From a bacterium (lineage in GTDB: Bacteria > Joyebacterota > Joyebacteria > Joyebacterales > Joyebacteraceae), in NCBI GenBank assembly GCA_025782395.1, contig JALGZD010000120.1:44607-108606 (forward strand): 64,000 nucleotides of DNA, read 5' to 3'. The notes beneath the pieces are model-generated. The model was not told the origin of the DNA. It made no database searches and was given only the letters and a program-made list of their open reading frames with translations. Made by a program: the position numbers and the translations under genes. The stretch's first letter is position 1, and each line of letters starts with the position of its first letter. Shown in pieces: positions 1 through 64,000 of this stretch.

Positions 1-862
1 TTGACAGAAGCGCGAACGCTATCATGCCGTTTGCGAATATGACCGCTTCTCCGGCACCCGTTCCTATGCCGTAGACGTTGAAGAAGACGCGGCAGATCGC
101 GTAGATGCCGAGGCTTTTGATGACAACGCCTGAGAGCATCGCCGAGATCGGTGCCGGAGCCGAAGGATGTGCGTCGGGAAGCCACGCGTGGAACGGCACC
201 AGTGCCGCCTTCAGACCGAAGCCCATAAGGAAGAACGCCCCGGCGAGAAGCAGTGCCGGATTCATCTCGCCGCCAAACCTCATCGCTATCTCTCTCGCGA
301 CGTCTGCCATGTTGAGAGAACCAGTTACCGCGTAGACCGTCCCGATGCCGAACAGCAGCATCACGGATGCCACGCTGCCGAGGATCAGGTATTTGAAACC
401 CGCCTCCAGCTCCTCCGCGCCGACTCCGAACGCGACAAGAGCGTACGACGCGATCGATGCGACCTCGAGGAACACATAGAGATTGAAGAGGTCTCCCGAC
501 ACAACCACCCCGTTCATCCCGGCCACCATCAGCATGAAGAGCGCGTAGTACTTGGTGAGACCGGTGTACGTCTGCATGTACTTGAGCGAGAAGAGAATGC
601 AGAGAAACCCGATCACGTTGATCGCTATGAGCAACAACGTCGAAAGACCGTCGCTCACCAGTGCGATTCCCACCGGCGGTACCCAGCCCCCCATGTAATA
701 CACGGCCGCCGGCCTGCTCACTTGCAGCATCGACATGACCGCCAGTATCAGCATCGACAGCGGGGCAAGGGTCTCCCCGCTCTTCTTCCACCAGACGCCC
801 AGAAGGGGAATGAGGAAGGCCGCTCCGAGCGGGATCGCAACATAGAGTGGTAAAGGGTTCAT
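1..862 (-). CDS. MrpD/MbhH-type antiporter subunit (3' end beyond window)
   Basis: Proton-conducting membrane transporter of the NuoN/MrpD family; about 287 residues are visible and the reading frame runs off the window edge. It is expected to form one ion channel of the Mrp Na+/H+ antiporter module attached to the upstream hydrogenase. The translation begins MNPLPLYVAIPLGAAFLIP and is a run of hydrophobic helices. It includes the family segments GDLFNLYVFLEV and LVPFHAWLPDAHPSAP, which carry the conserved Glu and His/Lys residues of the ion path. The start at 862 lies 3 bases after the stop of the MrpC-like gene, so it is in the same operon. Length cannot be judged because the gene is cut. 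Confidence 0.9.
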   Translation of the reverse strand, partial: MNPLPLYVAIPLGAAFLIPLLGVWWKKSGETLAPLSMLILAVMSMLQVSRPAAVYYMGGWVPPVGIALVSDGLSTLLLIAINVIGFLCILFSLKYMQTYTGLTKYYALFMLMVAGMNGVVVSGDLFNLYVFLEVASIASYALVAFGVGAEELEAGFKYLILGSVASVMLLFGIGTVYAVTGSLNMADVAREIAMRFGGEMNPALLLAGAFFLMGFGLKAALVPFHAWLPDAHPSAPAPISAMLSGVVIKSLGIYAICRVFFNVYGIGTGAGEAVIFANGMIAFALLS

Positions 863-865
863 TGG

Positions 866-1213
866 CTATCCCCTCAGCTTGCTGATCACGGACATGTCAA
901 AGGTCCCATGCTTCTCGTAGAGCCGAATGCACATAGCCACCATGAGCGACAGGACACCCAGGCCGATGACGATGGATGTGAGCACCATCGCTTGCGGAAG
1001 AGGATCCACGAAGCGCTCGAGAGTAGCCGCGGGCATGTCCGGTTCGATGATCGGCGCCACGCCGCCGCTCTTGTACCCGACGATGATGAGATACAGATTC
1101 ACGGCGTAGTCCATGATGACTATGCCGAGAACTTTCTTCACGATGTTCTTCTTGGCCACGAGACAGTAGAGCCCCATTGTCAGAAGAACTATGCATAGGA
1201 AATATACGGTCAT
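866..1213 (-). CDS. MrpC/MbhG (NuoK-like) antiporter subunit
   Basis: A 115-residue membrane protein with three predicted helices (about 1-22, 28-50 and 75-98), the size and pattern of NuoK/MrpC/MnhC. The segment PLPQAMVLTSIVIG is typical of the third helix, where MrpC has PLPQALVLTAIVIG. It is a small subunit of the Na+/H+ antiporter membrane arm. Its ATG overlaps the stop codon of the MrpB-like gene by 4 bases (ATGA), indicating translational coupling, and the MrpD-like gene follows after 3 bases. Confidence 0.9.
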   Translation of the reverse strand: MTVYFLCIVLLTMGLYCLVAKKNIVKKVLGIVIMDYAVNLYLIIVGYKSGGVAPIIEPDMPAATLERFVDPLPQAMVLTSIVIGLGVLSLMVAMCIRLYEKHGTFDMSVISKLRG

Positions 1214-1665
1214 GCCAGCTCATCCTCGATCATGGCCCTGAAGGAACGTCTACGGAAAATCGCCAGCGCCGAGAAAACCAAGAAGAGCGAGCTGGCAACC
1301 TTGAACGCGATAGCGATATTCAGCGGCAGAATCATCCCTGAGCTCAAGAGCCGGAACACTTCCCCCCTGCCAAAGGTGTTCATGAAAAAGAAACCGACGG
1401 TTACGCCGAACCAACCGATGAGCAGGAACACGAGAGCTCCACCGCTGTCGGCAACGTGGGCTACCTTCTCGGGCAGCTTGGAAAAAGCCACGTCCTTCCC
1501 GTGCGCCAGCATCGTGAGAATGAAGGCGCATGCGATGATCACACCTCCGGCGAATCCCCCACCCGGCGTCAAGTGGCCATACAGCACAATGTACGCGCCG
1601 AATACTACGATGAAGCCGACAACGAAGTCCGTGATCGTCTTGACGATAACAGTCATGCCCTTCAT
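1210..1665 (-). CDS. MrpB/MbhF antiporter subunit
   Basis: A 151-residue membrane protein of the MnhB domain family. The diagnostic stretch YIVLYGHLTPGGGFAGGVI (about residues 25-43) is the most conserved motif of MrpB/MbhF. Four hydrophobic helices are evident. It belongs to the antiporter arm of the hydrogenase complex. The ATG overlaps the stop of the preceding MbhD/E-like gene by 4 bases, and its own stop overlaps the MrpC-like start, so these genes are translated as a coupled series. Confidence 0.92.
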   Translation of the reverse strand: MKGMTVIVKTITDFVVGFIVVFGAYIVLYGHLTPGGGFAGGVIIACAFILTMLAHGKDVAFSKLPEKVAHVADSGGALVFLLIGWFGVTVGFFFMNTFGRGEVFRLLSSGMILPLNIAIAFKVASSLFLVFSALAIFRRRSFRAMIEDELA

Positions 1666-2219
1666 GCGGCGACCACCTCCCCCTCCTTCTTCTTCCCGTC
1701 TCTTCTCAGCAGCGCCAGCGCTCCGAGAATCGAGGTGAAGAGCACCGTGGCCTCACCCATCGTATCGTATGCCCGGAAGTCCAGGATCACCGACGTTACG
1801 ATATTGGCGCAGTGTGTTGCAGGTAGTCCCGTGTGCACATACACCCTGGACACGCGCATGACCGGCTCGCCGAATTCGGGAAAGCCTCTGCCCCCGAATA
1901 TCATCGCCCCAAACCCGAGGACCAGCCCGAAGAAAATCAGCGATGTCACGACCGCCAGCGTATCTCGGTGCGACTCGACCGCCGTGTTGTCGAGAAGAAT
2001 CGTTCCCCTGATCAGGATGATCAGCACGAGAACTTCGACAACCAGCTGTGTGATCGCGATGTCCGGCGCTCCGAGGAAGAGGAACGCAACAGACAGCGCG
2101 AAACCGACCGCCGCCACCGAGATCACAGCGGACAGGAGGTTCCTGGTCTCAATGGCCACGATCGATCCCACGATCATGAACACCAGGAGTGCATAGAGCT
2201 GAGGAGTGATGTTTTCCAT
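1662..2219 (-). CDS. MbhD-MbhE-like fused antiporter subunit (MrpA C-terminal part)
   Basis: A 185-residue membrane protein corresponding to the C-terminal part of MrpA. The first about 80 residues are a DUF4040/MbhD unit, with VAFLFLGAPDIAITQLVVE as the family hallmark. The rest resembles MbhE, including the segment NIVTSVILDFRAYDTMGEA, which matches MrpA/MbhE NVTNVILVDFRGFDTLGE. In Pyrococcus mbh these are two genes; here they are one. The start at 2219 has a Shine-Dalgarno sequence (AAGGAG, 7 bases upstream) located inside the end of the NuoL-like gene, which it overlaps by 71 bases. Confidence 0.88.
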   Translation of the reverse strand: MENITPQLYALLVFMIVGSIVAIETRNLLSAVISVAAVGFALSVAFLFLGAPDIAITQLVVEVLVLIILIRGTILLDNTAVESHRDTLAVVTSLIFFGLVLGFGAMIFGGRGFPEFGEPVMRVSRVYVHTGLPATHCANIVTSVILDFRAYDTMGEATVLFTSILGALALLRRDGKKKEGEVVAA

Positions 2220-4101
2220 TAACTCGCTCCTTGAGCAGCGCCGTCAGTACTGCGAACACTATCGCGCCGAGGCCGATAACGCACCACGCGAGGTACGTCG
2301 ACAGGACGCCGCTGTGCATGGATCTCAATGCCTGAACAAAGACATCGCCGACCCGGCCACCGACCACGTGTACGTCGAACACCTTCTGCTCGGCGTTCAT
2401 GTAGAAACCCTTGAACGGAATCATCTCCTTTATCGTGTTGTAGAAGCCGGTTCCGGTCACGTGCATTGCATCCATCCGCTCCGGCGGTCTGATGCCACCC
2501 ACGAAAATACGCCCGACCCGCCGCGTCGTGAACTTCCCGATGAACACCACGAGCAGACCGATAATGATGCCCACAATGATAAGGCCCGTCGCGCTCGCGG
2601 GATCCCAGAAGCCCACGCCGAGAGCGATTGCACCCGTCGACGTCGAACCGACAGCCCCGTGAACGATCGGGTTGATAAACCTGTCGATCGGGAACTTCGC
2701 CCAGACGCCGAAGAGAATGCAGAGACCGGCAAGGACGAGCATCGGAACCCGCATAAACCAGGACGATTCCCTGACATGACTGAGCGCGCTCGGCTGCTGC
2801 CCGAGGAAGGCCGAGTAGAGAACCTTCACGAACGATGCGAGCGTCAGCGCGCTACCGAAGACCGCCACGAGAACAAAGATCCAGTACGCGCTGAAGCCCC
2901 GGCTCCCGAGTTCAACGATGCCTGCGTATATCATCCACTTCGAAACAAAGCCGTTGAATGGTGGCACACCCGAAATCGCGAAGGCCGCGACCGCCATCGT
3001 GATGAATGTGACCGGCATCGCCCTGGCAAGACCTCCGAGTTTCGAGATCTCGGTCGTCCCGGTCTGTTTCTCGATAGACCCGGCCCCCAGGAACAGGCCC
3101 GTCTTGTAGATCGCGTTGTTGAGCATATGAAAGAGGCCGCCGGCAATGGCTACGGGAATCCCCGTGCCGATGCCCAGTATCATGTACCCGACCTGACTGA
3201 CTGCGTGATACGCGAGGAGCACTTTCAGATCGTGCTGGATGAGCGCCATCATCACGGCCGCGAATATGGTCACCGCACCGATGATCATGAGCGTTAGAGA
3301 GAGACCCGGCCCGATGCTGAAGATATCAAGGCTGATCCTCGCAAGAAGATAGATACCCAGGAGCTTGTCGATTGATGCCGGCAGGAGCGCCATGACCGGT
3401 GTCGGCGCGCCCTTGGCCGCCGCCGGAACCCAGGTGTGGAACGGCATTGCGCCGGCCTTTGTGATGGCGCCCATCATCAGCAACAGATAGATGAAAGCGG
3501 ACGTCCCGTCCCCGACGAAGATCCTGAGGTGGCTCATCGAAAGGGTGCCATACTTGACCCAGATGAGAGCAACAGCAAGAAACATCGCAGCATCGGAGAA
3601 CCCGAGCATAAGGAAGCTCTTCGACGCCCCCGCCGATGCCTCGTCCTTCTTCCGACCGAGGTTGACATACAGGAAGAAAAGCGCAGTCAGCACTTCCCAG
3701 AAAATGAGGAGGATGAGCAAGCTGTTCGAGAGCACTGCTCCACAGCTGGCCGCCACGGTCCAGAGCAGATAAGCATAGTAACGTCTGCCGTCGTGCTCCT
3801 TCTCGAGCCACCCGACCGAGTAGATCCCTACGCCCAGACCAAACAGCGCCACAAATATAATAATGAAGGCGCTGAACTGGTTGAGCAGGAGATCAAACTG
3901 GACATCAAGGCCGCCAAACACCACCCAGTCCTTCGTGAACGAGAGCGGCCACTGTCCGAATAGCCGGAGCGCCGCTACGAACGCCCACGCAGTGCCCGCG
4001 AGTGCGATCACCTCCCTGACGCCCCTGACCCGTCTCGGGACGAAGAGACAGAGCAGACCGGCTATGGCAGGGATGACTATGGGAACCAGAATCTGTGGCA
4101 T
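2149..4101 (-). CDS. NuoL/HyfB-like proton-translocating transporter
   Basis: A 650-residue polytopic protein of the proton-conducting transporter family (NuoL/MrpA-N/HyfB). At least 14 hydrophobic segments are visible. Family motifs include FWEVLTALFFLYVNLGRK, AGAMPFHTWVPAAAKGAPTP and LLAYHAVSQVGYM, which contain the conserved Glu, Lys/His and Pro residues of the channel. It sits between the hydrogenase catalytic subunits and the Mrp module, where the second large antiporter-like subunit of group 4 hydrogenases is normally encoded. The last 23 residues (after LLKERV) are hydrophilic and arise from a 71-base overlap with the next gene. The start at 4101 is an ATG preceded by a purine-rich GGGGGAAAG. 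Confidence 0.92.
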   Translation of the reverse strand: MPQILVPIVIPAIAGLLCLFVPRRVRGVREVIALAGTAWAFVAALRLFGQWPLSFTKDWVVFGGLDVQFDLLLNQFSAFIIIFVALFGLGVGIYSVGWLEKEHDGRRYYAYLLWTVAASCGAVLSNSLLILLIFWEVLTALFFLYVNLGRKKDEASAGASKSFLMLGFSDAAMFLAVALIWVKYGTLSMSHLRIFVGDGTSAFIYLLLMMGAITKAGAMPFHTWVPAAAKGAPTPVMALLPASIDKLLGIYLLARISLDIFSIGPGLSLTLMIIGAVTIFAAVMMALIQHDLKVLLAYHAVSQVGYMILGIGTGIPVAIAGGLFHMLNNAIYKTGLFLGAGSIEKQTGTTEISKLGGLARAMPVTFITMAVAAFAISGVPPFNGFVSKWMIYAGIVELGSRGFSAYWIFVLVAVFGSALTLASFVKVLYSAFLGQQPSALSHVRESSWFMRVPMLVLAGLCILFGVWAKFPIDRFINPIVHGAVGSTSTGAIALGVGFWDPASATGLIIVGIIIGLLVVFIGKFTTRRVGRIFVGGIRPPERMDAMHVTGTGFYNTIKEMIPFKGFYMNAEQKVFDVHVVGGRVGDVFVQALRSMHSGVLSTYLAWCVIGLGAIVFAVLTALLKERVNGKHHSSALCTPGVHDRGIDRGH

Positions 4102-4119
4102 CTACTTTCCCCCGAGCCT

Positions 4120-5292
4120 CTAGAGGTTCTTCCTGAGCCATTCGGTCTTCTGGTGACTCAGTTTCATGAGATCGCGCCCGTTCGCGATCTTGCTCCCGCC
4201 CGGATCTATCGCGGCGATGCGCTCCGTGCAGCTGTAGCAGGGATCGATGACGGCGAAGATGAGCGTCGCGTCCGAGATAGTCTCGCCTTTCACGCGCGGC
4301 CGATAAGACGGAATATTCAGGAAGGTCGGCGCTCTCATCTTGTGCCGCTCAGGCATGTTCGTGCCGTTGGATCGGATGAAGTGGAAACACTCCCCTCGCG
4401 GCGCCTCGATACGGCCGATACCCTCTCCCCGGGGAATCTCGCGCACCTCGTTCCTGATCTCTCCCTTGGGCAGCTTCTTGATGCATTGCTTGATGATCTT
4501 GGTTGCTTCGATCATCTCGAGAAGCCTGACGACTCCTACCGCAAGACAATCGCCGTCGGGCTGAACTATCACGTCCCAGTCGACCTCGTCGTACGCGCCG
4601 TATGGCTCGTCGCGCCGGACGTCGATATCGACACCCGAGCCCCTCGCCGTCGGACCAAGGACCCCGTACGCAATCGCGTCCTCTTTGGTCAGAATACCGA
4701 CTCCCTTGAGACGACCGAGTATGACTGGATCATTGAGGATGACGTTGATAAGCATACTGGTCTTCTCCGCAAACTCGTCCATCGATTTCAGGACGGGCGG
4801 CCAGACCTCATCGGGGACATCGCGCCTGACACCGCCGGGGCAGTACCACGCGTAGTTGTTCCGGTTGCCCGTGATAGCCTCGAGCGCATCGAGAACCGGC
4901 TCACGGTACTTCCAGCCCCACATGAAGATGGTCCAGTATCCGATGATGTGTCCGGCGAGACCCACCCAGAGCATGTGACTGTGGAGCCGCTCCAGCTCGT
5001 GGACAATGGTCCTAAGATACCGCGCCCTGTCCGGCACGGTGATCCCCACGATGTCTTCCATCGCCAGTGTGGCGGCCCAACTGTGCGAAGCCGAGCAGAT
5101 ACCGCAGATCCGCTCAACCAGGAACACATCCTGATCGAACGTCTTCTCCTGCGCCAGGAGCTCCATCCCCCTGTGGATGCGCCCAAGCTCTATGTCGGCG
5201 CTGACTACGGTTTCTCCCTCAACCTGCAGGGTGATGTACTCAGGCTCCTCGAGGACGGGATGGAATGGTCCGATGGGAATAGTAGTACTCAT
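4120..5292 (-). CDS. group 4 [NiFe] hydrogenase large subunit (MbhL/EchE/NuoD-like)
   Basis: Catalytic subunit of a membrane-bound [NiFe] hydrogenase, facing the cytoplasm, expected to reduce protons or oxidise H2. All four nickel-ligand cysteines are present: RICGICSASH (C63 and C66) and DPCYSCTER (C352 and C355). This separates it from Complex I NuoD and from sulfane reductases of the MBS type, which lose ligands. The DPCxxCxxR ending with about 35 further residues is the group 4 pattern. Length is 390 residues. Its ATG directly abuts the TAG of the NuoC-like gene (TAGATG). Neighbours supply the NuoB-like small subunit, NuoH-like anchor and antiporter subunits. Confidence 0.95.
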   Translation of the reverse strand: MSTTIPIGPFHPVLEEPEYITLQVEGETVVSADIELGRIHRGMELLAQEKTFDQDVFLVERICGICSASHSWAATLAMEDIVGITVPDRARYLRTIVHELERLHSHMLWVGLAGHIIGYWTIFMWGWKYREPVLDALEAITGNRNNYAWYCPGGVRRDVPDEVWPPVLKSMDEFAEKTSMLINVILNDPVILGRLKGVGILTKEDAIAYGVLGPTARGSGVDIDVRRDEPYGAYDEVDWDVIVQPDGDCLAVGVVRLLEMIEATKIIKQCIKKLPKGEIRNEVREIPRGEGIGRIEAPRGECFHFIRSNGTNMPERHKMRAPTFLNIPSYRPRVKGETISDATLIFAVIDPCYSCTERIAAIDPGGSKIANGRDLMKLSHQKTEWLRKNL

Positions 5293-5721
5293 CTACTCAT
5301 CTCTCCTCATTGGATGGAAATCCGCCGGCCTGTCGTGAGAAGAGAGGATCTTGCGCGGATCCGGGTGGCCGACGAACTCGACACCCAGGAAGTCAAAGAT
5401 CTCTCGCTCGATAAAGTCCGCGGCAGGGTAATACTGTGTAAGCGCTTCTATCTTCGGGAACGGCTTATCGAGAGTGGTCCTGATATTCACCACCGTGCCC
5501 TCACGATCGAACGCGAAATGGTACAGAAGTTCCACCCCTGTCGACCGGTCACTCCCCGTTGCCGTCGTAAGCCTCCCACCCTCCACCTCGTACATGTGCC
5601 GCAGCACAGTCATCCAGTCGTCGTTCGAGACCGCCACGTATGCCCGTTTCGGGCTGTGCTCGTGGATATCCACGCGGTCTCCGAACTTCGTCTTCAAGTT
5701 CTCGAGAACCTGCTTGCTCAT
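5293..5721 (-). CDS. hydrogenase subunit of the NuoC/MbhK/EchD family
   Basis: A 142-residue soluble protein of the 30-kDa NADH-dehydrogenase/hydrogenase family, which bridges the large subunit and the membrane arm without binding a cofactor. The C-terminal half has the family signature EREIFDFLGVEFVGHPDPR followed by ILSSHD, matching NuoC ERExxDxxGxxFxGHPDLRRIL. The middle has the typical YHFAFDREGTVVNIRT strand. It begins with ATG at 5721 after a 75-base spacer that holds a GC-rich hairpin, and it abuts the large subunit gene. Confidence 0.9.
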   Translation of the reverse strand: MSKQVLENLKTKFGDRVDIHEHSPKRAYVAVSNDDWMTVLRHMYEVEGGRLTTATGSDRSTGVELLYHFAFDREGTVVNIRTTLDKPFPKIEALTQYYPAADFIEREIFDFLGVEFVGHPDPRKILSSHDRPADFHPMRRDE

Positions 5722-5752
5722 CGTCTCGTCACTCCCCGAGCCCGGGCTTCGA

Positions 5753-5770
5753 GCGGCGATCCTGCGCCGC
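5753..5770 (-). other. GC hairpin in the spacer between NuoB- and NuoC-like genes
   Basis: A perfect 6-bp inverted repeat GCGGCG/CGCCGC with a 6-base loop lies in the 75-base spacer between the small-subunit gene and the NuoC-like gene. There is no U-tract, so it is not a standard terminator. A role in mRNA processing or stability is inference only. Confidence 0.35.
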
Positions 5771-5796
5771 GATTCCGACCGCGCTCTCCTGTCTCA

Positions 5797-6210
5797 CTAG
5801 AGCTTCCCCATGAGCTTCACTACCGCGCCGATGATCGCCTCAGGACGCGGTGGACACCCTGGGACGTACGCGTCAACCGGGATATGTTTGTCGACCGGTC
5901 CCGCGAAGTTGTACCCATCCTTGAAGATCCCGCCCGTGCACGCACATGCCCCGATAGCTACCACCGCAACAGGTTTAGGTGCCTGCTCGTATGCTTCGAT
6001 GAGATCGGGCATGACCTTTCGTGGTACGCTGCCCGAGACGAGAAGCACGTCGGCGTGCTTCACGCTACCAACCAGCTTCATACCGAAGCGCTCTATGTCG
6101 AACTTAGGGCACAGACAATCGAGAACCTCAATGTCGCAGTTGTTGCACGCACCCGCGTTCAGGTGAAACACCCACAGCGATTTCTTGAATCCCCATTTGA
6201 TTGCGTCCAT
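5797..6210 (-). CDS. [NiFe] hydrogenase small subunit (NuoB/MbhJ/EchC-like)
   Basis: A 137-residue subunit that carries the [4Fe-4S] cluster next to the NiFe site. The four ligand cysteines are visible: CNNC (C22 and C25), the Cys in GACACTGG, and PGCPPRPE near residue 119. The length is that of the group 4 (single-cluster) small subunits. I chose the ATG at 6210 (MDAIKWGFKKSLWV), which has GGGGAG just upstream. A longer TTG start at 6243 would overlap the NuoH-like gene and add a non-conserved 11-residue extension. Confidence 0.93.
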   Translation of the reverse strand: MDAIKWGFKKSLWVFHLNAGACNNCDIEVLDCLCPKFDIERFGMKLVGSVKHADVLLVSGSVPRKVMPDLIEAYEQAPKPVAVVAIGACACTGGIFKDGYNFAGPVDKHIPVDAYVPGCPPRPEAIIGAVVKLMGKL

Positions 6211-6232
6211 TTGCTCCCCGTCCGCTCTCGAC

Positions 6233-7171
6233 CTAGAACCCAAGGATCGCCAGGACCATGCCCACGACCGCGATCAGCGTGACCGGCCCCCAGAAGAACC
6301 TCATGGCCTGATCGATTCTGACTCTCGGGTTCACGTTCTTGATGAGGACAATGATCACGATGATTATCAGGTACTTCACGATCGTGTAGAGGATATTCCA
6401 GCCCGAGAAGACCAGCCCTCCCCAGAAGACCGTAATGAAAAGAATGGGCAGTGTGAAAAGCAGCATGGCCTGCTGGAGTTTGATGATGGCAAGCGCCGCG
6501 CCCGAGTACTCTATGTGCGTCCCATCCATGATCTCGGTATCTGCCTCGGGAATGTCGAACGGCGGATACGTGAGCTTGGCCTGTGCGACCAGGATGCAGA
6601 CGATGAACGCGAGAATGCAGGAGACGTTGCCGAGAAGCACGCCGTTGGCCGCTTGATACTCAAGGATGCCGTCGAGCCTCAGCGTCATTGGAGACACCTT
6701 CGTGACGGCCGTGAAGATCGCGATGATGAACGGAAGCTCGTAGGCCAGAACCAGTTTCATCTCGCGGCTCGCGCCTACGCTCGCAAGCGGATTGCTGGAA
6801 GCTGAGGCGCCGAGAATGATTCCCAGTGATGGGATAGTCAGCAGATAGATGACGCCGATCAGATCCCCCACAAAGCCTGCCCCGTTCAGATTCGTGAGCC
6901 AGAGCATTGTGGAGACCACACCTACGGCCGCGAACCCCGCCATCGGCGCGAAGAGGAATCCCGCCCGCCTCGCACCGGCCGGGATGACTATTTCCTTGCC
7001 CAGGAGCTTGAGGATGTCGGCGAACGGCTGGTACCACGGCGGGCCAACCCTCCACTGAACCAGCGCACTCACCTTTCGGTCGACCCACTGCGTGGCCAGT
7101 CCCATTGCGGCCGTGAAGAGCAGGCCAGGGAAGATGAGAAAGCTCAGAAGCAACCCGAGTGTTGAAGCCAT
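6233..7171 (-). CDS. membrane anchor subunit of the NuoH/HycD/EchB family
   Basis: A 312-residue integral membrane protein with about eight helices, homologous to NuoH/HycD/MbhM, which links the hydrogenase module to the antiporter arm. Family motifs are QWVDRKVSALVQWRVGPPWYQPFADILKL (partly, near residues 27-55; RVGP is the key), and LPFDIPEAD-type TYPPFDIPEADTEIMDGTHIEYSG, with the acidic residues that contact the small subunit. ATG at 7171 follows the ferredoxin gene by 54 bases. The stop at 6233 is 22 bases before the small-subunit start. Confidence 0.92.
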   Translation of the reverse strand: MASTLGLLLSFLIFPGLLFTAAMGLATQWVDRKVSALVQWRVGPPWYQPFADILKLLGKEIVIPAGARRAGFLFAPMAGFAAVGVVSTMLWLTNLNGAGFVGDLIGVIYLLTIPSLGIILGASASSNPLASVGASREMKLVLAYELPFIIAIFTAVTKVSPMTLRLDGILEYQAANGVLLGNVSCILAFIVCILVAQAKLTYPPFDIPEADTEIMDGTHIEYSGAALAIIKLQQAMLLFTLPILFITVFWGGLVFSGWNILYTIVKYLIIIVIIVLIKNVNPRVRIDQAMRFFWGPVTLIAVVGMVLAILGF

Positions 7172-7225
7172 CCTGTTACCTCTCTCGTTGACTTGAATGC
7201 AAAGGCGTCTCGTCCGACTGGCCCG

Positions 7226-7708
7226 CTACCTCGTCCTCCGCACCGTTTTCATCACGCTACGGGATCCGCGCATCGGAACGCCTTTCTGAGCCTCCATGTC
7301 GCTGATATCCTCGAACGTGCGCGCCCCGGAGACGCACGTCCCGGCACACATCGAATCCTTCCCCTCGAGAGTCCGCCAGTTGCAGAGATCGCACTTGTCG
7401 AGCGTGTGCCGCGTCTTCAGGAGATCGATAGCTCCGAAGGGGCACGCCTGCGCACATGATGTGCAACCACTGCACTTGATGTTGCTTCGAACAACCAGAC
7501 CATCATCGCGCCGCTTGATCGCCTCCTGTGGGCACGCCGCTTCACAGAGCGGCTGCTCGCAGTGCCGGCAGTTCATCTGCAGCACAATGTTCGTCATGAT
7601 CCGCGAAGCTTCGAGCTGGTTCTGCATGTTGTGCGAATAGAAGCATGCCGCGAGGCAGCTCTTGCAACTGATGCAGCGCCCGTAGTCGAGGACGTTTCTC
7701 TTGTTCAT
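7226..7708 (-). CDS. 4x[4Fe-4S] polyferredoxin subunit (HycB/HydN-like)
   Basis: A 160-residue electron-transfer protein with the cysteine arrangement of DMSO-reductase-B/HycB ferredoxins: CISCKSCLAAC near residue 13, CRHCEQPLCEAAC near 50, CSGCTSCAQAC near 80 and CDLCNW with a later Cys near 110. It would carry four [4Fe-4S] clusters and join the diaphorase/molybdopterin-like subunits to the hydrogenase. The chosen ATG (MNKRNVLDYG) at 7708 has AGGAGAG upstream. The C-terminal 30 residues are basic and non-conserved. It replaces the NuoI-like subunit found in most Mbh operons. Confidence 0.9.
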   Translation of the reverse strand: MNKRNVLDYGRCISCKSCLAACFYSHNMQNQLEASRIMTNIVLQMNCRHCEQPLCEAACPQEAIKRRDDGLVVRSNIKCSGCTSCAQACPFGAIDLLKTRHTLDKCDLCNWRTLEGKDSMCAGTCVSGARTFEDISDMEAQKGVPMRGSRSVMKTVRRTR

Positions 7709-7736
7709 CCAGCTCTCCTGCGAATCACGCTTCTGC

Positions 7737-7755
7737 AGGCCGCCTGCGGCGGCCT
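7737..7755 (-). other. strong GC hairpin between molybdopterin-like and ferredoxin genes
   Basis: A perfect 8-bp stem (AGGCCGCC/GGCGGCCT) with a 3-base loop fills the 58-base spacer between two genes of the same operon. It has no U-tract, so it is not a clear terminator. It could stabilise or partially terminate the transcript; this is inference. Confidence 0.4.
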
Positions 7756-7766
7756 CGCGCCAGCCG

Positions 7767-9455
7767 TTAGCCCTCCGGCGCAACCTTCACGTTGGAGGAG
7801 GTCACGTCGAACCATTTGGTCTTTGGGTTCACGGTCCAGACCATGAGCCCGCGCGCATCCGGTACATACGTGGGGATAGCCACGAGTCCCGGCGGCATCC
7901 TGTCGGTCACCGTCGTAATCATGCGCGTTTCGCCTCTCGCCGTTGAGATCACCATCGTCGAGCCCTGCTCGATGCCGGCCTCGCCCGCGGCCTCTTCAGA
8001 AAGCCACACTTCGCAGTACGGCTTCTGCATCTGCGGAAAACTCATTCGCCCTGTCAGTGTTCCGTCCCATCGGTGAAGTGGGCTGATACTCTCGACGAGC
8101 TCAAGCCCATCCGGCGGCTTGCTCGCCATCTTCGCGAGTGCCGCATCAACGTCCACACCCAACTCCGGGTGTGTGGCTGTCAGGCCGCCCACAGGGATCG
8201 TCGTTCCCATCTCTGATGCGATATCCACGAGCATCGCCCCCACAGACCTCGCGTCACCCTGGGCCTTCACACACGCCTCCACCGACGTGGCGAAGTTGAA
8301 CGACGGCGAGTAGCTCCCGTCGAACTCCGTCCAGACCACCTGGGGTAGTCCCACCTCGCTATGTTTCGTGGTGTCATTCTCGAAGATCGCGGATGCCGCG
8401 AGGAAATCGAGGCTCTCCAGGTCATCCAGACTGACTGCTCCCGGATAGAGCTGTACCGGGTCCGGCCCGAACACCAGAAGCCCCTTGATCCGCTTGTCCG
8501 CAACGCCCGCGAGGATCTCAGCTGTCGTGCAGTCCGAACTCACGCACTGAAAAGCGCCGATGGCGTTTCCGCCCCGAAAGAGCGGTGCGTACTTGCCGCC
8601 CGCGGCCGACGCGAGCTTGGCCGCAAGAAGACCCGTCATGTAGCCGGACGTTGAGTCGCCAAGCCGCGACGAGACGATGACAACGACTTTCCGGAAGTCG
8701 CGGAGTCTCGTGGCAAGTCTCTCAAGCCCGACCTTCGACATCCCGCCTGCGGCTGCGGCCCTGTCGATGTCCACAGACGGCGAGCCTTGAACGTTCATCG
8801 CCTTGAGCAGACCGGCCAAGATCAGCGGCTCACTCCCGGCCGGCGGCTCGATGTGCAGGTCGGCGAACCAGTCCGTGTTCGAACGGTACGGATTAATGGT
8901 GATGATCTGATTCGACCTGCTCTTGTGTCTTGCGTCGATGATGCGTTTCGATACGGTCGGGTGGCCCCAGAACACGTCCCCGATCAGGACAAAGCAGTCC
9001 GCTTCGTCGAGATCCTCCGGCGTTGCATCGCCGGTCCCGCCCCCCGTAAGGACCCCGTAATCGTTCCCATCGTAGGCGACGCCGATGTTCGTGGTGCCAA
9101 GAACGTGTGTAGCAAAGCCGACGGCTGCCTCGTAGTCCTCGTTCGAGAGCTCTGTCCCGACGATGATGCCGAGCGCATCAGCTCCGTGGTTCTTCTTTAT
9201 CTCATCTATTCTCCCGGCCACCTTCGTCACCGCTGCAGACCAAGGAACCCTGCGCCGGTTAACCGTCGCCGCAAGGAATCGCTTAGGGTGAAGAAGGATC
9301 TCGAGGTTGTAATGCCCCCTGGCGCAGAGTGACCCTCGGGCCAGAGGCGACTCCTTCTCGAAGTCCACCCTCACGGGCACCCCCCGGTCGACCTCCACGT
9401 TGAACCCACACTGGAGGGAGCACATGAGACAAGACGCCTTTCTGATCTCTGGCAT
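7767..9455 (-). CDS. molybdopterin-oxidoreductase-like subunit without an evident Mo/W ligand
   Basis: A 562-residue member of the FdhA/NuoG/FwdB superfamily. The N-terminal [4Fe-4S] motif is intact (C9, C12, C16 and C44: CLMCSLQC and GSLCARGHY). The family segment that leads to the metal ligand is present (VLGTTNI, residues 118-124), but the following residues GVAYDGNDYGVL contain no Cys or Sec where formate dehydrogenases have the ligand, and there is no in-frame TGA. A C-terminal molybdopterin-dinucleotide-binding beta-barrel is suggested by EVWLSEEAAGEAGIEQGSTM. It may therefore be an electron-transfer or structural subunit like NuoG. Start 9455 has AGGGGAAG 5 bases upstream. Confidence 0.8.
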   Translation of the reverse strand: MPEIRKASCLMCSLQCGFNVEVDRGVPVRVDFEKESPLARGSLCARGHYNLEILLHPKRFLAATVNRRRVPWSAAVTKVAGRIDEIKKNHGADALGIIVGTELSNEDYEAAVGFATHVLGTTNIGVAYDGNDYGVLTGGGTGDATPEDLDEADCFVLIGDVFWGHPTVSKRIIDARHKSRSNQIITINPYRSNTDWFADLHIEPPAGSEPLILAGLLKAMNVQGSPSVDIDRAAAAGGMSKVGLERLATRLRDFRKVVVIVSSRLGDSTSGYMTGLLAAKLASAAGGKYAPLFRGGNAIGAFQCVSSDCTTAEILAGVADKRIKGLLVFGPDPVQLYPGAVSLDDLESLDFLAASAIFENDTTKHSEVGLPQVVWTEFDGSYSPSFNFATSVEACVKAQGDARSVGAMLVDIASEMGTTIPVGGLTATHPELGVDVDAALAKMASKPPDGLELVESISPLHRWDGTLTGRMSFPQMQKPYCEVWLSEEAAGEAGIEQGSTMVISTARGETRMITTVTDRMPPGLVAIPTYVPDARGLMVWTVNPKTKWFDVTSSNVKVAPEG

Positions 9456-9480
9456 GTCGACTTCCCCTGAGAGTGATCGC

Positions 9481-10326
9481 TTAGAATGGATCCTCGAACT
9501 TGGCAACTTCCGCCGCTGTCATGACGGGTCCATCCTTACAGATGTAGAGTTCGCCCATCATGCAGTGCCCACACTTGCCAAGTCCACAGCTCATGTTGCG
9601 CTCCATCGAGTGGTAGATGCTCTCGGGCTTGAAACCTTTCTCAAGGAGTGCAATGTTGACGAACTTCAGCATGATCGGCGGGCCACAGACGCACGCGACG
9701 GCCGTTTCCGCGCTGAATGGTGATTTGCCAATGTCCGCGGTGGTAAGAAGAGGTAGATCGTCGAGAAGCACCGTGACGACACCTACTTTGCCGGTCCAGT
9801 TGTCGGCCGGTTCGTCGATCGTGAGCAGCACCTCGGTGTTCTTCATCTTCTCCCATTCGCCGAGAAGATCCTTGAAGATGATGTCTTCGGGTGTTCTTGC
9901 TCCGTAGCGGATGGATATCTTCTTGTAGCGATCGATGTCATCGAAGAGCGCCAGAATAAGTGACCGAAGCGGCGCCAGTCCAACGCCACCGCCCATTATC
10001 AGGATCTCCTTGCCGTCGAAGTCGGCCATGTTGTAACCGTTGCCGTACGGTCCCCTGATCCCGACGGTGTCTCCCACCTTCATTTTGGTGAGAGCGTGCG
10101 TCACCGTGCCGACATCCATGATCGTGATCTCCATCGTCTCCGTGATGTTGGGGTTCGACGACGGCGTGAACGGGGCCTCTCCAACTCCGGGCACCGTCAG
10201 CTCAACGAACTGGCCGGCCCCGAAGGTGAGCGGCTCCTTCGGGCGGAACCTGTAAGTTGTGATGTTCGGGGACTCCTGCTTGATGTCCTCGATCACACTC
10301 TCGATTGGCCTGTAGAGGTTCTTCAT
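9481..10326 (-). CDS. hydG: sulfhydrogenase gamma-type FAD/NAD(P)H oxidoreductase (HydG-like)
   Basis: A 281-residue flavoprotein of the ferredoxin-NADP reductase fold, as in the gamma subunit of Pyrococcus sulfhydrogenase and AsrB. The FAD-binding domain occupies about residues 1-100 (FGAGQFVELTVPG, EAPFTPSS), and the NAD-binding domain starts at MGGGVGLAPLRSLI near 111. A C-terminal [2Fe-2S] motif, CGLGKCGHC then C (about 248-264), is intact. It should exchange electrons between NAD(P)H and the iron-sulfur chain. Its ATG overlaps the stop of the HydB-like gene by 4 bases, so the two are coupled and probably form a heterodimer. Confidence 0.92.
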   Translation of the reverse strand: MKNLYRPIESVIEDIKQESPNITTYRFRPKEPLTFGAGQFVELTVPGVGEAPFTPSSNPNITETMEITIMDVGTVTHALTKMKVGDTVGIRGPYGNGYNMADFDGKEILIMGGGVGLAPLRSLILALFDDIDRYKKISIRYGARTPEDIIFKDLLGEWEKMKNTEVLLTIDEPADNWTGKVGVVTVLLDDLPLLTTADIGKSPFSAETAVACVCGPPIMLKFVNIALLEKGFKPESIYHSMERNMSCGLGKCGHCMMGELYICKDGPVMTAAEVAKFEDPF

Positions 10327-11390
10327 GCCTTTGACATCTCCGTGACGACGTGCTTGATAGCTTCTCTCATATCGATCCGACCCATGCAGACGTCAATGCA
10401 CCTGCCGCAGCCGGTGCACGAGACCGCGCCGTACCTGTCGCGTGAATACTCCAGCTTGCAGCGGAGGCGATTCTCAAAACGTTGCGCCAGATTCGGCCTT
10501 GAGTTGCCACCACCACCCGTCCTCGCATAGCCGATGGACAGGCACGTGTCCCAGTTCCGCGTCCGCTCGTAGCCGCCCTCCGCCCTCTGGTCCACAAGGA
10601 GGAAACACGTGCACGATGGACAGACACGATTGCAGGCTCCACAACCGACGCAGTTCTGCGTGACATATGCCCACGCATCCCGGTCGCTCCCCAGCTCGTG
10701 CTTGTCATACGGTACGTCAACCGCATACTGAGCGTTCTGACGCTCTACTGCCGCGGTCACCGATGCCCGGCTTCTGGTCCGTTCATCCTCGTGGCCTGAA
10801 TCGACCGGAGTGAAGAGATCGTCGCTCCCATCGAGGAGTTTCTCCCCCTTTTCGGAACCCGTCGTGAGGATGTATCCGGACTCAAGCGGAGAAATGTTGA
10901 GATCGAACCCGTCCTCGGCGTAGGGCTGTCCGCCCATCATCGTGCAGAAACAGGTCTCCTTCGGCGCGGTGCAGTCGACCGAGACGAGGATTGTGTTTCG
11001 GCGCTTCTCGACGTAGAATGGGTCGTCATACTCCTCCGAGAAGTGCTTGGTGCTCCAATAGACCTTGTCGAACTTCTCGAGGCCGTTAAGATCGCACGCC
11101 CGCGGACCCACGACGATCGTCGCGGGCGCCTCCACGTTCGCCTCAGGATCGCTGCTCGGGTATTTCGCGACCACCTCACGCGCATAGAAGAGGAATGTCT
11201 TCGGGGACTGCGCCGGGCACGCCCCGTGGAGTTCAAGTTTCTCGGGAACCTCTTCCTTCACAAGCTCGTAGTCGGGTGTCTCCGGATTGTTCATGATGTC
11301 GAATGTGACCGGGACGTAGACCCTCTGGTTCCTGGCCCAGCGCCCGATCAGCTTGAGGAGGTTCTCTCGTCCGATGAAGACTTCTTTCAT
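10323..11390 (-). CDS. hydB: sulfhydrogenase beta-type iron-sulfur subunit (HydB-like)
   Basis: A 355-residue protein of the 4Fe-4S dicluster family (HydB/AsrA) that passes electrons between the flavin subunit and the partner enzyme. Family markers are the N-terminal VYVPV segment, VGPRACDLNGLEKFD near residue 125, and two cluster motifs, CVGCGACNRVCP and CTGCGRCIDVC, in the last third. I chose ATG 11390 (MKEVFIGRENLL); a longer start at 11447 adds 19 poorly conserved residues. It is the first gene of the hydrogenase operon and is preceded by a leader of about 360 bases. Linking HydBG to a group 4 hydrogenase implies an NAD(P)H-connected complex. Confidence 0.92.
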   Translation of the reverse strand: MKEVFIGRENLLKLIGRWARNQRVYVPVTFDIMNNPETPDYELVKEEVPEKLELHGACPAQSPKTFLFYAREVVAKYPSSDPEANVEAPATIVVGPRACDLNGLEKFDKVYWSTKHFSEEYDDPFYVEKRRNTILVSVDCTAPKETCFCTMMGGQPYAEDGFDLNISPLESGYILTTGSEKGEKLLDGSDDLFTPVDSGHEDERTRSRASVTAAVERQNAQYAVDVPYDKHELGSDRDAWAYVTQNCVGCGACNRVCPSCTCFLLVDQRAEGGYERTRNWDTCLSIGYARTGGGGNSRPNLAQRFENRLRCKLEYSRDRYGAVSCTGCGRCIDVCMGRIDMREAIKHVVTEMSKA

Positions 11391-11760
11391 CCTGGCAAGC
11401 CCTCTCGCTTGGAGTTCTCTCGCTGAATCCGGCAGGCTCCCACGCACCGCCTTCCGGAGTGATGGATCTCGGTCTATCTCTGGTCCGTGTAGTGCCGCGG
11501 CGCGTGCTGCGCTCGCAACAGCTCCAACCGTGCGGGCTTCCTGAGCGTAAAGAAACCCCGCATCGCTCTATATACTAGATACTAGAAAAGCGATCTCGGG
11601 GTCCTTGTGTGCCACAGATATGGCTGGAACGCCCTGGTCGTCACCAGCAAGTAACAGTCAGTCCTTTCAACTGATTGTTGCTCCCGGGGCCAAGCCTGTG
11701 CACTCTCCGCCCGCGCCACGCAACAAAAACGGGCTCATCTGGAGCCCTATAGCCCAAATG
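11391..11760 (-). promoter_or_regulatory. long leader of the hydrogenase operon
   Basis: No gene is supported in this stretch. It contains an AT-rich block at 11562-11594 bounded by an inverted repeat ATCGCT/AGCGAT that encloses two direct copies of CTAGTAT (minus strand), a possible operator. If transcription starts at the promoter at 11761-11790, the leader is about 360 bases long and opens with the hairpin at 11731-11747. Function of the repeats is inferred only. Confidence 0.35.
11724..11747 (-). terminator. rho-independent terminator after the hflK/hflC operon
   Basis: On the minus strand GGGCTC-CAGAT-GAGCCC is followed at once by GTTTTTG. The 6-bp GC-rich stem plus U-tract is a normal intrinsic terminator and lies 74 bases after the stop of the last SPFH gene. 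Because a promoter-like sequence sits just upstream, it could also act as an attenuator of the hydrogenase operon. Confidence 0.7.
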
Positions 11761-11790
11761 AGTCTAGCCTGTTTGTGTGCGAAATGTCAA
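11761..11790 (-). promoter_or_regulatory. sigma-70-type promoter, probably for the hydrogenase operon
   Basis: Minus-strand TTGACA (11785-11790), an 18-base spacer and TAGACT (11761-11766). The -35 element is perfect, the -10 matches four of six. It points towards hydB. The intrinsic terminator hairpin lies immediately downstream of the expected start, which is unusual. Confidence 0.5.
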
Positions 11791-11820
11791 GCCCAAAAGG
11801 AAGTGACCAGACCTCTCCAC

Positions 11821-12825
11821 CTACTGCTTCGTCTCCATGAATCTGAGATCCAGCTGGCTCTCCCCGGCATCGTCGTCGAGGACATACTTCTTCACACTCG
11901 AGAGCACCGTCTCCATCGTCTCTAGCCAGAGCCTGGTGCGGATGGTGCCCTGCCCCTTCCGGTACTCCGCAACGAGCGCACGGAAACGCTCCCCCTCGCC
12001 TCTCGCGGCGTTGATGAACTGAGTGCTGTCACCGCGTGCGGCAATGACCAGCGCCGCTCCCTCACCACGCGCCATCGGCACAACGCGGTTGGCGTAGCCG
12101 TTGGCTTCCTGGATGATGCGGTTCCTGTCCTCGCGGGCGCTGGCAACATCCCGGAAGGCGTCGGCAACCTCGCGTGGAGGATTGACCTCCTGGATGTGGG
12201 CCGCTACGAGTTCGATCCCTGTGCCGTATGAGTCCAGGATCTCCTGGGCTCCCGTCTTGACGTAGCGCTCGATCTCGAGCTTGCCAGTGGTCAGAATATC
12301 GTCAACGCTCATGACCGTCACTTTCTCGGTCAGAACCGCCTCGCAGGACTTCCTCACAAGCCAGTGCGGCTCCTCGGCTCCGAACAGGAATGCTGCCGGA
12401 TCCTTCACAACATATTGGACAAGGAGCTGCGCCTCAATGATGTTCTCATCACCCGTAACGAACTGCGTCTCTCGTGATGTCGGAGCCAGCCCGCGGACTC
12501 TGTCCATGATCTTGTAGCCGATGCTCATCCGCTTGATGGATGTCGTCTGGGGGGTTGCGACCTTCTCCACAGGCCACGGGAGGCGATAGTGGATGCCCGG
12601 CTGGACGTTGGCGGAGATAAGGCTGCCGAAACGTGTAACCACGCCGCGCTCATCGGGCTGCACAACGTAGATGCCCGAGAACACATACATCATGAGGAGC
12701 CCGAGCACGAAAAACCACGCAAGCCGCTTGACCTGCGGGAGACCGGCTTTCATGTCGGTCCGTACGCTCGCCTCGTTGGCCCAGATGCCTGTGTTCTCGC
12801 TCGCTGTGTCCTGCTCGTAGCTCAC
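11821..12825 (-). CDS. hflK: SPFH protein, HflK type (second copy)
   Basis: A 334-residue membrane-anchored SPFH/band-7 protein. A single helix at about 38-55 (LAWFFVLGLLMMYVFSGIYVV) follows a short N-terminal tail, then come the HflK signature VQPDERGVVTRFG and the band-7 core. The conserved VNPPREVADAFRDVASAREDRNRI helix is present. With HflC, such proteins form a cage around FtsH and modulate its proteolysis. Here it is the third SPFH gene of the operon, 3 bases after HflC, and the 1-kb length is normal for HflK. The terminator at 11724-11747 ends the unit. Confidence 0.9.
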   Translation of the reverse strand: MSYEQDTASENTGIWANEASVRTDMKAGLPQVKRLAWFFVLGLLMMYVFSGIYVVQPDERGVVTRFGSLISANVQPGIHYRLPWPVEKVATPQTTSIKRMSIGYKIMDRVRGLAPTSRETQFVTGDENIIEAQLLVQYVVKDPAAFLFGAEEPHWLVRKSCEAVLTEKVTVMSVDDILTTGKLEIERYVKTGAQEILDSYGTGIELVAAHIQEVNPPREVADAFRDVASAREDRNRIIQEANGYANRVVPMARGEGAALVIAARGDSTQFINAARGEGERFRALVAEYRKGQGTIRTRLWLETMETVLSSVKKYVLDDDAGESQLDLRFMETKQ

Positions 12826-12828
12826 CGG

Positions 12829-13707
12829 CTAATTTCCCTTCCCGTCGAGGAGCTTCAAGAGTTCGGAATCTGAGGAGAGAACGATCGTCGTCTTGTCGTC
12901 CATGAACTTCCTGTACGACTCGAGGGTCCTGAGAAACCTGTAGAACTCCGGATCCGCGTTGTGCGCCGAACTGTAGATGCGCATCGCCGCGGCTTCACCC
13001 TGTCCGCGGATACTCTCCGCTTCGCGATAGGCCTCCGCAAGAACCTCCTGTCGCTCCCTGTCGGCCGCCGCCCGTATCTTGATGGCCTCTTCCTCGCCCT
13101 CGGAGCGATAGCGCTTCGCCGTCCGCTCGCGCTCAGCACGCATACGGTCGAAGACACTCTGCTTGTTCTGCTCCGGGAAGGCGATTCGCTTCATGCGCAC
13201 CTCGGCCACCTCGATCCCGAAGTTCGCGTCCGCCGTCGTGCGGCAGCCTTCGGTCACGACGGCCATGATCTCGTTGATCTTCATCTCGTTGGCGTTCGTG
13301 GATACGAGCGCGTGGAGCGGGTACTGCCCAAGCGCCGCGCCCATCTCCGACGCGACGATATCGGCCATTCGAACCTCGGCCCCGGCTCTGTCGGCCACTG
13401 TCTCGAGGAAGCGTTTTGGATCCGCGATCCGCCACGCGACGAAAGCGTCCGCGACTATGTTCTTCTTGTCGTTTGTCAGAAACTCGGTCGGCTTTGGATC
13501 GTAGACCTGGAGTCGCTTGTCGAAAAAGCGTACCGCCTGCACCGGCTGTGGCAGTTTCCAGCAAAGCCCGGCGCTCTCGATGACGGCAACAGGTTTGCCG
13601 AACTGCGTAACGATGGCCGTCTTTGTCTCATCCACAACAAAGACACTCGTTCGCGCTATCAAGATGAGTACGATGATGACGGCCAGTGTGTAGTATCGTC
13701 GTTTCAT
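12829..13707 (-). CDS. hflC: SPFH protein HflC
   Basis: A 292-residue SPFH protein with an N-terminal helix (residues 5-24) and the HflC hallmarks VVDETKTAIVTQFGKPV, LQVYDPKPTEFLTNDKKNI, and the coiled-coil segment RERTAKRYRSEGEEEAIKIRA with repeated Ala/Glu heptads. HflC pairs with HflK in the HflKC-FtsH complex. The gene lies between the two HflK-type genes with 3-base gaps on both sides, so all three are probably made together. No odd features in its sequence. Confidence 0.93.
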   Translation of the reverse strand: MKRRYYTLAVIIVLILIARTSVFVVDETKTAIVTQFGKPVAVIESAGLCWKLPQPVQAVRFFDKRLQVYDPKPTEFLTNDKKNIVADAFVAWRIADPKRFLETVADRAGAEVRMADIVASEMGAALGQYPLHALVSTNANEMKINEIMAVVTEGCRTTADANFGIEVAEVRMKRIAFPEQNKQSVFDRMRAERERTAKRYRSEGEEEAIKIRAAADRERQEVLAEAYREAESIRGQGEAAAMRIYSSAHNADPEFYRFLRTLESYRKFMDDKTTIVLSSDSELLKLLDGKGN

Positions 13708-13710
13708 TGT

Positions 13711-15432
13711 CTAGTCCTCCAACGGAACTCTCGCGCTCAGCTTCTCGTCGTAGACCCTGATATCGTACCCTTTGAGCTTGAGATCCGAACTCACAATGTA
13801 CTTCTCTTTCCCCTGAAGCACGCTTTCCATGGTCTCGATGTAGAGCCTGGTCTCCGCAACCCTTCGCGCCTTTCTGTACTGTGCCGCTATCGCCGTGAAC
13901 CTGTCGGCGTCGCCCGTAGCTCTGCTCTGAAGCGCGTGGCTGTATCCTCCGGCCTCGAGCATCGATGCCTCCGCCTCTCCGCGAGCCTGGGGGATGGTCT
14001 GGTTCGCGTAGCCGTATGCCTCATTCATGATACGGTTCTTGTCCTCGCGGGCGCTGGCGACATCCCGAAACGCCGGGACGACCTCGAGCGGCGGGTGCAT
14101 GTCCTGCAGGCGGATACTCATCACTTCTACACCGATTTCAGAGCCGTCCAGATGCTCCTGAACGGCTTCGTGCAACGCTTCCTCGAACTCGGCGCGCTGC
14201 ACGGTCAGGATGTCGTCTATGGCAAGCGCCCCACACTTCTTTGATATCACCGATTCCGCGATGAAGCGAATGTACCGCTCTTGCTCCGCGACATTGAAAA
14301 CGTAGTCCCCGACCTCCGAGACCCGGTAGAAAACGACGACGTTCATGTCGACAATGTTCTCGTCGCCCGTGAGTCTCAGCGCTTCCTCCGGCATCTTTTC
14401 ATAGGTCCCTGCCGCGTGGCGGCTCTCCCACAGTGTCGCGTAGAAATCTTCCGCAACGCGTGTCACCGCTCGCGGTACCTCACGGGTGCGGAAGCCTATC
14501 TCTATCCGGCGGATCTTCGGAACCTCCACGCGAACGACCCGGTCGACGGGCCACGGCGCCTTGATGTGCGCACCCGGACCCAATGTACTATCAAAGGCGC
14601 TGCCGAAGCGCATCACGACGCCCTGCCGTCCCGGCCCAACGAACACGAGCGAGGTCGACAGCCACGCCAGAACCACGATGCATATCGCCAGGCGGAGCAT
14701 GCGCCGGCGGTTGCGCGGCTTTGTCACAGTACCCCAGCAGTGCCGGCGGCGGTCGGCCCACCCCGTCCGCTCCAGGAAGCCGGTGAGGACACGTACATGC
14801 AGCGTCTCGGCCAGTTTCGCGAAACCCGTCGTGTCTGCCGTAGTACCCGACTTGAGCCCCGCAATCGAAGCGGAGAGTATCTCAACACCTGATCCAATAA
14901 TGAAGACGCCCACAACCACAGCCGCGATGTGGTCAAGTCTGATCCCGATGGCGTGACCCATGAGACCCATGACGACCGCGACGCTCGTGAGCATGTCCAT
15001 GCGGGAGTGGTACCCGTCGGCAATGAGACTCACACTACCGGTCTCTTTGCCGACGTAGAGCTTGTACTGTGCTGCATAGTAGGAGATGAGGGCAGCAACC
15101 AGGCTGCCCACGATGGCTATCGGGAGGTTGCGTATCTGAGAGGACGCCACCGCCGAGACCTTCTGGAAGATCCCGACCGCCGCCCAGAAGATGAGTGCGG
15201 CTATGGCTATGCCAATGGCGTTCTCAACGACGACCAGGTTTCCCCGTCCACCGCGACGCGAGATCCTGGCCCCGGCCCAGACCAGACCGGAGGCGGCCAT
15301 ATCGGACCCCGAATGCCACGCATCCGCCACGAGCGCGAGACTCCCGGAGAGCAACGCCAGTGTCAGTTTGAGTATAACCAGACCGATGTTGATCCCTATG
15401 GATATCAACGCGGTCCGTTCGACCCTATCCAA
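13711..15432 (-). CDS. fusion of a cation diffusion facilitator and an HflK-type SPFH protein
   Basis: One uninterrupted 573-residue frame. Residues 1-195 form a CDF cation-efflux membrane domain with both metal-site motifs: DAWHSGSD (H40 and D44, helix 2) and DGYHSRMD (H142 and D146, helix 5). The normal CDF cytoplasmic domain is absent. Residues 196-245 are a linker. A helix at 246-263 leads into an HflK SPFH domain (GPGRQGVVMRFG, PPLEVVPAFRDVASAREDKNRI). The start is TTG at 15432 with a perfect AGGAGG six bases upstream. No convincing ribosome-binding site precedes Met245, which argues against two separate proteins. It could couple metal flux to FtsH control; this is inference. Confidence 0.85.
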   Translation of the reverse strand: MDRVERTALISIGINIGLVILKLTLALLSGSLALVADAWHSGSDMAASGLVWAGARISRRGGRGNLVVVENAIGIAIAALIFWAAVGIFQKVSAVASSQIRNLPIAIVGSLVAALISYYAAQYKLYVGKETGSVSLIADGYHSRMDMLTSVAVVMGLMGHAIGIRLDHIAAVVVGVFIIGSGVEILSASIAGLKSGTTADTTGFAKLAETLHVRVLTGFLERTGWADRRRHCWGTVTKPRNRRRMLRLAICIVVLAWLSTSLVFVGPGRQGVVMRFGSAFDSTLGPGAHIKAPWPVDRVVRVEVPKIRRIEIGFRTREVPRAVTRVAEDFYATLWESRHAAGTYEKMPEEALRLTGDENIVDMNVVVFYRVSEVGDYVFNVAEQERYIRFIAESVISKKCGALAIDDILTVQRAEFEEALHEAVQEHLDGSEIGVEVMSIRLQDMHPPLEVVPAFRDVASAREDKNRIMNEAYGYANQTIPQARGEAEASMLEAGGYSHALQSRATGDADRFTAIAAQYRKARRVAETRLYIETMESVLQGKEKYIVSSDLKLKGYDIRVYDEKLSARVPLED

Positions 15433-15495
15433 GCCTCGCCTCCTCGCCCGGCAAACTACCCGCCGGCACGGACACAGGTCAGAGAGTGCTGCGTG

Positions 15496-17925
15496 CTAAT
15501 CCTCGATGACTACGCGCGCTACACCCACCACCCTGTCCCCGGAGCTCAAGTTTATAACTCTCACTCCCTGCGTGTTGCGTCCAATCAGCGAAATCCCGCC
15601 GACGGGAAGGCGAATCATGATTCCGTTGGCTGTCATTATCATGACGTGGTCGGTCTCATTAACAATGTGGACCGCCACCACAGAACCATTTCTCTTGTTG
15701 GCCTTGATCGATATGACCCCCTTGCCACCGCGCTTGATGATGCGGTAGTCGGAGATCTTCGTTCTCTTTCCGTAGCCGTTCTCGGTGATCGAGAGAACGG
15801 TTCCCTCCTCACCGACGACGACCGCCATATCGACGACCTCGTCGCCCTTCGCGAGCAGTGTACCACGCACACCGCGTGCCGCGCGACCCATCTCGCGCAC
15901 ATCGTTCTCGTGGAAGCGAATGGCTTTCCCGAACTTCTTCGTCAACAGGATGTCGTGGTTGCCGTCCGTCACCGCGGTATCGATAAGCTTGTCACCGGCA
16001 TCGATGTTCATCGCCCGGATGCCGCCTCGTCTCGGGTGTGAGAAAGCCGACAGACGTGTTTTCTTCACTACCCCGTTCCGGGACGCCATAATGATGAAAT
16101 GGTCATCGTCGAACTCCCGGATCGGCACAAAGGCACGAATATGCTCGCCCTTCCCAAGCTCCAAGATGTTCACAATCGCCTTGCCCTTCGCCGCCCGGCC
16201 CGCCTGTGGGATCTCGTGCACCCTCAGCCAGTGGCAATGACCGGACTGCGTAAAGAACAGAATGTAGTCGTGCGTCGAGGCGATGAACATGTGCTCGACG
16301 AAATCATCCTTCTTCGTCCCCATGCCCGCAATGCCCTTCCCGCCACGCCGCTGTCTGCGGTACGTACCGACAGGAAGGCGCTTGATGTAGCCGGAGTGCG
16401 ATATCGAGATGGCCATATCCTCTTCGGCGATCAAGTCCTGTATCGTGAAGTCCGTCGTCGCATCGACTATCTCTGTGCGGCGCTCGTCGCCGTATGCCTC
16501 GACTGCAGTCTCCAGATCGTCCTGGATTATCCCGTGTACCTTCATCCGGCTCTCGAGAATGCTCTGCAGCGTGGCGATGAGCTTGATGGTCTCCTTATAT
16601 TCGTCCTCGATTTTCTTCCTCTGAAGCCCCGTGAGCCGCTGAAGCCGCATGTCGAGAATGGCCTGTGCCTGGATCTCCGAGAGCTTGAATTTCTTCATGA
16701 GACCCGAGCGCGCGGTGTCCACGTCCTTCGCCGCTTTGATGAGCTTGATGATCTCATCGATGTGGTCGAGCGCCTTCCTCAGCCCCTCGAGGATGTGCGC
16801 CCGCGCTTCGGCCTTCGCGAGCTCGAACTTCGTGCGGCGGATGATGACCTCCTCACGATGCTCGATAAACGCGTCGATCATCTGCCGGAGCGTCATGACT
16901 TTCGGCTCGCCGTTCTTGAGCGCAAGGAGGATTGCGCCGAACGTCGTCTGCATCTGCGTGTGCTTGTAGAGCTGGTTCAGGACCACGGCCGCCATTGCCT
17001 CGCGCTTGAGGTCTATGACGATGCGCATGCCGTCACGATCCGACTCGTCCCTGATGTCCCGGATGCCGTCGATCTTCCCGCCCCTGACAAGGTTCGCCAT
17101 CGCCTCGATCAGGTTCGACTTGTTTACCTGGAACGGGATTTCGGTGACGACGATGCACTCCGCACCGTTCTGGTGCGTCTCCACATTCGCCAGCGCGCGC
17201 ATGACTATCCTGCCGCGCCCGGTCGTGTAGGCGTCTCGTATCCCGGCACGGCCAAAGATGATCCCGCCCGTCGGGAAGTCCGGCCCTTTGATGATCTTGA
17301 AGAGCTCGGTGTCGGGAACGGAAGCATCTTCCATCACGAGCTTGACCGCGTCGGCCAGTTCTGTGAGATTGTGCGGCGGTATGTTCGTCGCCATCCCCAC
17401 GGCGATGCCGGATGCTCCGTTCATCAGAAGGTTCGGTAGGCGCGCGGGAAGCACGACCGGTTCCTGCCGCGTCTCGTCGTAGTTCGGCACGAAATCTACG
17501 GTGTCCTTCTTGAGGTCAGCCAGGAGGTCTTCGGCCGTCCGCCGAAGGCGCGCCTCCGTGTACCGCTCTGCTGCCGCCCTGTCTCCATCGATCGAACCGA
17601 AGTTGCCCTGGCCTTCGACGAGCATGTAGCGGAGTGAGAAGTCCTGAGCCATCCGGACCATTGCGTCGTAGACGGCCGTCGTCCCGTGTGGGTGGTAGTT
17701 GCCGGTGACGTCGCCCGAGATCTTGGCGGACTTTCTGTAGGGCTTGTTGTGCGCAAGTCCTAACTCGTCCATCGCCACGAGGATGCGCCTCTGAACCGGC
17801 TTAAGCCCGTCCCTGACGTCGGGGAGAGCGCGCGACACTATCACGCTCATCGCGTAGGCGATGTACGACTTTTTCATCTCGTCTTCTATGATGACGGGGA
17901 GTATGCGTTCGGTCTGTTGTGCCAT
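15496..17925 (-). CDS. gyrA: DNA gyrase subunit A
   Basis: An 809-residue type IIA topoisomerase breakage-reunion subunit. The catalytic tyrosine is in RYTEARL (near residue 125), the N-terminal [25 protein letters not shown] region (in part) is typical, and the GyrA-box QRRGGKG near 545 identifies gyrase rather than topoisomerase IV. The C-terminal third has six beta-pinwheel repeats that wrap DNA. It follows gyrB by 16 bases, and the CDF-HflK fusion begins 63 bases after its stop without an evident terminator, so read-through is likely. Confidence 0.97.
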
Positions 17926-17941
17926 CCGTCCCTCGTGAAGT

Positions 17942-20563
<2,622 letters not shown>

Positions 20564-20567
<4 letters not shown>

Positions 20568-21682
20568 TCTCCGACAACCTCCCCCGCCTCAACGCTGAAG
20601 CAAGCACTTCTCTTGAGGACTTCTTCCGGCAGGCGCCTAGTCGACGTCATCAGGGCCTGGCCGAACTCTTCTGCAAACTCCACAAGCGCTCCGGCTCTCG
20701 CCTCGTCCAGCTCGGAGAGAATGTCGTCGAGAAGAACGATCACACCCCGACCGTTCTGGTCGAGCGCCGCGGCTTCGCCCAGCTTGAGCGCGATCGCCGC
20801 CGTGCGATGTTGACCCTGAGAACCGAAAGATCTCAGCGCGCGCCCATTGAGTCTGACCTCCAGGTCGTCCCGATGCGGACCCAGAAGGGTGAATCCGCGT
20901 CTCTTCTCGTCCTCGGAGATCCGGCTCAGCGCCTCCCGAAAGGCTTGTTCGATATCGCCCACCGGAGGCGTTGCCTTCTCGGCGCTCTTTGCCGAAAGAA
21001 CTGTCCCCCGGTAGCTGAGCTCCACAGCATCCACCCCCGCTATGCGGGAGTGTGCCCGCGACACGCTGCTTGTGAAAAGCGGAAGGAAGGCGAGTCGTGC
21101 TGCTATCACCCTGCTTCCGTACTTCACCACCCTGTCCGTCCAGACATCAACGATCCGGTCGGACTCCTCATCCGGCGACCACGCCAGAAGCGCTTCGTTT
21201 CTCTGCTTCACCGCCCGGCGATAGTCCGCCAGCGCTGTCAGGTATCCGGCGTCGAGCTGGCAGAGCGTCATGTCGAGAAGTCGTCTTCGCTCCGCCGGTC
21301 CACCCTTTGTGATCCACGTGTCCTCTGGACTGAACCAGGCAACGCGGAGCACACCAACCAGGTCCGACAGCTTCGTCAGACATTCACCTGCGACCCTGAC
21401 CTCTTTCCCTTCCGAGCGCGTGAACCGGAGCACGATTCTGGTGGACGTCTCGCCGGACTTCGCCTCTCCCCCCACACCGAATCCGCGCTCTCCCCACTTG
21501 ACGACCTCGGTATCGCTGCTTCCCCTGAGCGACCGCGCGACCGCGAGGTACGACACAGCTTCGAGAATGCTCGTTTTGCCTGAGCCGTTCGAACCGTGGA
21601 AAAAGTTCAGCCCGCTCTCGAGTTCAACTTCCAGGCGGCGATAGTTTCGGAAGTTCTCGAGCCTCAACGTCCGGAGCCACAT
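20564..21682 (-). CDS. recF: recombination protein RecF
   Basis: A 372-residue SMC-like ATPase for gap repair. The Walker A motif HGSNGSGKTSILEAV lies near residue 30, the ABC signature near 270-280 (SFGSQGQHRTAAIALKL), and Walker B at VIVLLDDILSELDEAR. The ATG at 21682 (MWLRTLRLENFRNY) is chosen because it has GAGGG 7 bases upstream and because RecF proteins begin with this strand; a longer start would add 23 residues. It follows dnaN by 35 bases in the conserved dnaA-dnaN-recF-gyrB arrangement. Confidence 0.95.
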
Positions 21683-21717
21683 CCGCTTGCCCTCGGCCGG
21701 CGTGTTCACGCGCGCCG

Positions 21718-22839
21718 CTACGTCGACAGCCTGAGAGGCATCAGGAGACACAGATGCTCCTCTCCCTCGACAGGCTCCGCCGTGCTCACAACTGCCGCTC
21801 CGACAGGGCTTCCGAGAACGAAACGTACATTGTCTCCGTCCAGGTGCTTGAGCACGTCGAGAAGGTAGTTCGCGTTGTAGCCCACCTCCATCTTCTCAGC
21901 ATCGTACGTCGCGGCGATCTCTTCCTTGGCCTCCCCCACGTCGGGAGTCGAAACAACGAGTTCGACCTTTGTCTTCATGAGCCCGAGTTTCACCTGGTGA
22001 GTGAGGACATCCGACAGAACGGCTACCCGCCTGACGGCGCTCGCAAGTTCCTCGCGTCCAACCAGAAGGTTCTTCTCGTTGTCCTTTGGAATCACCTGGC
22101 TGTAGTTGGGAAACGGTCCTTCGAGAAGGCGTGAGTTGATGATCGTGTCGCCGACGAAGAACACGACATGGTTCTCCTGCACTGCGACCTTCACCGTCTC
22201 TCCAGCCTCGGCACCGATGATCCTCGTCGCGTGGGCGAGTGCCTTCGGAGGAACGATGATGTCCTTCCCCTCGAGCTTCGCGAAGTCGCCGGTGACTTTG
22301 AAAGTAGAGAGCCTGTGGCCGTCGGTCGCCGTCATACCCATCGCCTTTGCCGTGAACTCCCAGTATGCGCCATTCAGCGACGGCCGCGTCTCGTCCTTGC
22401 AGATGCAGAAGCTCACCTTGTCGACCATGCGAACGAAAAGCTCCGCGTCCACATCAAAGGCCGCGGTGAGGTCGCTCTCGGGCAACTTCGGGAATTCTTC
22501 CGTCGGGATACCGACGATCTTGAACCTGCCCTTGCCCGACTTGATGGAGACTTCCTCGCCGTCGACGCTGATGGTGACACTCGCCTCACCAAGCGCTCTC
22601 ACAATCTCCGAGAAGCGCTTCGCCGGCAGCGTTATCCCCCCACCTTTCTCGACGTCCGCCTCCATCTTTGTGGTCACGGTCATGTCAAGATCCGTCGCCG
22701 TAATCGAGATAGTCCTAGATTTCTCGTCCGCCTCAAGGAGGAAGTTCGCGAGGATCGGAAGGGTCGTCTTCGGCGAGACGACGGCCAATACTCTCTGGAT
22801 CGCCTTCTCCAGATTCTGCCGGGCGATGGAGAACCTCAT
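21718..22839 (-). CDS. dnaN: DNA polymerase III sliding clamp
   Basis: A 373-residue beta clamp of normal length with three repeated clamp domains. Recognisable segments are ATDLDMTVT (residues 46-54), the central ATDGHRLS, and the C-terminal LMPLRLS, close to the usual LMPMRL ending that contributes to the partner-binding pocket. ATG at 22839 has a strong GGAGG upstream. A good sigma-70-type promoter lies about 110 bases before the gene. In most genomes dnaN follows dnaA directly, but here a GH97 gene and the origin lie between them. Confidence 0.97.
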   Translation of the reverse strand: MRFSIARQNLEKAIQRVLAVVSPKTTLPILANFLLEADEKSRTISITATDLDMTVTTKMEADVEKGGGITLPAKRFSEIVRALGEASVTISVDGEEVSIKSGKGRFKIVGIPTEEFPKLPESDLTAAFDVDAELFVRMVDKVSFCICKDETRPSLNGAYWEFTAKAMGMTATDGHRLSTFKVTGDFAKLEGKDIIVPPKALAHATRIIGAEAGETVKVAVQENHVVFFVGDTIINSRLLEGPFPNYSQVIPKDNEKNLLVGREELASAVRRVAVLSDVLTHQVKLGLMKTKVELVVSTPDVGEAKEEIAATYDAEKMEVGYNANYLLDVLKHLDGDNVRFVLGSPVGAAVVSTAEPVEGEEHLCLLMPLRLST

Positions 22840-22945
22840 GAGCTACCTCCAAAGAAAAGAACGGCAAGCAGTTGCGGAAGGGGCCTGATTCACACGTTCA
22901 GAAGACATACCACACCGCTCCAAAGACGGGTCCGCCTTCGACGTC

Positions 22946-22974
22946 ATTATAGGAACGGAAACGCCGACCCGCAA
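22946..22974 (-). promoter_or_regulatory. sigma-70-type promoter of dnaN-recF-dciA-gyrB-gyrA
   Basis: Minus-strand TTGCGG (22969-22974), a 17-base spacer and a perfect TATAAT (22946-22951), about 107 bases before the dnaN start and within the 195-base gap between GH97 and dnaN. It gives dnaN its own promoter, separate from the GH97 gene. Confidence 0.65.
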
Positions 22975-23034
22975 GGCAAATCGCTCGCTCGCACACGTCT
23001 CTGACTTGCGTCCTCATCAACGACAACGCGGATG

Positions 23035-25029
23035 CTACCGCGCTGCCGGAACGAAGCAAACGGCCTGTCCCCCGCCCGCAGCGAGACCGATCTCAAGTGT
23101 GTCGGTGGCGTCAACTGTCAGCGTGCGTATCTCGTGGCTGAGCGGGTTGGTGAGCCAATCGGCGTCATGCCCGTCAGAGTACACGGTCGCTTCGTAGGCA
23201 ACTCCATGGTCCAGGAAATCCAGAGCGAACGTCAACGTCCGCGGCTCCTCGTCTGTTATGCTCCCAAGGAACCACTCCCGGCCGCGCCTTCTGACTATGG
23301 TCACGTGGTCTCCGATCGCGGCATCGAGCACACGGGTCTCGTCCCAGTCGCAGGGCACTGCCCGTATGAACGCGAAGGCAGAATGGTTCTCATAGTTCTC
23401 AATGAGGTCGGCGGCCATCTGAAGCGGACTTTCAAGTACGACGTAGAGCGCAAGCTGTTTCGCCAGCGTAGTGTGAACTCTGTTGTTCGGCTTGTACCCG
23501 TCGAACGTGAGGTCGAATATCCCGGGGGTGTAGTCCAGGGGTCCGGCGAGCATCCGGGTGAACGGGAGAATCGTAGTATGCTCCGGTGGATTGCCGTCGC
23601 TCCACGCGTTGTACTCCATTCCCCTTACGCCCTCACGCGTCATCATATTCGGCCACGTGCGGCTGATTCCGGTCGGTTTGATCGGCTCATGAACGTCCAG
23701 CATGATGTGGTGCTCCGCAGCCTTTCGGACGATGCTCCTGTAGTGGCGCACCATCCACTGCCCATGATGGTGCTGTCCTCGCGGGAATATGCCGCCCGCG
23801 TAGCCGGTCTTGACCGCCCGTATCCCCAACCGCTCGTACAGGGCGAACGCCTCTTCGACGCGCTCTTCGTACGTAGGAATATCCCCTCCGGTCTCGTGGT
23901 GTCCGATGAGCGCCACTCCTTTCTCCTCCGCATACGCGGCCAAGCCTTCGAGATCGAAGTCGGGATACGGCGTCGTATAGTCGAACGCGCCGGCACTCCC
24001 CCACCTCGACCACCCGGTGTTCCACCCCTCGACCAGGACGCCTCCGATACCATGCTCGGCCGCGAAATCTATCATCTCCCTCGTGTTCGCAGACGTCGCC
24101 CCATGGTTATCCCCTTGATGCCATGTGTCCTTGCCGATGTGCATACCCCACCAGATCCCAACGTACTTCATCGGCTGAATCCACGAGTGATCCCTCATCG
24201 CACACGGCTCATTCAGATTCTCTATGATGTGGGACTCGATCAGACCACCGGGGGTGTCTGAGATCTGGATGGTTCTCCAGGGTGTAACGAGCGGCGCATC
24301 TCCCCTGACCTTGATGCCGTCCGGCCACGGCACGAGGTCGCACTCGAAAGCGAGCGCCGTAGACGCCTTCCGGAGCGTCATCCCCGCGTAGTCCGTGAGG
24401 TTCGCTTCGTGGATGCTCATGTAGAGACCGTCCTCTGTGCGCATCGTAACCGGAGTCGCTACGGCCTCCAGCTCCGCCAAACGGGTCTCTCTGTAGATGT
24501 GCTCGTAGCTGTCAAAATCAGCAGGAATCCACCATGTGGTGTGGTCACCAGTGAGGCGAAACTCCGTCTCCTCGGAGACCATCTCAAACGACCGGAACCC
24601 TTCCTGATCGGGGACGAAACATCGGAGCGCAACACCGTCGTCGTACGCACGGATCGTCACGTCCACAGTGAGACCGCTTCTCTTCACAAGTGTGGCGGTC
24701 ACCTCGTGGCAGCGGTTCTCGATCAACGCATCTGTTCCCCATACCGGTTCCCACGACTCATCTACTTGTCGCTCCGTTACCCTGAGAACAGTGAACCCCC
24801 TGTTCATCGGCTCACGCTCGTTGAACAGGAAACCGAGTTTCGAGTCGTCGATTATAGTTCGGCCCTCTCGCGTCACGGAGTAGTACGCTCGCCCGTTGAG
24901 TACTTCGAGTTGTATCGCAGTTCTTCCGTCCGGCGATAAAGCGATCATGGTCTCATTCCCCACCGCGGGGCCCGCAATGAAGCACACAGCAAGCGCTACG
25001 CAAAGCGTTGAGGCAACACATATACGCAT
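23035..25029 (-). CDS. GH97-family glycoside hydrolase, inverting alpha-glucosidase type
   Basis: A 664-residue secreted enzyme with a signal peptide (MRICVASTLCVALAVCFIAGP in part; cleavage near 24), an N-terminal beta-supersandwich (30-285) and a TIM barrel. The catalytic residues match SusB of Bacteroides: E379 (HHET), E448 (VHEPIKPTG) and E472 (GMEYNAW). Their spacing, 69 and 24 residues, is the same as SusB E439, E508 and E532. The retaining GH97 enzymes have an Asp nucleophile where this protein has VKTGYAGG, so an inverting mechanism on alpha-glucosides with Ca2+ is expected. It is transcribed in the same direction as dnaA but after the origin region. Its place between dnaA and dnaN is unusual. 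Confidence 0.92.
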   Translation of the reverse strand: MRICVASTLCVALAVCFIAGPAVGNETMIALSPDGRTAIQLEVLNGRAYYSVTREGRTIIDDSKLGFLFNEREPMNRGFTVLRVTERQVDESWEPVWGTDALIENRCHEVTATLVKRSGLTVDVTIRAYDDGVALRCFVPDQEGFRSFEMVSEETEFRLTGDHTTWWIPADFDSYEHIYRETRLAELEAVATPVTMRTEDGLYMSIHEANLTDYAGMTLRKASTALAFECDLVPWPDGIKVRGDAPLVTPWRTIQISDTPGGLIESHIIENLNEPCAMRDHSWIQPMKYVGIWWGMHIGKDTWHQGDNHGATSANTREMIDFAAEHGIGGVLVEGWNTGWSRWGSAGAFDYTTPYPDFDLEGLAAYAEEKGVALIGHHETGGDIPTYEERVEEAFALYERLGIRAVKTGYAGGIFPRGQHHHGQWMVRHYRSIVRKAAEHHIMLDVHEPIKPTGISRTWPNMMTREGVRGMEYNAWSDGNPPEHTTILPFTRMLAGPLDYTPGIFDLTFDGYKPNNRVHTTLAKQLALYVVLESPLQMAADLIENYENHSAFAFIRAVPCDWDETRVLDAAIGDHVTIVRRRGREWFLGSITDEEPRTLTFALDFLDHGVAYEATVYSDGHDADWLTNPLSHEIRTLTVDATDTLEIGLAAGGGQAVCFVPAAR

Positions 25030-25442
25030 CGGGATCTCTCCTCGCGGTCACTCCTGCTTTGTAGATGACACCGATTCCGGTGACGTGACGAGTTTTCCAC
25101 ACAGGTACTTCTCTACTCCTTCGTAATATAGAAGAACAGCATTAGTAGTAGGAGCTGTGGATATGTTGACAGCTCATCGGGTTCACGCTGGTGACACGAT
25201 ATGATGGCCGTGGCTCAAGGGTCTCACGTTGAAACGGACTCCTCCCCTGTGGTGGATGGCCCTCTGGACAACAACTCGATCTTTCAACAGCTGTTACCAT
25301 GAGCCTTCCCTTGTGGATGCCCGTCCACAGTTCACCACGGCTTCTCCACAGTCTGACGGAGACATAATGTGGAAACCCGCCCCCGCAGGAAATGGGGCTG
25401 GCCGGCTCGGCGTACGTCGGTGTTCATGGGGGTTCGAAGGGA
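25030..25442. other. oriC: replication origin (oriC) with DnaA-box cluster
   Basis: A 413-base gene-free stretch directly downstream of dnaA. It holds DnaA-box-like 9-mers: TTTTCCACA (25093-25101), ATATCCACA on the minus strand (25156-25164), GCATCCACA minus (25313-25321), CCGTCCACA (25322-25330), TTCTCCACA (25343-25351) and GTTTCCACA minus (25369-25377), plus further TGTGG/TGGACA fragments. Gene polarity diverges around this area. dnaA, dnaN, recF and gyrB surround it, as at most bacterial origins. Confidence 0.75.
25111..25164 (-). other. basal-unwinding-like unit: DnaA box, GC cluster and DnaA-trio repeats
   Basis: Read on the minus strand from 25164: box ATATCCACA, a short GC cluster (GCTCC), then TACTACTAATG and an AT-rich tract with CTTCTATATTACG. 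The order box - GC cluster - CTA-type trinucleotide repeats - AT-rich DNA is that of the B. subtilis unwinding element next to dnaN (box, GGCCC, TACTATTACTTCTACTA). This marks the likely site of strand opening. Confidence 0.6.
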
Positions 25443-26792
25443 TCACGCCTTGAGCATGCGCTTGAGATTCTCGACGTCTCGCTGAATCTGCCCACTGTTC
25501 TCGGTCGCAGCGCTGATCTTTCGGTGTGCGTGAAGCACGGTCGTATGATCCCGGCCACCGAACTGCTCACCGACCTGCGCGAGCGACATGTGAGTGAGTT
25601 CACGTGCAAGAAACATCGCGACCTGACGGGCCAGCGCGATCTGGCTCGCTCTCCCACGAGCCTTCATCTTCTCGACGGGAACCCCGTACGTCTCGGCGAC
25701 GGCTTGCTGGATGCGCGCGACCGAGACTGGCCCGCGCGGTTTCCCAAGAAACTCCGAGAGCACCTCCTTGGCGAGGTCGACCGTTATCTCACTTCCAGTG
25801 AGACTCGAGAAAGCCAGGAGCCGGACCAGCGAACCCTCAAGCTCACGGATGTTGCTCGTGACGCTGTCTGCAATGAGGTGAATCACGTCATTGGGAATCG
25901 AGATGCCGTCGAGTTCCGCCTTCCTGTTGAGGATGGCGATTCGGGTCTCGAGATCGGGCGGCTGGATGTCCGTCAGGAGTCCGGACTCGAACCGGGAAAC
26001 CAACCGTTCTTCCAGGGTGGCAATCTGCTTCGGTGGCCGATCGCTCGTAAGGACGATCTGCTTATGAGCGAGGTAGAGGGCGTTGAATGTGTGAAAGAAT
26101 TCTTCCTGAGTGCTCTCCTTGCCGGCCAGGAACTGGATGTCGTCGATCAGTAGAAGATCCTTGCTGCGGTACTTGTCGCGGAACGCCAGTGTCGTGTTTC
26201 GCTGTATCGATACAATGAGTTCATTCATAAACGTCTCGGACGACACGTAGTGGAGAGACATGTGGGGCCGGTGTTCGTGGACATAGTCCCCGATCGCGTG
26301 CATCAGATGGGTCTTGCCGAGTCCGACGCCGCCATATATAAAGAGTGGGTTATATGTGTTTCCAGGGGCTTCTGCGACCGCCATAGACGCAGCCTGGGCA
26401 AAGCGATTCCCACCGCCCACAACAAAGGTTGAGAATGTATAGCGCGGGTTGAGCTGGCAGTGGTCGGGCGTGGCTGTGGCCAGCGGCGGAGAGTCCGCTC
26501 TGCGTCTGGAGACCGGCTCGTACTCGTCAGGTCGTCGGTGCGCCACGTGGAATTCCGCCCTAAGTGGCGAGGGAGCGTGCTCTTCCAGAGCCCTGAGAAT
26601 CAGGGACATGTAGTGCTCCTCGAGCCAGTCCGCAAAGAACCGGTTGGGGACCTCGATCCTGATGAGATCGTCGGTGAGTTCGACACCGCGCGTCGGCTCG
26701 AACCAGGTGCGGAAGCTCTGATTCTCTGTCGCCGCACGAATTGTCTCGAGGCAGTGGGCCCAGAGGTCAGAGGCCGAGAGAGTTGTTCGCAT
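25443..26792 (-). CDS. dnaA: replication initiator DnaA
   Basis: A 449-residue initiator protein. Domain I is at 1-80 (LWAHCLETIRA, FRTWFEP), a short linker follows, and the AAA+ domain has Walker A GGVGLGKTH and Walker B LLLIDDIQFLAGK. The C-terminal DNA-binding domain has the DnaA signature GGRDHTTVLHAHRKI. I chose ATG 26792 (MRTTLSASDL) because domain I starts there; it lacks a clear Shine-Dalgarno sequence. The next upstream starts add 20-41 residues without similarity. Perfect DnaA boxes upstream (26816 and 26921) suggest autoregulation. Confidence 0.96.
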   Translation of the reverse strand: MRTTLSASDLWAHCLETIRAATENQSFRTWFEPTRGVELTDDLIRIEVPNRFFADWLEEHYMSLILRALEEHAPSPLRAEFHVAHRRPDEYEPVSRRRADSPPLATATPDHCQLNPRYTFSTFVVGGGNRFAQAASMAVAEAPGNTYNPLFIYGGVGLGKTHLMHAIGDYVHEHRPHMSLHYVSSETFMNELIVSIQRNTTLAFRDKYRSKDLLLIDDIQFLAGKESTQEEFFHTFNALYLAHKQIVLTSDRPPKQIATLEERLVSRFESGLLTDIQPPDLETRIAILNRKAELDGISIPNDVIHLIADSVTSNIRELEGSLVRLLAFSSLTGSEITVDLAKEVLSEFLGKPRGPVSVARIQQAVAETYGVPVEKMKARGRASQIALARQVAMFLARELTHMSLAQVGEQFGGRDHTTVLHAHRKISAATENSGQIQRDVENLKRMLKA

Positions 26793-27382
26793 GTTGTCCA
26801 CGTGGTGTTGACAAGTTATGCACAGATGCCGAAAAACGGAGTATGTCGACATCGAGAAGCGTCTACCGGCGAAATACGCCGGAAATGGCGTGCGATCTTG
26901 TCGACAAAACAACACCCAACTGTGGATAACCGTCTAACCGCGCGGGTGTTGTGCGGTTAGAGCAGGAAGACCTCAGCCGGTGGCCAGGATGCCTCTGGGG
27001 AAGTCGGCTGAGATCGCACGGATGCGTGTCTGTCGGGTACCATGCCACACGGGAGGTGGAGACTTATCAACCAAGTGTGTGGCGACGCGGATGCTAGCAC
27101 GGAGGCAAAAGCGGCGCAAGCACTTTCTTGGTGGACGACGAAGTTTTTCCACACGGGGATGCAAAATGTTGTGGGGCTTGGTGTTGACAGGGGGGGAGTG
27201 CGGATGGTGATAGATCGTGGAGGCCTGAAGGCGAGAGGAGAGGGGGTAGCGTGGGGAGATCTTAGTGAATGGGAGAAGAGGGGGATCGGGAACGCATGGG
27301 TGAGCAGGAGGGGTCATGCGTGGGAGGTCCAGGGTGAGGGCGAGAGTGGGATGGGGGCTACGAGAAGATGCGGAGAATCGGC
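26793..27382. promoter_or_regulatory. dnaA-rpmH divergent intergenic region with DnaA boxes and inverted repeats
   Basis: No gene is supported. Two perfect TTATNCACA boxes are present: TTATGCACA at 26816-26824 and TTATCCACA (minus) at 26921-26929; a near match TTTTCCACA lies at 27145-27153. A 9-bp inverted repeat TCTAACCGC/GCGGTTAGA (26933-26961), a hairpin CCGGCG/CGCCGG (26866-26882) and the palindrome TTGTCGACAA (26898-26907) lie in the dnaA leader. The stretch 27187-27360 is extremely G-rich on the plus strand. It probably carries the dnaA promoter and DnaA-binding autoregulatory sites, with a possible incC-like role. Confidence 0.6.
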
Positions 27383-27411
27383 TTGACAAGGACCCGGGAG
27401 AACCGTAGACT
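27383..27411 (+). promoter_or_regulatory. promoter of the rpmH-rnpA-yidD-yidC operon
   Basis: TTGACA (27383-27388), a 17-base spacer and TAGACT (27406-27411), 55 bases before the rpmH start. The -35 is perfect; the -10 matches four of six. Confidence 0.6.
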
Positions 27412-27465
27412 TCGTGGATTAGACGCAGTCAGGTAAGAGATGAGGACGAACACACAGAGGTTATC

Positions 27466-27603
27466 ATGAAGCGGACCTACCAACCGAAGAAGCGCAGAGG
27501 GAAGAGAAAGCACGGGTTTCTGTCTCGGAGTTCCACTCCGGAAGGACGGCGTGTTCTGGCGCGTCGTCGTACAAAGGGCAGGAAGAGGTTGACAACCCGG
27601 TAG
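27466..27603 (+). CDS. rpmH: 50S ribosomal protein L34
   Basis: A 45-residue basic ribosomal protein, [20 protein letters not shown] at the N-terminus, ending in the Arg/Lys-rich L34 tail. The usual RMxTxxGRxVLxxRRxKGR block appears as [19 protein letters not shown]. The ATG at 27466 has AGAGG 5 bases upstream. The gene heads the plus-strand operon, and rnpA begins 7 bases after its stop codon, as in most bacteria. It is too short for many ORF filters. Confidence 0.97.
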
Positions 27604-27610
27604 GTGTGCT

Positions 27611-27961
27611 GTGTCATGCAACAGGCTGCCCAGAAGTCGGATCATCAGGGAGCGCCGGCTTCTGGCGCATACGATGCGCACGGGAAACGTAGTGCGGACA
27701 CCGTACTTCAGAATGCACTACGAGAGAGGTGTGGGGCCGCTGGGAGTGGCGTTCCTGGCGGGAAAACGAGTGGGAGGAGCGGTGAAGAGAAACCGCGCCA
27801 GGAGGGTTCTTCGGGAAGCATTCAGAACCAGCGACGCAGATCTCGCTGGAGTGAAGACCCTCGTTTTTGTGGCTACTGAGAAGACAGGCGGAGCGCCGCA
27901 TACGGACATCACCGACGCGCTCAATGCCGCACTTCGACGCGCCTCCAACGAGACAGGCTGA
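27611..27961 (+). CDS. rnpA: ribonuclease P protein component
   Basis: A 116-residue protein subunit of RNase P, which helps the catalytic RNA mature tRNA 5' ends. The N-terminal RLPRSRIIRERR and the hallmark VKRNRARRVLREAFR (RNR motif, about residues 70-84) are clear. Start is GTG at 27611, right after rpmH. Length is typical. The protein is basic and has the expected single-domain fold; nothing odd. Confidence 0.93.
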   Translation: MSCNRLPRSRIIRERRLLAHTMRTGNVVRTPYFRMHYERGVGPLGVAFLAGKRVGGAVKRNRARRVLREAFRTSDADLAGVKTLVFVATEKTGGAPHTDITDALNAALRRASNETG

Positions 27962-28007
27962 AGCGGGAAATTGAAGGCCGCGAGTGCGGCCATGGGTTGT
28001 CCGTTCG

Positions 28008-28283
28008 ATGCGGATCATCAGACCTTCAAGTGGGAGACCCCTGGTTCTCACCAGAGCGCTGGTGATAGTCGTACGTGTGTACCAGCGCCTCGTATCTCCC
28101 CTGTTCCCCGCGAGCTGTCGCTACACCCCCACATGTTCGGAATACGCGGCGAAGGCACTCGTGTCGCACGGAATGGTACGTGGCACGTGGCTTGCCGTTC
28201 GGCGTGTACTGCGGTGCCACCCATGGGCGGACGGGGGTTTTGATCCCGTGCCGGGTGGACGGAATCGGTCCGCGCAGAGCTGA
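28008..28283 (+). CDS. yidD: membrane protein insertion efficiency factor YidD
   Basis: A 91-residue protein of the YidD family with the motifs RVYQRLVSPLFPASCRYTPT and CSEYAAKAL, then W-L-A-V-R-R-V-L-R-C-H-P and GGFDPVP. Two of the conserved cysteines and the CHP motif are present. It is encoded between rnpA and yidC, the standard place. I preferred the ATG at 28008; GTG at 27984 would add 8 residues and is possible. It is thought to assist YidC-dependent insertion at the inner membrane. Confidence 0.9.
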   Translation: MRIIRPSSGRPLVLTRALVIVVRVYQRLVSPLFPASCRYTPTCSEYAAKALVSHGMVRGTWLAVRRVLRCHPWADGGFDPVPGGRNRSAQS

Positions 28284-28316
28284 CGTTCATGACGGAACCT
28301 GATGCGGGAGGTATCA

Positions 28317-30131
28317 ATGGATCAGAAGCGCGCCCTTGTGGCGGTCGTCCTTATTTTTCTGGTGCTTTTCGGATACAACTTCTGGATCAGCCGGAAAGCC
28401 GAGGAGCAGGCACTGGAAACAGGGGTGATCCCGGCCGTTGAGAGCGTGGCCGGTGAGGTCGCAGAGAAGGCGGGGTCCGACGACACAAGCCTGGCGGAGA
28501 GTTTGCCGCCGGGGGCCAACGTCGCCTCAGGCGAGGCGGGGGCCGCAGCGGATCTGGTCGCGGGTGCGGACGCGCAGGAGACCCTGATCTCGGTCAAGTC
28601 GGAGCTCTGGGGAGCGACCTTGTCAACGAGGGGTGGAGCGCTTCTCTCGTGGGGACTCGCGGAACACAGGGGAACGGACGGGGAGGCTATTAATCTGGTT
28701 CCGGGGGGTTCCCTGGGGCTGGACGTTACCATCACTCACGGCGCGACGAGTGTGGACGTGAGCGAGTGGACGTTCGAATACAGTGGACCAATCGACATTG
28801 TTCTGTCGGATGGTCGTAGTACGACACTCGTATTCGAGGCGACGAACCCGGCGGGATTGCGCGTCACGAGGGAGTACGTGTTTCACTCAGACAGTTATCT
28901 GTTCACGGCGGGCGTCTCGGTGGAAGGACCGAGCGGGCCGGCTGCACAGCGAGACATGAGAATTGGGTGGCCCGGGATCGTGCCGACGGAGCGGAAGGAG
29001 GAGGATAGGTCTCTCTCGTCGGTTGCGATGATCGATGGGGAGGTGGATCGGGAGAACCTCGGGAAGCTCAAGAAGGAGAGCAAGAAGAAGACAGGCGAGA
29101 TAGCGTGGGCGACGGCGACGTCTCGCTACTTCATGGTTGCCATTGCGCCCATCGGCGCGACATTCCGCGAGATCGAGATGTTCGGGGACGGCGACGCGAG
29201 GACGGCCGGCTTTGAGGCGGTCATGGATCTGGGTTCCGGAGCGACGACGCGAACATTCACGGTCTACGCGGGACCTCAGGACTACCTGGGGATCTCCGAG
29301 CTGGGATTGGAGCTCGAGACGGCCGTCGATCTTGGATGGAAGCTGACACGGCCGCTGTCGGTCCTCACGCTCCGCGCACTCGTGTGGGCGCATGGCCTGA
29401 TCCCCAACTACGGGCTTGTCATCATTCTCTTCTCGGTTCTGACGAAGCTCATCTTCTACCGGCTCACACACAAGAGCTTCTCCGAGATGAAGCGGATGCA
29501 GGATCTCCAGCCGAAGCTCAAGGCGCTCCAGGAACAATACAAGAACGATAAGGAGGCGCTGGCGAAGGTCCAGATGGAGCTCTACAAGAAAGAGCATGTG
29601 AACCCGCTCGGGAGCTGTCTTCCGATGCTCCTTCAGATGCCGGTATTCATCGCGCTCTTCCAGGTGCTTCGTACCACGATCGAGCTAAGAGGTGCGCCGT
29701 TCGCCCTGTGGATTACGGACCTGTCGCAGCCCGACACGATCGCTGAGATTGCCGGATTCCCCATCCACGTTCTTCCGATTCTAATGGGACTGGGAATGCT
29801 CGTGCAGCAGCGCTTCACGTCCAAGGACCCACAGCAGGCGATGATGGGCAAGATGATGCCCATCATTTTCACAGCGCTTTTCTACAACTTCGCGTCGGGA
29901 TTGGTGATCTACTGGTTCATCAATACCGTTCTGAGCATCGTACAGCAGTACTACATCCACCGCGACCCCGATATGGCAACCGAGCAGCCGATCGCGGGCG
30001 AACACACATCGCAGCCGACATCCTCATCGACGTCAGTGCCCGATTTCTCCGGAAGCGACAAGACGGTGAACACGCCCACCACCCGAGGGGAAAACGGGGG
30101 GTTCAAGGGCAAGGGCCGAAAGAAGAGGTAG
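28317..30131 (+). CDS. yidC: membrane protein insertase YidC
   Basis: A 604-residue Oxa1/YidC insertase with the Gram-negative layout: N-terminal helix (residues 4-23), a large periplasmic beta-domain (about 80-335), and a C-terminal five-helix insertase core. The core contains LIPNYGLVIILFSVLTKLIF, the cytoplasmic coiled-coil hairpin (MKRMQDLQPKLKALQEQYK), and the segment NPLGSCLPMLLQMPVFIALF. The tail (SSTSVPDFSG to GRKKR) is hydrophilic and ends basic, which may contact ribosomes. ATG 28317 has GGGAGG five bases upstream. Confidence 0.97.
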   Translation: MDQKRALVAVVLIFLVLFGYNFWISRKAEEQALETGVIPAVESVAGEVAEKAGSDDTSLAESLPPGANVASGEAGAAADLVAGADAQETLISVKSELWGATLSTRGGALLSWGLAEHRGTDGEAINLVPGGSLGLDVTITHGATSVDVSEWTFEYSGPIDIVLSDGRSTTLVFEATNPAGLRVTREYVFHSDSYLFTAGVSVEGPSGPAAQRDMRIGWPGIVPTERKEEDRSLSSVAMIDGEVDRENLGKLKKESKKKTGEIAWATATSRYFMVAIAPIGATFREIEMFGDGDARTAGFEAVMDLGSGATTRTFTVYAGPQDYLGISELGLELETAVDLGWKLTRPLSVLTLRALVWAHGLIPNYGLVIILFSVLTKLIFYRLTHKSFSEMKRMQDLQPKLKALQEQYKNDKEALAKVQMELYKKEHVNPLGSCLPMLLQMPVFIALFQVLRTTIELRGAPFALWITDLSQPDTIAEIAGFPIHVLPILMGLGMLVQQRFTSKDPQQAMMGKMMPIIFTALFYNFASGLVIYWFINTVLSIVQQYYIHRDPDMATEQPIAGEHTSQPTSSSTSVPDFSGSDKTVNTPTTRGENGGFKGKGRKKR

Positions 30132-30170
30132 GTCGAGCGGAGGCGAGGCATCAGGGGAGGACTGCTAGGA

Positions 30171-30836
30171 ATGACTCGCGCAGTCGAGACTATGGGAAAG
30201 ACCGTCGCTGAAGCGACGATGACAGCACTGAAAGAACTCGGCATCTCGAGAGACGCCGCGGATATTGAGATCATTGCAGAACCACGACGCGGCTTTCTGG
30301 GCTTTCTGCCAGGCACGCCGGCGAAGGTTCGGGTCACACGGCAGATCTCGTCCCGCGACCGTGCGGAAGAGATCGTCCAAGACCTTCTGAGGTATATGCA
30401 CTTCAGTTGCCAGCTTCACGTTGTCGAGGAGAAGAGCGTGCTCGTCTTCAACATAGAGACGGCGGGTGCCGACGGGCTTCTGATCGGGAAGTCCGGGAAC
30501 ACGCTGAGTGCGCTCGAGTATATGGTGAACAGAATGCTCCAGCGAGAGAACTCCAGATCGAGAAAGGTCGTGCTCGACGTCAGCGGATACAAGAGCCGCC
30601 GCGATGACTTCCTCAGGTCGAAAGCGCTTTCACTCGCCGAGCAGGTCAAGTCGGCGGGGCAGCAGGTGACGATGGAACCGCTTGGGGCGGAAGATCGCAA
30701 GATAGTCCACGCCGCACTCCGAGATGACCCGCGCGTTGTGACGCGGAGCATCGGACACGGTGGCGTCAAGAGCATCATTGTGGCTCCCGCGACTGACAAG
30801 CCGGAAGGCCGTTCGCGCAGGAGGAGAAAGAGGTAG
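30171..30836 (+). CDS. jag: Jag/KhpB RNA-binding protein
   Basis: A 221-residue protein with three domains: Jag_N (residues 9-58, GKTVAEATMTALKELG and RRGFLGFLPGTPAKVRV), a KH domain (about 75-145, LLIGKSGNTLSALEYMVNR) and an R3H domain (about 150-210, containing RKIVH as the RxxxH motif). It ends in a basic tail RSRRRRKR. Jag (SpoIIIJ-associated, KhpB) is linked to YidC and cell-division control in other bacteria. The gene lies 39 bases after yidC in the normal order, with GGGGAGG before the start. Confidence 0.93.
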   Translation: MTRAVETMGKTVAEATMTALKELGISRDAADIEIIAEPRRGFLGFLPGTPAKVRVTRQISSRDRAEEIVQDLLRYMHFSCQLHVVEEKSVLVFNIETAGADGLLIGKSGNTLSALEYMVNRMLQRENSRSRKVVLDVSGYKSRRDDFLRSKALSLAEQVKSAGQQVTMEPLGAEDRKIVHAALRDDPRVVTRSIGHGGVKSIIVAPATDKPEGRSRRRRKR

Positions 30837-30879
30837 CCTGGACGATGTGTCGGGTCTGCGCTCTCGGGAGGAGCGTGTT

Positions 30880-32319
30880 GTGAGAGCTGCGCCCGGGGAT
30901 ACAATTGCTGCCATCGCCACTGCGCTTGGGCCAGGCGGGATCGCCGTCGTCCGGATAACGGGTGCCGGCGCCGTCGGGACCGCGGACAGAATCTTCAAGG
31001 GCACTCGCCGTCTTGCCGACGTGCCCTCTCACTCGGTGCACCATGGTCACATCGTTGATTCAACGGGTCGCGAGGTCGATGACATCCTCGCGACCGTCAT
31101 GTTGGCACCCAAGACGTATACGACCGAGGATGTTGTCGAGTTCGGTTGTCACGGCGGAGCGATGCCGGCGAAGCGAGTCCTGGAGGTTTGCCTTGAGGCC
31201 GGTGCGCGCATCGCTCGCAGAGGCGAGTTCACTGAGCGGGCGCTTCTGGGCGGCCGCATAGATCTTGTTCAGGCGGAAGCCGTCGCCGACATCGTCGCTG
31301 CAAAGACGCGGCGCGGACTCGAGTTGGCCCTGGGTCAACTCGAAGGAGCGTTGTCTCACCGTCTGAGGCAGTTGCGTGAAGAGCTGCTTGCTTTCCGGGC
31401 GGAAATCGAGTCGCTGATTGACTTCTCTGATGATGACATTGAGGGTTCGACCGTCTCGGCGATAATAGAGCTCGGACGCACGTGCTCTCGTTCAGTCGAT
31501 CTCCTTCTTTCAGACTGCGCCGTGGGCGCGGTGGTTCGGGACGGAGTGTCGGTTGCCATAGTCGGCCGCCCGAATGTCGGGAAGTCAAGTCTCCTCAACG
31601 CGTTCCTCAGGCGTGAGAGAGCGATCGTCACGGCGCTTCCAGGCACGACGCGAGACGCGATCGAGGAGACGGTTGATGTGGACGGGGTCCCTGTTTGCCT
31701 CATCGACACGGCCGGTTGGCGCAGCACGGCTGACCCGGCAGAAGCAGAGGGTGTTGCGCGGGCGAAGGCCGCCGCGGCGGGGGCCGATTTGGTGCTCCTG
31801 GTCCTGGACATCACATCGGGGGTTACGGAAGAGGATAGAGCGATAGCAGGAGAGCTTGATCACCGGAGAACGGTCGTTGTTCTCAACAAGTGCGATCTGG
31901 TTCCTCGTGTTTCGCTGAATCGCGGATTGGAGACGACGCTGGTCTTTGGTAGCGCCGGATCGGGTGAGGCGACGGATGTCAGTGGGTCGCAACGGAAGAG
32001 TGGAGTGGAGTCAGTGGCGGTATCGGCACTGACAGCTGAAGGGATCGGTGAGCTCCAGAGGGCCATATCGATGGCGATCCTTGAGGGAGCGGGGACGAGT
32101 GCGGCTCCCGTTGTGACGAACGTTCGCCATGTCGATGCGCTGAAGCGAGTCGCACTGGGGGTGGGTCGCGGGATTGCGCTTCTGGAAGAGGATCAGCCAC
32201 CGGAACTGGCGGCGATGGAAGTGTCTGAGGCGACAGCTGCGCTTGGGGAGATCACGGGCGAGACAACGCCGGAGGATGTGCTGCGACACATATTTGAGCG
32301 ATTCTGCGTTGGAAAGTAG
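30880..32319 (+). CDS. mnmE: tRNA modification GTPase MnmE
   Basis: A 479-residue GTPase that with MnmG forms the 5-carboxymethylaminomethyl group at wobble uridines of tRNA. The N-terminal folate-binding domain begins DTIAAIATALGPGGIAVVRI. The G domain has Walker A GRPNVGKSSLLNAF (near 226), the GTTRD switch I, DTAGW and NKCD. The C-terminal CVGK motif with the essential Cys is intact. I chose the GTG at 30880 with GGGAGGAG seven bases upstream, since earlier starts lie inside jag. A helical insertion of weak conservation lies near 370-400. Confidence 0.95.
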   Translation: MRAAPGDTIAAIATALGPGGIAVVRITGAGAVGTADRIFKGTRRLADVPSHSVHHGHIVDSTGREVDDILATVMLAPKTYTTEDVVEFGCHGGAMPAKRVLEVCLEAGARIARRGEFTERALLGGRIDLVQAEAVADIVAAKTRRGLELALGQLEGALSHRLRQLREELLAFRAEIESLIDFSDDDIEGSTVSAIIELGRTCSRSVDLLLSDCAVGAVVRDGVSVAIVGRPNVGKSSLLNAFLRRERAIVTALPGTTRDAIEETVDVDGVPVCLIDTAGWRSTADPAEAEGVARAKAAAAGADLVLLVLDITSGVTEEDRAIAGELDHRRTVVVLNKCDLVPRVSLNRGLETTLVFGSAGSGEATDVSGSQRKSGVESVAVSALTAEGIGELQRAISMAILEGAGTSAAPVVTNVRHVDALKRVALGVGRGIALLEEDQPPELAAMEVSEATAALGEITGETTPEDVLRHIFERFCVGK

Positions 32320-32328
32320 GAGCGGTGA

Positions 32329-34248
32329 GTGAAGCAACGTGACTTCGACATAATCGTTGTGGGGGCGGGCCACGCGGCTTGCGAGGCGGCGCTGGCGTCG
32401 GCGCGTCTTGGCAGGCGTGTGCTCGTAGTTACGATCTCCCTCAGACACGTTGGTGAAATGCCATGCAACCCGGCGATTGGGGGCCTCGCTAAAGGGCAGC
32501 TGGTGCGTGAAATAGATGCACTTGGGGGCGAGATGGGGTTGGCGGCAGACGCGGCGGGCCTGCAGTTCCGGATGCTGAATACGGGCAAAGGTCCTGCGGT
32601 AAGGTCACCGCGAGCTCAGTGCGACAAGGAGAACTACCGGCAGTATATGCTGTCGGCGCTCAGGCAGGAGCCTCTGATCACTCTGATTGAGGACCGGGTT
32701 GAGCGGATCCTGGTTGTGGGGCGCACTGTTAAGGGTGTGGAGTTGACACACAGGCGAACGGCTGGAGCCCCTGCGGTTATCCTGACAGCAGGGACATTCC
32801 TGTGTGGGCGCTTGTTTGTGGGCGACCGGACGTGGCGGGGCGGCAGAACGGGCGAACCTGCAGCGAGGAGTCTGAGTAAGAGTCTGTTGCAGCTCGGTCT
32901 GCGGATGGGCCGGCTGAAGACAGGAACTCCTGCGCGGATTGCGGCTGCGAGCATAGACTGGGGAGAGATTGAGCGACAGGACGGAGATCGGGAGCCGGAG
33001 GCGTTCTCATTCAGAACGGGATGTCTCGAGGTGAAGCAGCTGCCCTGTCATGTGACGCATACGAACAGGCACAGTCATGAGATTCTGCGGGGGGCGTTGA
33101 AGAGATCGCCGCTGTTCAGCGGGGAGATCAGCGGCATTGGGCCGCGGTACTGCCCGTCGATCGAAGACAAGGTCGTGCGGTTCCCTGAGCGGGAGAGCCA
33201 CCGGATACTGCTGGAGCCGGAGACGCGGCGAGCAGATGTGATCTATCTGAACGGGCTGTCATCAAGCATGCCCGTCGACGTCCAGGTCGATGTGATCCAG
33301 AGCATGAAGGGAATGTCGCGCGCTGAGATGCTGAGGCCAGGGTACGCGGTGGAGTATGATTACGTCGACCCGCGAGAGCTCAAGGCGACGCTGGAGACGA
33401 AGGAGATCCGAGGGCTTTATCTTGCCGGGCAGGTGAACGGTACCTCTGGGTACGAAGAGGCGGCCGCGCAGGGTCTCATGGCGGGGATCAACGCGGCGCG
33501 CCAGGAACTTGATCTGGAACCCGTGGTGCTTAGGCGCTCGGAAGCGTACATAGGAGTGCTGGTGGACGATCTCGTGACCAAGGGAGCTGATGAACCATAC
33601 AGAATGTTCACGAGCAGGGCGGAACATCGGCTTCTCCTTCGGCACGACAACGCGGACATACGTCTGATGCCGATAGGGAAACGCGTGGGTCTCGTGAGCG
33701 AGGCGGTGGCGGCGCGGGCGGAAGCGAAACGTGAGGGGTCGGGAGCGGAAGTCGCGCGGTTGCGGAGGATGGCACTGTCGCCGGAGAGGGCGAACCCGGT
33801 GCTGCGTGCTCGTGGAAGCAGTGAGATCGCTGAGTCGCAGAGCGCGGCGCAACTGCTGGCGCGTCCGGAGCTATCATTGGACGACATCTATCTCATGTCT
33901 GGGACTCAAGAGGATGTAGGACGGGACGTGGCGCGCGAGGTTGAGATCCAGGTGAAATACAGAGGGTACGTTGAGCGAGCACAGCAGCAGATAGAGAGGC
34001 AGCGGTCGGTGGAGAGCAGGAAGCTGCCTGACGATCTCGACTATGGGGCGGTGCGGGGGCTGTCGACGGAGGCGAGCCAGAAGCTGGCGCACGTGATGCC
34101 GGCGACGATGGGACAGGCAGCGCGTGTACCGGGAGTGAGTCCTGCAGATATTGGAGTTCTGATGATACACCTGAAGGTGCGCGGAGGTCGAAACGGCAAG
34201 CGGGACGGGCGCGAAGATGGGTGTTGGGCTTCCCAGGGCAGGGATTGA
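32329..34248 (+). CDS. mnmG: tRNA uridine modification enzyme MnmG (GidA)
   Basis: A 639-residue FAD- and NADH-dependent partner of MnmE. The FAD-binding motif is at the N-terminus ([17 protein letters not shown], the GxGxxG pattern), followed by [22 protein letters not shown] and a second nucleotide-binding region near [21 protein letters not shown]. The C-terminal helical domain ends with [17 protein letters not shown], the region that contacts MnmE. GTG start at 32329 with TAGGAG upstream, 9 bases after mnmE. The last 32 bases overlap rsmG. Confidence 0.96.
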
Positions 34249-34879
34249 GCAGGTCGCGGGGCCGCTGACAGCCGACCAGGTGAAGCGGCTGTCGCTGTAT
34301 GCGGACAAGCTGGCAGCGGATGCAGAGCGCATGAGCCTGATCTCGCGTCATGAGCTGCCTAACCTTGGTCGACATATCCTGGATTCGGCAGCGCTTCTGG
34401 CGTTTCGGGATCTGTCGAGTGAGGAAGTTGCGGATCTGGGTACCGGAGGGGGTCTGCCGGGAGTGGTGCTGTCGATCCTGAGACCAAAGGTGAAGGTGGC
34501 GCTGATCGACTCGCGGAGAAGCAGGGTCGTTTTTCTGAAGAGCGTGCAGCGGCTGTTGGGACTCGAGAACATAGAGGTCGTACACGCGCGACTGGAGGAA
34601 CTGGCGGGTGTGAGGAGTTTCCCGCTGGCTGTGGCAAGAGCACTCGGAAGGCTGGACCGGGTTCTTGAAATGAGCCTGGGTGTGGTGGAGGCCGGAGGGA
34701 GTCTCGTTCTCTACAAGGGGCCGAGGTGGTCTGAGGAAGCCGAGGAAGCAGGTGCGATAGCGGAGCGTGGGGGGGCTTGGATAGAGCGGGTGGAGGGAGT
34801 GGAGCTGCCTGGGGCTGATCGCACCACGACGTTTGTAGAGTTTCGCGTGGGTGGTGTTTCACGTGAAACAGATTCATAG
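34217..34879 (+). CDS. rsmG: 16S rRNA (guanine527-N7)-methyltransferase RsmG
   Basis: A 220-residue methyltransferase with the family segments [19 protein letters not shown] and the AdoMet-binding motif [17 protein letters not shown] (near residue 74), followed by [13 protein letters not shown] and [13 protein letters not shown]. It methylates G527 of 16S rRNA. The start overlaps mnmG. Its final codons ([10 protein letters not shown]) contain a perfect parS site at 34855-34870, so the coding sequence is also a partition site. Confidence 0.93.
34855..34870. promoter_or_regulatory. parS: parS centromere site 1
   Basis: TGTTTCACGTGAAACA, an exact match to the 16-bp parS consensus recognised by chromosomal ParB. 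It lies inside the 3' end of rsmG and about 240 bases upstream of parA. Confidence 0.95.
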
Positions 34880-34900
34880 ATGGTAGGCGAGCCGCACGGC

Positions 34901-34928
34901 AACCAATGTTTCACGTGAAACATTGGTT
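34901..34928. promoter_or_regulatory. parS: parS centromere site 2 in a 28-bp palindrome
   Basis: The 16-bp parS core TGTTTCACGTGAAACA sits at 34907-34922 and is extended on both sides by AACCAA/TTGGTT, giving a perfect 28-bp palindrome. It is 36 bases from site 1 and upstream of parA. Confidence 0.95.
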
Positions 34929-34979
34929 CAGCGTTTCCCCTCCGCGCCCTCACCCGACGATGTCTCCCGCTCAGAAACC

Positions 34980-34988
34980 TGTGGATAA
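34980..34988 (-). promoter_or_regulatory. DnaA box upstream of parA
   Basis: Exact TTATCCACA on the minus strand. A near match CTATCCACA lies at 35091-35099, next to the parA start. This may place parAB under DnaA control; inferred. Confidence 0.5.
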
Positions 34989-35111
34989 CTCGAGTTATTC
35001 CCACCTTTTCTCTTGACAGTCCCCAGTCCGTCTGGTTGATTCAGGCATCTTACCAGCCTGCGCCAGACAGCGCGGGTGGATGCCATACAGCTATCCACAT
35101 TCGGGAGGCAC

Positions 35112-35912
35112 ATGGCCCGCGTAATCGCCATCGCGAACCAGAAGGGCGGCGTCGGCAAGACCACCACCGCCGTGAATGTGTCCGCCTGCCTGGCTGTGGC
35201 AGAGCGAAAGACCCTCCTCATTGACATTGATCCGCAGGCGAATGCCACGAGTGGGCTTGGGATCGAGAAGAACGGCATCACGTCGAGCATCTACGAAGTA
35301 CTCATCAGCGACGCGAGTATCAGGGACGCTGTCATTCCAGCGCCCGACCTCCCATTCCTTCATGTTGTCCCGTCGAATCAGCGCCTTATCGGAGCTGAAG
35401 TAGAGCTTGTCAATGTGATGGCGAGAGAGACGCGGCTCCAGCGAGCCATCGCGGATGTGGTTGCCGACTATGAGTACATATTCATAGATTGCCCCCCCTC
35501 ACTCGGCCTTCTTACGGTCAACACATTAACCGCGGCTGATACGGTTATTGTGCCTATCCAGTGCGAGTACTACGCCCTGGAGGGGCTCGGGCAGCTTCTC
35601 AACACGATCCGGCTTGTTCAGCGCAATCTGAACACGAGCCTCCGGATTGAAGGCATTCTCCTGACGATGTATGATGGACGACTGAACCTCGCGCGGCAAG
35701 TTGCGGACGAGGCGCGTCGATATTTCGGCGATCGCGTCTACGAAGCGATGATTCCGCGGAACGTAAGACTGGGAGAGGCGCCCAGCTTTGGTCAACCGAT
35801 AGTACTTTACGACATACTCTCAGCGGGTGCGCAGGCGTATATCGCCCTGACCAAGGAAATCATGGATTTAAGCAAGTCCGTTGAGCCGGTGCCGGTGACC
35901 GGCGAGGGGTAG
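35112..35912 (+). CDS. parA: chromosome partitioning ATPase ParA (Soj)
   Basis: A 266-residue Walker-type ATPase. The deviant Walker A NQKGGVGKTTTAVN begins at residue 8, followed by DIDPQANATSGLG and the Walker B segment YIFIDCPPSLGLL. It moves ParB-parS complexes on nucleoid DNA. ATG 35112 (MARVIAIANQKGG) is preceded by GGGAGG; a start at 35076 would add 12 residues that do not belong to the family. parB follows after 44 bases. Confidence 0.97.
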   Translation: MARVIAIANQKGGVGKTTTAVNVSACLAVAERKTLLIDIDPQANATSGLGIEKNGITSSIYEVLISDASIRDAVIPAPDLPFLHVVPSNQRLIGAEVELVNVMARETRLQRAIADVVADYEYIFIDCPPSLGLLTVNTLTAADTVIVPIQCEYYALEGLGQLLNTIRLVQRNLNTSLRIEGILLTMYDGRLNLARQVADEARRYFGDRVYEAMIPRNVRLGEAPSFGQPIVLYDILSAGAQAYIALTKEIMDLSKSVEPVPVTGEG

Positions 35913-35956
35913 CTGGCCGCGATTAGGAATGCGACAGGATGGAGGAGGCGCTGAGA

Positions 35957-36820
35957 ATGACAAACAGGACGGCGCTGGGGAGGGGACTGGAAGCACTGAT
36001 CCCCGAAGCCCCAATGACCTCTGGTGAGCGTGGAGAGGTGGCGGTGGAGCTGATTGACGCGAATCCGGAGCAGCCACGAAGCCACTTTGACGAGAGGGGG
36101 CTCGCGGAGCTCTCATCGTCTCTGAAGCGGCACGGCGTACTGCAGCCGATTCTGGTGACAGCGCTGCCGGATGGACGCTACCGTCTGGTGGCCGGCGAGC
36201 GGCGTCTGAGAGCGGCACGGATGGCGGGTCTCGAGATGATGCCTGCGGTGGTGCGCGATGTGGATGAGAACACGGGCCTCGAGCTCGCCCTTGTCGAGAA
36301 TCTGCAGCGCGAAGATCTTGACCCGATGGATGAAGCCAGGGCGTTTGAGGCGCTGATGGAGGTGGGCAACCTCGCGCAGGGCGATGTGGCGGAGCGTGTC
36401 GGGAAGGACAGAAGCACTGTGGCGAACGCGCTACGGTTGCTCGATCTGCCGCTGGAGATCCAGGAAATGATCTCCGAGGGAACACTGAGTGCCGGACACG
36501 GCCGCGCGATCCTGACGCTGTCGACGGGAGAAGAGCGACGGGGCCTGGCGGAGCGTGTTGTCCAACGCGGGCTGTCGGTGCGGGAGACGGAGGTGCTGGC
36601 GCGGGGGCCGCGACCGCGGCGGAGGACCGTACGCGCGCGGAGGACTGCCGATCCAGTGCTGAAAGACTATGAAGAGCGTTTGCAGAGGGCACTTGGAACG
36701 AACGTACGCGTGGAACGGATCGGGCACGAGGGGAGTATCAGAATTGAGTACTACTCGGGCGAGGAGCTCGAGAGGCTGATAGAGCTGCTTCTCTCGATCG
36801 AGCGGAGAGGAGAAACGTAG
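35957..36820 (+). CDS. parB: chromosome partitioning protein ParB (Spo0J)
   Basis: A 287-residue CTP-dependent DNA clamp that loads at parS. The N-terminal RTALGRGLEALIP motif, the CTP-binding segment with RLVAGERRLRAARMAG, ALVENLQREDLDP, and the helix-turn-helix (VAERVGKDRSTVANALRLLDLP) are all present. The C-terminal dimerisation domain is in the last 50 residues. I chose ATG 35957 with GGAGG eight bases upstream; ATG 35939 would add 6 residues. Confidence 0.96.
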   Translation: MTNRTALGRGLEALIPEAPMTSGERGEVAVELIDANPEQPRSHFDERGLAELSSSLKRHGVLQPILVTALPDGRYRLVAGERRLRAARMAGLEMMPAVVRDVDENTGLELALVENLQREDLDPMDEARAFEALMEVGNLAQGDVAERVGKDRSTVANALRLLDLPLEIQEMISEGTLSAGHGRAILTLSTGEERRGLAERVVQRGLSVRETEVLARGPRPRRRTVRARRTADPVLKDYEERLQRALGTNVRVERIGHEGSIRIEYYSGEELERLIELLLSIERRGET

Positions 36821-36860
36821 CGGGAATGTGACGGGGACAGAGACGCTGGCGGGTTATCTG

Positions 36861-36889
36861 TTGACTGGCAAATATGTGTTTGGTAGCGT
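36861..36889 (+). promoter_or_regulatory. possible promoter before the bactofilin gene
   Basis: TTGACT (36861-36866), 17-base spacer and TAGCGT (36884-36889), 76 bases before the start. The -10 is weak (three of six). Confidence 0.3.
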
Positions 36890-36964
36890 CTTAGCTTCGC
36901 GTACCAGCGGATGCAAATGGGGGTCCGACGCGGCCGGCCTCGGACCGATGCGCGGGAGGTTGTG

Positions 36965-37399
36965 ATGTTCACCAAGGAAGGTGAGAAGAACGTGGACACC
37001 GTGAACACGACCATCGGAGCGGGAACAGTCCTGACAGGTGATGTGAGAGTTGAAGGCAGCATTCGGGTGGACGGAGAGTTCGAAGGAAAGGTCGAGGCGA
37101 CAGACACGCTGATCGTTGGCGAGAGCGGTAGGGTCGAGGGCAACGCGACCGTCGCCAATGCCATGATCGGCGGGCGCATGTTCGGCAACGTCTTCGCTTC
37201 GGGCAAGATCGAACTGCAGCGGGGGTCACAACTTCTCGGCGATATCGAGACGCGAGGTCTTGTGATAGAAGACGGCGTCGTGTTCCAGGGCAATTGCCAC
37301 ATGGGCGAGGTGGCTGATGGTCCGGTACGTCGTCGGGACGAGATCAGGAGCGGGTTCGACATCGGGGACGAGCTTGAGGAAGACGACTCCGACGTCTAG
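36965..37399 (+). CDS. bactofilin family cytoskeletal protein
   Basis: A 144-residue bactofilin, a protein that forms nucleotide-independent filaments near the membrane. The central right-handed beta-helix (about residues 15-115) shows the repeat pattern G-x-x-x-x-G-D-(VI): TVLTGDVRVEGSIRVDGEFEG, VEGNATVANAMIGGRMFGNVFASGKIELQ (each in part). Tails are charged and disordered; the C-terminus is acidic (ELEEDDSDV). ATG 36965 has GGGAGG upstream. Bactofilins next to parAB are known from Myxococcus and others, where they organise ParABS. A 23-base duplication starts at the end of this gene. Confidence 0.9.
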   Translation: MFTKEGEKNVDTVNTTIGAGTVLTGDVRVEGSIRVDGEFEGKVEATDTLIVGESGRVEGNATVANAMIGGRMFGNVFASGKIELQRGSQLLGDIETRGLVIEDGVVFQGNCHMGEVADGPVRRRDEIRSGFDIGDELEEDDSDV

Positions 37400-37421
37400 A
37401 GGAAGACAACTCCGACGTCTA
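37376..37421 (+). repeat. tandem 23-bp duplication at the bactofilin stop codon
   Basis: Two adjacent copies of GAGGAAGACRACTCCGACGT followed by CTA (37376-37398 and 37399-37421; one mismatch at R). The stop TAG lies at the junction of the two copies. Directly after it come two imperfect 17-20-base repeats ending in CGTGCGAG (to about 37459). Confidence 0.85.
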
Positions 37422-37750
37422 GTAGTGAAAACGTGCGAGTAGTAGAGAAACCGTGCGAGGCGACGGGGACGGGCAACACCCCGGCGTCGGGACCGCTGGG
37501 AGGGGCGGTAGTGGGTTCTGGGCAGGAACTCTTGTGGATAAGTGTGAACAACCGGCCCCCACAGACGTATCTCCTTATAAGACAGTGAGTTAGGAAGAAA
37601 GGCCGGTGACGCTGGCAATCGGTTATCCACCGGAACTGAAGCTTGTCAATTGAGGATGGGTCGTGCAAGTGCGCATGGCTGACGAGGTTCCGGTGACACT
37701 GGTGTGCACGGAGTCCACGGCGACGAGGGTGTGCCCCCAAGGAGGGCGAG
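37422..37750 (+). promoter_or_regulatory. region upstream of the V-ATPase operon, with a DnaA box
   Basis: No gene is convincingly supported. A perfect DnaA box (TTATCCACA on the minus strand) lies at 37533-37541, and a one-mismatch copy TTATCCACC at 37623-37631. A TATAAG sequence at 37576-37581 may be a -10 element but lacks a good -35. The region must contain the promoter for the ATPase operon. Confidence 0.4.
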
Positions 37751-38065
37751 TTGGTCTCGGACGCAATCCGAAGGATCAAAGACAAAGAGACGGAAGCCGA
37801 CGAGCTTGTGCGCCGCGCTAGCGGTGACAGCAAGAGACGAGTCGCTGAGGCGCACGAAAAGGCCGTAGGCGTGGTCGACGAAATGCGCGCGGAGGCGAGA
37901 AGAGGTGAACAGCTATTGCTGGCGACCGCGCGCAGCGAGGCGGAGGCAGTTGCAGAGGGAATTGCAGCCGAGAGCACGACGAGTGTCCGGGGCACGCGTG
38001 AAAACGCGGAGTCGAAGATCAGTGACGGAGTAGCGAAGGTTCTTGAGTCCCTGGTTTCAGGCTGA
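37751..38065 (+). CDS. V/A-type ATPase peripheral stalk subunit G/H
   Basis: A 104-residue, highly charged helical protein rich in Glu, Ala and Arg, with a continuous coiled-coil pattern (ADELVRRASGDSKRRVAEAH, RSEAEAVAEGIAAES). It corresponds to subunit G/H of archaeal and Thermus ATPases, which pairs with subunit E to make the peripheral stalks. Start is TTG at 37751 with AAGGAGG six bases upstream. It is the first gene of the operon G-I-K-E-C-F-A-B-D, the same order as in Thermus. Confidence 0.8.
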   Translation: MVSDAIRRIKDKETEADELVRRASGDSKRRVAEAHEKAVGVVDEMRAEARRGEQLLLATARSEAEAVAEGIAAESTTSVRGTRENAESKISDGVAKVLESLVSG

Positions 38066-38091
38066 CCTTCCATCGCAAGGAAGAGCACCGG

Positions 38092-40101
38092 ATGGCCGTA
38101 AGCCGCATGAGAAAGATCCAGATCCTGGCGCACGACAGTGTCAGGAGCGATGTTGTCGCCGCCCTTCGTGATGAGGGCGTGCTTCACGTCACGTCGCCGT
38201 CAATCGAGCTTGGAACAGTTGGTGACAGCGAGACGCGGAGGATGCGGGAACGGGAGATAGCGGGTGAGCTCGGCAAGCTCGAGTACATCCGCAATTTTCT
38301 GAAGCCGCACTACGTGCCGTCGAAGAAGGGTCTCGACAAGATGTTCAATCCGAAGCTCTTCGTTGCTGAGAAAGAGCTGCGGGCGACGGTCGACTCGTTC
38401 ACCACGGAGGAATGGTACCAGCGCTGCGTCGACCTTGAGGGACGGATGCGAAGCGCAGAAGCGGAGATCGTGCGAAAGACGGCACTCGCAGCGGAACTCG
38501 GACACTGGTCGGACGCGGGAATAGACGTCGAAGAGCTGGTTGACACACGATTGACGCGTGTCGCGCCGATCACAGTGGAGGCGGGAGAGTCGGCGGAACT
38601 CCGGGCGTCTCTTGAGAGCGCGGTGGCGGAATCGGAGATCATTGAGATATCCGGAAGCGGCGCGACGGCCTACCTGGTGATCGTCTATCTGAAGGAAAGA
38701 GAGGCAGAAGCAGCGCTGATTCTGAAGCAACACAGCGCGAGATGGGCCGACCTCTCTGGTGCGACGGGTACGCCCGGGGATGCGGCGGGCCGGCTTCTCG
38801 ATGACGCGACTGGTCTGTCCGACGAGATAGAGAAGATGAAGGAAGAAGCCGCAGAACTGGCGAGGAATTACGAAGACGTCCTTGTGGTTCTTGACGAGGT
38901 GTCGGAGAGGCTCGGAAAGGAATCAGTCCAGGAGAACTTCGGTTCGACGGAAGCGACGTTCCTCGTGGAGGGCTGGATGCGCACGCGGGACGAGGAGCGC
39001 GTCCGCGAGCGACTCGCAACCATCAAGAGCGTCACGGGTTTCGCCGACGCTCCGCATGTGCCACCCCTACATATAGAGACGCGTGACCCTGAGCCGGGGG
39101 AGGACATCCCCGTCGATTTCAACAACTCCGGGTTGATCGCCCCGTTCGAGTTCGTCACGACTCTCTACTCGCGCCCCGCCTACTGGGAGAATGACCCAAC
39201 CCCGCTCCTCGCGCCCTTCTTCATCATCTTCTTCGGTCTGTGTGTGAGTGACGGCGGATATGGTATCACGCTCGCCCTCCTGGCCTTGTGGCTCATGAGA
39301 AAAATGCCGGAGGGTGGCGGGCGACAGCTCATGAAACTGCTGATGATGGGCGGAGTATCGACGGCGGTGGTGGGGCTCATCACAGGGGGGTGGTTCGGGA
39401 TAGACCCGGACGTGATGCCGGCGTTCATCCGGAACGCGATCGTTCTCAACCCGCTTGCCGAACCAATGAAGATGCTGAACGTGGTCTTCATCATCGGGAT
39501 AGTGCAGATATTTACGGGCCTCGCGATCAAGATGGTCGTCGACTTCAAGGCGAAGCGCTGGCTGGACGGCATCCTGGATCAGTTCCTCTGGATCGTTTTC
39601 CTCACGTTCCTCGTGCCGCTCGGTTATGATTTCATTCTTGGCGGAGATGTCTCGCCGGGGATAACGGCGATCGCGGGACGGGGAGCGCAGATATGCGGCG
39701 TGCTCGTCATTCTCACCGGGGCGCGGAAGAACGCCAACCCTGTGCTGAAGCTCTTGGGCGGGATACTCAAGCTTTACGACATTGTCGGCTACTTCGGCGA
39801 CGTTCTCTCATACGCGCGACTCCTGGCGCTCGGCCTTGCGACGGGCGCCATTGCGATGGCAATAAACGGTGTCGCCGAGATGGCGATGGGGATACCGGTG
39901 GCGGGTCCCGTTGCCGCCGTCTTGATTCTCATCGCCGGCCACCTCTTCAATCTTGCAGTGAACTGCCTCGGGGGCTTTGTCCACTCAGCGAGACTTCAGT
40001 ACCTCGAATACTTCGGGAAGTTCTTCACAGGTGGCGGGCATGCGTTCCAACCGTTCGCGTCGGCGAGGAGATACTCCGAGGTCAGGAGACAAGAGAGTTA
40101 G
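38092..40101 (+). CDS. atpI: V/A-type ATPase subunit I (a-type membrane subunit)
   Basis: A 669-residue two-part protein. The N-terminal half (1-350) is a cytoplasmic arm with coiled coils that holds the peripheral stalks. The C-terminal half has about seven or eight helices and contains the half-channels, beginning at PTPLLAPFFIIFFGLCVSDGGYG (in part). The essential Arg is expected in the segment DVLSYARLLALGLATGAI. Length is normal for bacterial and archaeal subunit I. ATG at 38092 follows the G subunit by 26 bases. Confidence 0.94.
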   Translation: MAVSRMRKIQILAHDSVRSDVVAALRDEGVLHVTSPSIELGTVGDSETRRMREREIAGELGKLEYIRNFLKPHYVPSKKGLDKMFNPKLFVAEKELRATVDSFTTEEWYQRCVDLEGRMRSAEAEIVRKTALAAELGHWSDAGIDVEELVDTRLTRVAPITVEAGESAELRASLESAVAESEIIEISGSGATAYLVIVYLKEREAEAALILKQHSARWADLSGATGTPGDAAGRLLDDATGLSDEIEKMKEEAAELARNYEDVLVVLDEVSERLGKESVQENFGSTEATFLVEGWMRTRDEERVRERLATIKSVTGFADAPHVPPLHIETRDPEPGEDIPVDFNNSGLIAPFEFVTTLYSRPAYWENDPTPLLAPFFIIFFGLCVSDGGYGITLALLALWLMRKMPEGGGRQLMKLLMMGGVSTAVVGLITGGWFGIDPDVMPAFIRNAIVLNPLAEPMKMLNVVFIIGIVQIFTGLAIKMVVDFKAKRWLDGILDQFLWIVFLTFLVPLGYDFILGGDVSPGITAIAGRGAQICGVLVILTGARKNANPVLKLLGGILKLYDIVGYFGDVLSYARLLALGLATGAIAMAINGVAEMAMGIPVAGPVAAVLILIAGHLFNLAVNCLGGFVHSARLQYLEYFGKFFTGGGHAFQPFASARRYSEVRRQES

Positions 40102-40143
40102 TCCAAAGAGGAGCACTCGAAACCTCGAGGGAAGGAGTCTGGG

Positions 40144-40605
40144 ATGGATGGACTGATGTTGGGAATGGCAGGCGCTGCGCTTGCGGCGGCGCTTGCGGGC
40201 ACCGGCTCTGCGATTGGGACGGGCATTGCTGGGCAGGCGGGATCGGGAGTTGTGGCGGAGGATCCCGAGAAATTCGGAAGATTACTCCTCCTCCAGGCGC
40301 TGCCGGGAACACAGGGCATCTACGGCATCGTCGGTTTGTTCCTTGCCATCAACAAGCTGACAGCTCTTGGTATGGGCGCGATGACGGTGGGGCAAGGCTG
40401 GCAGATTCTCTTCGCGTGCATTCCGCTCGCAATCACCGGACTCACATCCGGCATAGCGCAGGGCAAAGTAGCTGGTGCGGCCTGCGGGCTCGTTGCCAAG
40501 CGGCCGGACGAGATGGGCAAGGGAATGATCTTCGCCATCGTTGTCGAGACCTACGCTGTTCTTGGTCTCCTCGGTACGATTCTCCTGCTCGGTAACGTCA
40601 CATAG
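40144..40605 (+). CDS. atpK: V/A-type ATPase c-ring proteolipid subunit K, Na+-type
   Basis: A 153-residue protein made of two helical hairpins, as in Enterococcus hirae NtpK. The ion-binding set of NtpK (L61, T64, Q65, Y68, Q110, E139) corresponds here to L53, T56, Q57 and Y60 in LPGTQGIY, Q106 in GIAQGKVAG, and E135 in VVETYAVLG. Only the second hairpin has the carboxylate. All ligands are conserved, so Na+ rather than H+ coupling is predicted. The start has GGAAGGAG upstream. Confidence 0.94.
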   Translation: MDGLMLGMAGAALAAALAGTGSAIGTGIAGQAGSGVVAEDPEKFGRLLLLQALPGTQGIYGIVGLFLAINKLTALGMGAMTVGQGWQILFACIPLAITGLTSGIAQGKVAGAACGLVAKRPDEMGKGMIFAIVVETYAVLGLLGTILLLGNVT

Positions 40606-40707
40606 CATCTGATGATCGGTCGTCGGGTTCGGCGGCTGGCGCATCGCGAGTGCCCGGGTCCTTGCCGGGCGAGGAATCGGTGAACGGACGATAAGGCTGG
40701 GTGAGAG

Positions 40708-41301
40708 ATGGCAGTAGACGACATCCTGAAGAAGATCACATCCGACGCGGAGATGGCTGCTCAGGAGATCCTCGCCGAAGGGACACGTGATAGCGAGGAG
40801 ATCCTCGAAAGAGCGCGGGCGGACGCAGAGGCGCTCAGGAAGCGACTGAGAGCGAAGGCGGAGCAGCGTGCAGAGGAAGAGAGAAACCGCGTCGTGACGC
40901 TGGCGCGTCTGTCGGCACGGCGCGATCTGCTGAGTGAGAAACAGCTCCTTATCGGCAAGGTCTTCGAGGAGACGAGAAAGCGCATACTCACCATGGGGCG
41001 TGATGATTACCGCCGTCTCATCAAGAGTTTCCTCCTTGCCGCGATCGAATCAGGCAGTGAAGAAGTTATCATCGGCGAGCACGAGAACCGGATCGATCAG
41101 GCATTTCTGGACGAGGTCGCGGGGGAGTTCGGGAAGAGTGGCGGACTCAGGCTCTCCCCGGAGAGGGGCGCAATGGACGGCGGCTTCATCCTGCGCGAAG
41201 GCAAGACGGCGACGAATTGTACCCTCGATACGATCCTGCGCGATGCGCAGGAGAACCTCGAGACGGAGGTTGCGACGATCCTGTTCGGAGCCGGGAGCTA
41301 G
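40708..41301 (+). CDS. atpE: V/A-type ATPase subunit E
   Basis: A 197-residue peripheral-stalk subunit. The N-terminal 100 residues are a long charged helix (ILAEGTRDSEEILERARADA, RAEEERNRVVTLARLSARRD) that should pair with subunit G/H. The C-terminal globular domain has the pattern SGGLRLSPERGAMDGGFILREGK seen in subunit E (DGGxIxxxG). The TAG stop overlaps the first base of a 29-bp tandem repeat that separates this gene from subunit C. Confidence 0.88.
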   Translation: MAVDDILKKITSDAEMAAQEILAEGTRDSEEILERARADAEALRKRLRAKAEQRAEEERNRVVTLARLSARRDLLSEKQLLIGKVFEETRKRILTMGRDDYRRLIKSFLLAAIESGSEEVIIGEHENRIDQAFLDEVAGEFGKSGGLRLSPERGAMDGGFILREGKTATNCTLDTILRDAQENLETEVATILFGAGS

Positions 41302-41369
41302 CGGGCCCACCCGCCAACTCACCGATTGGGCGGGCCCACCCGCCAACTGACCGATTGGGCGGGCCCATG
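41301..41369 (+). repeat. tandem 29-bp GC-rich repeat in the V-ATPase operon
   Basis: Two full copies (41301-41329 and 41330-41358, one mismatch) and an 11-base partial copy. The unit starts GCGGGCCCACCCGCCAACT. Each unit contains CCCGCC that can pair with GGCGGG at the beginning of the next, so the transcript can fold into successive hairpins. It lies in the 103-base spacer between subunits E and C. Confidence 0.85.
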
Positions 41370-41404
41370 GGGATTGGATTTGACTGCCAGGAAGAACCAT
41401 CGGG

Positions 41405-42412
41405 ATGAGCATGGCTGACGACACAAGATACGCATACGCGGTAGCGCGAGTCCGCGGGATGGAGACGCGCCTCCTGGACCGCCAGTGGATCGAGAGGCTC
41501 CTGTCGGAGTCGGCGGATGGCGCGCTCAAGGCGCTGGCCGATTCCGCATATCAGGACGCGCTCGCTGACGTGGACAGCCCGGAGGCGATCGAGATCGGGC
41601 TCGAGAAAGCCGTGGCCGAGCTGCTGACGACGATTGCAGAGATGGCGCCGGATCCCGAGTTGATCGATCTCTTCCGCATCCGCTGGGACTACCGCAACCT
41701 GAAGTCGCTCCTGAAGGCTTCGCTGCTCAAGATCGAGGGCGGTGAGACCGGAGTTGTCGACGGGATCGGAACGGTGCCGGCCGCCGCACTTGAGACGGCG
41801 GTGCGGGACAAGGACTACACAATGCTCCCCGGATTTCTGGCCAACGCCGCGCGCGACGCTGGGGAAGCATACCGCGACCAAGGGGAGCTCTCTATCATCG
41901 ACCAGATAATCGACGCGTCGCTCTGGGATCACTCGCTGGCAACGGCAACGGCAGCGGGCAACGGCTTCCTGAGCAGCTACTTCCAGGCAGAGATAGATCT
42001 CATCAACATCAAGACCTTCGTGCGCATAAAGGCAATGAACAGAGACCAGAACGATCTTGCACGTGCACTCATTCCCGGCGGGACTCTCGATCTCTCATTC
42101 TTCCGCGCAGCGCTGGGGGAGCCGATCGGCACCTTCGCCGGGAGCATCGAGTACGGAAGGTATGGAGTGCTGGCCGAGGTGCTGCGCGAGTCGTCACCGG
42201 AGAACAGATATGCGCTCGAGCTCGCGTGCGACAACGTCCTGATCCGATTCGTCGAGAGAGCGAAGACGGCGGCGTACGGTATCGAACCGCTCGTTGCCTT
42301 CATCTTGTATAGAACAATGGAGATCAAGCTTGTGAGAACCGCGATCGTCGCGAAACTGGACGGCGTTGAACGTGGAGAGGTCGAGGAACGACTGAGGACA
42401 ATCCATGTCTAA
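41405..42412 (+). CDS. atpC: V/A-type ATPase subunit C (d-type, central stalk socket)
   Basis: A 335-residue, mostly helical protein of the AhaC/V-ATPase d family, which sits on the c-ring and receives the central rotor. Family features are the N-terminal YAYAVARVRGMETRLLDRQW, the segment IRWDYRNLKSLLKA near residue 95, and the C-terminal LVAFILYRTMEIKLVRTAI. Two in-frame ATGs (41405 and 41411) are possible. Its stop overlaps the subunit F start by 8 bases. Confidence 0.92.
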   Translation: MSMADDTRYAYAVARVRGMETRLLDRQWIERLLSESADGALKALADSAYQDALADVDSPEAIEIGLEKAVAELLTTIAEMAPDPELIDLFRIRWDYRNLKSLLKASLLKIEGGETGVVDGIGTVPAAALETAVRDKDYTMLPGFLANAARDAGEAYRDQGELSIIDQIIDASLWDHSLATATAAGNGFLSSYFQAEIDLINIKTFVRIKAMNRDQNDLARALIPGGTLDLSFFRAALGEPIGTFAGSIEYGRYGVLAEVLRESSPENRYALELACDNVLIRFVERAKTAAYGIEPLVAFILYRTMEIKLVRTAIVAKLDGVERGEVEERLRTIHV

Positions 42413-42731
42413 GATTGCGTTCATCGGAGACCGGGATTCTGTCTGGGGCTTCAAGGCCTTCGGGATCACGGCGCTGCCGGCAACGGGGACGGAGGAGGCG
42501 CGCGACGCCTTCACGGCTGCCGTCAAACAGGGTCACGCAATCATCTTTGTGACCGAGGACGTCTATGAGGCCTGTTCCGAACAGATTGCGGAGTACAGGG
42601 ATCAAGCGCTCCCGACAGTCACCGTACTTCCGAGCGTGAAAGGTTCGCGCGGAATCGCCACGGCCGAGATCCACAAGGCTGTCTCGGCGGCCGTCGGCGC
42701 CGACATCCTGTCGGTATCCGGGGACAACTAA
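42405..42731 (+). CDS. atpF: V/A-type ATPase subunit F
   Basis: A 108-residue Rossmann-like protein of the central rotor. The family start [19 protein letters not shown] is clear (AhaF: IGDxDxxxGFxLAG). The middle has [12 protein letters not shown] and the C-terminal helix is predicted to extend along the rotor shaft. The start lies inside the end of subunit C (8-base overlap), indicating coupled translation. Confidence 0.93.
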
Positions 42732-42817
42732 GCCCCGAAGAGTCCGGCAGAAACAGACGTTCCATGGCGGTGCGAACAGGCACGCCGGTGCTGATGCAGG
42801 CTGACAGGAGAAGGAGA

Positions 42818-44611
42818 ATGGGAGAAACCAGAGTTCAGGGGACCATCAGAAAGGTGTCGGGACCGCTCGTGGTGGCGGACGGCATGCGCGCGGCCAGGAT
42901 GTTCGACGTGGTGCTCGTCAGTGAGAAGAACCTCATCGGCGAGATCATCGAGATCAAGGGCGACCTCGCATCCATCCAGGTCTACGAGGATACGAGTGGA
43001 CTCGGCCCGGGTGAGCCCGTCGTCTCGACTGGTGAGCCTCTCTCCGTTGAGCTGGGGCCGGGCATCATCGAGTCCATCTACGACGGCATCCAGCGACCGC
43101 TCGACAAGATCGAGAAAATAGCCGGTGCGCTCATCACGCGGGGTATCAGCGTTCCGGGTCTCGACCGCGAGAAGAAATGGGAGTTTGTGGCGACGGCGAA
43201 GGTTGGGGATGAAGTTGTGGGCGGTAGCATCCTGGGTACGGTGCAGGAGTCGACCCTCGTTGAGCATAGGATCATGGTGCCCCCGAGAACCAAGGGTAAG
43301 ATAACGAAGATCGTGAGCGGGAGCTTCACGGTAGCAGAGACCGTGGCCGTCCTTGAAGATGGCGGCAAGACACACAACCTGACGCTCATGCAGCGTTGGC
43401 CCGTCCGGCTCCCGCGTCCGTACCAGGACAGGTTGACCCCGGTTGAGCCGCTCGTCACCGGGCAACGCGTCATCGATGCATTCTTTCCGATCGCGAAGGG
43501 TGGAACCGCGTGTGTGCCGGGTCCGTTCGGAGCCGGGAAGACGGTCATCCAGCACCAGCTCGCGAAGTGGGCCGATGCTGAGATCGTCATCTTCGTCGGC
43601 TGCGGCGAGCGCGGCAACGAGATGACCGACGTCCTCCTTGAGTTCCCGGAACTCAAAGATCCAAGGTCGGGCGAGCCTCTCATGAAACGCACAGTGCTTG
43701 TGGCGAACACCTCCAACATGCCGGTGGCGGCGCGCGAGGCATCCATCTACACAGGGATGACGATCGCGGAGTACTTCCGGGACATGGGTTACTCAGTGGC
43801 GCTCATGGCGGACTCAACGTCGCGATGGGCCGAGGCTCTTCGTGAGATGTCAGGCCGACTCGAGGAGATGCCTGGAGAGGAAGGCTACCCCGCCTACCTC
43901 CCTGCGCGTGCGGCACAGTTCTACGAGCGCGCCGGGCGCGTCCGCTGCATCGGAGGAGACGATCGGATCGGTGCCCTTTCTGCGATCGGTGCGGTCTCGC
44001 CTCCCGGAGGCGACCTCTCTGATCCGGTCGTCCAGGCGAGCCTCAAGGTCGTCAAGGTCTTCTGGTCGCTGGAGGACTGGCTGGCATACGAGCGCCATTT
44101 CCCGGCGATCAACTGGCTGACGAGCTATTCTCTCTATCACGAGATGCTCTCGGAGTACTTCAGAACAGAGGTCTCTGAAGAGTGGGAGGATTTGCGGCAG
44201 GAGTCGATGAGGATTCTCCAGAAGGAAGCTGAGCTCAAGGAGATAGCGCGGCTGGTCGGGACGGACGCCCTGTCGGATCGAGACCGGCTGATCCTTGCGA
44301 CGGCGAAGTCTCTACGAGAGGACTTCCTGCACCAGAACGCGTTCGACGATGTGGACACATACACATCGTTCCCGAAGCAGTTCAAGATGCTCACAAACAT
44401 CATTGGATTTGACCGGCTTTCCCGGGACGCCGTAGAGCAGGGCGTGACTGCGGAGGAGCTTTTTGCGCTACCCGCGCAGGAAGACATCGTCAGGTCGCGG
44501 TATATCCCGGAATCACAGATGGAGGAGTTCGATGCCGTCTGGGGCCGGATCGAGCAGCAGATCGGCGAGCTTGTGGAGAAGAAAGTCGGTTCCGAGGAGG
44601 TCGTAGCCTAA
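42818..44611 (+). CDS. atpA: V/A-type ATPase catalytic subunit A
   Basis: A 597-residue catalytic subunit. The P-loop [13 protein letters not shown] lies near residue 235, the catalytic Glu segment [13 protein letters not shown] follows, and the Walker B region has [22 protein letters not shown]. The non-homologous region of about 90 residues typical of A-type subunits is present after residue 110. ATG 42818 ([10 protein letters not shown]) has AGGAG seven bases upstream; a start at 42764 would add 18 residues with no similarity. The stop overlaps the start of subunit B (TAATG). Confidence 0.97.
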
Positions 44612-45999
44612 TGGTCAAGGAATACATGACCGTCCAGGATGTTGCCGGACCGCTGCTCCTGGTGGGCGGCGTCTCCGGCGTGAAGTACGAGGAGCTGGTT
44701 GAGGTTGAACTGCCGGGTGGTGATGTGAGGCGGGGCAAGGTGTTGGAGGTGAACGAGGACACAGCACTCGTGCAGTTGTTCGAGGGCGCGACGGGCGTCA
44801 GCGTCGACAGCGCGCGGGTGCGTTTCCTCGGCAAGGGTCTCGAACTCGGGCTCTCGCGCGACATGCTGGGCCGCGTCTTCGACGGGCTGGGAGGCCCGAA
44901 GGATGGCGGACCCGCGATCATTCCCGAGGTGAAGCGCGACGTGGCCGGTGCACCGATCAATCCATGGGCACGCAACTACCCGAACGAGTTCATCCAGACC
45001 GGCATATCGGCGATCGACGGCCTGAACACTCTCGTCAGAGGTCAGAAGCTTCCCATCTTCTCAGGTTTCGGTCTCCCGCACGCGGAGCTCGTGGCGCAGA
45101 TCGCGCGCCAGGCGAAGGTTCAAGGGACGGAAGAGGAGTTCGCGGTCGTATTCGCCGCGATGGGTATTACGTTTGAGGAGGCTGAGTACTTCATCGCCGA
45201 TTTCCGGAGAACGGGCGCCATTGATCGCGCCGTGCTCTTCGTGAACTTGGCGAGCGATCCGGCGATCGAGCGCATCGCGACACCGCGAATGGCGCTGACG
45301 GCGGCCGAGTATCTCGCGTTCGATCTTGAGATGCACGTTCTGGTCATTCTTACGGATCTTACGAATTACTGCGAAGCGCTACGCGAGATCTCTGCGGCGC
45401 GGAAGGAAGTCCCAGGAAGGCGTGGTTATCCGGGCTACCTCTATACGGATCTCTCGACAATCTACGAGCGGGCCGGTCGCATCAAGGGCAAGAAGGGTTC
45501 GATCACGCAGATCCCGGTGGTCTCCATGCCCGATGATGACAAGACACACCCGATTCCCGATCTGACCGGGTACATCACCGAGGGTCAGATAATCCTCGAC
45601 CGTGCTCTGCACAGGAAGGGCATCTACCCGCCCATCAATGTTCTCCCGTCGCTCTCTCGTCTGAGGGACAAGGGAATCGGCGAGGGCAAGACGCGCGAGG
45701 ATCACGCGAACCTGGCCAACCAGCTCTTTGCCGCGTACGCGCGCGGGAAGGAGGCTCAGGAGCTGGCCGTTATCCTTGGCGAGGGGGCGCTCTCACCCGA
45801 GGACAAGGCTTTCTTCAAGTTTGCCGAGGTCTTCGAGAACCGCTACGTCCGCCAGGCGCAGGATGAGAACCGAACCATCGATGAGACGCTGGCACTCGGC
45901 TGGGAGCTCCTCGAGATCCTCCCGAAGTCCGAGCTTAAGCGTGTGAAGCCGGAGCAGATCGATCGGTACATGAAGAAGACGGTGGCCGCCGGCGAGTAA
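44611..45999 (+). CDS. atpB: V/A-type ATPase subunit B
   Basis: A 462-residue non-catalytic nucleotide-binding subunit. It lacks a P-loop at the usual place ([18 protein letters not shown]), as expected for B subunits, and has the family segments [37 protein letters not shown] and [19 protein letters not shown]. With subunit A it forms the hexameric head. The ATG overlaps the stop of atpA by one base. Confidence 0.97.
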
Positions 46000-46068
46000 G
46001 TCCGGACGGCAAACGCGGCGACTCCGGGCCGGCTGAAGCAGGCACGGATCCGGACGCGAGGAAGACAG

Positions 46069-46692
46069 ATGCGGCTACGCGCGAATCCCAATCGAATGCA
46101 GCTCCTGAGACTGAAGCGGCGCCTTCTCCTGGCGAAGCGCGGCCACAAGCTTCTCAAGGACAAACAGGAGGAGTTGATGCGCCGGTTCCTCGGAGTCGTG
46201 CATCGGGTCCGGGATCTCAGGCAGGAAGTGGAGGGAGAGCTGGCGTACGCCTACCGGGCGTTCGTCTCGGCTCGGTTCGAGATGAGCGGAAGCGCGATGG
46301 AAGCCGCGCTCGCGTTCTCACAGAGGATCGTGAAACTTCACCCCTCCCGCGAGCAGGTCATGAACATCAAGGTTCCTAACTTCGCAGTCGAGTTCCCGGA
46401 GGACGCTGAGTTCGGCTACGGTTTCGCCGACACGACCGCTGAACTCGACAACGCGCTCGAACTCTACGCCGCGGTGATGCCGAAGCTCATGCGACTCGCG
46501 GAGATGGAAAAGTCAGTCCAGCTGATCGCCGCTGAGCTTGAGAAGACACGCCGCCGGGTCAACGCGCTCGAGCATATCCTCGTGCCGAATCTGGAGGAGA
46601 CGATCCGCTTCATCGGCGACCGCTTGGCCGAGATGGAGCGGGAGACCGCAACGCGACTCATGAAGGTGAAGGAGATGGTGCGGGAGCACTAG
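46069..46692 (+). CDS. atpD: V/A-type ATPase subunit D (central rotor)
   Basis: A 207-residue coiled-coil rotor shaft protein. The N-terminal helix NPNRMQLLRLKRRLLLAKRG (NPTRxxLxxLKxRLxxAxRG in the family) and the C-terminal helix with RRVNALEHILVPNLEETIRF are diagnostic. It is the last gene of the ATPase operon. Its stop is 12 bases from the stop of the convergent cupin gene. Confidence 0.95.
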   Translation: MRLRANPNRMQLLRLKRRLLLAKRGHKLLKDKQEELMRRFLGVVHRVRDLRQEVEGELAYAYRAFVSARFEMSGSAMEAALAFSQRIVKLHPSREQVMNIKVPNFAVEFPEDAEFGYGFADTTAELDNALELYAAVMPKLMRLAEMEKSVQLIAAELEKTRRRVNALEHILVPNLEETIRFIGDRLAEMERETATRLMKVKEMVREH

Positions 46693-46721
46693 TTGGCTTG
46701 GATTTCACCCCGCTGCCAACT
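46691..46721. terminator. inverted repeat between convergent atpD and cupin genes
   Basis: A 7-bp perfect inverted repeat AGTTGGC/GCCAACT with a 17-base loop spans both stop codons. It lacks a U-tract, so any terminator role is weakly supported. Confidence 0.3.
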
Positions 46722-47067
46722 CCTGGTCTTCACGCCACGCGGGGTCGACAATGCAGAGGAAGGCCAGCGTTGAGGCCCCCGTGTTCTCTATCCACTGCAC
46801 CGAGTTCGGTGGAACATAGATAGCGTGCCCTGCCTGGACACTCCGAGACTCGTCGCCAACGTGCATCTCACCCAAGCCGGACAACACATAGTAGACCTCT
46901 GATGACGTAAGCCGATGGGGTACGGAGGCCTCGCCCGCCGCGACGACGGCGTGAGCGATGCTGTACCGGATCTCAGAGCTGTCTCTGTCCGGATGCAGGA
47001 TCTCCCGAAGTTCCGTATGATCCGCAGCGTGGATTCTCTCGATATGCCTGATGTCTTTGACTAACAC
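46705..47067 (-). CDS. small cupin-domain protein
   Basis: A 120-residue single-domain cupin. Cupin motif 1 is degenerate (GEASVPHRLTSSEVYYVLSG, with H and E) and motif 2 is AIYVPPNSVQWIENTG, where the final His of the usual metal site is replaced. The preserved beta-barrel pattern suggests binding of a small molecule; substrate unknown. I chose the GTG at 47067, which has GAGGAG six bases upstream. A longer start would add about 90 residues of low-quality sequence. It is divergent from the OmpA-like gene. Confidence 0.75.
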   Translation of the reverse strand: MLVKDIRHIERIHAADHTELREILHPDRDSSEIRYSIAHAVVAAGEASVPHRLTSSEVYYVLSGLGEMHVGDESRSVQAGHAIYVPPNSVQWIENTGASTLAFLCIVDPAWREDQELAAG

Positions 47068-47188
47068 AGAAATCTCCTCGCGCGATCCGTTTGACAGAAG
47101 AGCACGGGTAATGTACAGATCAGGGGCCAACGGGCCATTGGCTCGCTCCAGCGGAGAATAGCACATTCGTGAGCGGAGAGGAAAAGAA

Positions 47189-47206
47189 CTGCTACGATCG
47201 CAGCAG
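47189..47206. promoter_or_regulatory. imperfect palindrome upstream of the OmpA-like gene
   Basis: CTGCTACGATCGCAGCAG, an 18-bp palindrome with one mismatched pair, 31 bases before the start codon. It could be a repressor operator; no further support. Confidence 0.3.
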
Positions 47207-47236
47207 TCACGGCGCGGCCAGACAGGGGAGGAATCC

Positions 47237-48679
47237 ATGTTGAGAGTACTCGTGTCCGTGTTCGCCGTGCTCACGATTCTGAGCGTGGGCGCCTCGGCGG
47301 ATGTAGCGAGCGACGACCTCGCTGTCGGCATCAACTTCGGTATGCTTCAGCCGACCGGCGGGGAGGAGTCGTACGAGGAGAGTGGCATGGTCCTGGGACT
47401 TATGGCCAGGAAGCCGCTCACAGACCGTATCTGGATGTCCTTCGAATACGCGCACGGTGTCAGCGCGAACAGCGAGGCCATACCTGCAGGCAGACTTCAG
47501 GGATTCGGCGATGCAGACGAATTCCGGACTGTCTGGAACAAGGCGCAGGCCTCGGCAGTCTACAATCTGATTCCCGAGGGGCGGGTCATCCCATTCCTGA
47601 GCGCCGGACTCGGCATGACGTTCTGGGAGGTTCAGGACTGGCGGGAGGACGCGGCTGAAGAAGGAGAGATTGCCGAGGGCTACAACGATGACGGCAAGAA
47701 GAAGATGCTACGCGCCACCGACTTCACGGCCGTAGTGGGAGCCGGAGCCGACATCTTCGTGACGGAGGCCATCGCTCTTACCGTGGGCGCCCGCTACAGC
47801 TTCCTCTTGGGCAACAACATAGACAACGTGGGTTTGAGTTCCGTCGCCGGAGCGGACTGGGTCGACGCGAACAACGCGATCGTCGAGGCGTACGCCGGCC
47901 TCTCCTTCTACTTCGGTCCCGGGGACTGCGACGGGGACGGCATCATCGGCCGCCGGGACAAGTGTTGGGATGTTCCTGAGGACTTCGACGGATTCGAGGA
48001 CGAGGATGGATGTCCCGAGCCCGACAACGACATGGACGGCATCCTCGACAAGGATGATGCGTGCCCGGACGATCCCGAGGATTTCGATGGCGACGCGGAC
48101 GAGGACGGGTGCCCGGACATCGACATGGATGGCGACGGGATTCTCGATGGCGATGATGCGTGTCCGGAGGATCCTGAGGACTTCGACGGCTTCGAAGATG
48201 GGGACGGGTGCCCCGACTTCGACAATGACAGCGACGGCGTACTCGATTCCATCGACACATGCCCGGACACGCCGCCAGGCGTCACGGTCGACGACCGAGG
48301 CTGTGAGATCGTCCTGCCGGCTACTGCCGCAGCGGACATCTACCCGGTCGGTGTGAGATTCTCGCTCAATAGCGCCGTCATCCCATCAGAGGGGCAGGCG
48401 GACCTTGATAGGATTGTGCTTATTCTTACGAATCATCCGGAGCTCGTGGCGCAGATCGATGGCTTCACTTGTGACCTCGGAGAAGCCGACTACAACATGA
48501 CGCTTTCCGGGAAGCGTGCCACTGCCGTCATTGAATACTTCACAGAACACGGAATTGCAATCGAGCGCTTCAGCAAGAAGGCCTTTGGTGAGGGCCGGCC
48601 TGCGTTCGCGAACGTCGATGAGGAGAGCCGCAGCAGAAACAGGCGGGTCGTGATTACGCCAAAGCGCGTCGACGAGTAG
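47237..48679 (+). CDS. OmpA-family outer membrane protein with thrombospondin type 3 repeats
   Basis: A 480-residue secreted protein. A signal peptide (1-21, ending GASA) precedes an N-terminal beta-barrel-like domain (about 28-225) with alternating strands. Residues 232-345 are calcium-binding TSP3 repeats (DCDGDGIIGRRDKC, DNDMDGILDKDDACPDDPED and similar, about four copies). The C-terminal OmpA domain (360-475) has the peptidoglycan-binding pattern with NMTLSGKRATAVIEYF and SRNRRVVI. It should tie the outer membrane to peptidoglycan. The start has GGGGAGG upstream, and a hairpin terminator follows at 48752. Confidence 0.92.
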   Translation: MLRVLVSVFAVLTILSVGASADVASDDLAVGINFGMLQPTGGEESYEESGMVLGLMARKPLTDRIWMSFEYAHGVSANSEAIPAGRLQGFGDADEFRTVWNKAQASAVYNLIPEGRVIPFLSAGLGMTFWEVQDWREDAAEEGEIAEGYNDDGKKKMLRATDFTAVVGAGADIFVTEAIALTVGARYSFLLGNNIDNVGLSSVAGADWVDANNAIVEAYAGLSFYFGPGDCDGDGIIGRRDKCWDVPEDFDGFEDEDGCPEPDNDMDGILDKDDACPDDPEDFDGDADEDGCPDIDMDGDGILDGDDACPEDPEDFDGFEDGDGCPDFDNDSDGVLDSIDTCPDTPPGVTVDDRGCEIVLPATAAADIYPVGVRFSLNSAVIPSEGQADLDRIVLILTNHPELVAQIDGFTCDLGEADYNMTLSGKRATAVIEYFTEHGIAIERFSKKAFGEGRPAFANVDEESRSRNRRVVITPKRVDE

Positions 48680-48751
48680 TCAAACAACCAAGTATACGGT
48701 ATCTGGTGGGGCAAGGCAAGTTCACCAGTGCCGGAGAGAAACATCAGAACA

Positions 48752-48779
48752 GGGGGGCGGTCGCAAGGCCGCTCCCCCC
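48752..48779 (+). terminator. GC-rich terminator-like hairpin after the OmpA-like gene
   Basis: GGGGGGCGG pairs with CCGCTCCCCCC (one bulged T) around an 8-base loop, followed by ATTTG. It lies 73 bases after the stop codon. The U-tract is short, so termination may be partial. Confidence 0.5.
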
Positions 48780-48786
48780 ATTTGCG

Positions 48787-48801
48787 TGGCACATACCTTG
48801 C
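48787..48801 (+). promoter_or_regulatory. sigma-54-type promoter of the GGDEF gene
   Basis: TGGCAC-N5-TTGC with a T following, an exact fit to the -24/-12 consensus (TGGCAC at 48787-48792, TTGC at 48798-48801). It is 196 bases before the start codon and leaves room for an activator. No sigma-54 or enhancer-binding protein is in the window. Confidence 0.5.
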
Positions 48802-48996
48802 TATTCTTAAGCGACGCGGAAGCGGCCTGATGCGCACCTCTGATCCCCGGGGTCACAGATGCCCACCAGGGCGGGCGATCCACGAGTGAGCCGGTTGAGC
48901 AGATGCAAAACGCGGGGGCTGGGGTGCATTCTGCTTCGTGGACGCAACTTGGACCGGTTCATGTTCGGCCACGGGAACTCTCATGGAGGGATCGGC

Positions 48997-50301
48997 ATGA
49001 GACGCAGCACCCAAGAGACACACCGAAAACTGTTCGTCGCCGCCTTCAGAGAGACAGATCGGAAGACGGTTCTCGATCGTCTTCGGAGCGCCGGTTACGA
49101 AGTGACCGAAGCGTCGGACCAGAGCAACATCGTCTCTGAGGCCGCCGCGGCCGCGACGGACCTGATTATCGTGGATCACGCGGTGGAAGAGTCCCGCACG
49201 GCTGCCTGCGAGGAGAAGCTGGCGTCCGACCAGCGCACCCGGAACAGACCGCTTCTTATCATCTGCGGTCGGGACGAGGAGAAGCACAGTGAGAATGAGC
49301 GGACCAATGTCGACTACTTGTACCGGCCGTTCAGCGTTGGCGAATTGGTCACCCGTGTTAAGGCCGTTATGCGCGTTGTATACGATGAGGTCGAGGGAGG
49401 AAGGAAACCGAAGCGCGATGGAGTAACAAGACTCTACAATCGTTTCTACTTTGACGAGAGAATAGAGAAGGAGATAGAGCGCGCAAGGCGCTACAACCGC
49501 GAGCTCTCCCTCGTGTTGCTGGACATCGATGGCCTGGAGCATATCAATACTTCCTTCGGCCACGAGACGGGTGACACAGCTCTCAGATCTCTCGCCGACA
49601 TCCTGCTGGCGGGAACTCGGCTCTCAGACATCGTCTGCAGATTCGGTGGTGACGAGTTCGCCTTGATTCTTCCCGAGACAACAAGCTCTGATGCCGGAGT
49701 CCTCGCTGAGAGACTGAGGGCGTCTTTTTCCAACCGCGTGCTGTGGTCCGCAACGGGAGATGTGGTGGCAACGGCGTCGTGCGGTGTGGCGGAGTATCCG
49801 GATCACGCGCGAGACGCCGCAACAATCTTGCGCATGGCGGATTCGGCCATGTGCAAGGCGCGCAAGGATGGAAGAAACCGGACAGCCATGGCTTTCTCAG
49901 ACGCGGGCGAAGCATCCTGGGGTGGAGCGGCCGCGGGACCGACCATTCTTCTTGTAGAAGGGAATGCCTACAACAGAAGCGTGGCATCCGTTGTTCTGAG
50001 GGCGAGCGGCTACGAGGTGATAGAGGCGGGGGATGGAATGACGGCCCTGGCCCTGGCGAAGTCCTCGCATCCAGATCTCGTCATCATGGATTTCAACATG
50101 AACGGACTGAGTGGTCTGGATGCGACGCGACAGCTCTACGCAATGGACGAAACAAAGGATATTCCGGTAGTGGCACTGACAAGAAGTGACACGCCCATGA
50201 GCGTCGAGGAGCTTGCAAAGGCAGGTTGCCGAGGCTACATCACAAAGCCGATCGATACGAACAGTCTCGCCGCACAGATAGAGCCGTACATAAGAAGCTG
50301 A
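48997..50301 (+). CDS. receiver-GGDEF-receiver diguanylate cyclase
   Basis: A 434-residue cytoplasmic signalling protein. Residues 10-125 are a receiver-like domain with a possible phosphoacceptor D60, but with Arg (YLYRPF) where a conserved Lys is expected. Residues 140-300 form a GGDEF domain with an intact active site GGDEF (217-221) and the inhibitory I-site R208-L-S-D211, five residues before it. Residues 316-434 are a second receiver with D365 (MDFNM), T395 and K417 (TKP), but its acidic pair is EGN rather than EDN. It should make cyclic-di-GMP with product inhibition. ATG 48997 has GGAGGG six bases upstream. Confidence 0.93.
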   Translation: MRRSTQETHRKLFVAAFRETDRKTVLDRLRSAGYEVTEASDQSNIVSEAAAAATDLIIVDHAVEESRTAACEEKLASDQRTRNRPLLIICGRDEEKHSENERTNVDYLYRPFSVGELVTRVKAVMRVVYDEVEGGRKPKRDGVTRLYNRFYFDERIEKEIERARRYNRELSLVLLDIDGLEHINTSFGHETGDTALRSLADILLAGTRLSDIVCRFGGDEFALILPETTSSDAGVLAERLRASFSNRVLWSATGDVVATASCGVAEYPDHARDAATILRMADSAMCKARKDGRNRTAMAFSDAGEASWGGAAAGPTILLVEGNAYNRSVASVVLRASGYEVIEAGDGMTALALAKSSHPDLVIMDFNMNGLSGLDATRQLYAMDETKDIPVVALTRSDTPMSVEELAKAGCRGYITKPIDTNSLAAQIEPYIRS

Positions 50302-50329
50302 CATACAAAGCGTCCCAGAAGTACTGACA

Positions 50330-50357
50330 CGCGGCCGGCGATTACCCGTCGGCCGCG
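50330..50357 (+). terminator. hairpin after the GGDEF gene
   Basis: A perfect 8-bp stem CGCGGCCG/CGGCCGCG with a 12-base loop, 29 bases after the stop. No U-tract follows, so it may be a weak or rho-assisted terminator. Confidence 0.4.
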
Positions 50358-50441
50358 AGCTGCGTCTGCTTTCCCGGTGCCGCCATTCCTGCTATGCTGA
50401 ATGCCTGACCAGCCTCTGACCGACGGTCCGCACAGGAACAG

Positions 50442-52679
50442 ATGTTCATGCTGCACCGCTCCAAACACTACACACCGAACGGCGCGTCTCGAGGACCCGC
50501 GCAGCGCGCCGTCCGCGACACGGCCGTGACCGGGTTGCTGATGATAATTATCGTGGGTGGCGCAGCCGGCGGCGCCATCACTCTTCATCACATCCCACAG
50601 CAGACCGTCGCGGCCTGGACGCCCATCTACGTCGAGTGGACTGTCTCGGGCGGACTGTCTCTTGATGAGATCGCGACAGCCGACATGGTCATTGTGTCGC
50701 TGCCGGCAGGCGGAAGCGAGGGCTCCCGGCGTGGAGCGTGGGCCGAGAGGCCCATACCGCTGGTCCCGGTGCGGGGCCGGTTGCAGGGGGAGATCCCCGG
50801 CGGGCTTGTACGAAGTCCGGCGGTCGAGTACTACCTGAGGATACTCGACGTAGAGGGCGCGGAGAGCGTCTTCCCGCCCGGCGCTCCCGAGGCGGGCCTC
50901 TACAGGACCACCGTCTTCGATCTCTCCGCCGGAAGCGACCAACTGTCCCCCGACAGCAGCGTAGACTCAACGATGGAAATCCTCTCGCCGGTTCCCGGAG
51001 AGGTTGTGCATACAGCGAGACCGGAGATCGCTGGACTCATCGACCCCCCGCTCGAAGCCCCATGGGAAGCCCTCTTCGTCCTTGACGGTGAGGATCTGAC
51101 CCCGTCTCTTGAGACAGCGAGACATCTGTTTGTGGTGACCCTTCCCGACAGCCTGGAGCGAGGCGGCCACACGGTCACTTTTGCAGCACTCACCCCGAGC
51201 CGGACAGTTGAGGCCACGTGGGTCTTCTTCGTGCACGAGAGAAGCGACATTGCGGCGGCCGAGAACGGATGGGCCCGGTCGGAGAAGGCAAGCGTCGAGC
51301 TCGGGGACTGGCTGCACGAAGGCCCTTTTGATCTTCATGGAAGGGTGGAGGTTGGATGGGCCGTTGTTGCAGCGGAGACAACTGCAGTCGAGTCACTCGA
51401 TGTCTATCTGCCCTACGAAGAGACAAGCAAGCCCGGTTTCGATCTCTACGCTGCCGGCGGCGGCGGTGGGGTCTCCATCCTTGCGACGGCGCAGTTCGAT
51501 CCCGTGTACGATGAGAACGTTCACTGGCTCGTCTCGGCTGAGGGGCGGCAGTATCGACTTGAGGTCGGAGAGGTATTCCCGGAGTTCACAAGCACGACAC
51601 TGGAGTGGGCCTCGGGCGTGGGAATCCTGGGAGAGCTCACGCACGGATCGGGGCTCACACGCGCGGTCGCGATGAGAATGAGCGAGGCCGACACAATCGG
51701 GGGACTCGGTATCTACTCCCGATTCGCGCTTGGGGTGCTGGAGAAGGTGGAGTGGAGTGAGCGCGCCTCTCTTATGCTGAGCTATCTCCATGCCTACGAT
51801 CGTGAGGGATCGGTCGAGGAAGAACAGCGTCTTGTGGAACCGCTCAGAAACCACGTGCTTGGGTCGGTGGCGCGTGTGGAATTCGGGCACGGAGGCGCAG
51901 TGGAAATCGAGTTCGGGCGCTCCAGAACGAGCGGGGATATCTCGAACGGAGAGAACTCCATCGACGGGAGCGCCGTTCGCGCCGAACTCGGATGGATGCG
52001 CGAGCACAGCAATCGCGCCCTGCTTCGGTATCTCCAGTCCGGCAGTGACTTCTACTCGGCCGGCAGTCTGGGGTATGATCCCGGTGAACGCGGCCTGGAG
52101 TTGGAGTGCGCCTGGAGCATTGGTGATGGCACGAAGCTGTCCGGAAGCGGTGGGATTTTCCGTACCGATGATCCCGAGAGAGGAATGGCGCTCGACCGGA
52201 GCGGGATGAGGTTCTACGGCAGGGCAGACGTGAGCGGGGAGATGGGAGAAGGTTCCATCAGAGGCTACGGCGTTGCCAGATACGATCTCATCCCGTACGA
52301 TGCGTATGATTACAGGTACTCCTACGCGGCCGGGGGAGCAACGTACAGGATCAGCCGCGTGAGTACGACACTAAGCCTCTCATGGTCGCAAACCGATTCC
52401 GATGGACGCTCACATACTGTGAGCGCAGGAAGTGACGTTCGCCTGACCGTGATTCCCAGAAGGCTGTCTGTGCGCGGCAGCGTGAGGTGGACGGCCGGAG
52501 AAAGCGATGACGGCGATATCGACTATGAACGAGTGAGCTACACGCTCATCACGAGATGGACGCGCGCGGGGCGGGACGTGCGAGTGGAGTACCGCTATCT
52601 GGAGAAGGAGGATACTGCCACTCCCGACCAGTCCTATGGTGAACATGTCCTGAAAATGGGCGTAGGGGCGTCGTTCTGA
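50442..52679 (+). CDS. outer-membrane beta-barrel protein with an Ig-like domain (unrecognised family)
   Basis: A 745-residue protein that I do not recognise. A hydrophobic helix (28-46) after a basic start acts as a signal or anchor. Residues 170-265 form an Ig-like domain (MEILSPVPGEVVHT, AGLIDPP, LDGEDLTPS, RGGHTVTFAAL, VEATWVFFV). The rest (about 280-745) has alternating hydrophobic/hydrophilic strands rich in Gly, Ser, Tyr and Asp and ends in GVGASF, with the C-terminal Phe typical of outer-membrane barrels. The Ig-like part resembles the outer domain of the anti-sigma factor encoded nearby. The start has AGGA only 4 bases before it. Confidence 0.7.
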   Translation: MFMLHRSKHYTPNGASRGPAQRAVRDTAVTGLLMIIIVGGAAGGAITLHHIPQQTVAAWTPIYVEWTVSGGLSLDEIATADMVIVSLPAGGSEGSRRGAWAERPIPLVPVRGRLQGEIPGGLVRSPAVEYYLRILDVEGAESVFPPGAPEAGLYRTTVFDLSAGSDQLSPDSSVDSTMEILSPVPGEVVHTARPEIAGLIDPPLEAPWEALFVLDGEDLTPSLETARHLFVVTLPDSLERGGHTVTFAALTPSRTVEATWVFFVHERSDIAAAENGWARSEKASVELGDWLHEGPFDLHGRVEVGWAVVAAETTAVESLDVYLPYEETSKPGFDLYAAGGGGGVSILATAQFDPVYDENVHWLVSAEGRQYRLEVGEVFPEFTSTTLEWASGVGILGELTHGSGLTRAVAMRMSEADTIGGLGIYSRFALGVLEKVEWSERASLMLSYLHAYDREGSVEEEQRLVEPLRNHVLGSVARVEFGHGGAVEIEFGRSRTSGDISNGENSIDGSAVRAELGWMREHSNRALLRYLQSGSDFYSAGSLGYDPGERGLELECAWSIGDGTKLSGSGGIFRTDDPERGMALDRSGMRFYGRADVSGEMGEGSIRGYGVARYDLIPYDAYDYRYSYAAGGATYRISRVSTTLSLSWSQTDSDGRSHTVSAGSDVRLTVIPRRLSVRGSVRWTAGESDDGDIDYERVSYTLITRWTRAGRDVRVEYRYLEKEDTATPDQSYGEHVLKMGVGASF

Positions 52680-52716
52680 TCCCATCATGACGTGTGGCTC
52701 AGTTCGCGGCTAAGTG

Positions 52717-52745
52717 GGAACATCCCGGCAGCGTAGTGGCTCTAA
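52717..52745 (+). promoter_or_regulatory. ECF (sigma-E-type) promoter of the sigma factor operon
   Basis: GGAAC (52717-52721), a 19-base interval and TCTAA (52741-52745). This is the spacing of E. coli sigma-E promoters (GGAACTT-N16-GTCTAA counted from GGAAC to TCTAA). It lies 27 bases before the ATG of the ECF sigma gene, so autoregulation is likely. Confidence 0.6.
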
Positions 52746-52772
52746 TATGTGAGAGGCTAACGGAGGTCCTGG

Positions 52773-53282
52773 ATGGCGAACCCGGAGTTCGAGGAACTCG
52801 TCATGCTATATGACAAACGACTCTTCAACGCCATGTACGCCTACATTGGAGACTACCACCTCGCGCTCGACGTCACGGAGGAGGCTTTCATCCGGGCCTA
52901 CCGGGCGTACGGCCGCTTCCGCGGTGATTCCGATCCGTTCACCTGGCTCTACAGGATAGCCGTCAATGTCTTCAAGAAGGGCTATCGAAAGGAACGGCGC
53001 CGGACAGAGCTTCTCATGCAGCACCACGAGACGGAGCCGCCCGAGACCGTTGAGCACAGCACTCCCGAAACACAGGCTCTGGCTACGGAACGCGCGGGGC
53101 TGGTCAGGAAGGCGATAGGCTCGCTGCCCGAGGCCAACAGGAACGTGATAACGCTTCGCTACATTGACGGCATGGCATATGAGGAGATTGCGGCGGCGAC
53201 ATCCGTCTCCGTCGGCACAGTGAAGTCGAGGATATCGCGGGCGAAAAGGATGCTCGCCGAGATGCTCGAGCGCGACATCTGA
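52773..53282 (+). CDS. ECF-type RNA polymerase sigma factor
   Basis: A 169-residue sigma-70 family member with regions 2 and 4 only. Region 2 (5-75) has YIGDYHLALDVTEEAFIRAYRA and PFTWLYRIAVNVFKK; region 4 (110-165) has IGSLPEANRNVITLRYIDG and the helix-turn-helix EEIAAATSVSVGTVKSRISRAK. It is expected to direct RNA polymerase to promoters such as the GGAAC-N19-TCTAA site upstream. ATG with GGAGG seven bases upstream. The presumed anti-sigma gene starts 91 bases after its stop. Confidence 0.95.
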   Translation: MANPEFEELVMLYDKRLFNAMYAYIGDYHLALDVTEEAFIRAYRAYGRFRGDSDPFTWLYRIAVNVFKKGYRKERRRTELLMQHHETEPPETVEHSTPETQALATERAGLVRKAIGSLPEANRNVITLRYIDGMAYEEIAAATSVSVGTVKSRISRAKRMLAEMLERDI

Positions 53283-53373
53283 CAGGGTGGCAAGCCCGCA
53301 CACGGGCGGAGTTCAGCCACGGAGTTTGCTGGAGCCACGAACCCGGAGGATGATTCCCGGGGAGGTCTGTAGG

Positions 53374-53982
53374 ATGAAGACAAAGAACACGAGAACCCGA
53401 AACAATGAGGACGGCGACAGGAACGATGAACACGTCGAGCGACTCCTCAAAGAGCTTGAGCCTGTCGAACTTCCGCCGTTCTTCAGAAGCCGGCTGCTGG
53501 CGCGGATCCGGATGGAAGAGCAGCGCCCGTCCTGGATCTCCGCTTTTACCGGCCGCGGGGTTGGCTGGGGCGTTGCCGCGGCTTGCGCGGTAGCGCTTCT
53601 TGTCGTTATCGTTCACTTCAACACGACGCCTGCGCCTGTGGGAGCCGACCCACTCATCGTTGACGCGAGCGGTACCACAATCAGTCCGCTCATGCCGGTG
53701 GACAGCTCCTACGTCGGAGCTGGGGACGTACAGATTCTGGCTTCGATCGATCCCCCTGTCAGGGGCGGGCTCATCAGGCTGTTCGTTGACGGCAGGGACG
53801 TAACGGGCTTGGCGGAGGTAGCCGAGAGCTACGTCATGTACTCGCCCGGCGAGAATCTGGGCGAGGGTGAGCACATTGTGAGCATTCAGATACGGGACAC
53901 GTCAGGTGCTGTCCTGAGAGATGTCTCGTGGCTCTTCAATACGATGAACGGGAGCCGAAAGAGACCCGACGAGCGCGTGTAG
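53374..53982 (+). CDS. predicted anti-sigma factor with an Ig-like outer domain
   Basis: A 202-residue single-pass membrane protein. The cytoplasmic part (1-62) has a helical segment LLKELEPVELPPFFRSRLLA like anti-sigma domains but no zinc HxxxCxxC motif. One helix at 65-82 follows. The extracytoplasmic part (90-195) is an Ig-like fold: ISPLMPVDSSYV, ILASIDPP, LFVDGRDVTG, GEGEHIVSIQI, LRDVSWLF. The same motifs occur in the outer-membrane protein at 50442-52679. Its place right after the sigma gene supports the function. ATG 53374 has GGGGAGG eight bases upstream. Confidence 0.75.
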   Translation: MKTKNTRTRNNEDGDRNDEHVERLLKELEPVELPPFFRSRLLARIRMEEQRPSWISAFTGRGVGWGVAAACAVALLVVIVHFNTTPAPVGADPLIVDASGTTISPLMPVDSSYVGAGDVQILASIDPPVRGGLIRLFVDGRDVTGLAEVAESYVMYSPGENLGEGEHIVSIQIRDTSGAVLRDVSWLFNTMNGSRKRPDERV

Positions 53983-54065
53983 CGTGTGTGATGCGGGCCG
54001 GCGGACGCCGCCCGCCGCGAAGCCGGCCCCGGGTCGGATCGACGCCTTCGCAAGGAGAGGACACT

Positions 54066-56180
54066 GTGAAACGAAGACACAACACACCCGGAACACGGAG
54101 AGGACACGCGCCGCCAGGCGTCATTCTGACAGTCGCGATCGCGATACTCTGCCTGTCGTCCACGTCGGTGTCGGCGGACGAGGGGCTGAGCGTTCTCGTT
54201 TCACCCAACAGGGCGTACGCCTTGCCCGACGGCCGGGTACAGTTCACAGCGACCGTGCTCGATGCCGCAGGCCGCGAGGTTGCAGCTGATCTCACCTGGA
54301 GCGTCATCCCATCGCGGGCAGGTCTGATCTCGCCCGACGGCCTGTTTACGTCGCTGGGAGTGGAGGGGAAGGGTGTGGTGAGAGTTGTGGCAACGTATGC
54401 ACAGGAGATGGGCGCCGGACATGCGGTTATTGAGGTGGGAAGCGAGCCTCCGCTTCGTCTGTCTGTCGTAGTGCGGCCGCCCAGGGCGGCGTTCGGGCAG
54501 GGAGAGACGGGCGGGTTTGATGCCATCGTCACCGATTCAGCGACGGGCGTGGTCGTACCGGCCGATCTCACATGGATGGTCGTTCCCGATTACATTGGCA
54601 CGATCGACGAATCCGGCTCCTTCGCAGCAGCGGGGGAGGCAGGCGCTGGTCGGATTGTTGTCCGCGCTCTCCATGAGGGCCGGGAAGGTCTGGGGGATGC
54701 AGGCATCGTGGTCGGCGAGACCAGCGGGCCTGGCGTCAAGATCCGGGTGATTCCTCGCCACGCCCTGTTGCGTCCCGGAGAGGAGAGCCGGTTCCAGGCT
54801 CGCGTGACGGATTCCGCGGGCGACCCGCTTGAGGTGGAGGTTGACTGGTCGGTCATTCCGGCGAGACTTGGTCTCATCAACGACGAGGGACTCTTCACAG
54901 CCGGCCGCGACGACGGCGTAGGACGCGTCATCGCAAGCGTCGTGACGGAGGAAGGTCCCATTCGGGACATGGTGCTCGTGGAGGTGAGGCGACCCGGTCC
55001 CGGAGGAGTCAGGATCGCTCTGACGCCGGGGCAGGTAGCGCTGGCCCCCGATGGCGATGTTCAGTTTGAAGCAACGGTCATCGGTCCCGAAGGAGATGAG
55101 CTTGAGATTCCCGTCGATTGGAGGGTCCGCCCCGACTGGCTCGGGAGCATCACGGCCGACGGGTTCTTCACTGCGTCCGCCGAGTTCCCGGAGCCGTCCG
55201 CGAACGGTGGGTGGATGGGAGGCGTTGTCACCTCAATTGAGACCGGTGACGGCGTGGTGGCGGAAGTGGCACGCGTGTTCGTCCGGGAGGGCGGGCCGCC
55301 GCTCAGACTCGACATCAGACCTCGCCAACCGCGCGTCGCGCCGGGCGAGGACATTCAATTCGAAACCGAGGTGGTGGGCGCCGGGGATTCAACTGACTGG
55401 ACCACTGAGTGGGCCGTTTTCCCTGCGAATCTCGGCACCATCACCCCGGATGGTCTCTTTACTGCTAACCCGACTTTCGGCGATCCCGGCTCCAGCGAGT
55501 TCGGACCGCACGAAGGTGTTGTCGCCGCACGAGCGACTCTTTCTGACGGGTCGGTGCTGACCGATCTGGCTCATGTCCGGGTGAGACTGCCGGGTCAGAC
55601 GGTCAGGATCCGCGTGAGCCCGCGGTACGCCGTGGTTCCGCTCAGCGAATCCCGGCAGTTTGAAGCAACGGTCATTGGAACGGGCGGCGAACCGCTGGAG
55701 GCGCCGGTCAGGTGGACGGTCGTGCCCAAGAGACTCGGGATCATATCACCTGATGGTGTTTTCACGGCGGCGGACGTGCCGATAGATCCCGGAGAGTGGC
55801 AGAGGCCGCACGGCTACATCATCGCGGAGGTGAGTGTCCCCGGCGGGCACGTTTTCCGCGGCGTTGCCGTGGTCGTGCTGGACCTGCCCGACCCGCAGAT
55901 TCGCGTTCATGTGACACCACGCTCGGTAACCGTAGAGCCTGGCGCATCCGTCGGCTTCCACGCGGAAGTGCTCGACATGGAGGGCAACCCTGTCGATCTG
56001 CCCATTCTCTGGCATGTTGCAGATGCGGCCATGGGGACCATCGGGCCGGACGGAGTCTTCACCGCCTCAGGCTCGGTTCCTGCGGGGGGCTCGCACTCGA
56101 CGCGGGTCGTGGCTGGTGTGACCTTCAATGGGCGCACCTATTGGGATTTCGCGACAGTCCACATTGCGGTCTATCCGTAG
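54066..56180 (+). CDS. secreted protein with seven Ig-like (Big-type) repeats
   Basis: A 704-residue exported protein: signal peptide (GVILTVAIAILCLSSTSVSA, about 19-38) and then seven repeats of about 90 residues. Each starts with a strand such as VRIRVSPRYAVVP, then FEATV or FTATV, a W-x-V-x-P segment, and closes with LGxIxxDGxFTA. This is the pattern of bacterial Ig-like (Big_2-like) surface repeats. There is no catalytic or anchoring motif. GTG start at 54066 with AAGGAGAGG upstream lies 83 bases after the anti-sigma gene; a longer in-frame start overlaps that gene and is rejected. It is likely a regulon member and may be surface-exposed. Confidence 0.85.
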   Translation: MKRRHNTPGTRRGHAPPGVILTVAIAILCLSSTSVSADEGLSVLVSPNRAYALPDGRVQFTATVLDAAGREVAADLTWSVIPSRAGLISPDGLFTSLGVEGKGVVRVVATYAQEMGAGHAVIEVGSEPPLRLSVVVRPPRAAFGQGETGGFDAIVTDSATGVVVPADLTWMVVPDYIGTIDESGSFAAAGEAGAGRIVVRALHEGREGLGDAGIVVGETSGPGVKIRVIPRHALLRPGEESRFQARVTDSAGDPLEVEVDWSVIPARLGLINDEGLFTAGRDDGVGRVIASVVTEEGPIRDMVLVEVRRPGPGGVRIALTPGQVALAPDGDVQFEATVIGPEGDELEIPVDWRVRPDWLGSITADGFFTASAEFPEPSANGGWMGGVVTSIETGDGVVAEVARVFVREGGPPLRLDIRPRQPRVAPGEDIQFETEVVGAGDSTDWTTEWAVFPANLGTITPDGLFTANPTFGDPGSSEFGPHEGVVAARATLSDGSVLTDLAHVRVRLPGQTVRIRVSPRYAVVPLSESRQFEATVIGTGGEPLEAPVRWTVVPKRLGIISPDGVFTAADVPIDPGEWQRPHGYIIAEVSVPGGHVFRGVAVVVLDLPDPQIRVHVTPRSVTVEPGASVGFHAEVLDMEGNPVDLPILWHVADAAMGTIGPDGVFTASGSVPAGGSHSTRVVAGVTFNGRTYWDFATVHIAVYP

Positions 56181-56242
56181 GAGAGCCCGCGGCCGACAGA
56201 GATCAGAGGAACAGGGTCTTTTGGACGAGAGAGGGCCGGGTA

Positions 56243-57688
56243 TTGGCGAGACGCGCGATTGCAATGCTCACGGTGGTGACGGCGACGGCGGTCGCCGTGA
56301 CAGGGTGCAGCGTGAGCCGGCCAAACGGCCAGCATGTTGAGCAGCTTCCGCCCGAGCTCGTTTGCACCATCGTGGAGGGGGAGGCTGCCGGATTCTGGTC
56401 CGAGGCGCGGGACGGCTGGTGGCAGGAGGGCGGCAGCATGCTTCTTGTGGCGCGATCGGACGGAGAGCCCGACTCTGCCCGAGCGCTCTCGGCAGCGTGC
56501 GGCGAAGCGGCCGAGTCTGTCTTCGAGCTTCTCGATCAACGAGGCATCAGGTACGGTGACACGCGAAGAAACGAGATTGAAGATGAGCTTGCCCGGTCTC
56601 TTGCATCGGGAGGCGAAGCGACATTCCCGCGTGCACGGATCAACAGAGACATCATCGAGCACTGCGTTCGGGAGCCCGGCGCCACGGAGCACTGGCGGAG
56701 CAGGGTTCTCGTCGAGTACCCGATAGCCTATCTCCGCGGCGACGTGAGGAACGTGGAGTGGGAGAGAGACAAACTTGCCCGGGAGGCCGCCACACTGGTC
56801 GAATCGGCGGAGGGGTTTCTGGACGATGGTCTCTGGCTCGCAGGACTCAGTGAACTGTCGCGCGCCGGCCTTGCGCATGATGGGATGGGGCTTCCCGAGA
56901 CCGACGCTCTTCGCGGTGCCGTGATGCTCGAGACGCTCAATAGTGCTGCAGAGGGCGCTGCCCGCAGCCTCATGGTCGAACCCGACACTGTGACCACACC
57001 GCTCGTGATCCGTGCGGGTGAAACGACCCAGATCCGCTTCCGGCTGAGCTTTGAGCGGGGAGGGCAGCGGATGCCCGCGGTCGGCGTTCCGGTGGCGTTT
57101 GAAAGCCCGGAGTGGGGTGTGATCGTACGGGCGGAGCGAGTAAGCGGGGTGAACGGCTCCGTCTCTGTTGCCGTGCGGGCGGCAGAGAACGCCCGCTGTG
57201 GGAGGATGCGTGCCCACATCGACCGGACAGCGCTGGCGGCCACACCCGCTCGCCGGTTCGCAGGCTTCATCGCGGACGATTCGTCCAGCACGGCGGTCGA
57301 GATTCAGGTTATCTCGGAGCGTGGAGTGACCGTCTGTCTCGATCTGAATGACGGAGAGATCGCCGCCGCGCGTCGGCTGACGGATGCATTTGGCCCGGCG
57401 CTGGCGCGGTACGGTTGCACTCTCGAGCCGTGCGGGCCGGGGACCGACATCATTGTGAGAGGAGAACTCTCGCCGGATGTGGTGAGGCCGAGCGTGGAAG
57501 GGGAGCAGATTCTGGCCGTGCTCAGTGTGGAGGCGTTCGATCAGAGGAGCGCCCTGCAGATCGCCAGGACCATCGTAAGCGTTGCGTGGCCGTCGCGAGA
57601 CGACAGAGAGGAAGCAGAGGCGCTTGCGCTGCGAGAGGTGGGCAGACTTCTGGCGGTCTATCTGGAATCCAGGATAGTGCCTGACTGA
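56243..57688 (+). CDS. lipoprotein of unknown function in the ECF operon
   Basis: A 481-residue predicted lipoprotein. The signal peptide ends in the lipobox AVTGC (Cys near residue 22). Residues 30-140 have a pattern loosely like LPP20-type lipoproteins (GEAAGFWSEARDGW, then Ala-rich helices). Residues 255-350 look like a beta-sandwich (PLVIRAGETTQIRFRLSFE). The C-terminal part (370-470) has an alternating strand/helix pattern with VCLDLNDGEIAAARRL and IIVRGELSP. I do not recognise the family. TTG start at 56243 has GAGGG seven bases upstream; ATG 56264 is an alternative. It follows the Ig-repeat gene by 62 bases. Confidence 0.7.
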   Translation: MARRAIAMLTVVTATAVAVTGCSVSRPNGQHVEQLPPELVCTIVEGEAAGFWSEARDGWWQEGGSMLLVARSDGEPDSARALSAACGEAAESVFELLDQRGIRYGDTRRNEIEDELARSLASGGEATFPRARINRDIIEHCVREPGATEHWRSRVLVEYPIAYLRGDVRNVEWERDKLAREAATLVESAEGFLDDGLWLAGLSELSRAGLAHDGMGLPETDALRGAVMLETLNSAAEGAARSLMVEPDTVTTPLVIRAGETTQIRFRLSFERGGQRMPAVGVPVAFESPEWGVIVRAERVSGVNGSVSVAVRAAENARCGRMRAHIDRTALAATPARRFAGFIADDSSSTAVEIQVISERGVTVCLDLNDGEIAAARRLTDAFGPALARYGCTLEPCGPGTDIIVRGELSPDVVRPSVEGEQILAVLSVEAFDQRSALQIARTIVSVAWPSRDDREEAEALALREVGRLLAVYLESRIVPD

Positions 57689-57727
57689 GCTGCCACGGTG
57701 AGTGTCGGGAGTGCTGATGGCCTGGTG

Positions 57728-58525
57728 TCAGGGTGCGACGCGGGCAGTGTCGGCCACGGTAAGTCCAAACAGGCTGAGCGTATCGTAGTACGAGACAGTG
57801 AAGTACCCCCACCCTGCGCCTACGACGTTCCCGTTGGTCCCAGTGCCGGGGTATGGTCCCGCCACAGCGAGCACCTTGCCATCGAGTTCACCAGCGAGAG
57901 TAATCTCAGCAGGTTCAAATACTGCGTTCGTGCCGGTCGTTGTTTGCGACAGGATGATGGAATCGCCACGCGCTCCCCTGATCACACACTCTACTTTATA
58001 GTAGTCAGCGTCCTCCGCCGTCGCCCACTCGACGAACAGCGTGTCTCCGAGAGCCACATCGTTCGCCTGGACAACGCTGAACGCCCCCGGGACCGGCTCA
58101 CCCGCCGTCGCAAAGCCCCACTCGGTCGTTACCTTAAGAGAACAAACCTGGCCATTCTGCCAGAGGATGGCATCTTCTTCGAGGGTCGCAACCAGTCCGA
58201 GAGGATCGCCGACACTGATCTCTGAGATGGAGCGGTCACTCACGGACACGACGAAGATACCCGGGAGTGGATCCGAGGTGCAGAAGACTCTGACCGAGAC
58301 GCGGTCTCCGCCGGCGAGTCGGGTTTCAAGAACGCTGGCGCCGATGAACGGATCACCTTCGTTCTCATCGAGGGGGCAGACGATGTCGTCGCTGCACCCA
58401 GGGAGAAGGGTTGCTGCAAGAAGCACTGCACCCGCGAATGCTGCGGAGGCGACTGCAGGACGTGAAGCGGCCTGACGGGAGCCTACCGCAAGCCACATGG
58501 GTATCATCCTTATCGAGAGGCGCAT
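57728..58525 (-). CDS. lipoprotein with fibronectin/Ig-like domain, unknown function
   Basis: A 265-residue predicted lipoprotein. Signal peptide with lipobox LLPGC (Cys at about residue 44) after a long basic start. The mature part has a first beta-rich region (50-130) and a second (145-240) that looks like a fibronectin type III or Ig-like fold (SVVQANDVALGDTLFVEWATAEDADYYKVECVI in part). No enzyme motif is visible. It begins 6 bases after the PLP decarboxylase gene, so the two share an operon. Function unknown. Confidence 0.7.
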   Translation of the reverse strand: MRLSIRMIPMWLAVGSRQAASRPAVASAAFAGAVLLAATLLPGCSDDIVCPLDENEGDPFIGASVLETRLAGGDRVSVRVFCTSDPLPGIFVVSVSDRSISEISVGDPLGLVATLEEDAILWQNGQVCSLKVTTEWGFATAGEPVPGAFSVVQANDVALGDTLFVEWATAEDADYYKVECVIRGARGDSIILSQTTTGTNAVFEPAEITLAGELDGKVLAVAGPYPGTGTNGNVVGAGWGYFTVSYYDTLSLFGLTVADTARVAP

Positions 58526-58531
58526 CGCAGG

Positions 58532-59890
58532 CTACTCCAGTCCTGAGAACGGCTTCTGGCCAAACATAATGTCGGCGTGCTCTCCGCGTTCCCTGATGAG
58601 CGTCGCCTTTCCATTCAACACGAGGATTTCGGCTGCGGACGGATGCGAGAGGAACCTCAAGGGACTCATCGAGTAACCGTAGGCACCGGCATTGAAGATG
58701 CCGATGAGGTCGTCTATCGCAATACTGTCGGGGGCCTTGATCTCCTGACTCATCACGTCGATGGGCGTGCAGAGCGGCCCGGTGACCTTTGCGCTCACCG
58801 CCCCGGGCTGCCCGAGCTTGTTCACAACGGCGGCTTCGTGATGGACCTTCATGAGCATAGGGCGGACAAACTGGTTGATGCCGCCGTTGGTGATAACGAA
58901 GCGCTCTCCCCTCGACTCTTTGAGCTCGATCACGCGTGACAGATACACGCCGCATTCCGACACGAGGATTCTGCCCAATTCCAGGAGAAGACGGAAGCCC
59001 TCACGTTCGGAGTAAGGAGCGAATACTTCCTCAACGACCGCGCCGAGAGCAGGCAGGTCGAGCTGCTCCTCCTTTTCGTAGTGCGGTACGCCGAGGCCGG
59101 CGCCGAAATCTATCGACTCGAGCTTGCCGCCGATTATCTCCTCGACGCGACGCGCGGTTGCGACCGTACGTTCGGCGCTCGCGACTATCTCGTCCGGGTG
59201 TAGGATCTGACTTGCCGTGTAGACGTGCACGCCCACGATGTCGATCATCTTCCGGTCCCAGTGATCAGGAAGATCACCGAGCTTCTCCTCATCGATTCCG
59301 AACTTGCTCGGGCCGCCGGCCATCTGCTCGTGCAGTGGGCCGGTCGATCCGCCGCCGACTTTGGTCAAACCGTCAGCCGTGTTGATTCTCAGCGCCACAC
59401 GCGCCGGGACGCGGAGCAGTCTCGATATGTGCGATATCCGCTCGAGCTCTCTCAGCGACTCGACATTGATCGCGAAGATCCTTGCCAGGATGGCATCTTC
59501 CAGTTCGCGGTCGGTCTTGCCGGGTCCGGCGAACACGATATCGAGAGGATCGAACCCGATCTCCCTTGCAACGAACAACTCCCCGCCGGATGCGAGCTCG
59601 ACGCCTGCCCCGAGTTCCATGAGGAGCCCAACGAGAGCAACGGATGGATTCGCCTTCATCGAATAGAGGATCTCAAACGATGGGAAGGCGGTCCTGAGGG
59701 CGCGGAAGCGCTCGCGGATCCTGTCGCCGTCGTAGACATAGGTCGGGGTCCCGAACTCCCCTGCGAGCTGTGTCACGGGGATTCCGCTGATCTCAAGTAC
59801 GCCGTCGTTCTGCGTGAAATTCCTGAGCAGTTGTTCCTCCTTGCCGCTATCTCTGGACGGATCTTCGTAGAGAATATAGCACGCGATCAA
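58532..59890 (-). CDS. PLP-dependent fold-III decarboxylase (LysA/BtrK family)
   Basis: A decarboxylase of the alanine-racemase fold (452 residues from the TTG at 59890). The PLP lysine is K79 in YSMKANPS, and the PLP-phosphate segment GAGLGVPHY and the C-terminal GAYGYSM are present. Canonical diaminopimelate decarboxylase has CESGD; this protein has GPLCTPID (C374), as in BtrK-type and exosortase-associated decarboxylases, so the substrate may be a carrier-bound or other amino acid rather than diaminopimelate. No Shine-Dalgarno precedes the TTG, while AAGGAGG lies five bases before an in-frame CTG at 59830, so the true start may be there. Confidence 0.85.
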   Translation of the reverse strand: MIACYILYEDPSRDSGKEEQLLRNFTQNDGVLEISGIPVTQLAGEFGTPTYVYDGDRIRERFRALRTAFPSFEILYSMKANPSVALVGLLMELGAGVELASGGELFVAREIGFDPLDIVFAGPGKTDRELEDAILARIFAINVESLRELERISHISRLLRVPARVALRINTADGLTKVGGGSTGPLHEQMAGGPSKFGIDEEKLGDLPDHWDRKMIDIVGVHVYTASQILHPDEIVASAERTVATARRVEEIIGGKLESIDFGAGLGVPHYEKEEQLDLPALGAVVEEVFAPYSEREGFRLLLELGRILVSECGVYLSRVIELKESRGERFVITNGGINQFVRPMLMKVHHEAAVVNKLGQPGAVSAKVTGPLCTPIDVMSQEIKAPDSIAIDDLIGIFNAGAYGYSMSPLRFLSHPSAAEILVLNGKATLIRERGEHADIMFGQKPFSGLE

Positions 59891-59954
59891 CGGAGGGTCA
59901 ATTCAGGCGGACGGTTCCGGGTCGTTGTAAGATCTCCTATTCGACCGCCCCGCA

Positions 59955-61394
59955 TCACCTAAGCACGACGATCTTCCGTTCGAGTTCGCAGGCCCCGATG
60001 CGCACCCTCACGAAGTAAACGGCGCTCGCGACCGCGCTGCCCCGGTCGTCGCGGCCGTCCCACGCGAGCGACGCCGCGCCCGCCGGGAAGGGCCGGTCCG
60101 CAAGCACGCGCACGAGCCTTCCCGTCACGTCGTACACGGCCGCGCGCACTCGACCTGCTCCCGGAAGCTGGAAGGCCAGAGCGCAGTCTCCACTCGAGGG
60201 GTTCGGATGTGCCGAGAGACAGAGAGACGCTGCGTCGTCGGCCGGCTCAACGGCGGTGACATCGTCTCCCACCACGAGGAGATCGTGCGGAGGCAGTGAC
60301 GCGCCGATGGGTCCTGTTGTGAGCTGGCCCCCGTCGCTCAGATCGAAGACGCGGATGCCGGGCGACACGTACGTCCTGTCCGCGAGAAACAGCTGCCCGC
60401 TTCCCTCATGCACCTCCACGTCCATCACGTTGTAGCCACCCGGTTTCCACACGTTGCTGATCTTCTCGCCGGTCGACCAGTCGAACGCGACGCAGAACTG
60501 CTCCCAGGATGGAGACAATGTCGAGATAACCGCGTGCGCGCGACCGGACACGGGCAGGGTGAAGTCGTAAAGATCGCCGCCGAGCTGTGCCTCGGTCGAC
60601 ACGACTCGGACGGCCTCGAGCGCGACGGGATCGACCTCGACGATGCCCCCGTCGAGCGGACCCCAACGCGCGCTGCACGCTACGTAGAGAAAACCAGTGT
60701 CTTCGTCGACCAGGATGTCCCTGTAGGGATTGGTGGCAGGGAGTTCGATGCCCTGAACGCCGGGCGATACGGTGTCGACGTCTACCAACTCGTTCGTCGC
60801 CGTGTCGATGACGGCGAGATAGGATGGCGGGACGGGGATCCAGTAGTAATCCCGGTCCAGGCGCTGCACCGCCACGAAGAGAAGCCCGCCGCGAAGAGCC
60901 ATGCCCGACATCTCAGGCAGACCGTCCGCATCGGCCAAAGGCGACAGGTCGACGGAATCGGTCACGGCGCCGGTGGTCGGGTCGACCTCGTAGAGAATCG
61001 CGCTCTCGTTCCTGGAGACGTACGCGCGGCTCTCGGACACGAACGCCATGTCGTGCGGGTTGCTCCCGGGACCGACCGAGAATTGCAAGATTGTGGCGAA
61101 GTCCTGCGACGGATCGAGGACCTGGATGTTGTCCCCGTAGAGATGGTTGATCACATAGACGAGCCCGTCGTGGTACCGGGCGTCCGCGTCACTGTGAATG
61201 GTCGCCACGGGGTCGTCCACGCTCCACGGCGGGACGACGTCTGCAACCGACACGCGTCCACTGACGTAGTAGTCCGAGTTTACGGAGACAACGTAGTCCC
61301 AGGGAGGTCCCGCGCCCTCTCCCGACAGCGGCACGAGCGCAACTGTGGTGAGGATGGCAATGAACATGAAGCGGTGTCGTCTCGTGCGGTCCAT
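59955..61394 (-). CDS. beta-propeller protein with FlgD-like C-terminal domain (BtuG-like)
   Basis: A 479-residue exported protein. The signal peptide (residues 8-28) precedes a beta-propeller (about 30-380) with YncE/YVTN-type blades (GLVYVINHLYGDNIQVLDP, GSNPHDMAFV, AYVSRNESAILYEVDP, YNVMDVEVHEGSGQLFLAD). The last 85 residues are a FlgD/Por-type Ig domain: HPNPSSGDCALAF, VYDVTGRLVRVL, WDGRDDRGSAVASAVYFVRV, and a basic end. Such domains often act as secretion or attachment signals. It starts 16 bases after the BtuB-like gene (ATG 61394, GGAGAAAG upstream), so both are under the riboswitch. By context it may capture cobalamin at the surface, as BtuG does. Confidence 0.8.
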   Translation of the reverse strand: MDRTRRHRFMFIAILTTVALVPLSGEGAGPPWDYVVSVNSDYYVSGRVSVADVVPPWSVDDPVATIHSDADARYHDGLVYVINHLYGDNIQVLDPSQDFATILQFSVGPGSNPHDMAFVSESRAYVSRNESAILYEVDPTTGAVTDSVDLSPLADADGLPEMSGMALRGGLLFVAVQRLDRDYYWIPVPPSYLAVIDTATNELVDVDTVSPGVQGIELPATNPYRDILVDEDTGFLYVACSARWGPLDGGIVEVDPVALEAVRVVSTEAQLGGDLYDFTLPVSGRAHAVISTLSPSWEQFCVAFDWSTGEKISNVWKPGGYNVMDVEVHEGSGQLFLADRTYVSPGIRVFDLSDGGQLTTGPIGASLPPHDLLVVGDDVTAVEPADDAASLCLSAHPNPSSGDCALAFQLPGAGRVRAAVYDVTGRLVRVLADRPFPAGAASLAWDGRDDRGSAVASAVYFVRVRIGACELERKIVVLR

Positions 61395-61410
61395 GCTGCT
61401 TTCTCCTTGA

Positions 61411-63504
61411 TTACGGTGCTTCCACAAGTAGCGTCACAGAAAGCGTTCTCCCCGGAAGCGGGTAGCCCTCGACATCGACGATGCGCTCGTCGGTCAGATT
61501 CCGAACCTCGAGCGACAGCGACAGCGTGCCGGGGACCAGGTAAATGCTCCCTCCCACGTTGTGAACGTGTGACGAGGGACTCAAGTTTTCCACGAGGTTC
61601 GCCTGGTCGCGGTAGGCCTCTCCCTGGTGGTGATACTCGTGCCAGACTGACTCCCCCGTGCCCCCTTTCCACTGGGTTCGTACGAAGAGGTCATGCCGGG
61701 GCTCGTATGGGAGCCTCTTCCCGCTGTACGTCGGGGAAGGACCTTTGTTCCTCGCGTCCTGGAACGTGTAGGAGGCCGACAGGCTCAGGCCCGCCTCCCA
61801 CGAACAGCGCGCAGTGAGCTCGATCCCCTCGACGCTCGCGGACTCCAGGTTGAACGCCTTGACCGTCCGCTGCGAGTTCTGAAGGAAGACGATCAGGTCG
61901 TCCCGCTCGGCCCGGAAGAGGACCGCCTCGAGGAAGGCGCCTCCGGAGGAAGACGGATCAGACCTGAGCACGATCCCGACGTCCGTCGTAGTTCCCTCCT
62001 CCGGTGACAGCTCGGTGTTTCCCTCGATGAACCCGCTTGCCCCGAAGAGCTCGATCATCGACGGGAACCGGGCGAAGCGCGTCCGGTTGGCTTTCAGCGT
62101 TACCCTTGGATGCAGGCGTATCCGCGCGCCGAAGTAAGGGCCGTGGAAGTCCGCGCGATGAGCTTCCGTGAGCGGCTCGGGAGGTCCCCCGAAGGGGACG
62201 GGCCCCGTGTAGTTGTCGGCCGATTCCTGATACCTGTACCCGGCCACGAATTTGAGTCTACCGCCCAGGAGAAAGAGCTTGTCCTCCGCAGACAACGAAT
62301 ACGCAGTGCGCTTCCTCGTGAAGCCCACGCCGATGGCCGGATTCGAGCTCTCAGGTATGAAACGCTCGCGCCTGAACTCGGCGAACAGGTTCAGCGACTG
62401 GTGCGCGGCGTGCCAGTCGAAGCCCGAGAGCAGATTCGCACCGTAGTTCCAGCTCCTGTCGTCCCAATCGGACCTGTCGAAGCCGACCTCGTCGTCCGGG
62501 TTGTAGAAGCGCTCCCGCCTGGTGACGTGGAAGCCCGAGATCCTGCACGAGAGCCTGCCTCCCGCGGCGGGCGGGGGTTCAACGGAGATGCGCGCGGTGT
62601 TCCGGAAGATCCTGTAGTGCACGCTCTTGATGTGTACGTTCTCGATCCCGGGAACACCGCTCCGCTTCCAGAAAGCATCGTTCGATCCTTCGATCTTCCA
62701 CCCGGCCCGGGGACCGGTGTCGAACCTCACGAGGAGATCGCTCTGTCTGAAGTTATTGTTCTCCCTCGCAACTACCTCGTCGTCGTCCGCGTTCTCGGGC
62801 GTGCCGTGGCGGTCGAGGTATTCGAAGTCGCCCTCGCTCTGGAGGTGGTGGAAGACGACGGTGTAGTCGAGCGCGGCTTCGCGGTCGCGAGCGGCACCGT
62901 CTGTAGCGGCACCACTGGTAGCGGCGCAGCCTCCCGTCGGGAGCCCGAAACTCCCTGAGCGGAGGAGGTCGATTCTGAACGTCTCGTAGCTACCGGCAGA
63001 CAATACCGCCGCAGCCCGGCCCGCGCCGGGCGAGCGCGTGACGAGATTCACGACGCCGCCTATCCCGGGGCTTCCGAACTCCACGGGCGCTCCTCCCCTG
63101 TAAACCTCGATGCGCTCCAGGCTGTCGAGCGGGAGATCGGCAAGGTTGGTCGCTCCGTAGCTGACGGAGTTCATCGGGACGCCGTCCACATAGATCTCGA
63201 CCTGTCCGGGCGAACTCGCTCGAATAGAAGCGGTGCTGTATGCCCCGAGCCCGCCGTATCGCCTCACGTGGACACCGGCGCCCCTCTCGATAACGTCTGT
63301 CACGGTCGAGACGCGGCCGAGTTCGTCCGCGATCTCGTGGACGGTCGCGAACGTCGCCACGATCTCGAGCTGCTCCGGGCGGTCGGAGACGACCTCGAGC
63401 GTATCGACGATACCGGTGAGCGGGGCGGGCTGGATGTGATCATCCGCGACGGCGGGAGAAACCAGAAGGAGGACGGTGAGAATGCATGTGAAACGACGCC
63501 CCAT
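61411..63504 (-). CDS. btuB: TonB-dependent outer-membrane receptor, BtuB-like
   Basis: A 697-residue TonB-dependent receptor. Signal peptide (1-20), a TonB-box-like DTLEVVSDRP (E. coli BtuB has DTLVVTAN), a plug domain (about 45-155: RYGGLGAYSTASIRASSPGQ, VYVDGVP-type VEIYVDGVPMN, GVVNLVTRSPG) and a 22-strand-type barrel to the C-terminus, ending in TLLVEAP. The cobalamin riboswitch upstream makes vitamin B12 or another corrinoid the likely substrate. ATG 63504 has GGGGAGGAA upstream; longer starts would run into the riboswitch region. The propeller gene follows. Confidence 0.92.
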   Translation of the reverse strand: MGRRFTCILTVLLLVSPAVADDHIQPAPLTGIVDTLEVVSDRPEQLEIVATFATVHEIADELGRVSTVTDVIERGAGVHVRRYGGLGAYSTASIRASSPGQVEIYVDGVPMNSVSYGATNLADLPLDSLERIEVYRGGAPVEFGSPGIGGVVNLVTRSPGAGRAAAVLSAGSYETFRIDLLRSGSFGLPTGGCAATSGAATDGAARDREAALDYTVVFHHLQSEGDFEYLDRHGTPENADDDEVVARENNNFRQSDLLVRFDTGPRAGWKIEGSNDAFWKRSGVPGIENVHIKSVHYRIFRNTARISVEPPPAAGGRLSCRISGFHVTRRERFYNPDDEVGFDRSDWDDRSWNYGANLLSGFDWHAAHQSLNLFAEFRRERFIPESSNPAIGVGFTRKRTAYSLSAEDKLFLLGGRLKFVAGYRYQESADNYTGPVPFGGPPEPLTEAHRADFHGPYFGARIRLHPRVTLKANRTRFARFPSMIELFGASGFIEGNTELSPEEGTTTDVGIVLRSDPSSSGGAFLEAVLFRAERDDLIVFLQNSQRTVKAFNLESASVEGIELTARCSWEAGLSLSASYTFQDARNKGPSPTYSGKRLPYEPRHDLFVRTQWKGGTGESVWHEYHHQGEAYRDQANLVENLSPSSHVHNVGGSIYLVPGTLSLSLEVRNLTDERIVDVEGYPLPGRTLSVTLLVEAP

Positions 63505-63508
63505 GGGT

Positions 63509-63537
63509 TCCTCCCCAATGACCGACCGGTGGGAGGA
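63509..63537 (-). promoter_or_regulatory. hairpin that can hide the btuB ribosome-binding site
   Basis: On the minus strand TCCTCCC (63531-63537) can pair with GGGAGGA (63509-63515), which is the Shine-Dalgarno sequence of btuB, with a 15-base loop. It lies downstream of the riboswitch and would suit translational control. Confidence 0.5.
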
Positions 63538-63637
63538 GTTCCCGCGGGGCGCCGTCATGCATGCCGGGTGGAGCAAGCGCTCGCGCAGTCGACTCGCACG
63601 CTCGTCTCTCGGTCTATCCACGGACCGACGAGCACTC

Positions 63638-63795
63638 CCACCGGCAGGTACTCTGGCTCTCGGATCGTTCTACTACCCAAGAGACCGCGCTATCCGAGCG
63701 CGGCCTCCAAGGGTTCGTCCCCGACTACAGTTGCGGGACAGCACCGGTTTTCGACCGGTTTTCCCTGAACGGCCTTTCGGCGCCCGGTGAGATCA
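63638..63795 (-). promoter_or_regulatory. cobalamin (AdoCbl-type) riboswitch
   Basis: On the minus strand the conserved core reads GGGAAAACCGG, then GGTGCTGTCCCGCAACTGTAG (21 bases; the key part is CCCGCAACTGTA at 63727-63738), and the 3' element AGCCAGAGTACCTGCCGG (63641-63658, matching GCCAGGAGACCTGCC). Order and sequences match the cobalamin riboswitch. It stands 135 bases before the BtuB-like gene. Ligand binding should turn down expression when B12 is plentiful. The 5' boundary is approximate. Confidence 0.9.
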
Positions 63796-64000
63796 GTGTC
63801 TGTGTGAATCTACGGCTTCCGGAGCCCGCGGTCAACAAGGAAGAGCCCGCGCGGGCACGGTCCGCCTCGCTCAAGCAACGATTGTGATGATACTATCTAC
63901 TCTTAGGGCATATGTCCGGTGAGTGATCTTGCACCGGTTGTGCGCCTCTGTCAGGAGGTTCCTGGAGCCTCACTCCACGGGTCCTTCGAGAGCGTCCAGG
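63796..64000. other. unassigned sequence upstream of the riboswitch
   Basis: No gene or RNA is supported here. It should contain the promoter of the btuB operon; I see AT-rich TAGTAT and TATCAT elements near 63885-63897 but no clear -35. Confidence 0.3.

Follow-up and report, generated by a model that had tools for sequence, protein, structure and literature searches.

A cobalamin riboswitch, a gene for a BtuB-like TonB-dependent receptor and a gene for a putative secreted β-propeller lie one after the other on the minus strand of the 64,000-nucleotide stretch of bacterial DNA analysed here (the window). The nearest relatives of the source bacterium are records named Eisenbacteria. The features of the locus are:

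63626..63803, minus strand: cobalamin riboswitch RF00174 (Rfam), 5' of the BtuB-like receptor gene
61411..63504, minus strand: gene for the BtuB-like TonB-dependent receptor P0002, 697 aa, ATG start
63385..63405, minus strand: TonB-box-like stretch DTLEVVS, receptor residues 34–40, read from the translation
61852..61881, minus strand: QNSQRTVKAF, receptor residues 542–551, gap-free against the BtuB2/BtuB3 loop that is probably EL8 (alignment; conserved neighbours)
59955..61394, minus strand: gene for the putative secreted β-propeller P0001, 479 aa, ATG start
61311..61394, minus strand: predicted Sec signal peptide, P0001 residues 1–28 (end approximate), no cysteine, from sequence reading
60258..61310, minus strand: predicted seven-bladed β-propeller domain, residues 29–379, BtuG-like fold (AlphaFold2, Foldseek, VIA-align, profile)
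59958..60230, minus strand: C-terminal FlgD_ig/Por-like domain, residues 389–479, a predicted type IX secretion sorting domain

The riboswitch scores 45.9 bits against a gathering score of 31.5 (E = 2.5e-8) and is the sole Rfam match at gathering score within the window; no other cobalamin riboswitch was found in the genome. Its position ahead of the receptor, and the start of the propeller gene 16 bases past the receptor stop codon, agree with the preliminary description of this locus, whose extent needed only a minor correction, the riboswitch ending at 63803.

The receptor contains a TonB plug domain (E = 3e-17) and a barrel domain (E = 3e-33). The string DTLEVVSDRP occupies residues 34–43 near its N-terminus, and it is here, at BtuB residue 6, that the phmmer alignment with E. 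coli BtuB starts, in keeping with the BtuB-like TonB box read there at the outset; we take DTLEVVS, equivalent to E. coli BtuB from residue 6 onward, to be the TonB box. A profile of 49 receptors, comprising P0002 and 48 of the 61 full-length receptor frames, has B. thetaiotaomicron BtuB1 as its best match (E = 4.9e-56), and both BtuB1 and E. coli BtuB rank above 9gbc, which is XusA by its title. In single-sequence phmmer searches 9gbc comes first and BtuB second, and 9gbc is likewise the best match of the C-terminal part of P0002. BtuB fills the top 14 PDB entries by Z when the predicted model of P0002 is compared, and the score against the BtuB equivalog TIGR01779 is 108.1 bits, below its cut-off of 599.7. 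The identity of the putative EL8 loop depends on a residue count to Tyr538 of BtuB3. The loop in P0002 is as long as its counterparts in BtuB2 and BtuB3 but, by the same count, has no aromatic residue at the Tyr538 position; it was rejected as a diagnostic for this reason and is taken only as a hint.

The AlphaFold2 model of P0001 has a mean pLDDT of 91.4 and is predicted, from a hand count based on DSSP, to have seven blades; with the hydrophobic N-terminus, this fits the secreted β-propeller that had been proposed to follow the receptor. Superposition of the model on to PDB structures with VIA-align gives Bacteroides BtuG as all of the top 11 entries by Z, and Foldseek places BtuG at ranks 2–14, below one archaeal propeller and above XusB at ranks 15, 16, 18–20 and 22. 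BtuG is thus the nearest solved fold to the predicted structure, as the proposal of a BtuG-like propeller implied. When the PDB was searched with a propeller-family profile, nine distinct BtuG-type chains were matched (E 5.7e-8 to 2.4e-7) and BtuG was the sole significant propeller match, the next propeller family reaching E = 0.03. The P0001 sequence alone matched FlgD chains only in the PDB, and no propeller; the link to BtuG is visible only through the family profiles. No Pfam propeller family scored above its cut-off for P0001. We take PF16819 (DUF5074) to be the family of BtuG; it gave no match to P0001 at E ≤ 1, and in the relatives L120 and L102 it matched at 15.7 and 12.7 bits, below the cut-off of 27.2. 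Conserved propeller residues, identified from an alignment of 96 of the 101 planned rows (excluding L105, which has a stop codon in the stretch, and L118–L121), gather on the face that would correspond to the B12 face of BtuG.

The hydrophobic N-terminus of P0001 has no cysteine and therefore no lipobox; the hydrophobicity score and lipobox scan were made on the relatives L042–L044, which are 86–89% identical to P0001. At the C-terminus, FlgD_ig scores 27.5 bits, just above its cut-off of 27, with Por_Secre_tail at 16.1 (cut-off 27) and the curated type A domain TIGR04183 at 18 (cut-off 23). The source genome encodes PorU (536.6 bits, cut-off 420) and SprA (above its cut-off of 200). The propeller had been described as ending in a FlgD/Por-type domain and as not being a lipoprotein, so that its attachment would differ from that of BtuG, and the sequence analysis agrees on a different attachment.

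Comparison across the related loci suggests that the domain goes together with the secretion system. The sample comprised 15 of the 61 loci that have the C-terminal domain and all 16 complete loci that do not; in three further loci it is missing only because the contig ends. SprA is above cut-off in 15 of the 15 genomes with the domain and in 3 of the 16 without (L086, L119 and L121; L094 has a partial match of 165.8 bits), and gave no match in any of the nine sampled genomes that bear the names Deltaproteobacteria, Polyangiaceae or Thermodesulfobacteriota. A lipobox pattern is found within 70 residues in 10 of the 16 complete propellers without the domain, and within 45 residues in 8. The lid therefore looks like a single module joined to different anchors, a lipobox being present in most of the relatives whose propeller has no C-terminal domain.

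In the window the lid could instead be attached by a route other than type IX secretion, with a FlgD-like domain that is purely adhesive or with the receptor alone holding the propeller. FlgD_ig is not confined to type IX secretion proteins, the scores of the C-terminus are close to or below the curated type IX cut-offs, and SprA has a clear or partial match in the genomes of four of the 16 complete propellers that lack the domain. The consistent presence of SprA alongside the domain, and its absence from the nine genomes named above, argue the other way, as does the match of the family profile to the C-terminal region of PorU in chain 6za2 (E = 4e-6). P0001 has 77 matches in its own genome, and two of the three listed cover the C-terminal part alone, which also counts against this reading. 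We regard anchoring without type IX secretion as unlikely.

The arrangement recurs well beyond the source bacterium. The homologue search covered the best 120 of 565 matches, and the set of related loci took in 80 of 143 confirmed places. Sixty-one loci, from several phyla, were testable for the riboswitch. In 56 of these a cobalamin-riboswitch signature lies no more than 900 bp from the start of the receptor gene and the propeller gene comes next; in four the signature is farther upstream, and one has none (the Rfam scan covered the loci other than L121). Riboswitch, receptor and propeller occur together in records named Eisenbacteria, Krumholzibacteriota, Latescibacterota, Gemmatimonadota/Gemmatimonadetes, Handelsmanbacteria, Deltaproteobacteria, Polyangiaceae and UBP15. 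The preliminary description, which placed the pair outside Bacteroidetes, therefore understated its range, and the linkage of homologues to B12 genes on which it laid weight is seen in almost every testable locus, as a riboswitch and a BtuB-like receptor. Downstream genes were scanned in 20 of the 80 loci, some chosen for frames resembling a transport operon, and corrinoid-uptake or adenosyltransferase genes were found in five. Downstream genes in other phyla include corrinoid adenosyltransferases above curated cut-offs (L088 and L121), CbiZ (L119) and permeases for which BtuC is the best or near-best model, below cut-off. The genes just past the propeller vary among close relatives, with a decarboxylase in L043 and others in L042 and L046.

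One locus, L118, has the propeller directly after the riboswitch, and no receptor was found in it. This favours a B12-regulated propeller that binds corrinoids at the surface without docking, in the manner of the free scavengers BtuH and BtuJ, and hands them on only transiently. Several such surface B12 binders are described beside BtuG in Bacteroides loci (PMC10404256, PMC12751083), and docking of P0001 on the receptor is so far a proposal. We consider a free scavenger improbable.

Evidence for B12 use in the source genome is limited to one B12-binding domain above cut-off, in a frame of radical-SAM-like appearance, and one below. NrdJ and QueG were not found there, CbiC is absent in 20 of 20 genomes of the phylum, and for the inner-membrane step FecCD gives only a partial match of 30 bits. 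It is very unlikely that the pair is merely B12-regulated and serves to import something else, for instance a siderophore (as for XusA-XusB), cobalt or a corrinoid-like tetrapyrrole: the related fold of XusB, the single-sequence matches to 9gbc and the lack of a clear BtuC in the source genome point that way, but in fold comparisons XusB and XusA come after BtuG and BtuB, the receptor profile prefers BtuB1 and E. coli BtuB, and the adenosyltransferases, CbiZ and BtuC-like permeases lie downstream in other phyla.

We conclude that the riboswitch-preceded pair comprises a BtuB-like receptor and a predicted propeller that probably works as a BtuG-type lid and is likely to be anchored by type IX secretion. 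B12 would repress the pair through the riboswitch. The propeller would be exported and then held on the cell by its type IX C-terminal domain in place of the lipid of BtuG, where it could capture corrinoids on its conserved face, dock on the outer face of the receptor and pass the vitamin to it.

Published work has described BtuG, and transporters capped by a lipoprotein, as exclusive to Bacteroidetes, and one of the papers suggests gut competition as the driving force. On balance we favour a different view, in which propeller-lidded B12 import is an old and widespread multi-phylum machine rather than a Bacteroidetes gut invention, with one lid module and interchangeable anchors: a type IX domain in organisms with that secretion system, a lipid in those that for the most part lack it, and in others dockerin-like or different tails. 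If so, the window offers the first case in which type IX secretion delivers the lid of a TonB-dependent transporter. Surface B12 capture before transport would be a general and probably old strategy, given related lids in Eisenbacteria, Krumholzibacteriota, Latescibacterota, Gemmatimonadota and Deltaproteobacteria. The alternation of type IX domain and lipobox would be a natural experiment on what keeps a transporter lid in place, and on whether the lipid anchor with its linker serves as a hinge, as has been suggested for BtuB2G2 (PMC10404256). We found no report of a propeller-receptor pair outside Bacteroidetes in the accessible portions of the open literature, including PMC10404256, PMC6143338, PMC13398666, PMC11287211, PMC12751083 and PMC10581226 (subscription papers and preprints were outside this scope).

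Among known systems, E. coli BtuB resembles P0002 in its receptor fold, TonB-box-like stretch and cobalamin regulation. To our knowledge it works without a propeller lid. The Bacteroides siderophore system XusA-XusB likewise pairs a TonB-dependent receptor with a propeller of related fold, but ranks below BtuB and BtuG in fold comparisons and has another ligand; we know of no cobalamin riboswitch associated with it. Like type IX cargo, P0001 has a FlgD_ig/Por-like C-terminus and a hydrophobic N-terminus and is encoded in a genome with PorU and SprA, although it falls below the curated type A cut-off; no type IX cargo acting as a receptor lid was found in the open papers searched. Compared with BtuB-BtuG of B. 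thetaiotaomicron, to which identity is 13–16%, the pair here lies outside Bacteroidetes, with binding and docking proposed, and its propeller carries the FlgD/Por-like domain instead of a lipobox and, in blade 4, a B-C loop that is longer and bears a conserved QRLDR motif (residues 177–181); neither the pocket tryptophan nor the EL8 aromatic is conserved. The likeness lies in a predicted seven-bladed, acidic propeller with conservation on the presumed ligand face, in BtuG and BtuB as the nearest folds, and in the locus: the BtuB1G1, BtuB2G2 and BtuB3G3 systems (PMC10404256, PMC6143338) have, as here, a cobalamin riboswitch and a btuB gene adjoining a propeller gene.

The preliminary description placed a cobalamin riboswitch ahead of a BtuB-like receptor gene, with a gene for a secreted beta-propeller 16 bases beyond, and this arrangement is confirmed, the three elements lying in that order on the same strand:

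63626-63803 (-), cobalamin riboswitch RF00174, Rfam 45.9 bits against a gathering threshold of 31.5
61411-63504 (-), TonB-dependent receptor gene (protein P0002), downstream of the riboswitch
59955-61394 (-), propeller gene (protein P0001, 479 residues), beginning 16 bases past the receptor stop codon

No further cobalamin riboswitch turned up when this RNA search was extended to the whole genome (G000). The closest loci come from records named Candidatus Eisenbacteria, including one Candidatus Effluviviaceae. An Orn/DAP/Arg pyridoxal-dependent decarboxylase-like gene (58532-59890, minus strand) lies 64 bases 3' of the propeller gene; such a gene also follows the propeller in locus L043, and the first scanned gene differs in L042 and L046. 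Nearby are a 265-aa protein (57728-58525, minus strand) that begins with a lipobox-like stretch (LLPGC) and matches nothing in Pfam at E 1, and a long frame (53928-56180, plus strand) with repeat blocks resembling bacterial Ig-like repeats.

Conservation of the pair was assessed in 80 of 143 confirmed places encoding P0001 relatives, nine being contigs also in the phylum search. By the labels in their record titles, 21 are Eisenbacteria, 18 Latescibacterota or Latescibacteria, 11 Gemmatimonadota-type, 9 Krumholzibacteriota-type, 7 Deltaproteobacteria and 5 others, with 9 unlabelled. A receptor frame stands immediately 5' of the propeller in 75 of the 80 (phmmer with P0002, E <= 1e-5), at a median gap of 24 bases (range -80 to 738). 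The contig cuts the receptor or its upstream side in 14 of these, leaving 61 testable loci; in 56 a riboswitch is located at most 900 bp ahead of the receptor frame or overlaps the first 450 bp of that frame (40 detected with the pattern only, 10 with both pattern and Rfam and 6 with Rfam only), so that the expected recurrence of the pair behind cobalamin riboswitches holds across multiple phyla. Four of the other five have a riboswitch farther upstream and one, L056, has none. The pattern gave 63 plus-strand matches, 50 of them at receptor starts, against 3 on the opposite strand (~1.19 Mb). Of 23 distinct loci scanned with Rfam, 20 have RF00174; the three without a hit are L056 and two loci, L102 and L116, whose contigs start inside the receptor or only just ahead of it.

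Among the five loci with no receptor directly upstream, L084 and L085 start at a contig end; L090 has a receptor frame that is preceded by a riboswitch pattern and overlaps the propeller start; in L118, where no receptor was found, the riboswitch directly precedes the propeller; and in L120 the receptor gene is next downstream. L120 also holds two cobalamin riboswitches (5910-6137 and 16696-16923), and its propeller (9911-11422), with the receptor downstream, matches DUF5074 weakly and has a ~130-aa tail. Six receptors of Gemmatimonadota- and Latescibacterota-type (L076, L081, L088, L092, L107, L112) have an additional N-terminal stretch in the alignment, carboxypeptidase-regulatory-like by eye. 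We conclude that the gene pair is real and recurrent, and it is a putative BtuB-BtuG-like system beyond Bacteroidetes, anchored differently.

Within the phylum, 11 of 20 genomes, all from one family, have a cobalamin riboswitch, each in single copy. Nine of these share contig and strand with a propeller match that lies 2.1-2.3 kb further on; those of G013 and G019 are on contigs that stop within 1.9 kb, short of the expected receptor end. Three genomes (G006, G010, G017) have propeller matches with no riboswitch detected, each contig ending within 1.6 kb upstream. Neither element was found in G001, G002, G003, G009, G016 and G018. Completeness is 96-100% for G001, G003 and G016 and 80% for G002, all lacking a riboswitch or full-length propeller match, and the pair seems to have been lost from, or to be absent in, some genera of the family.

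The N-terminus of P0001 has no cysteine, so it is not a lipoprotein, and its C-terminus is a FlgD_ig/Por-like domain, both as originally described. PorU and SprA are core components of type IX secretion; in G000 PorU scores 536.6 bits (cut-off 420) and SprA 520.7 bits summed over one frame (cut-off 200), and across the 20 phylum genomes 15 pass the PorU and 17 the SprA cut-off. A P0001 query gave 77 matches in G000, and two of the three listed cover the C-terminal domain alone; many G000 proteins may therefore share this domain and may amount to a large group of predicted type IX cargo.

The C-terminal domain is present in 61 of the 80 propellers (own profile, lowest score 41.9 bits), eight of them in records without a taxon label, and in none from records named Deltaproteobacteria, Proteobacteria, Polyangiaceae, Thermodesulfobacteriota or UBP15. 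Of the 19 lacking it, 16 are complete and 3 are cut before its position. A lipobox pattern occurs within the first 70 residues of the chosen start in ten of the 16 (L086, L094, L105, L106, L108, L109, L110, L114, L115, L116) and in four of the 61 (L057, L062, L063, L069), where it seems to fall within an ordinary signal peptide; narrowing the search to the first 45 residues leaves 8 of 16 and 3 of 61. Other ends are seen: the L102 tail is DUF4215-like (21.6 bits, cut-off 27), that of L120 was matched to no named domain, and those of L119 and L121 are dockerin-like (Dockerin_1 23.1 and 21.0 bits, cut-off 22.9), possibly a third mode of attachment. The latter two propellers (9926-11164 in each) are BtuG-like with terminal dockerin-like EF-hand repeats, in genomes with SprA. 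All 15 tested genomes with the domain have SprA above its cut-off, as do 3 of the 16 without it (L086, L119, L121); below the cut-off, L094 has SprA in pieces, L117 a weak match and 11 no match. This association (Fisher p 3e-6), to which shared descent of groups contributes, is as type IX anchoring predicts and is consistent with, not proof of, export.

Conserved positions, taken as columns invariant or at least 90% conserved, cluster on one face of the predicted propeller. With faces divided by standard propeller topology, a split set after the alignment was inspected, they comprise 26 of 105 residues on the D-A/B-C loop face, 18 of 182 strand residues and 3 of 55 on the opposite face (Fisher p 0.002 between faces); 1 of 341 circular shifts reaches an equally large difference. 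The B12 site of BtuG2 is in a central cavity facing BtuB, near Trp194 (PMC10404256). By residue counting in the profile alignment, Trp194 corresponds to the nearly invariant Gln177 of P0001, in the motif QRLDR, with the preceding ADADGLPE aligned to TMETGSTE; the conserved spot is thus the same and the chemistry different. In the receptor, the aromatic residue of EL8, a BtuB loop, is not conserved.

Twenty loci, some picked for frames resembling a transport operon, were scanned for genes downstream of the propeller. Corrinoid-uptake or adenosyltransferase genes follow it in five (L088, L114, L117, L118, L121): periplasmic binding proteins, FecCD permeases, for which BtuC models are best or nearly best yet below cut-off, and ATPases, with PduO- or CobA-type adenosyltransferases above curated cut-offs in L088 and L121. 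CbiZ follows in L119; in the remaining 14 the scanned genes are unrelated, two of these loci having tetrapyrrole genes, ALAD (L107) and URO-D (L098). In L114 a lipoprotein-type propeller is followed by a 602-aa FecCD permease frame (4326-6131) with ~286 additional N-terminal residues that may be a fused binding protein. G000 has a 30-bit partial FecCD match only, no CbiC, NrdJ or QueG was found there, and its one B12-binding domain over cut-off is in a frame judged radical-SAM-like by eye.

In the mechanism that we infer beyond gene order and homology, the observed riboswitch, if it acts as expected, would let the two genes be expressed when B12 is scarce. The receptor would be inserted into the outer membrane. 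The signal peptide of the propeller would direct that protein through the inner membrane, and type IX secretion would carry it through the outer one to the surface, where it would be held. There its conserved face would capture corrinoids; the propeller would then shut onto the receptor and pass it the vitamin, to be imported with energy from TonB.

P0001 would thus function like BtuG in the proposed model; it falls outside both PF16819 and the lipoprotein class and is therefore not filed as BtuG. The accessible text of a 2023 Gemmatimonadota survey mentions btuB and tonB and no propeller (PMC10581226), and the open-access journal literature searched yielded no report of a receptor-propeller pair outside Bacteroidetes; within that literature the differently anchored pair would be a previously unreported variant. 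P0001 shares strong acidity with BtuG2, its net charge being -36 (median -29 among the 69 relatives that are 400 residues or longer) against a reported -18 for BtuG2 (PMC10404256). BtuG is described as a surface lipoprotein (PMC6143338), whereas P0001 has a C-terminal FlgD_ig/Por-like domain instead.
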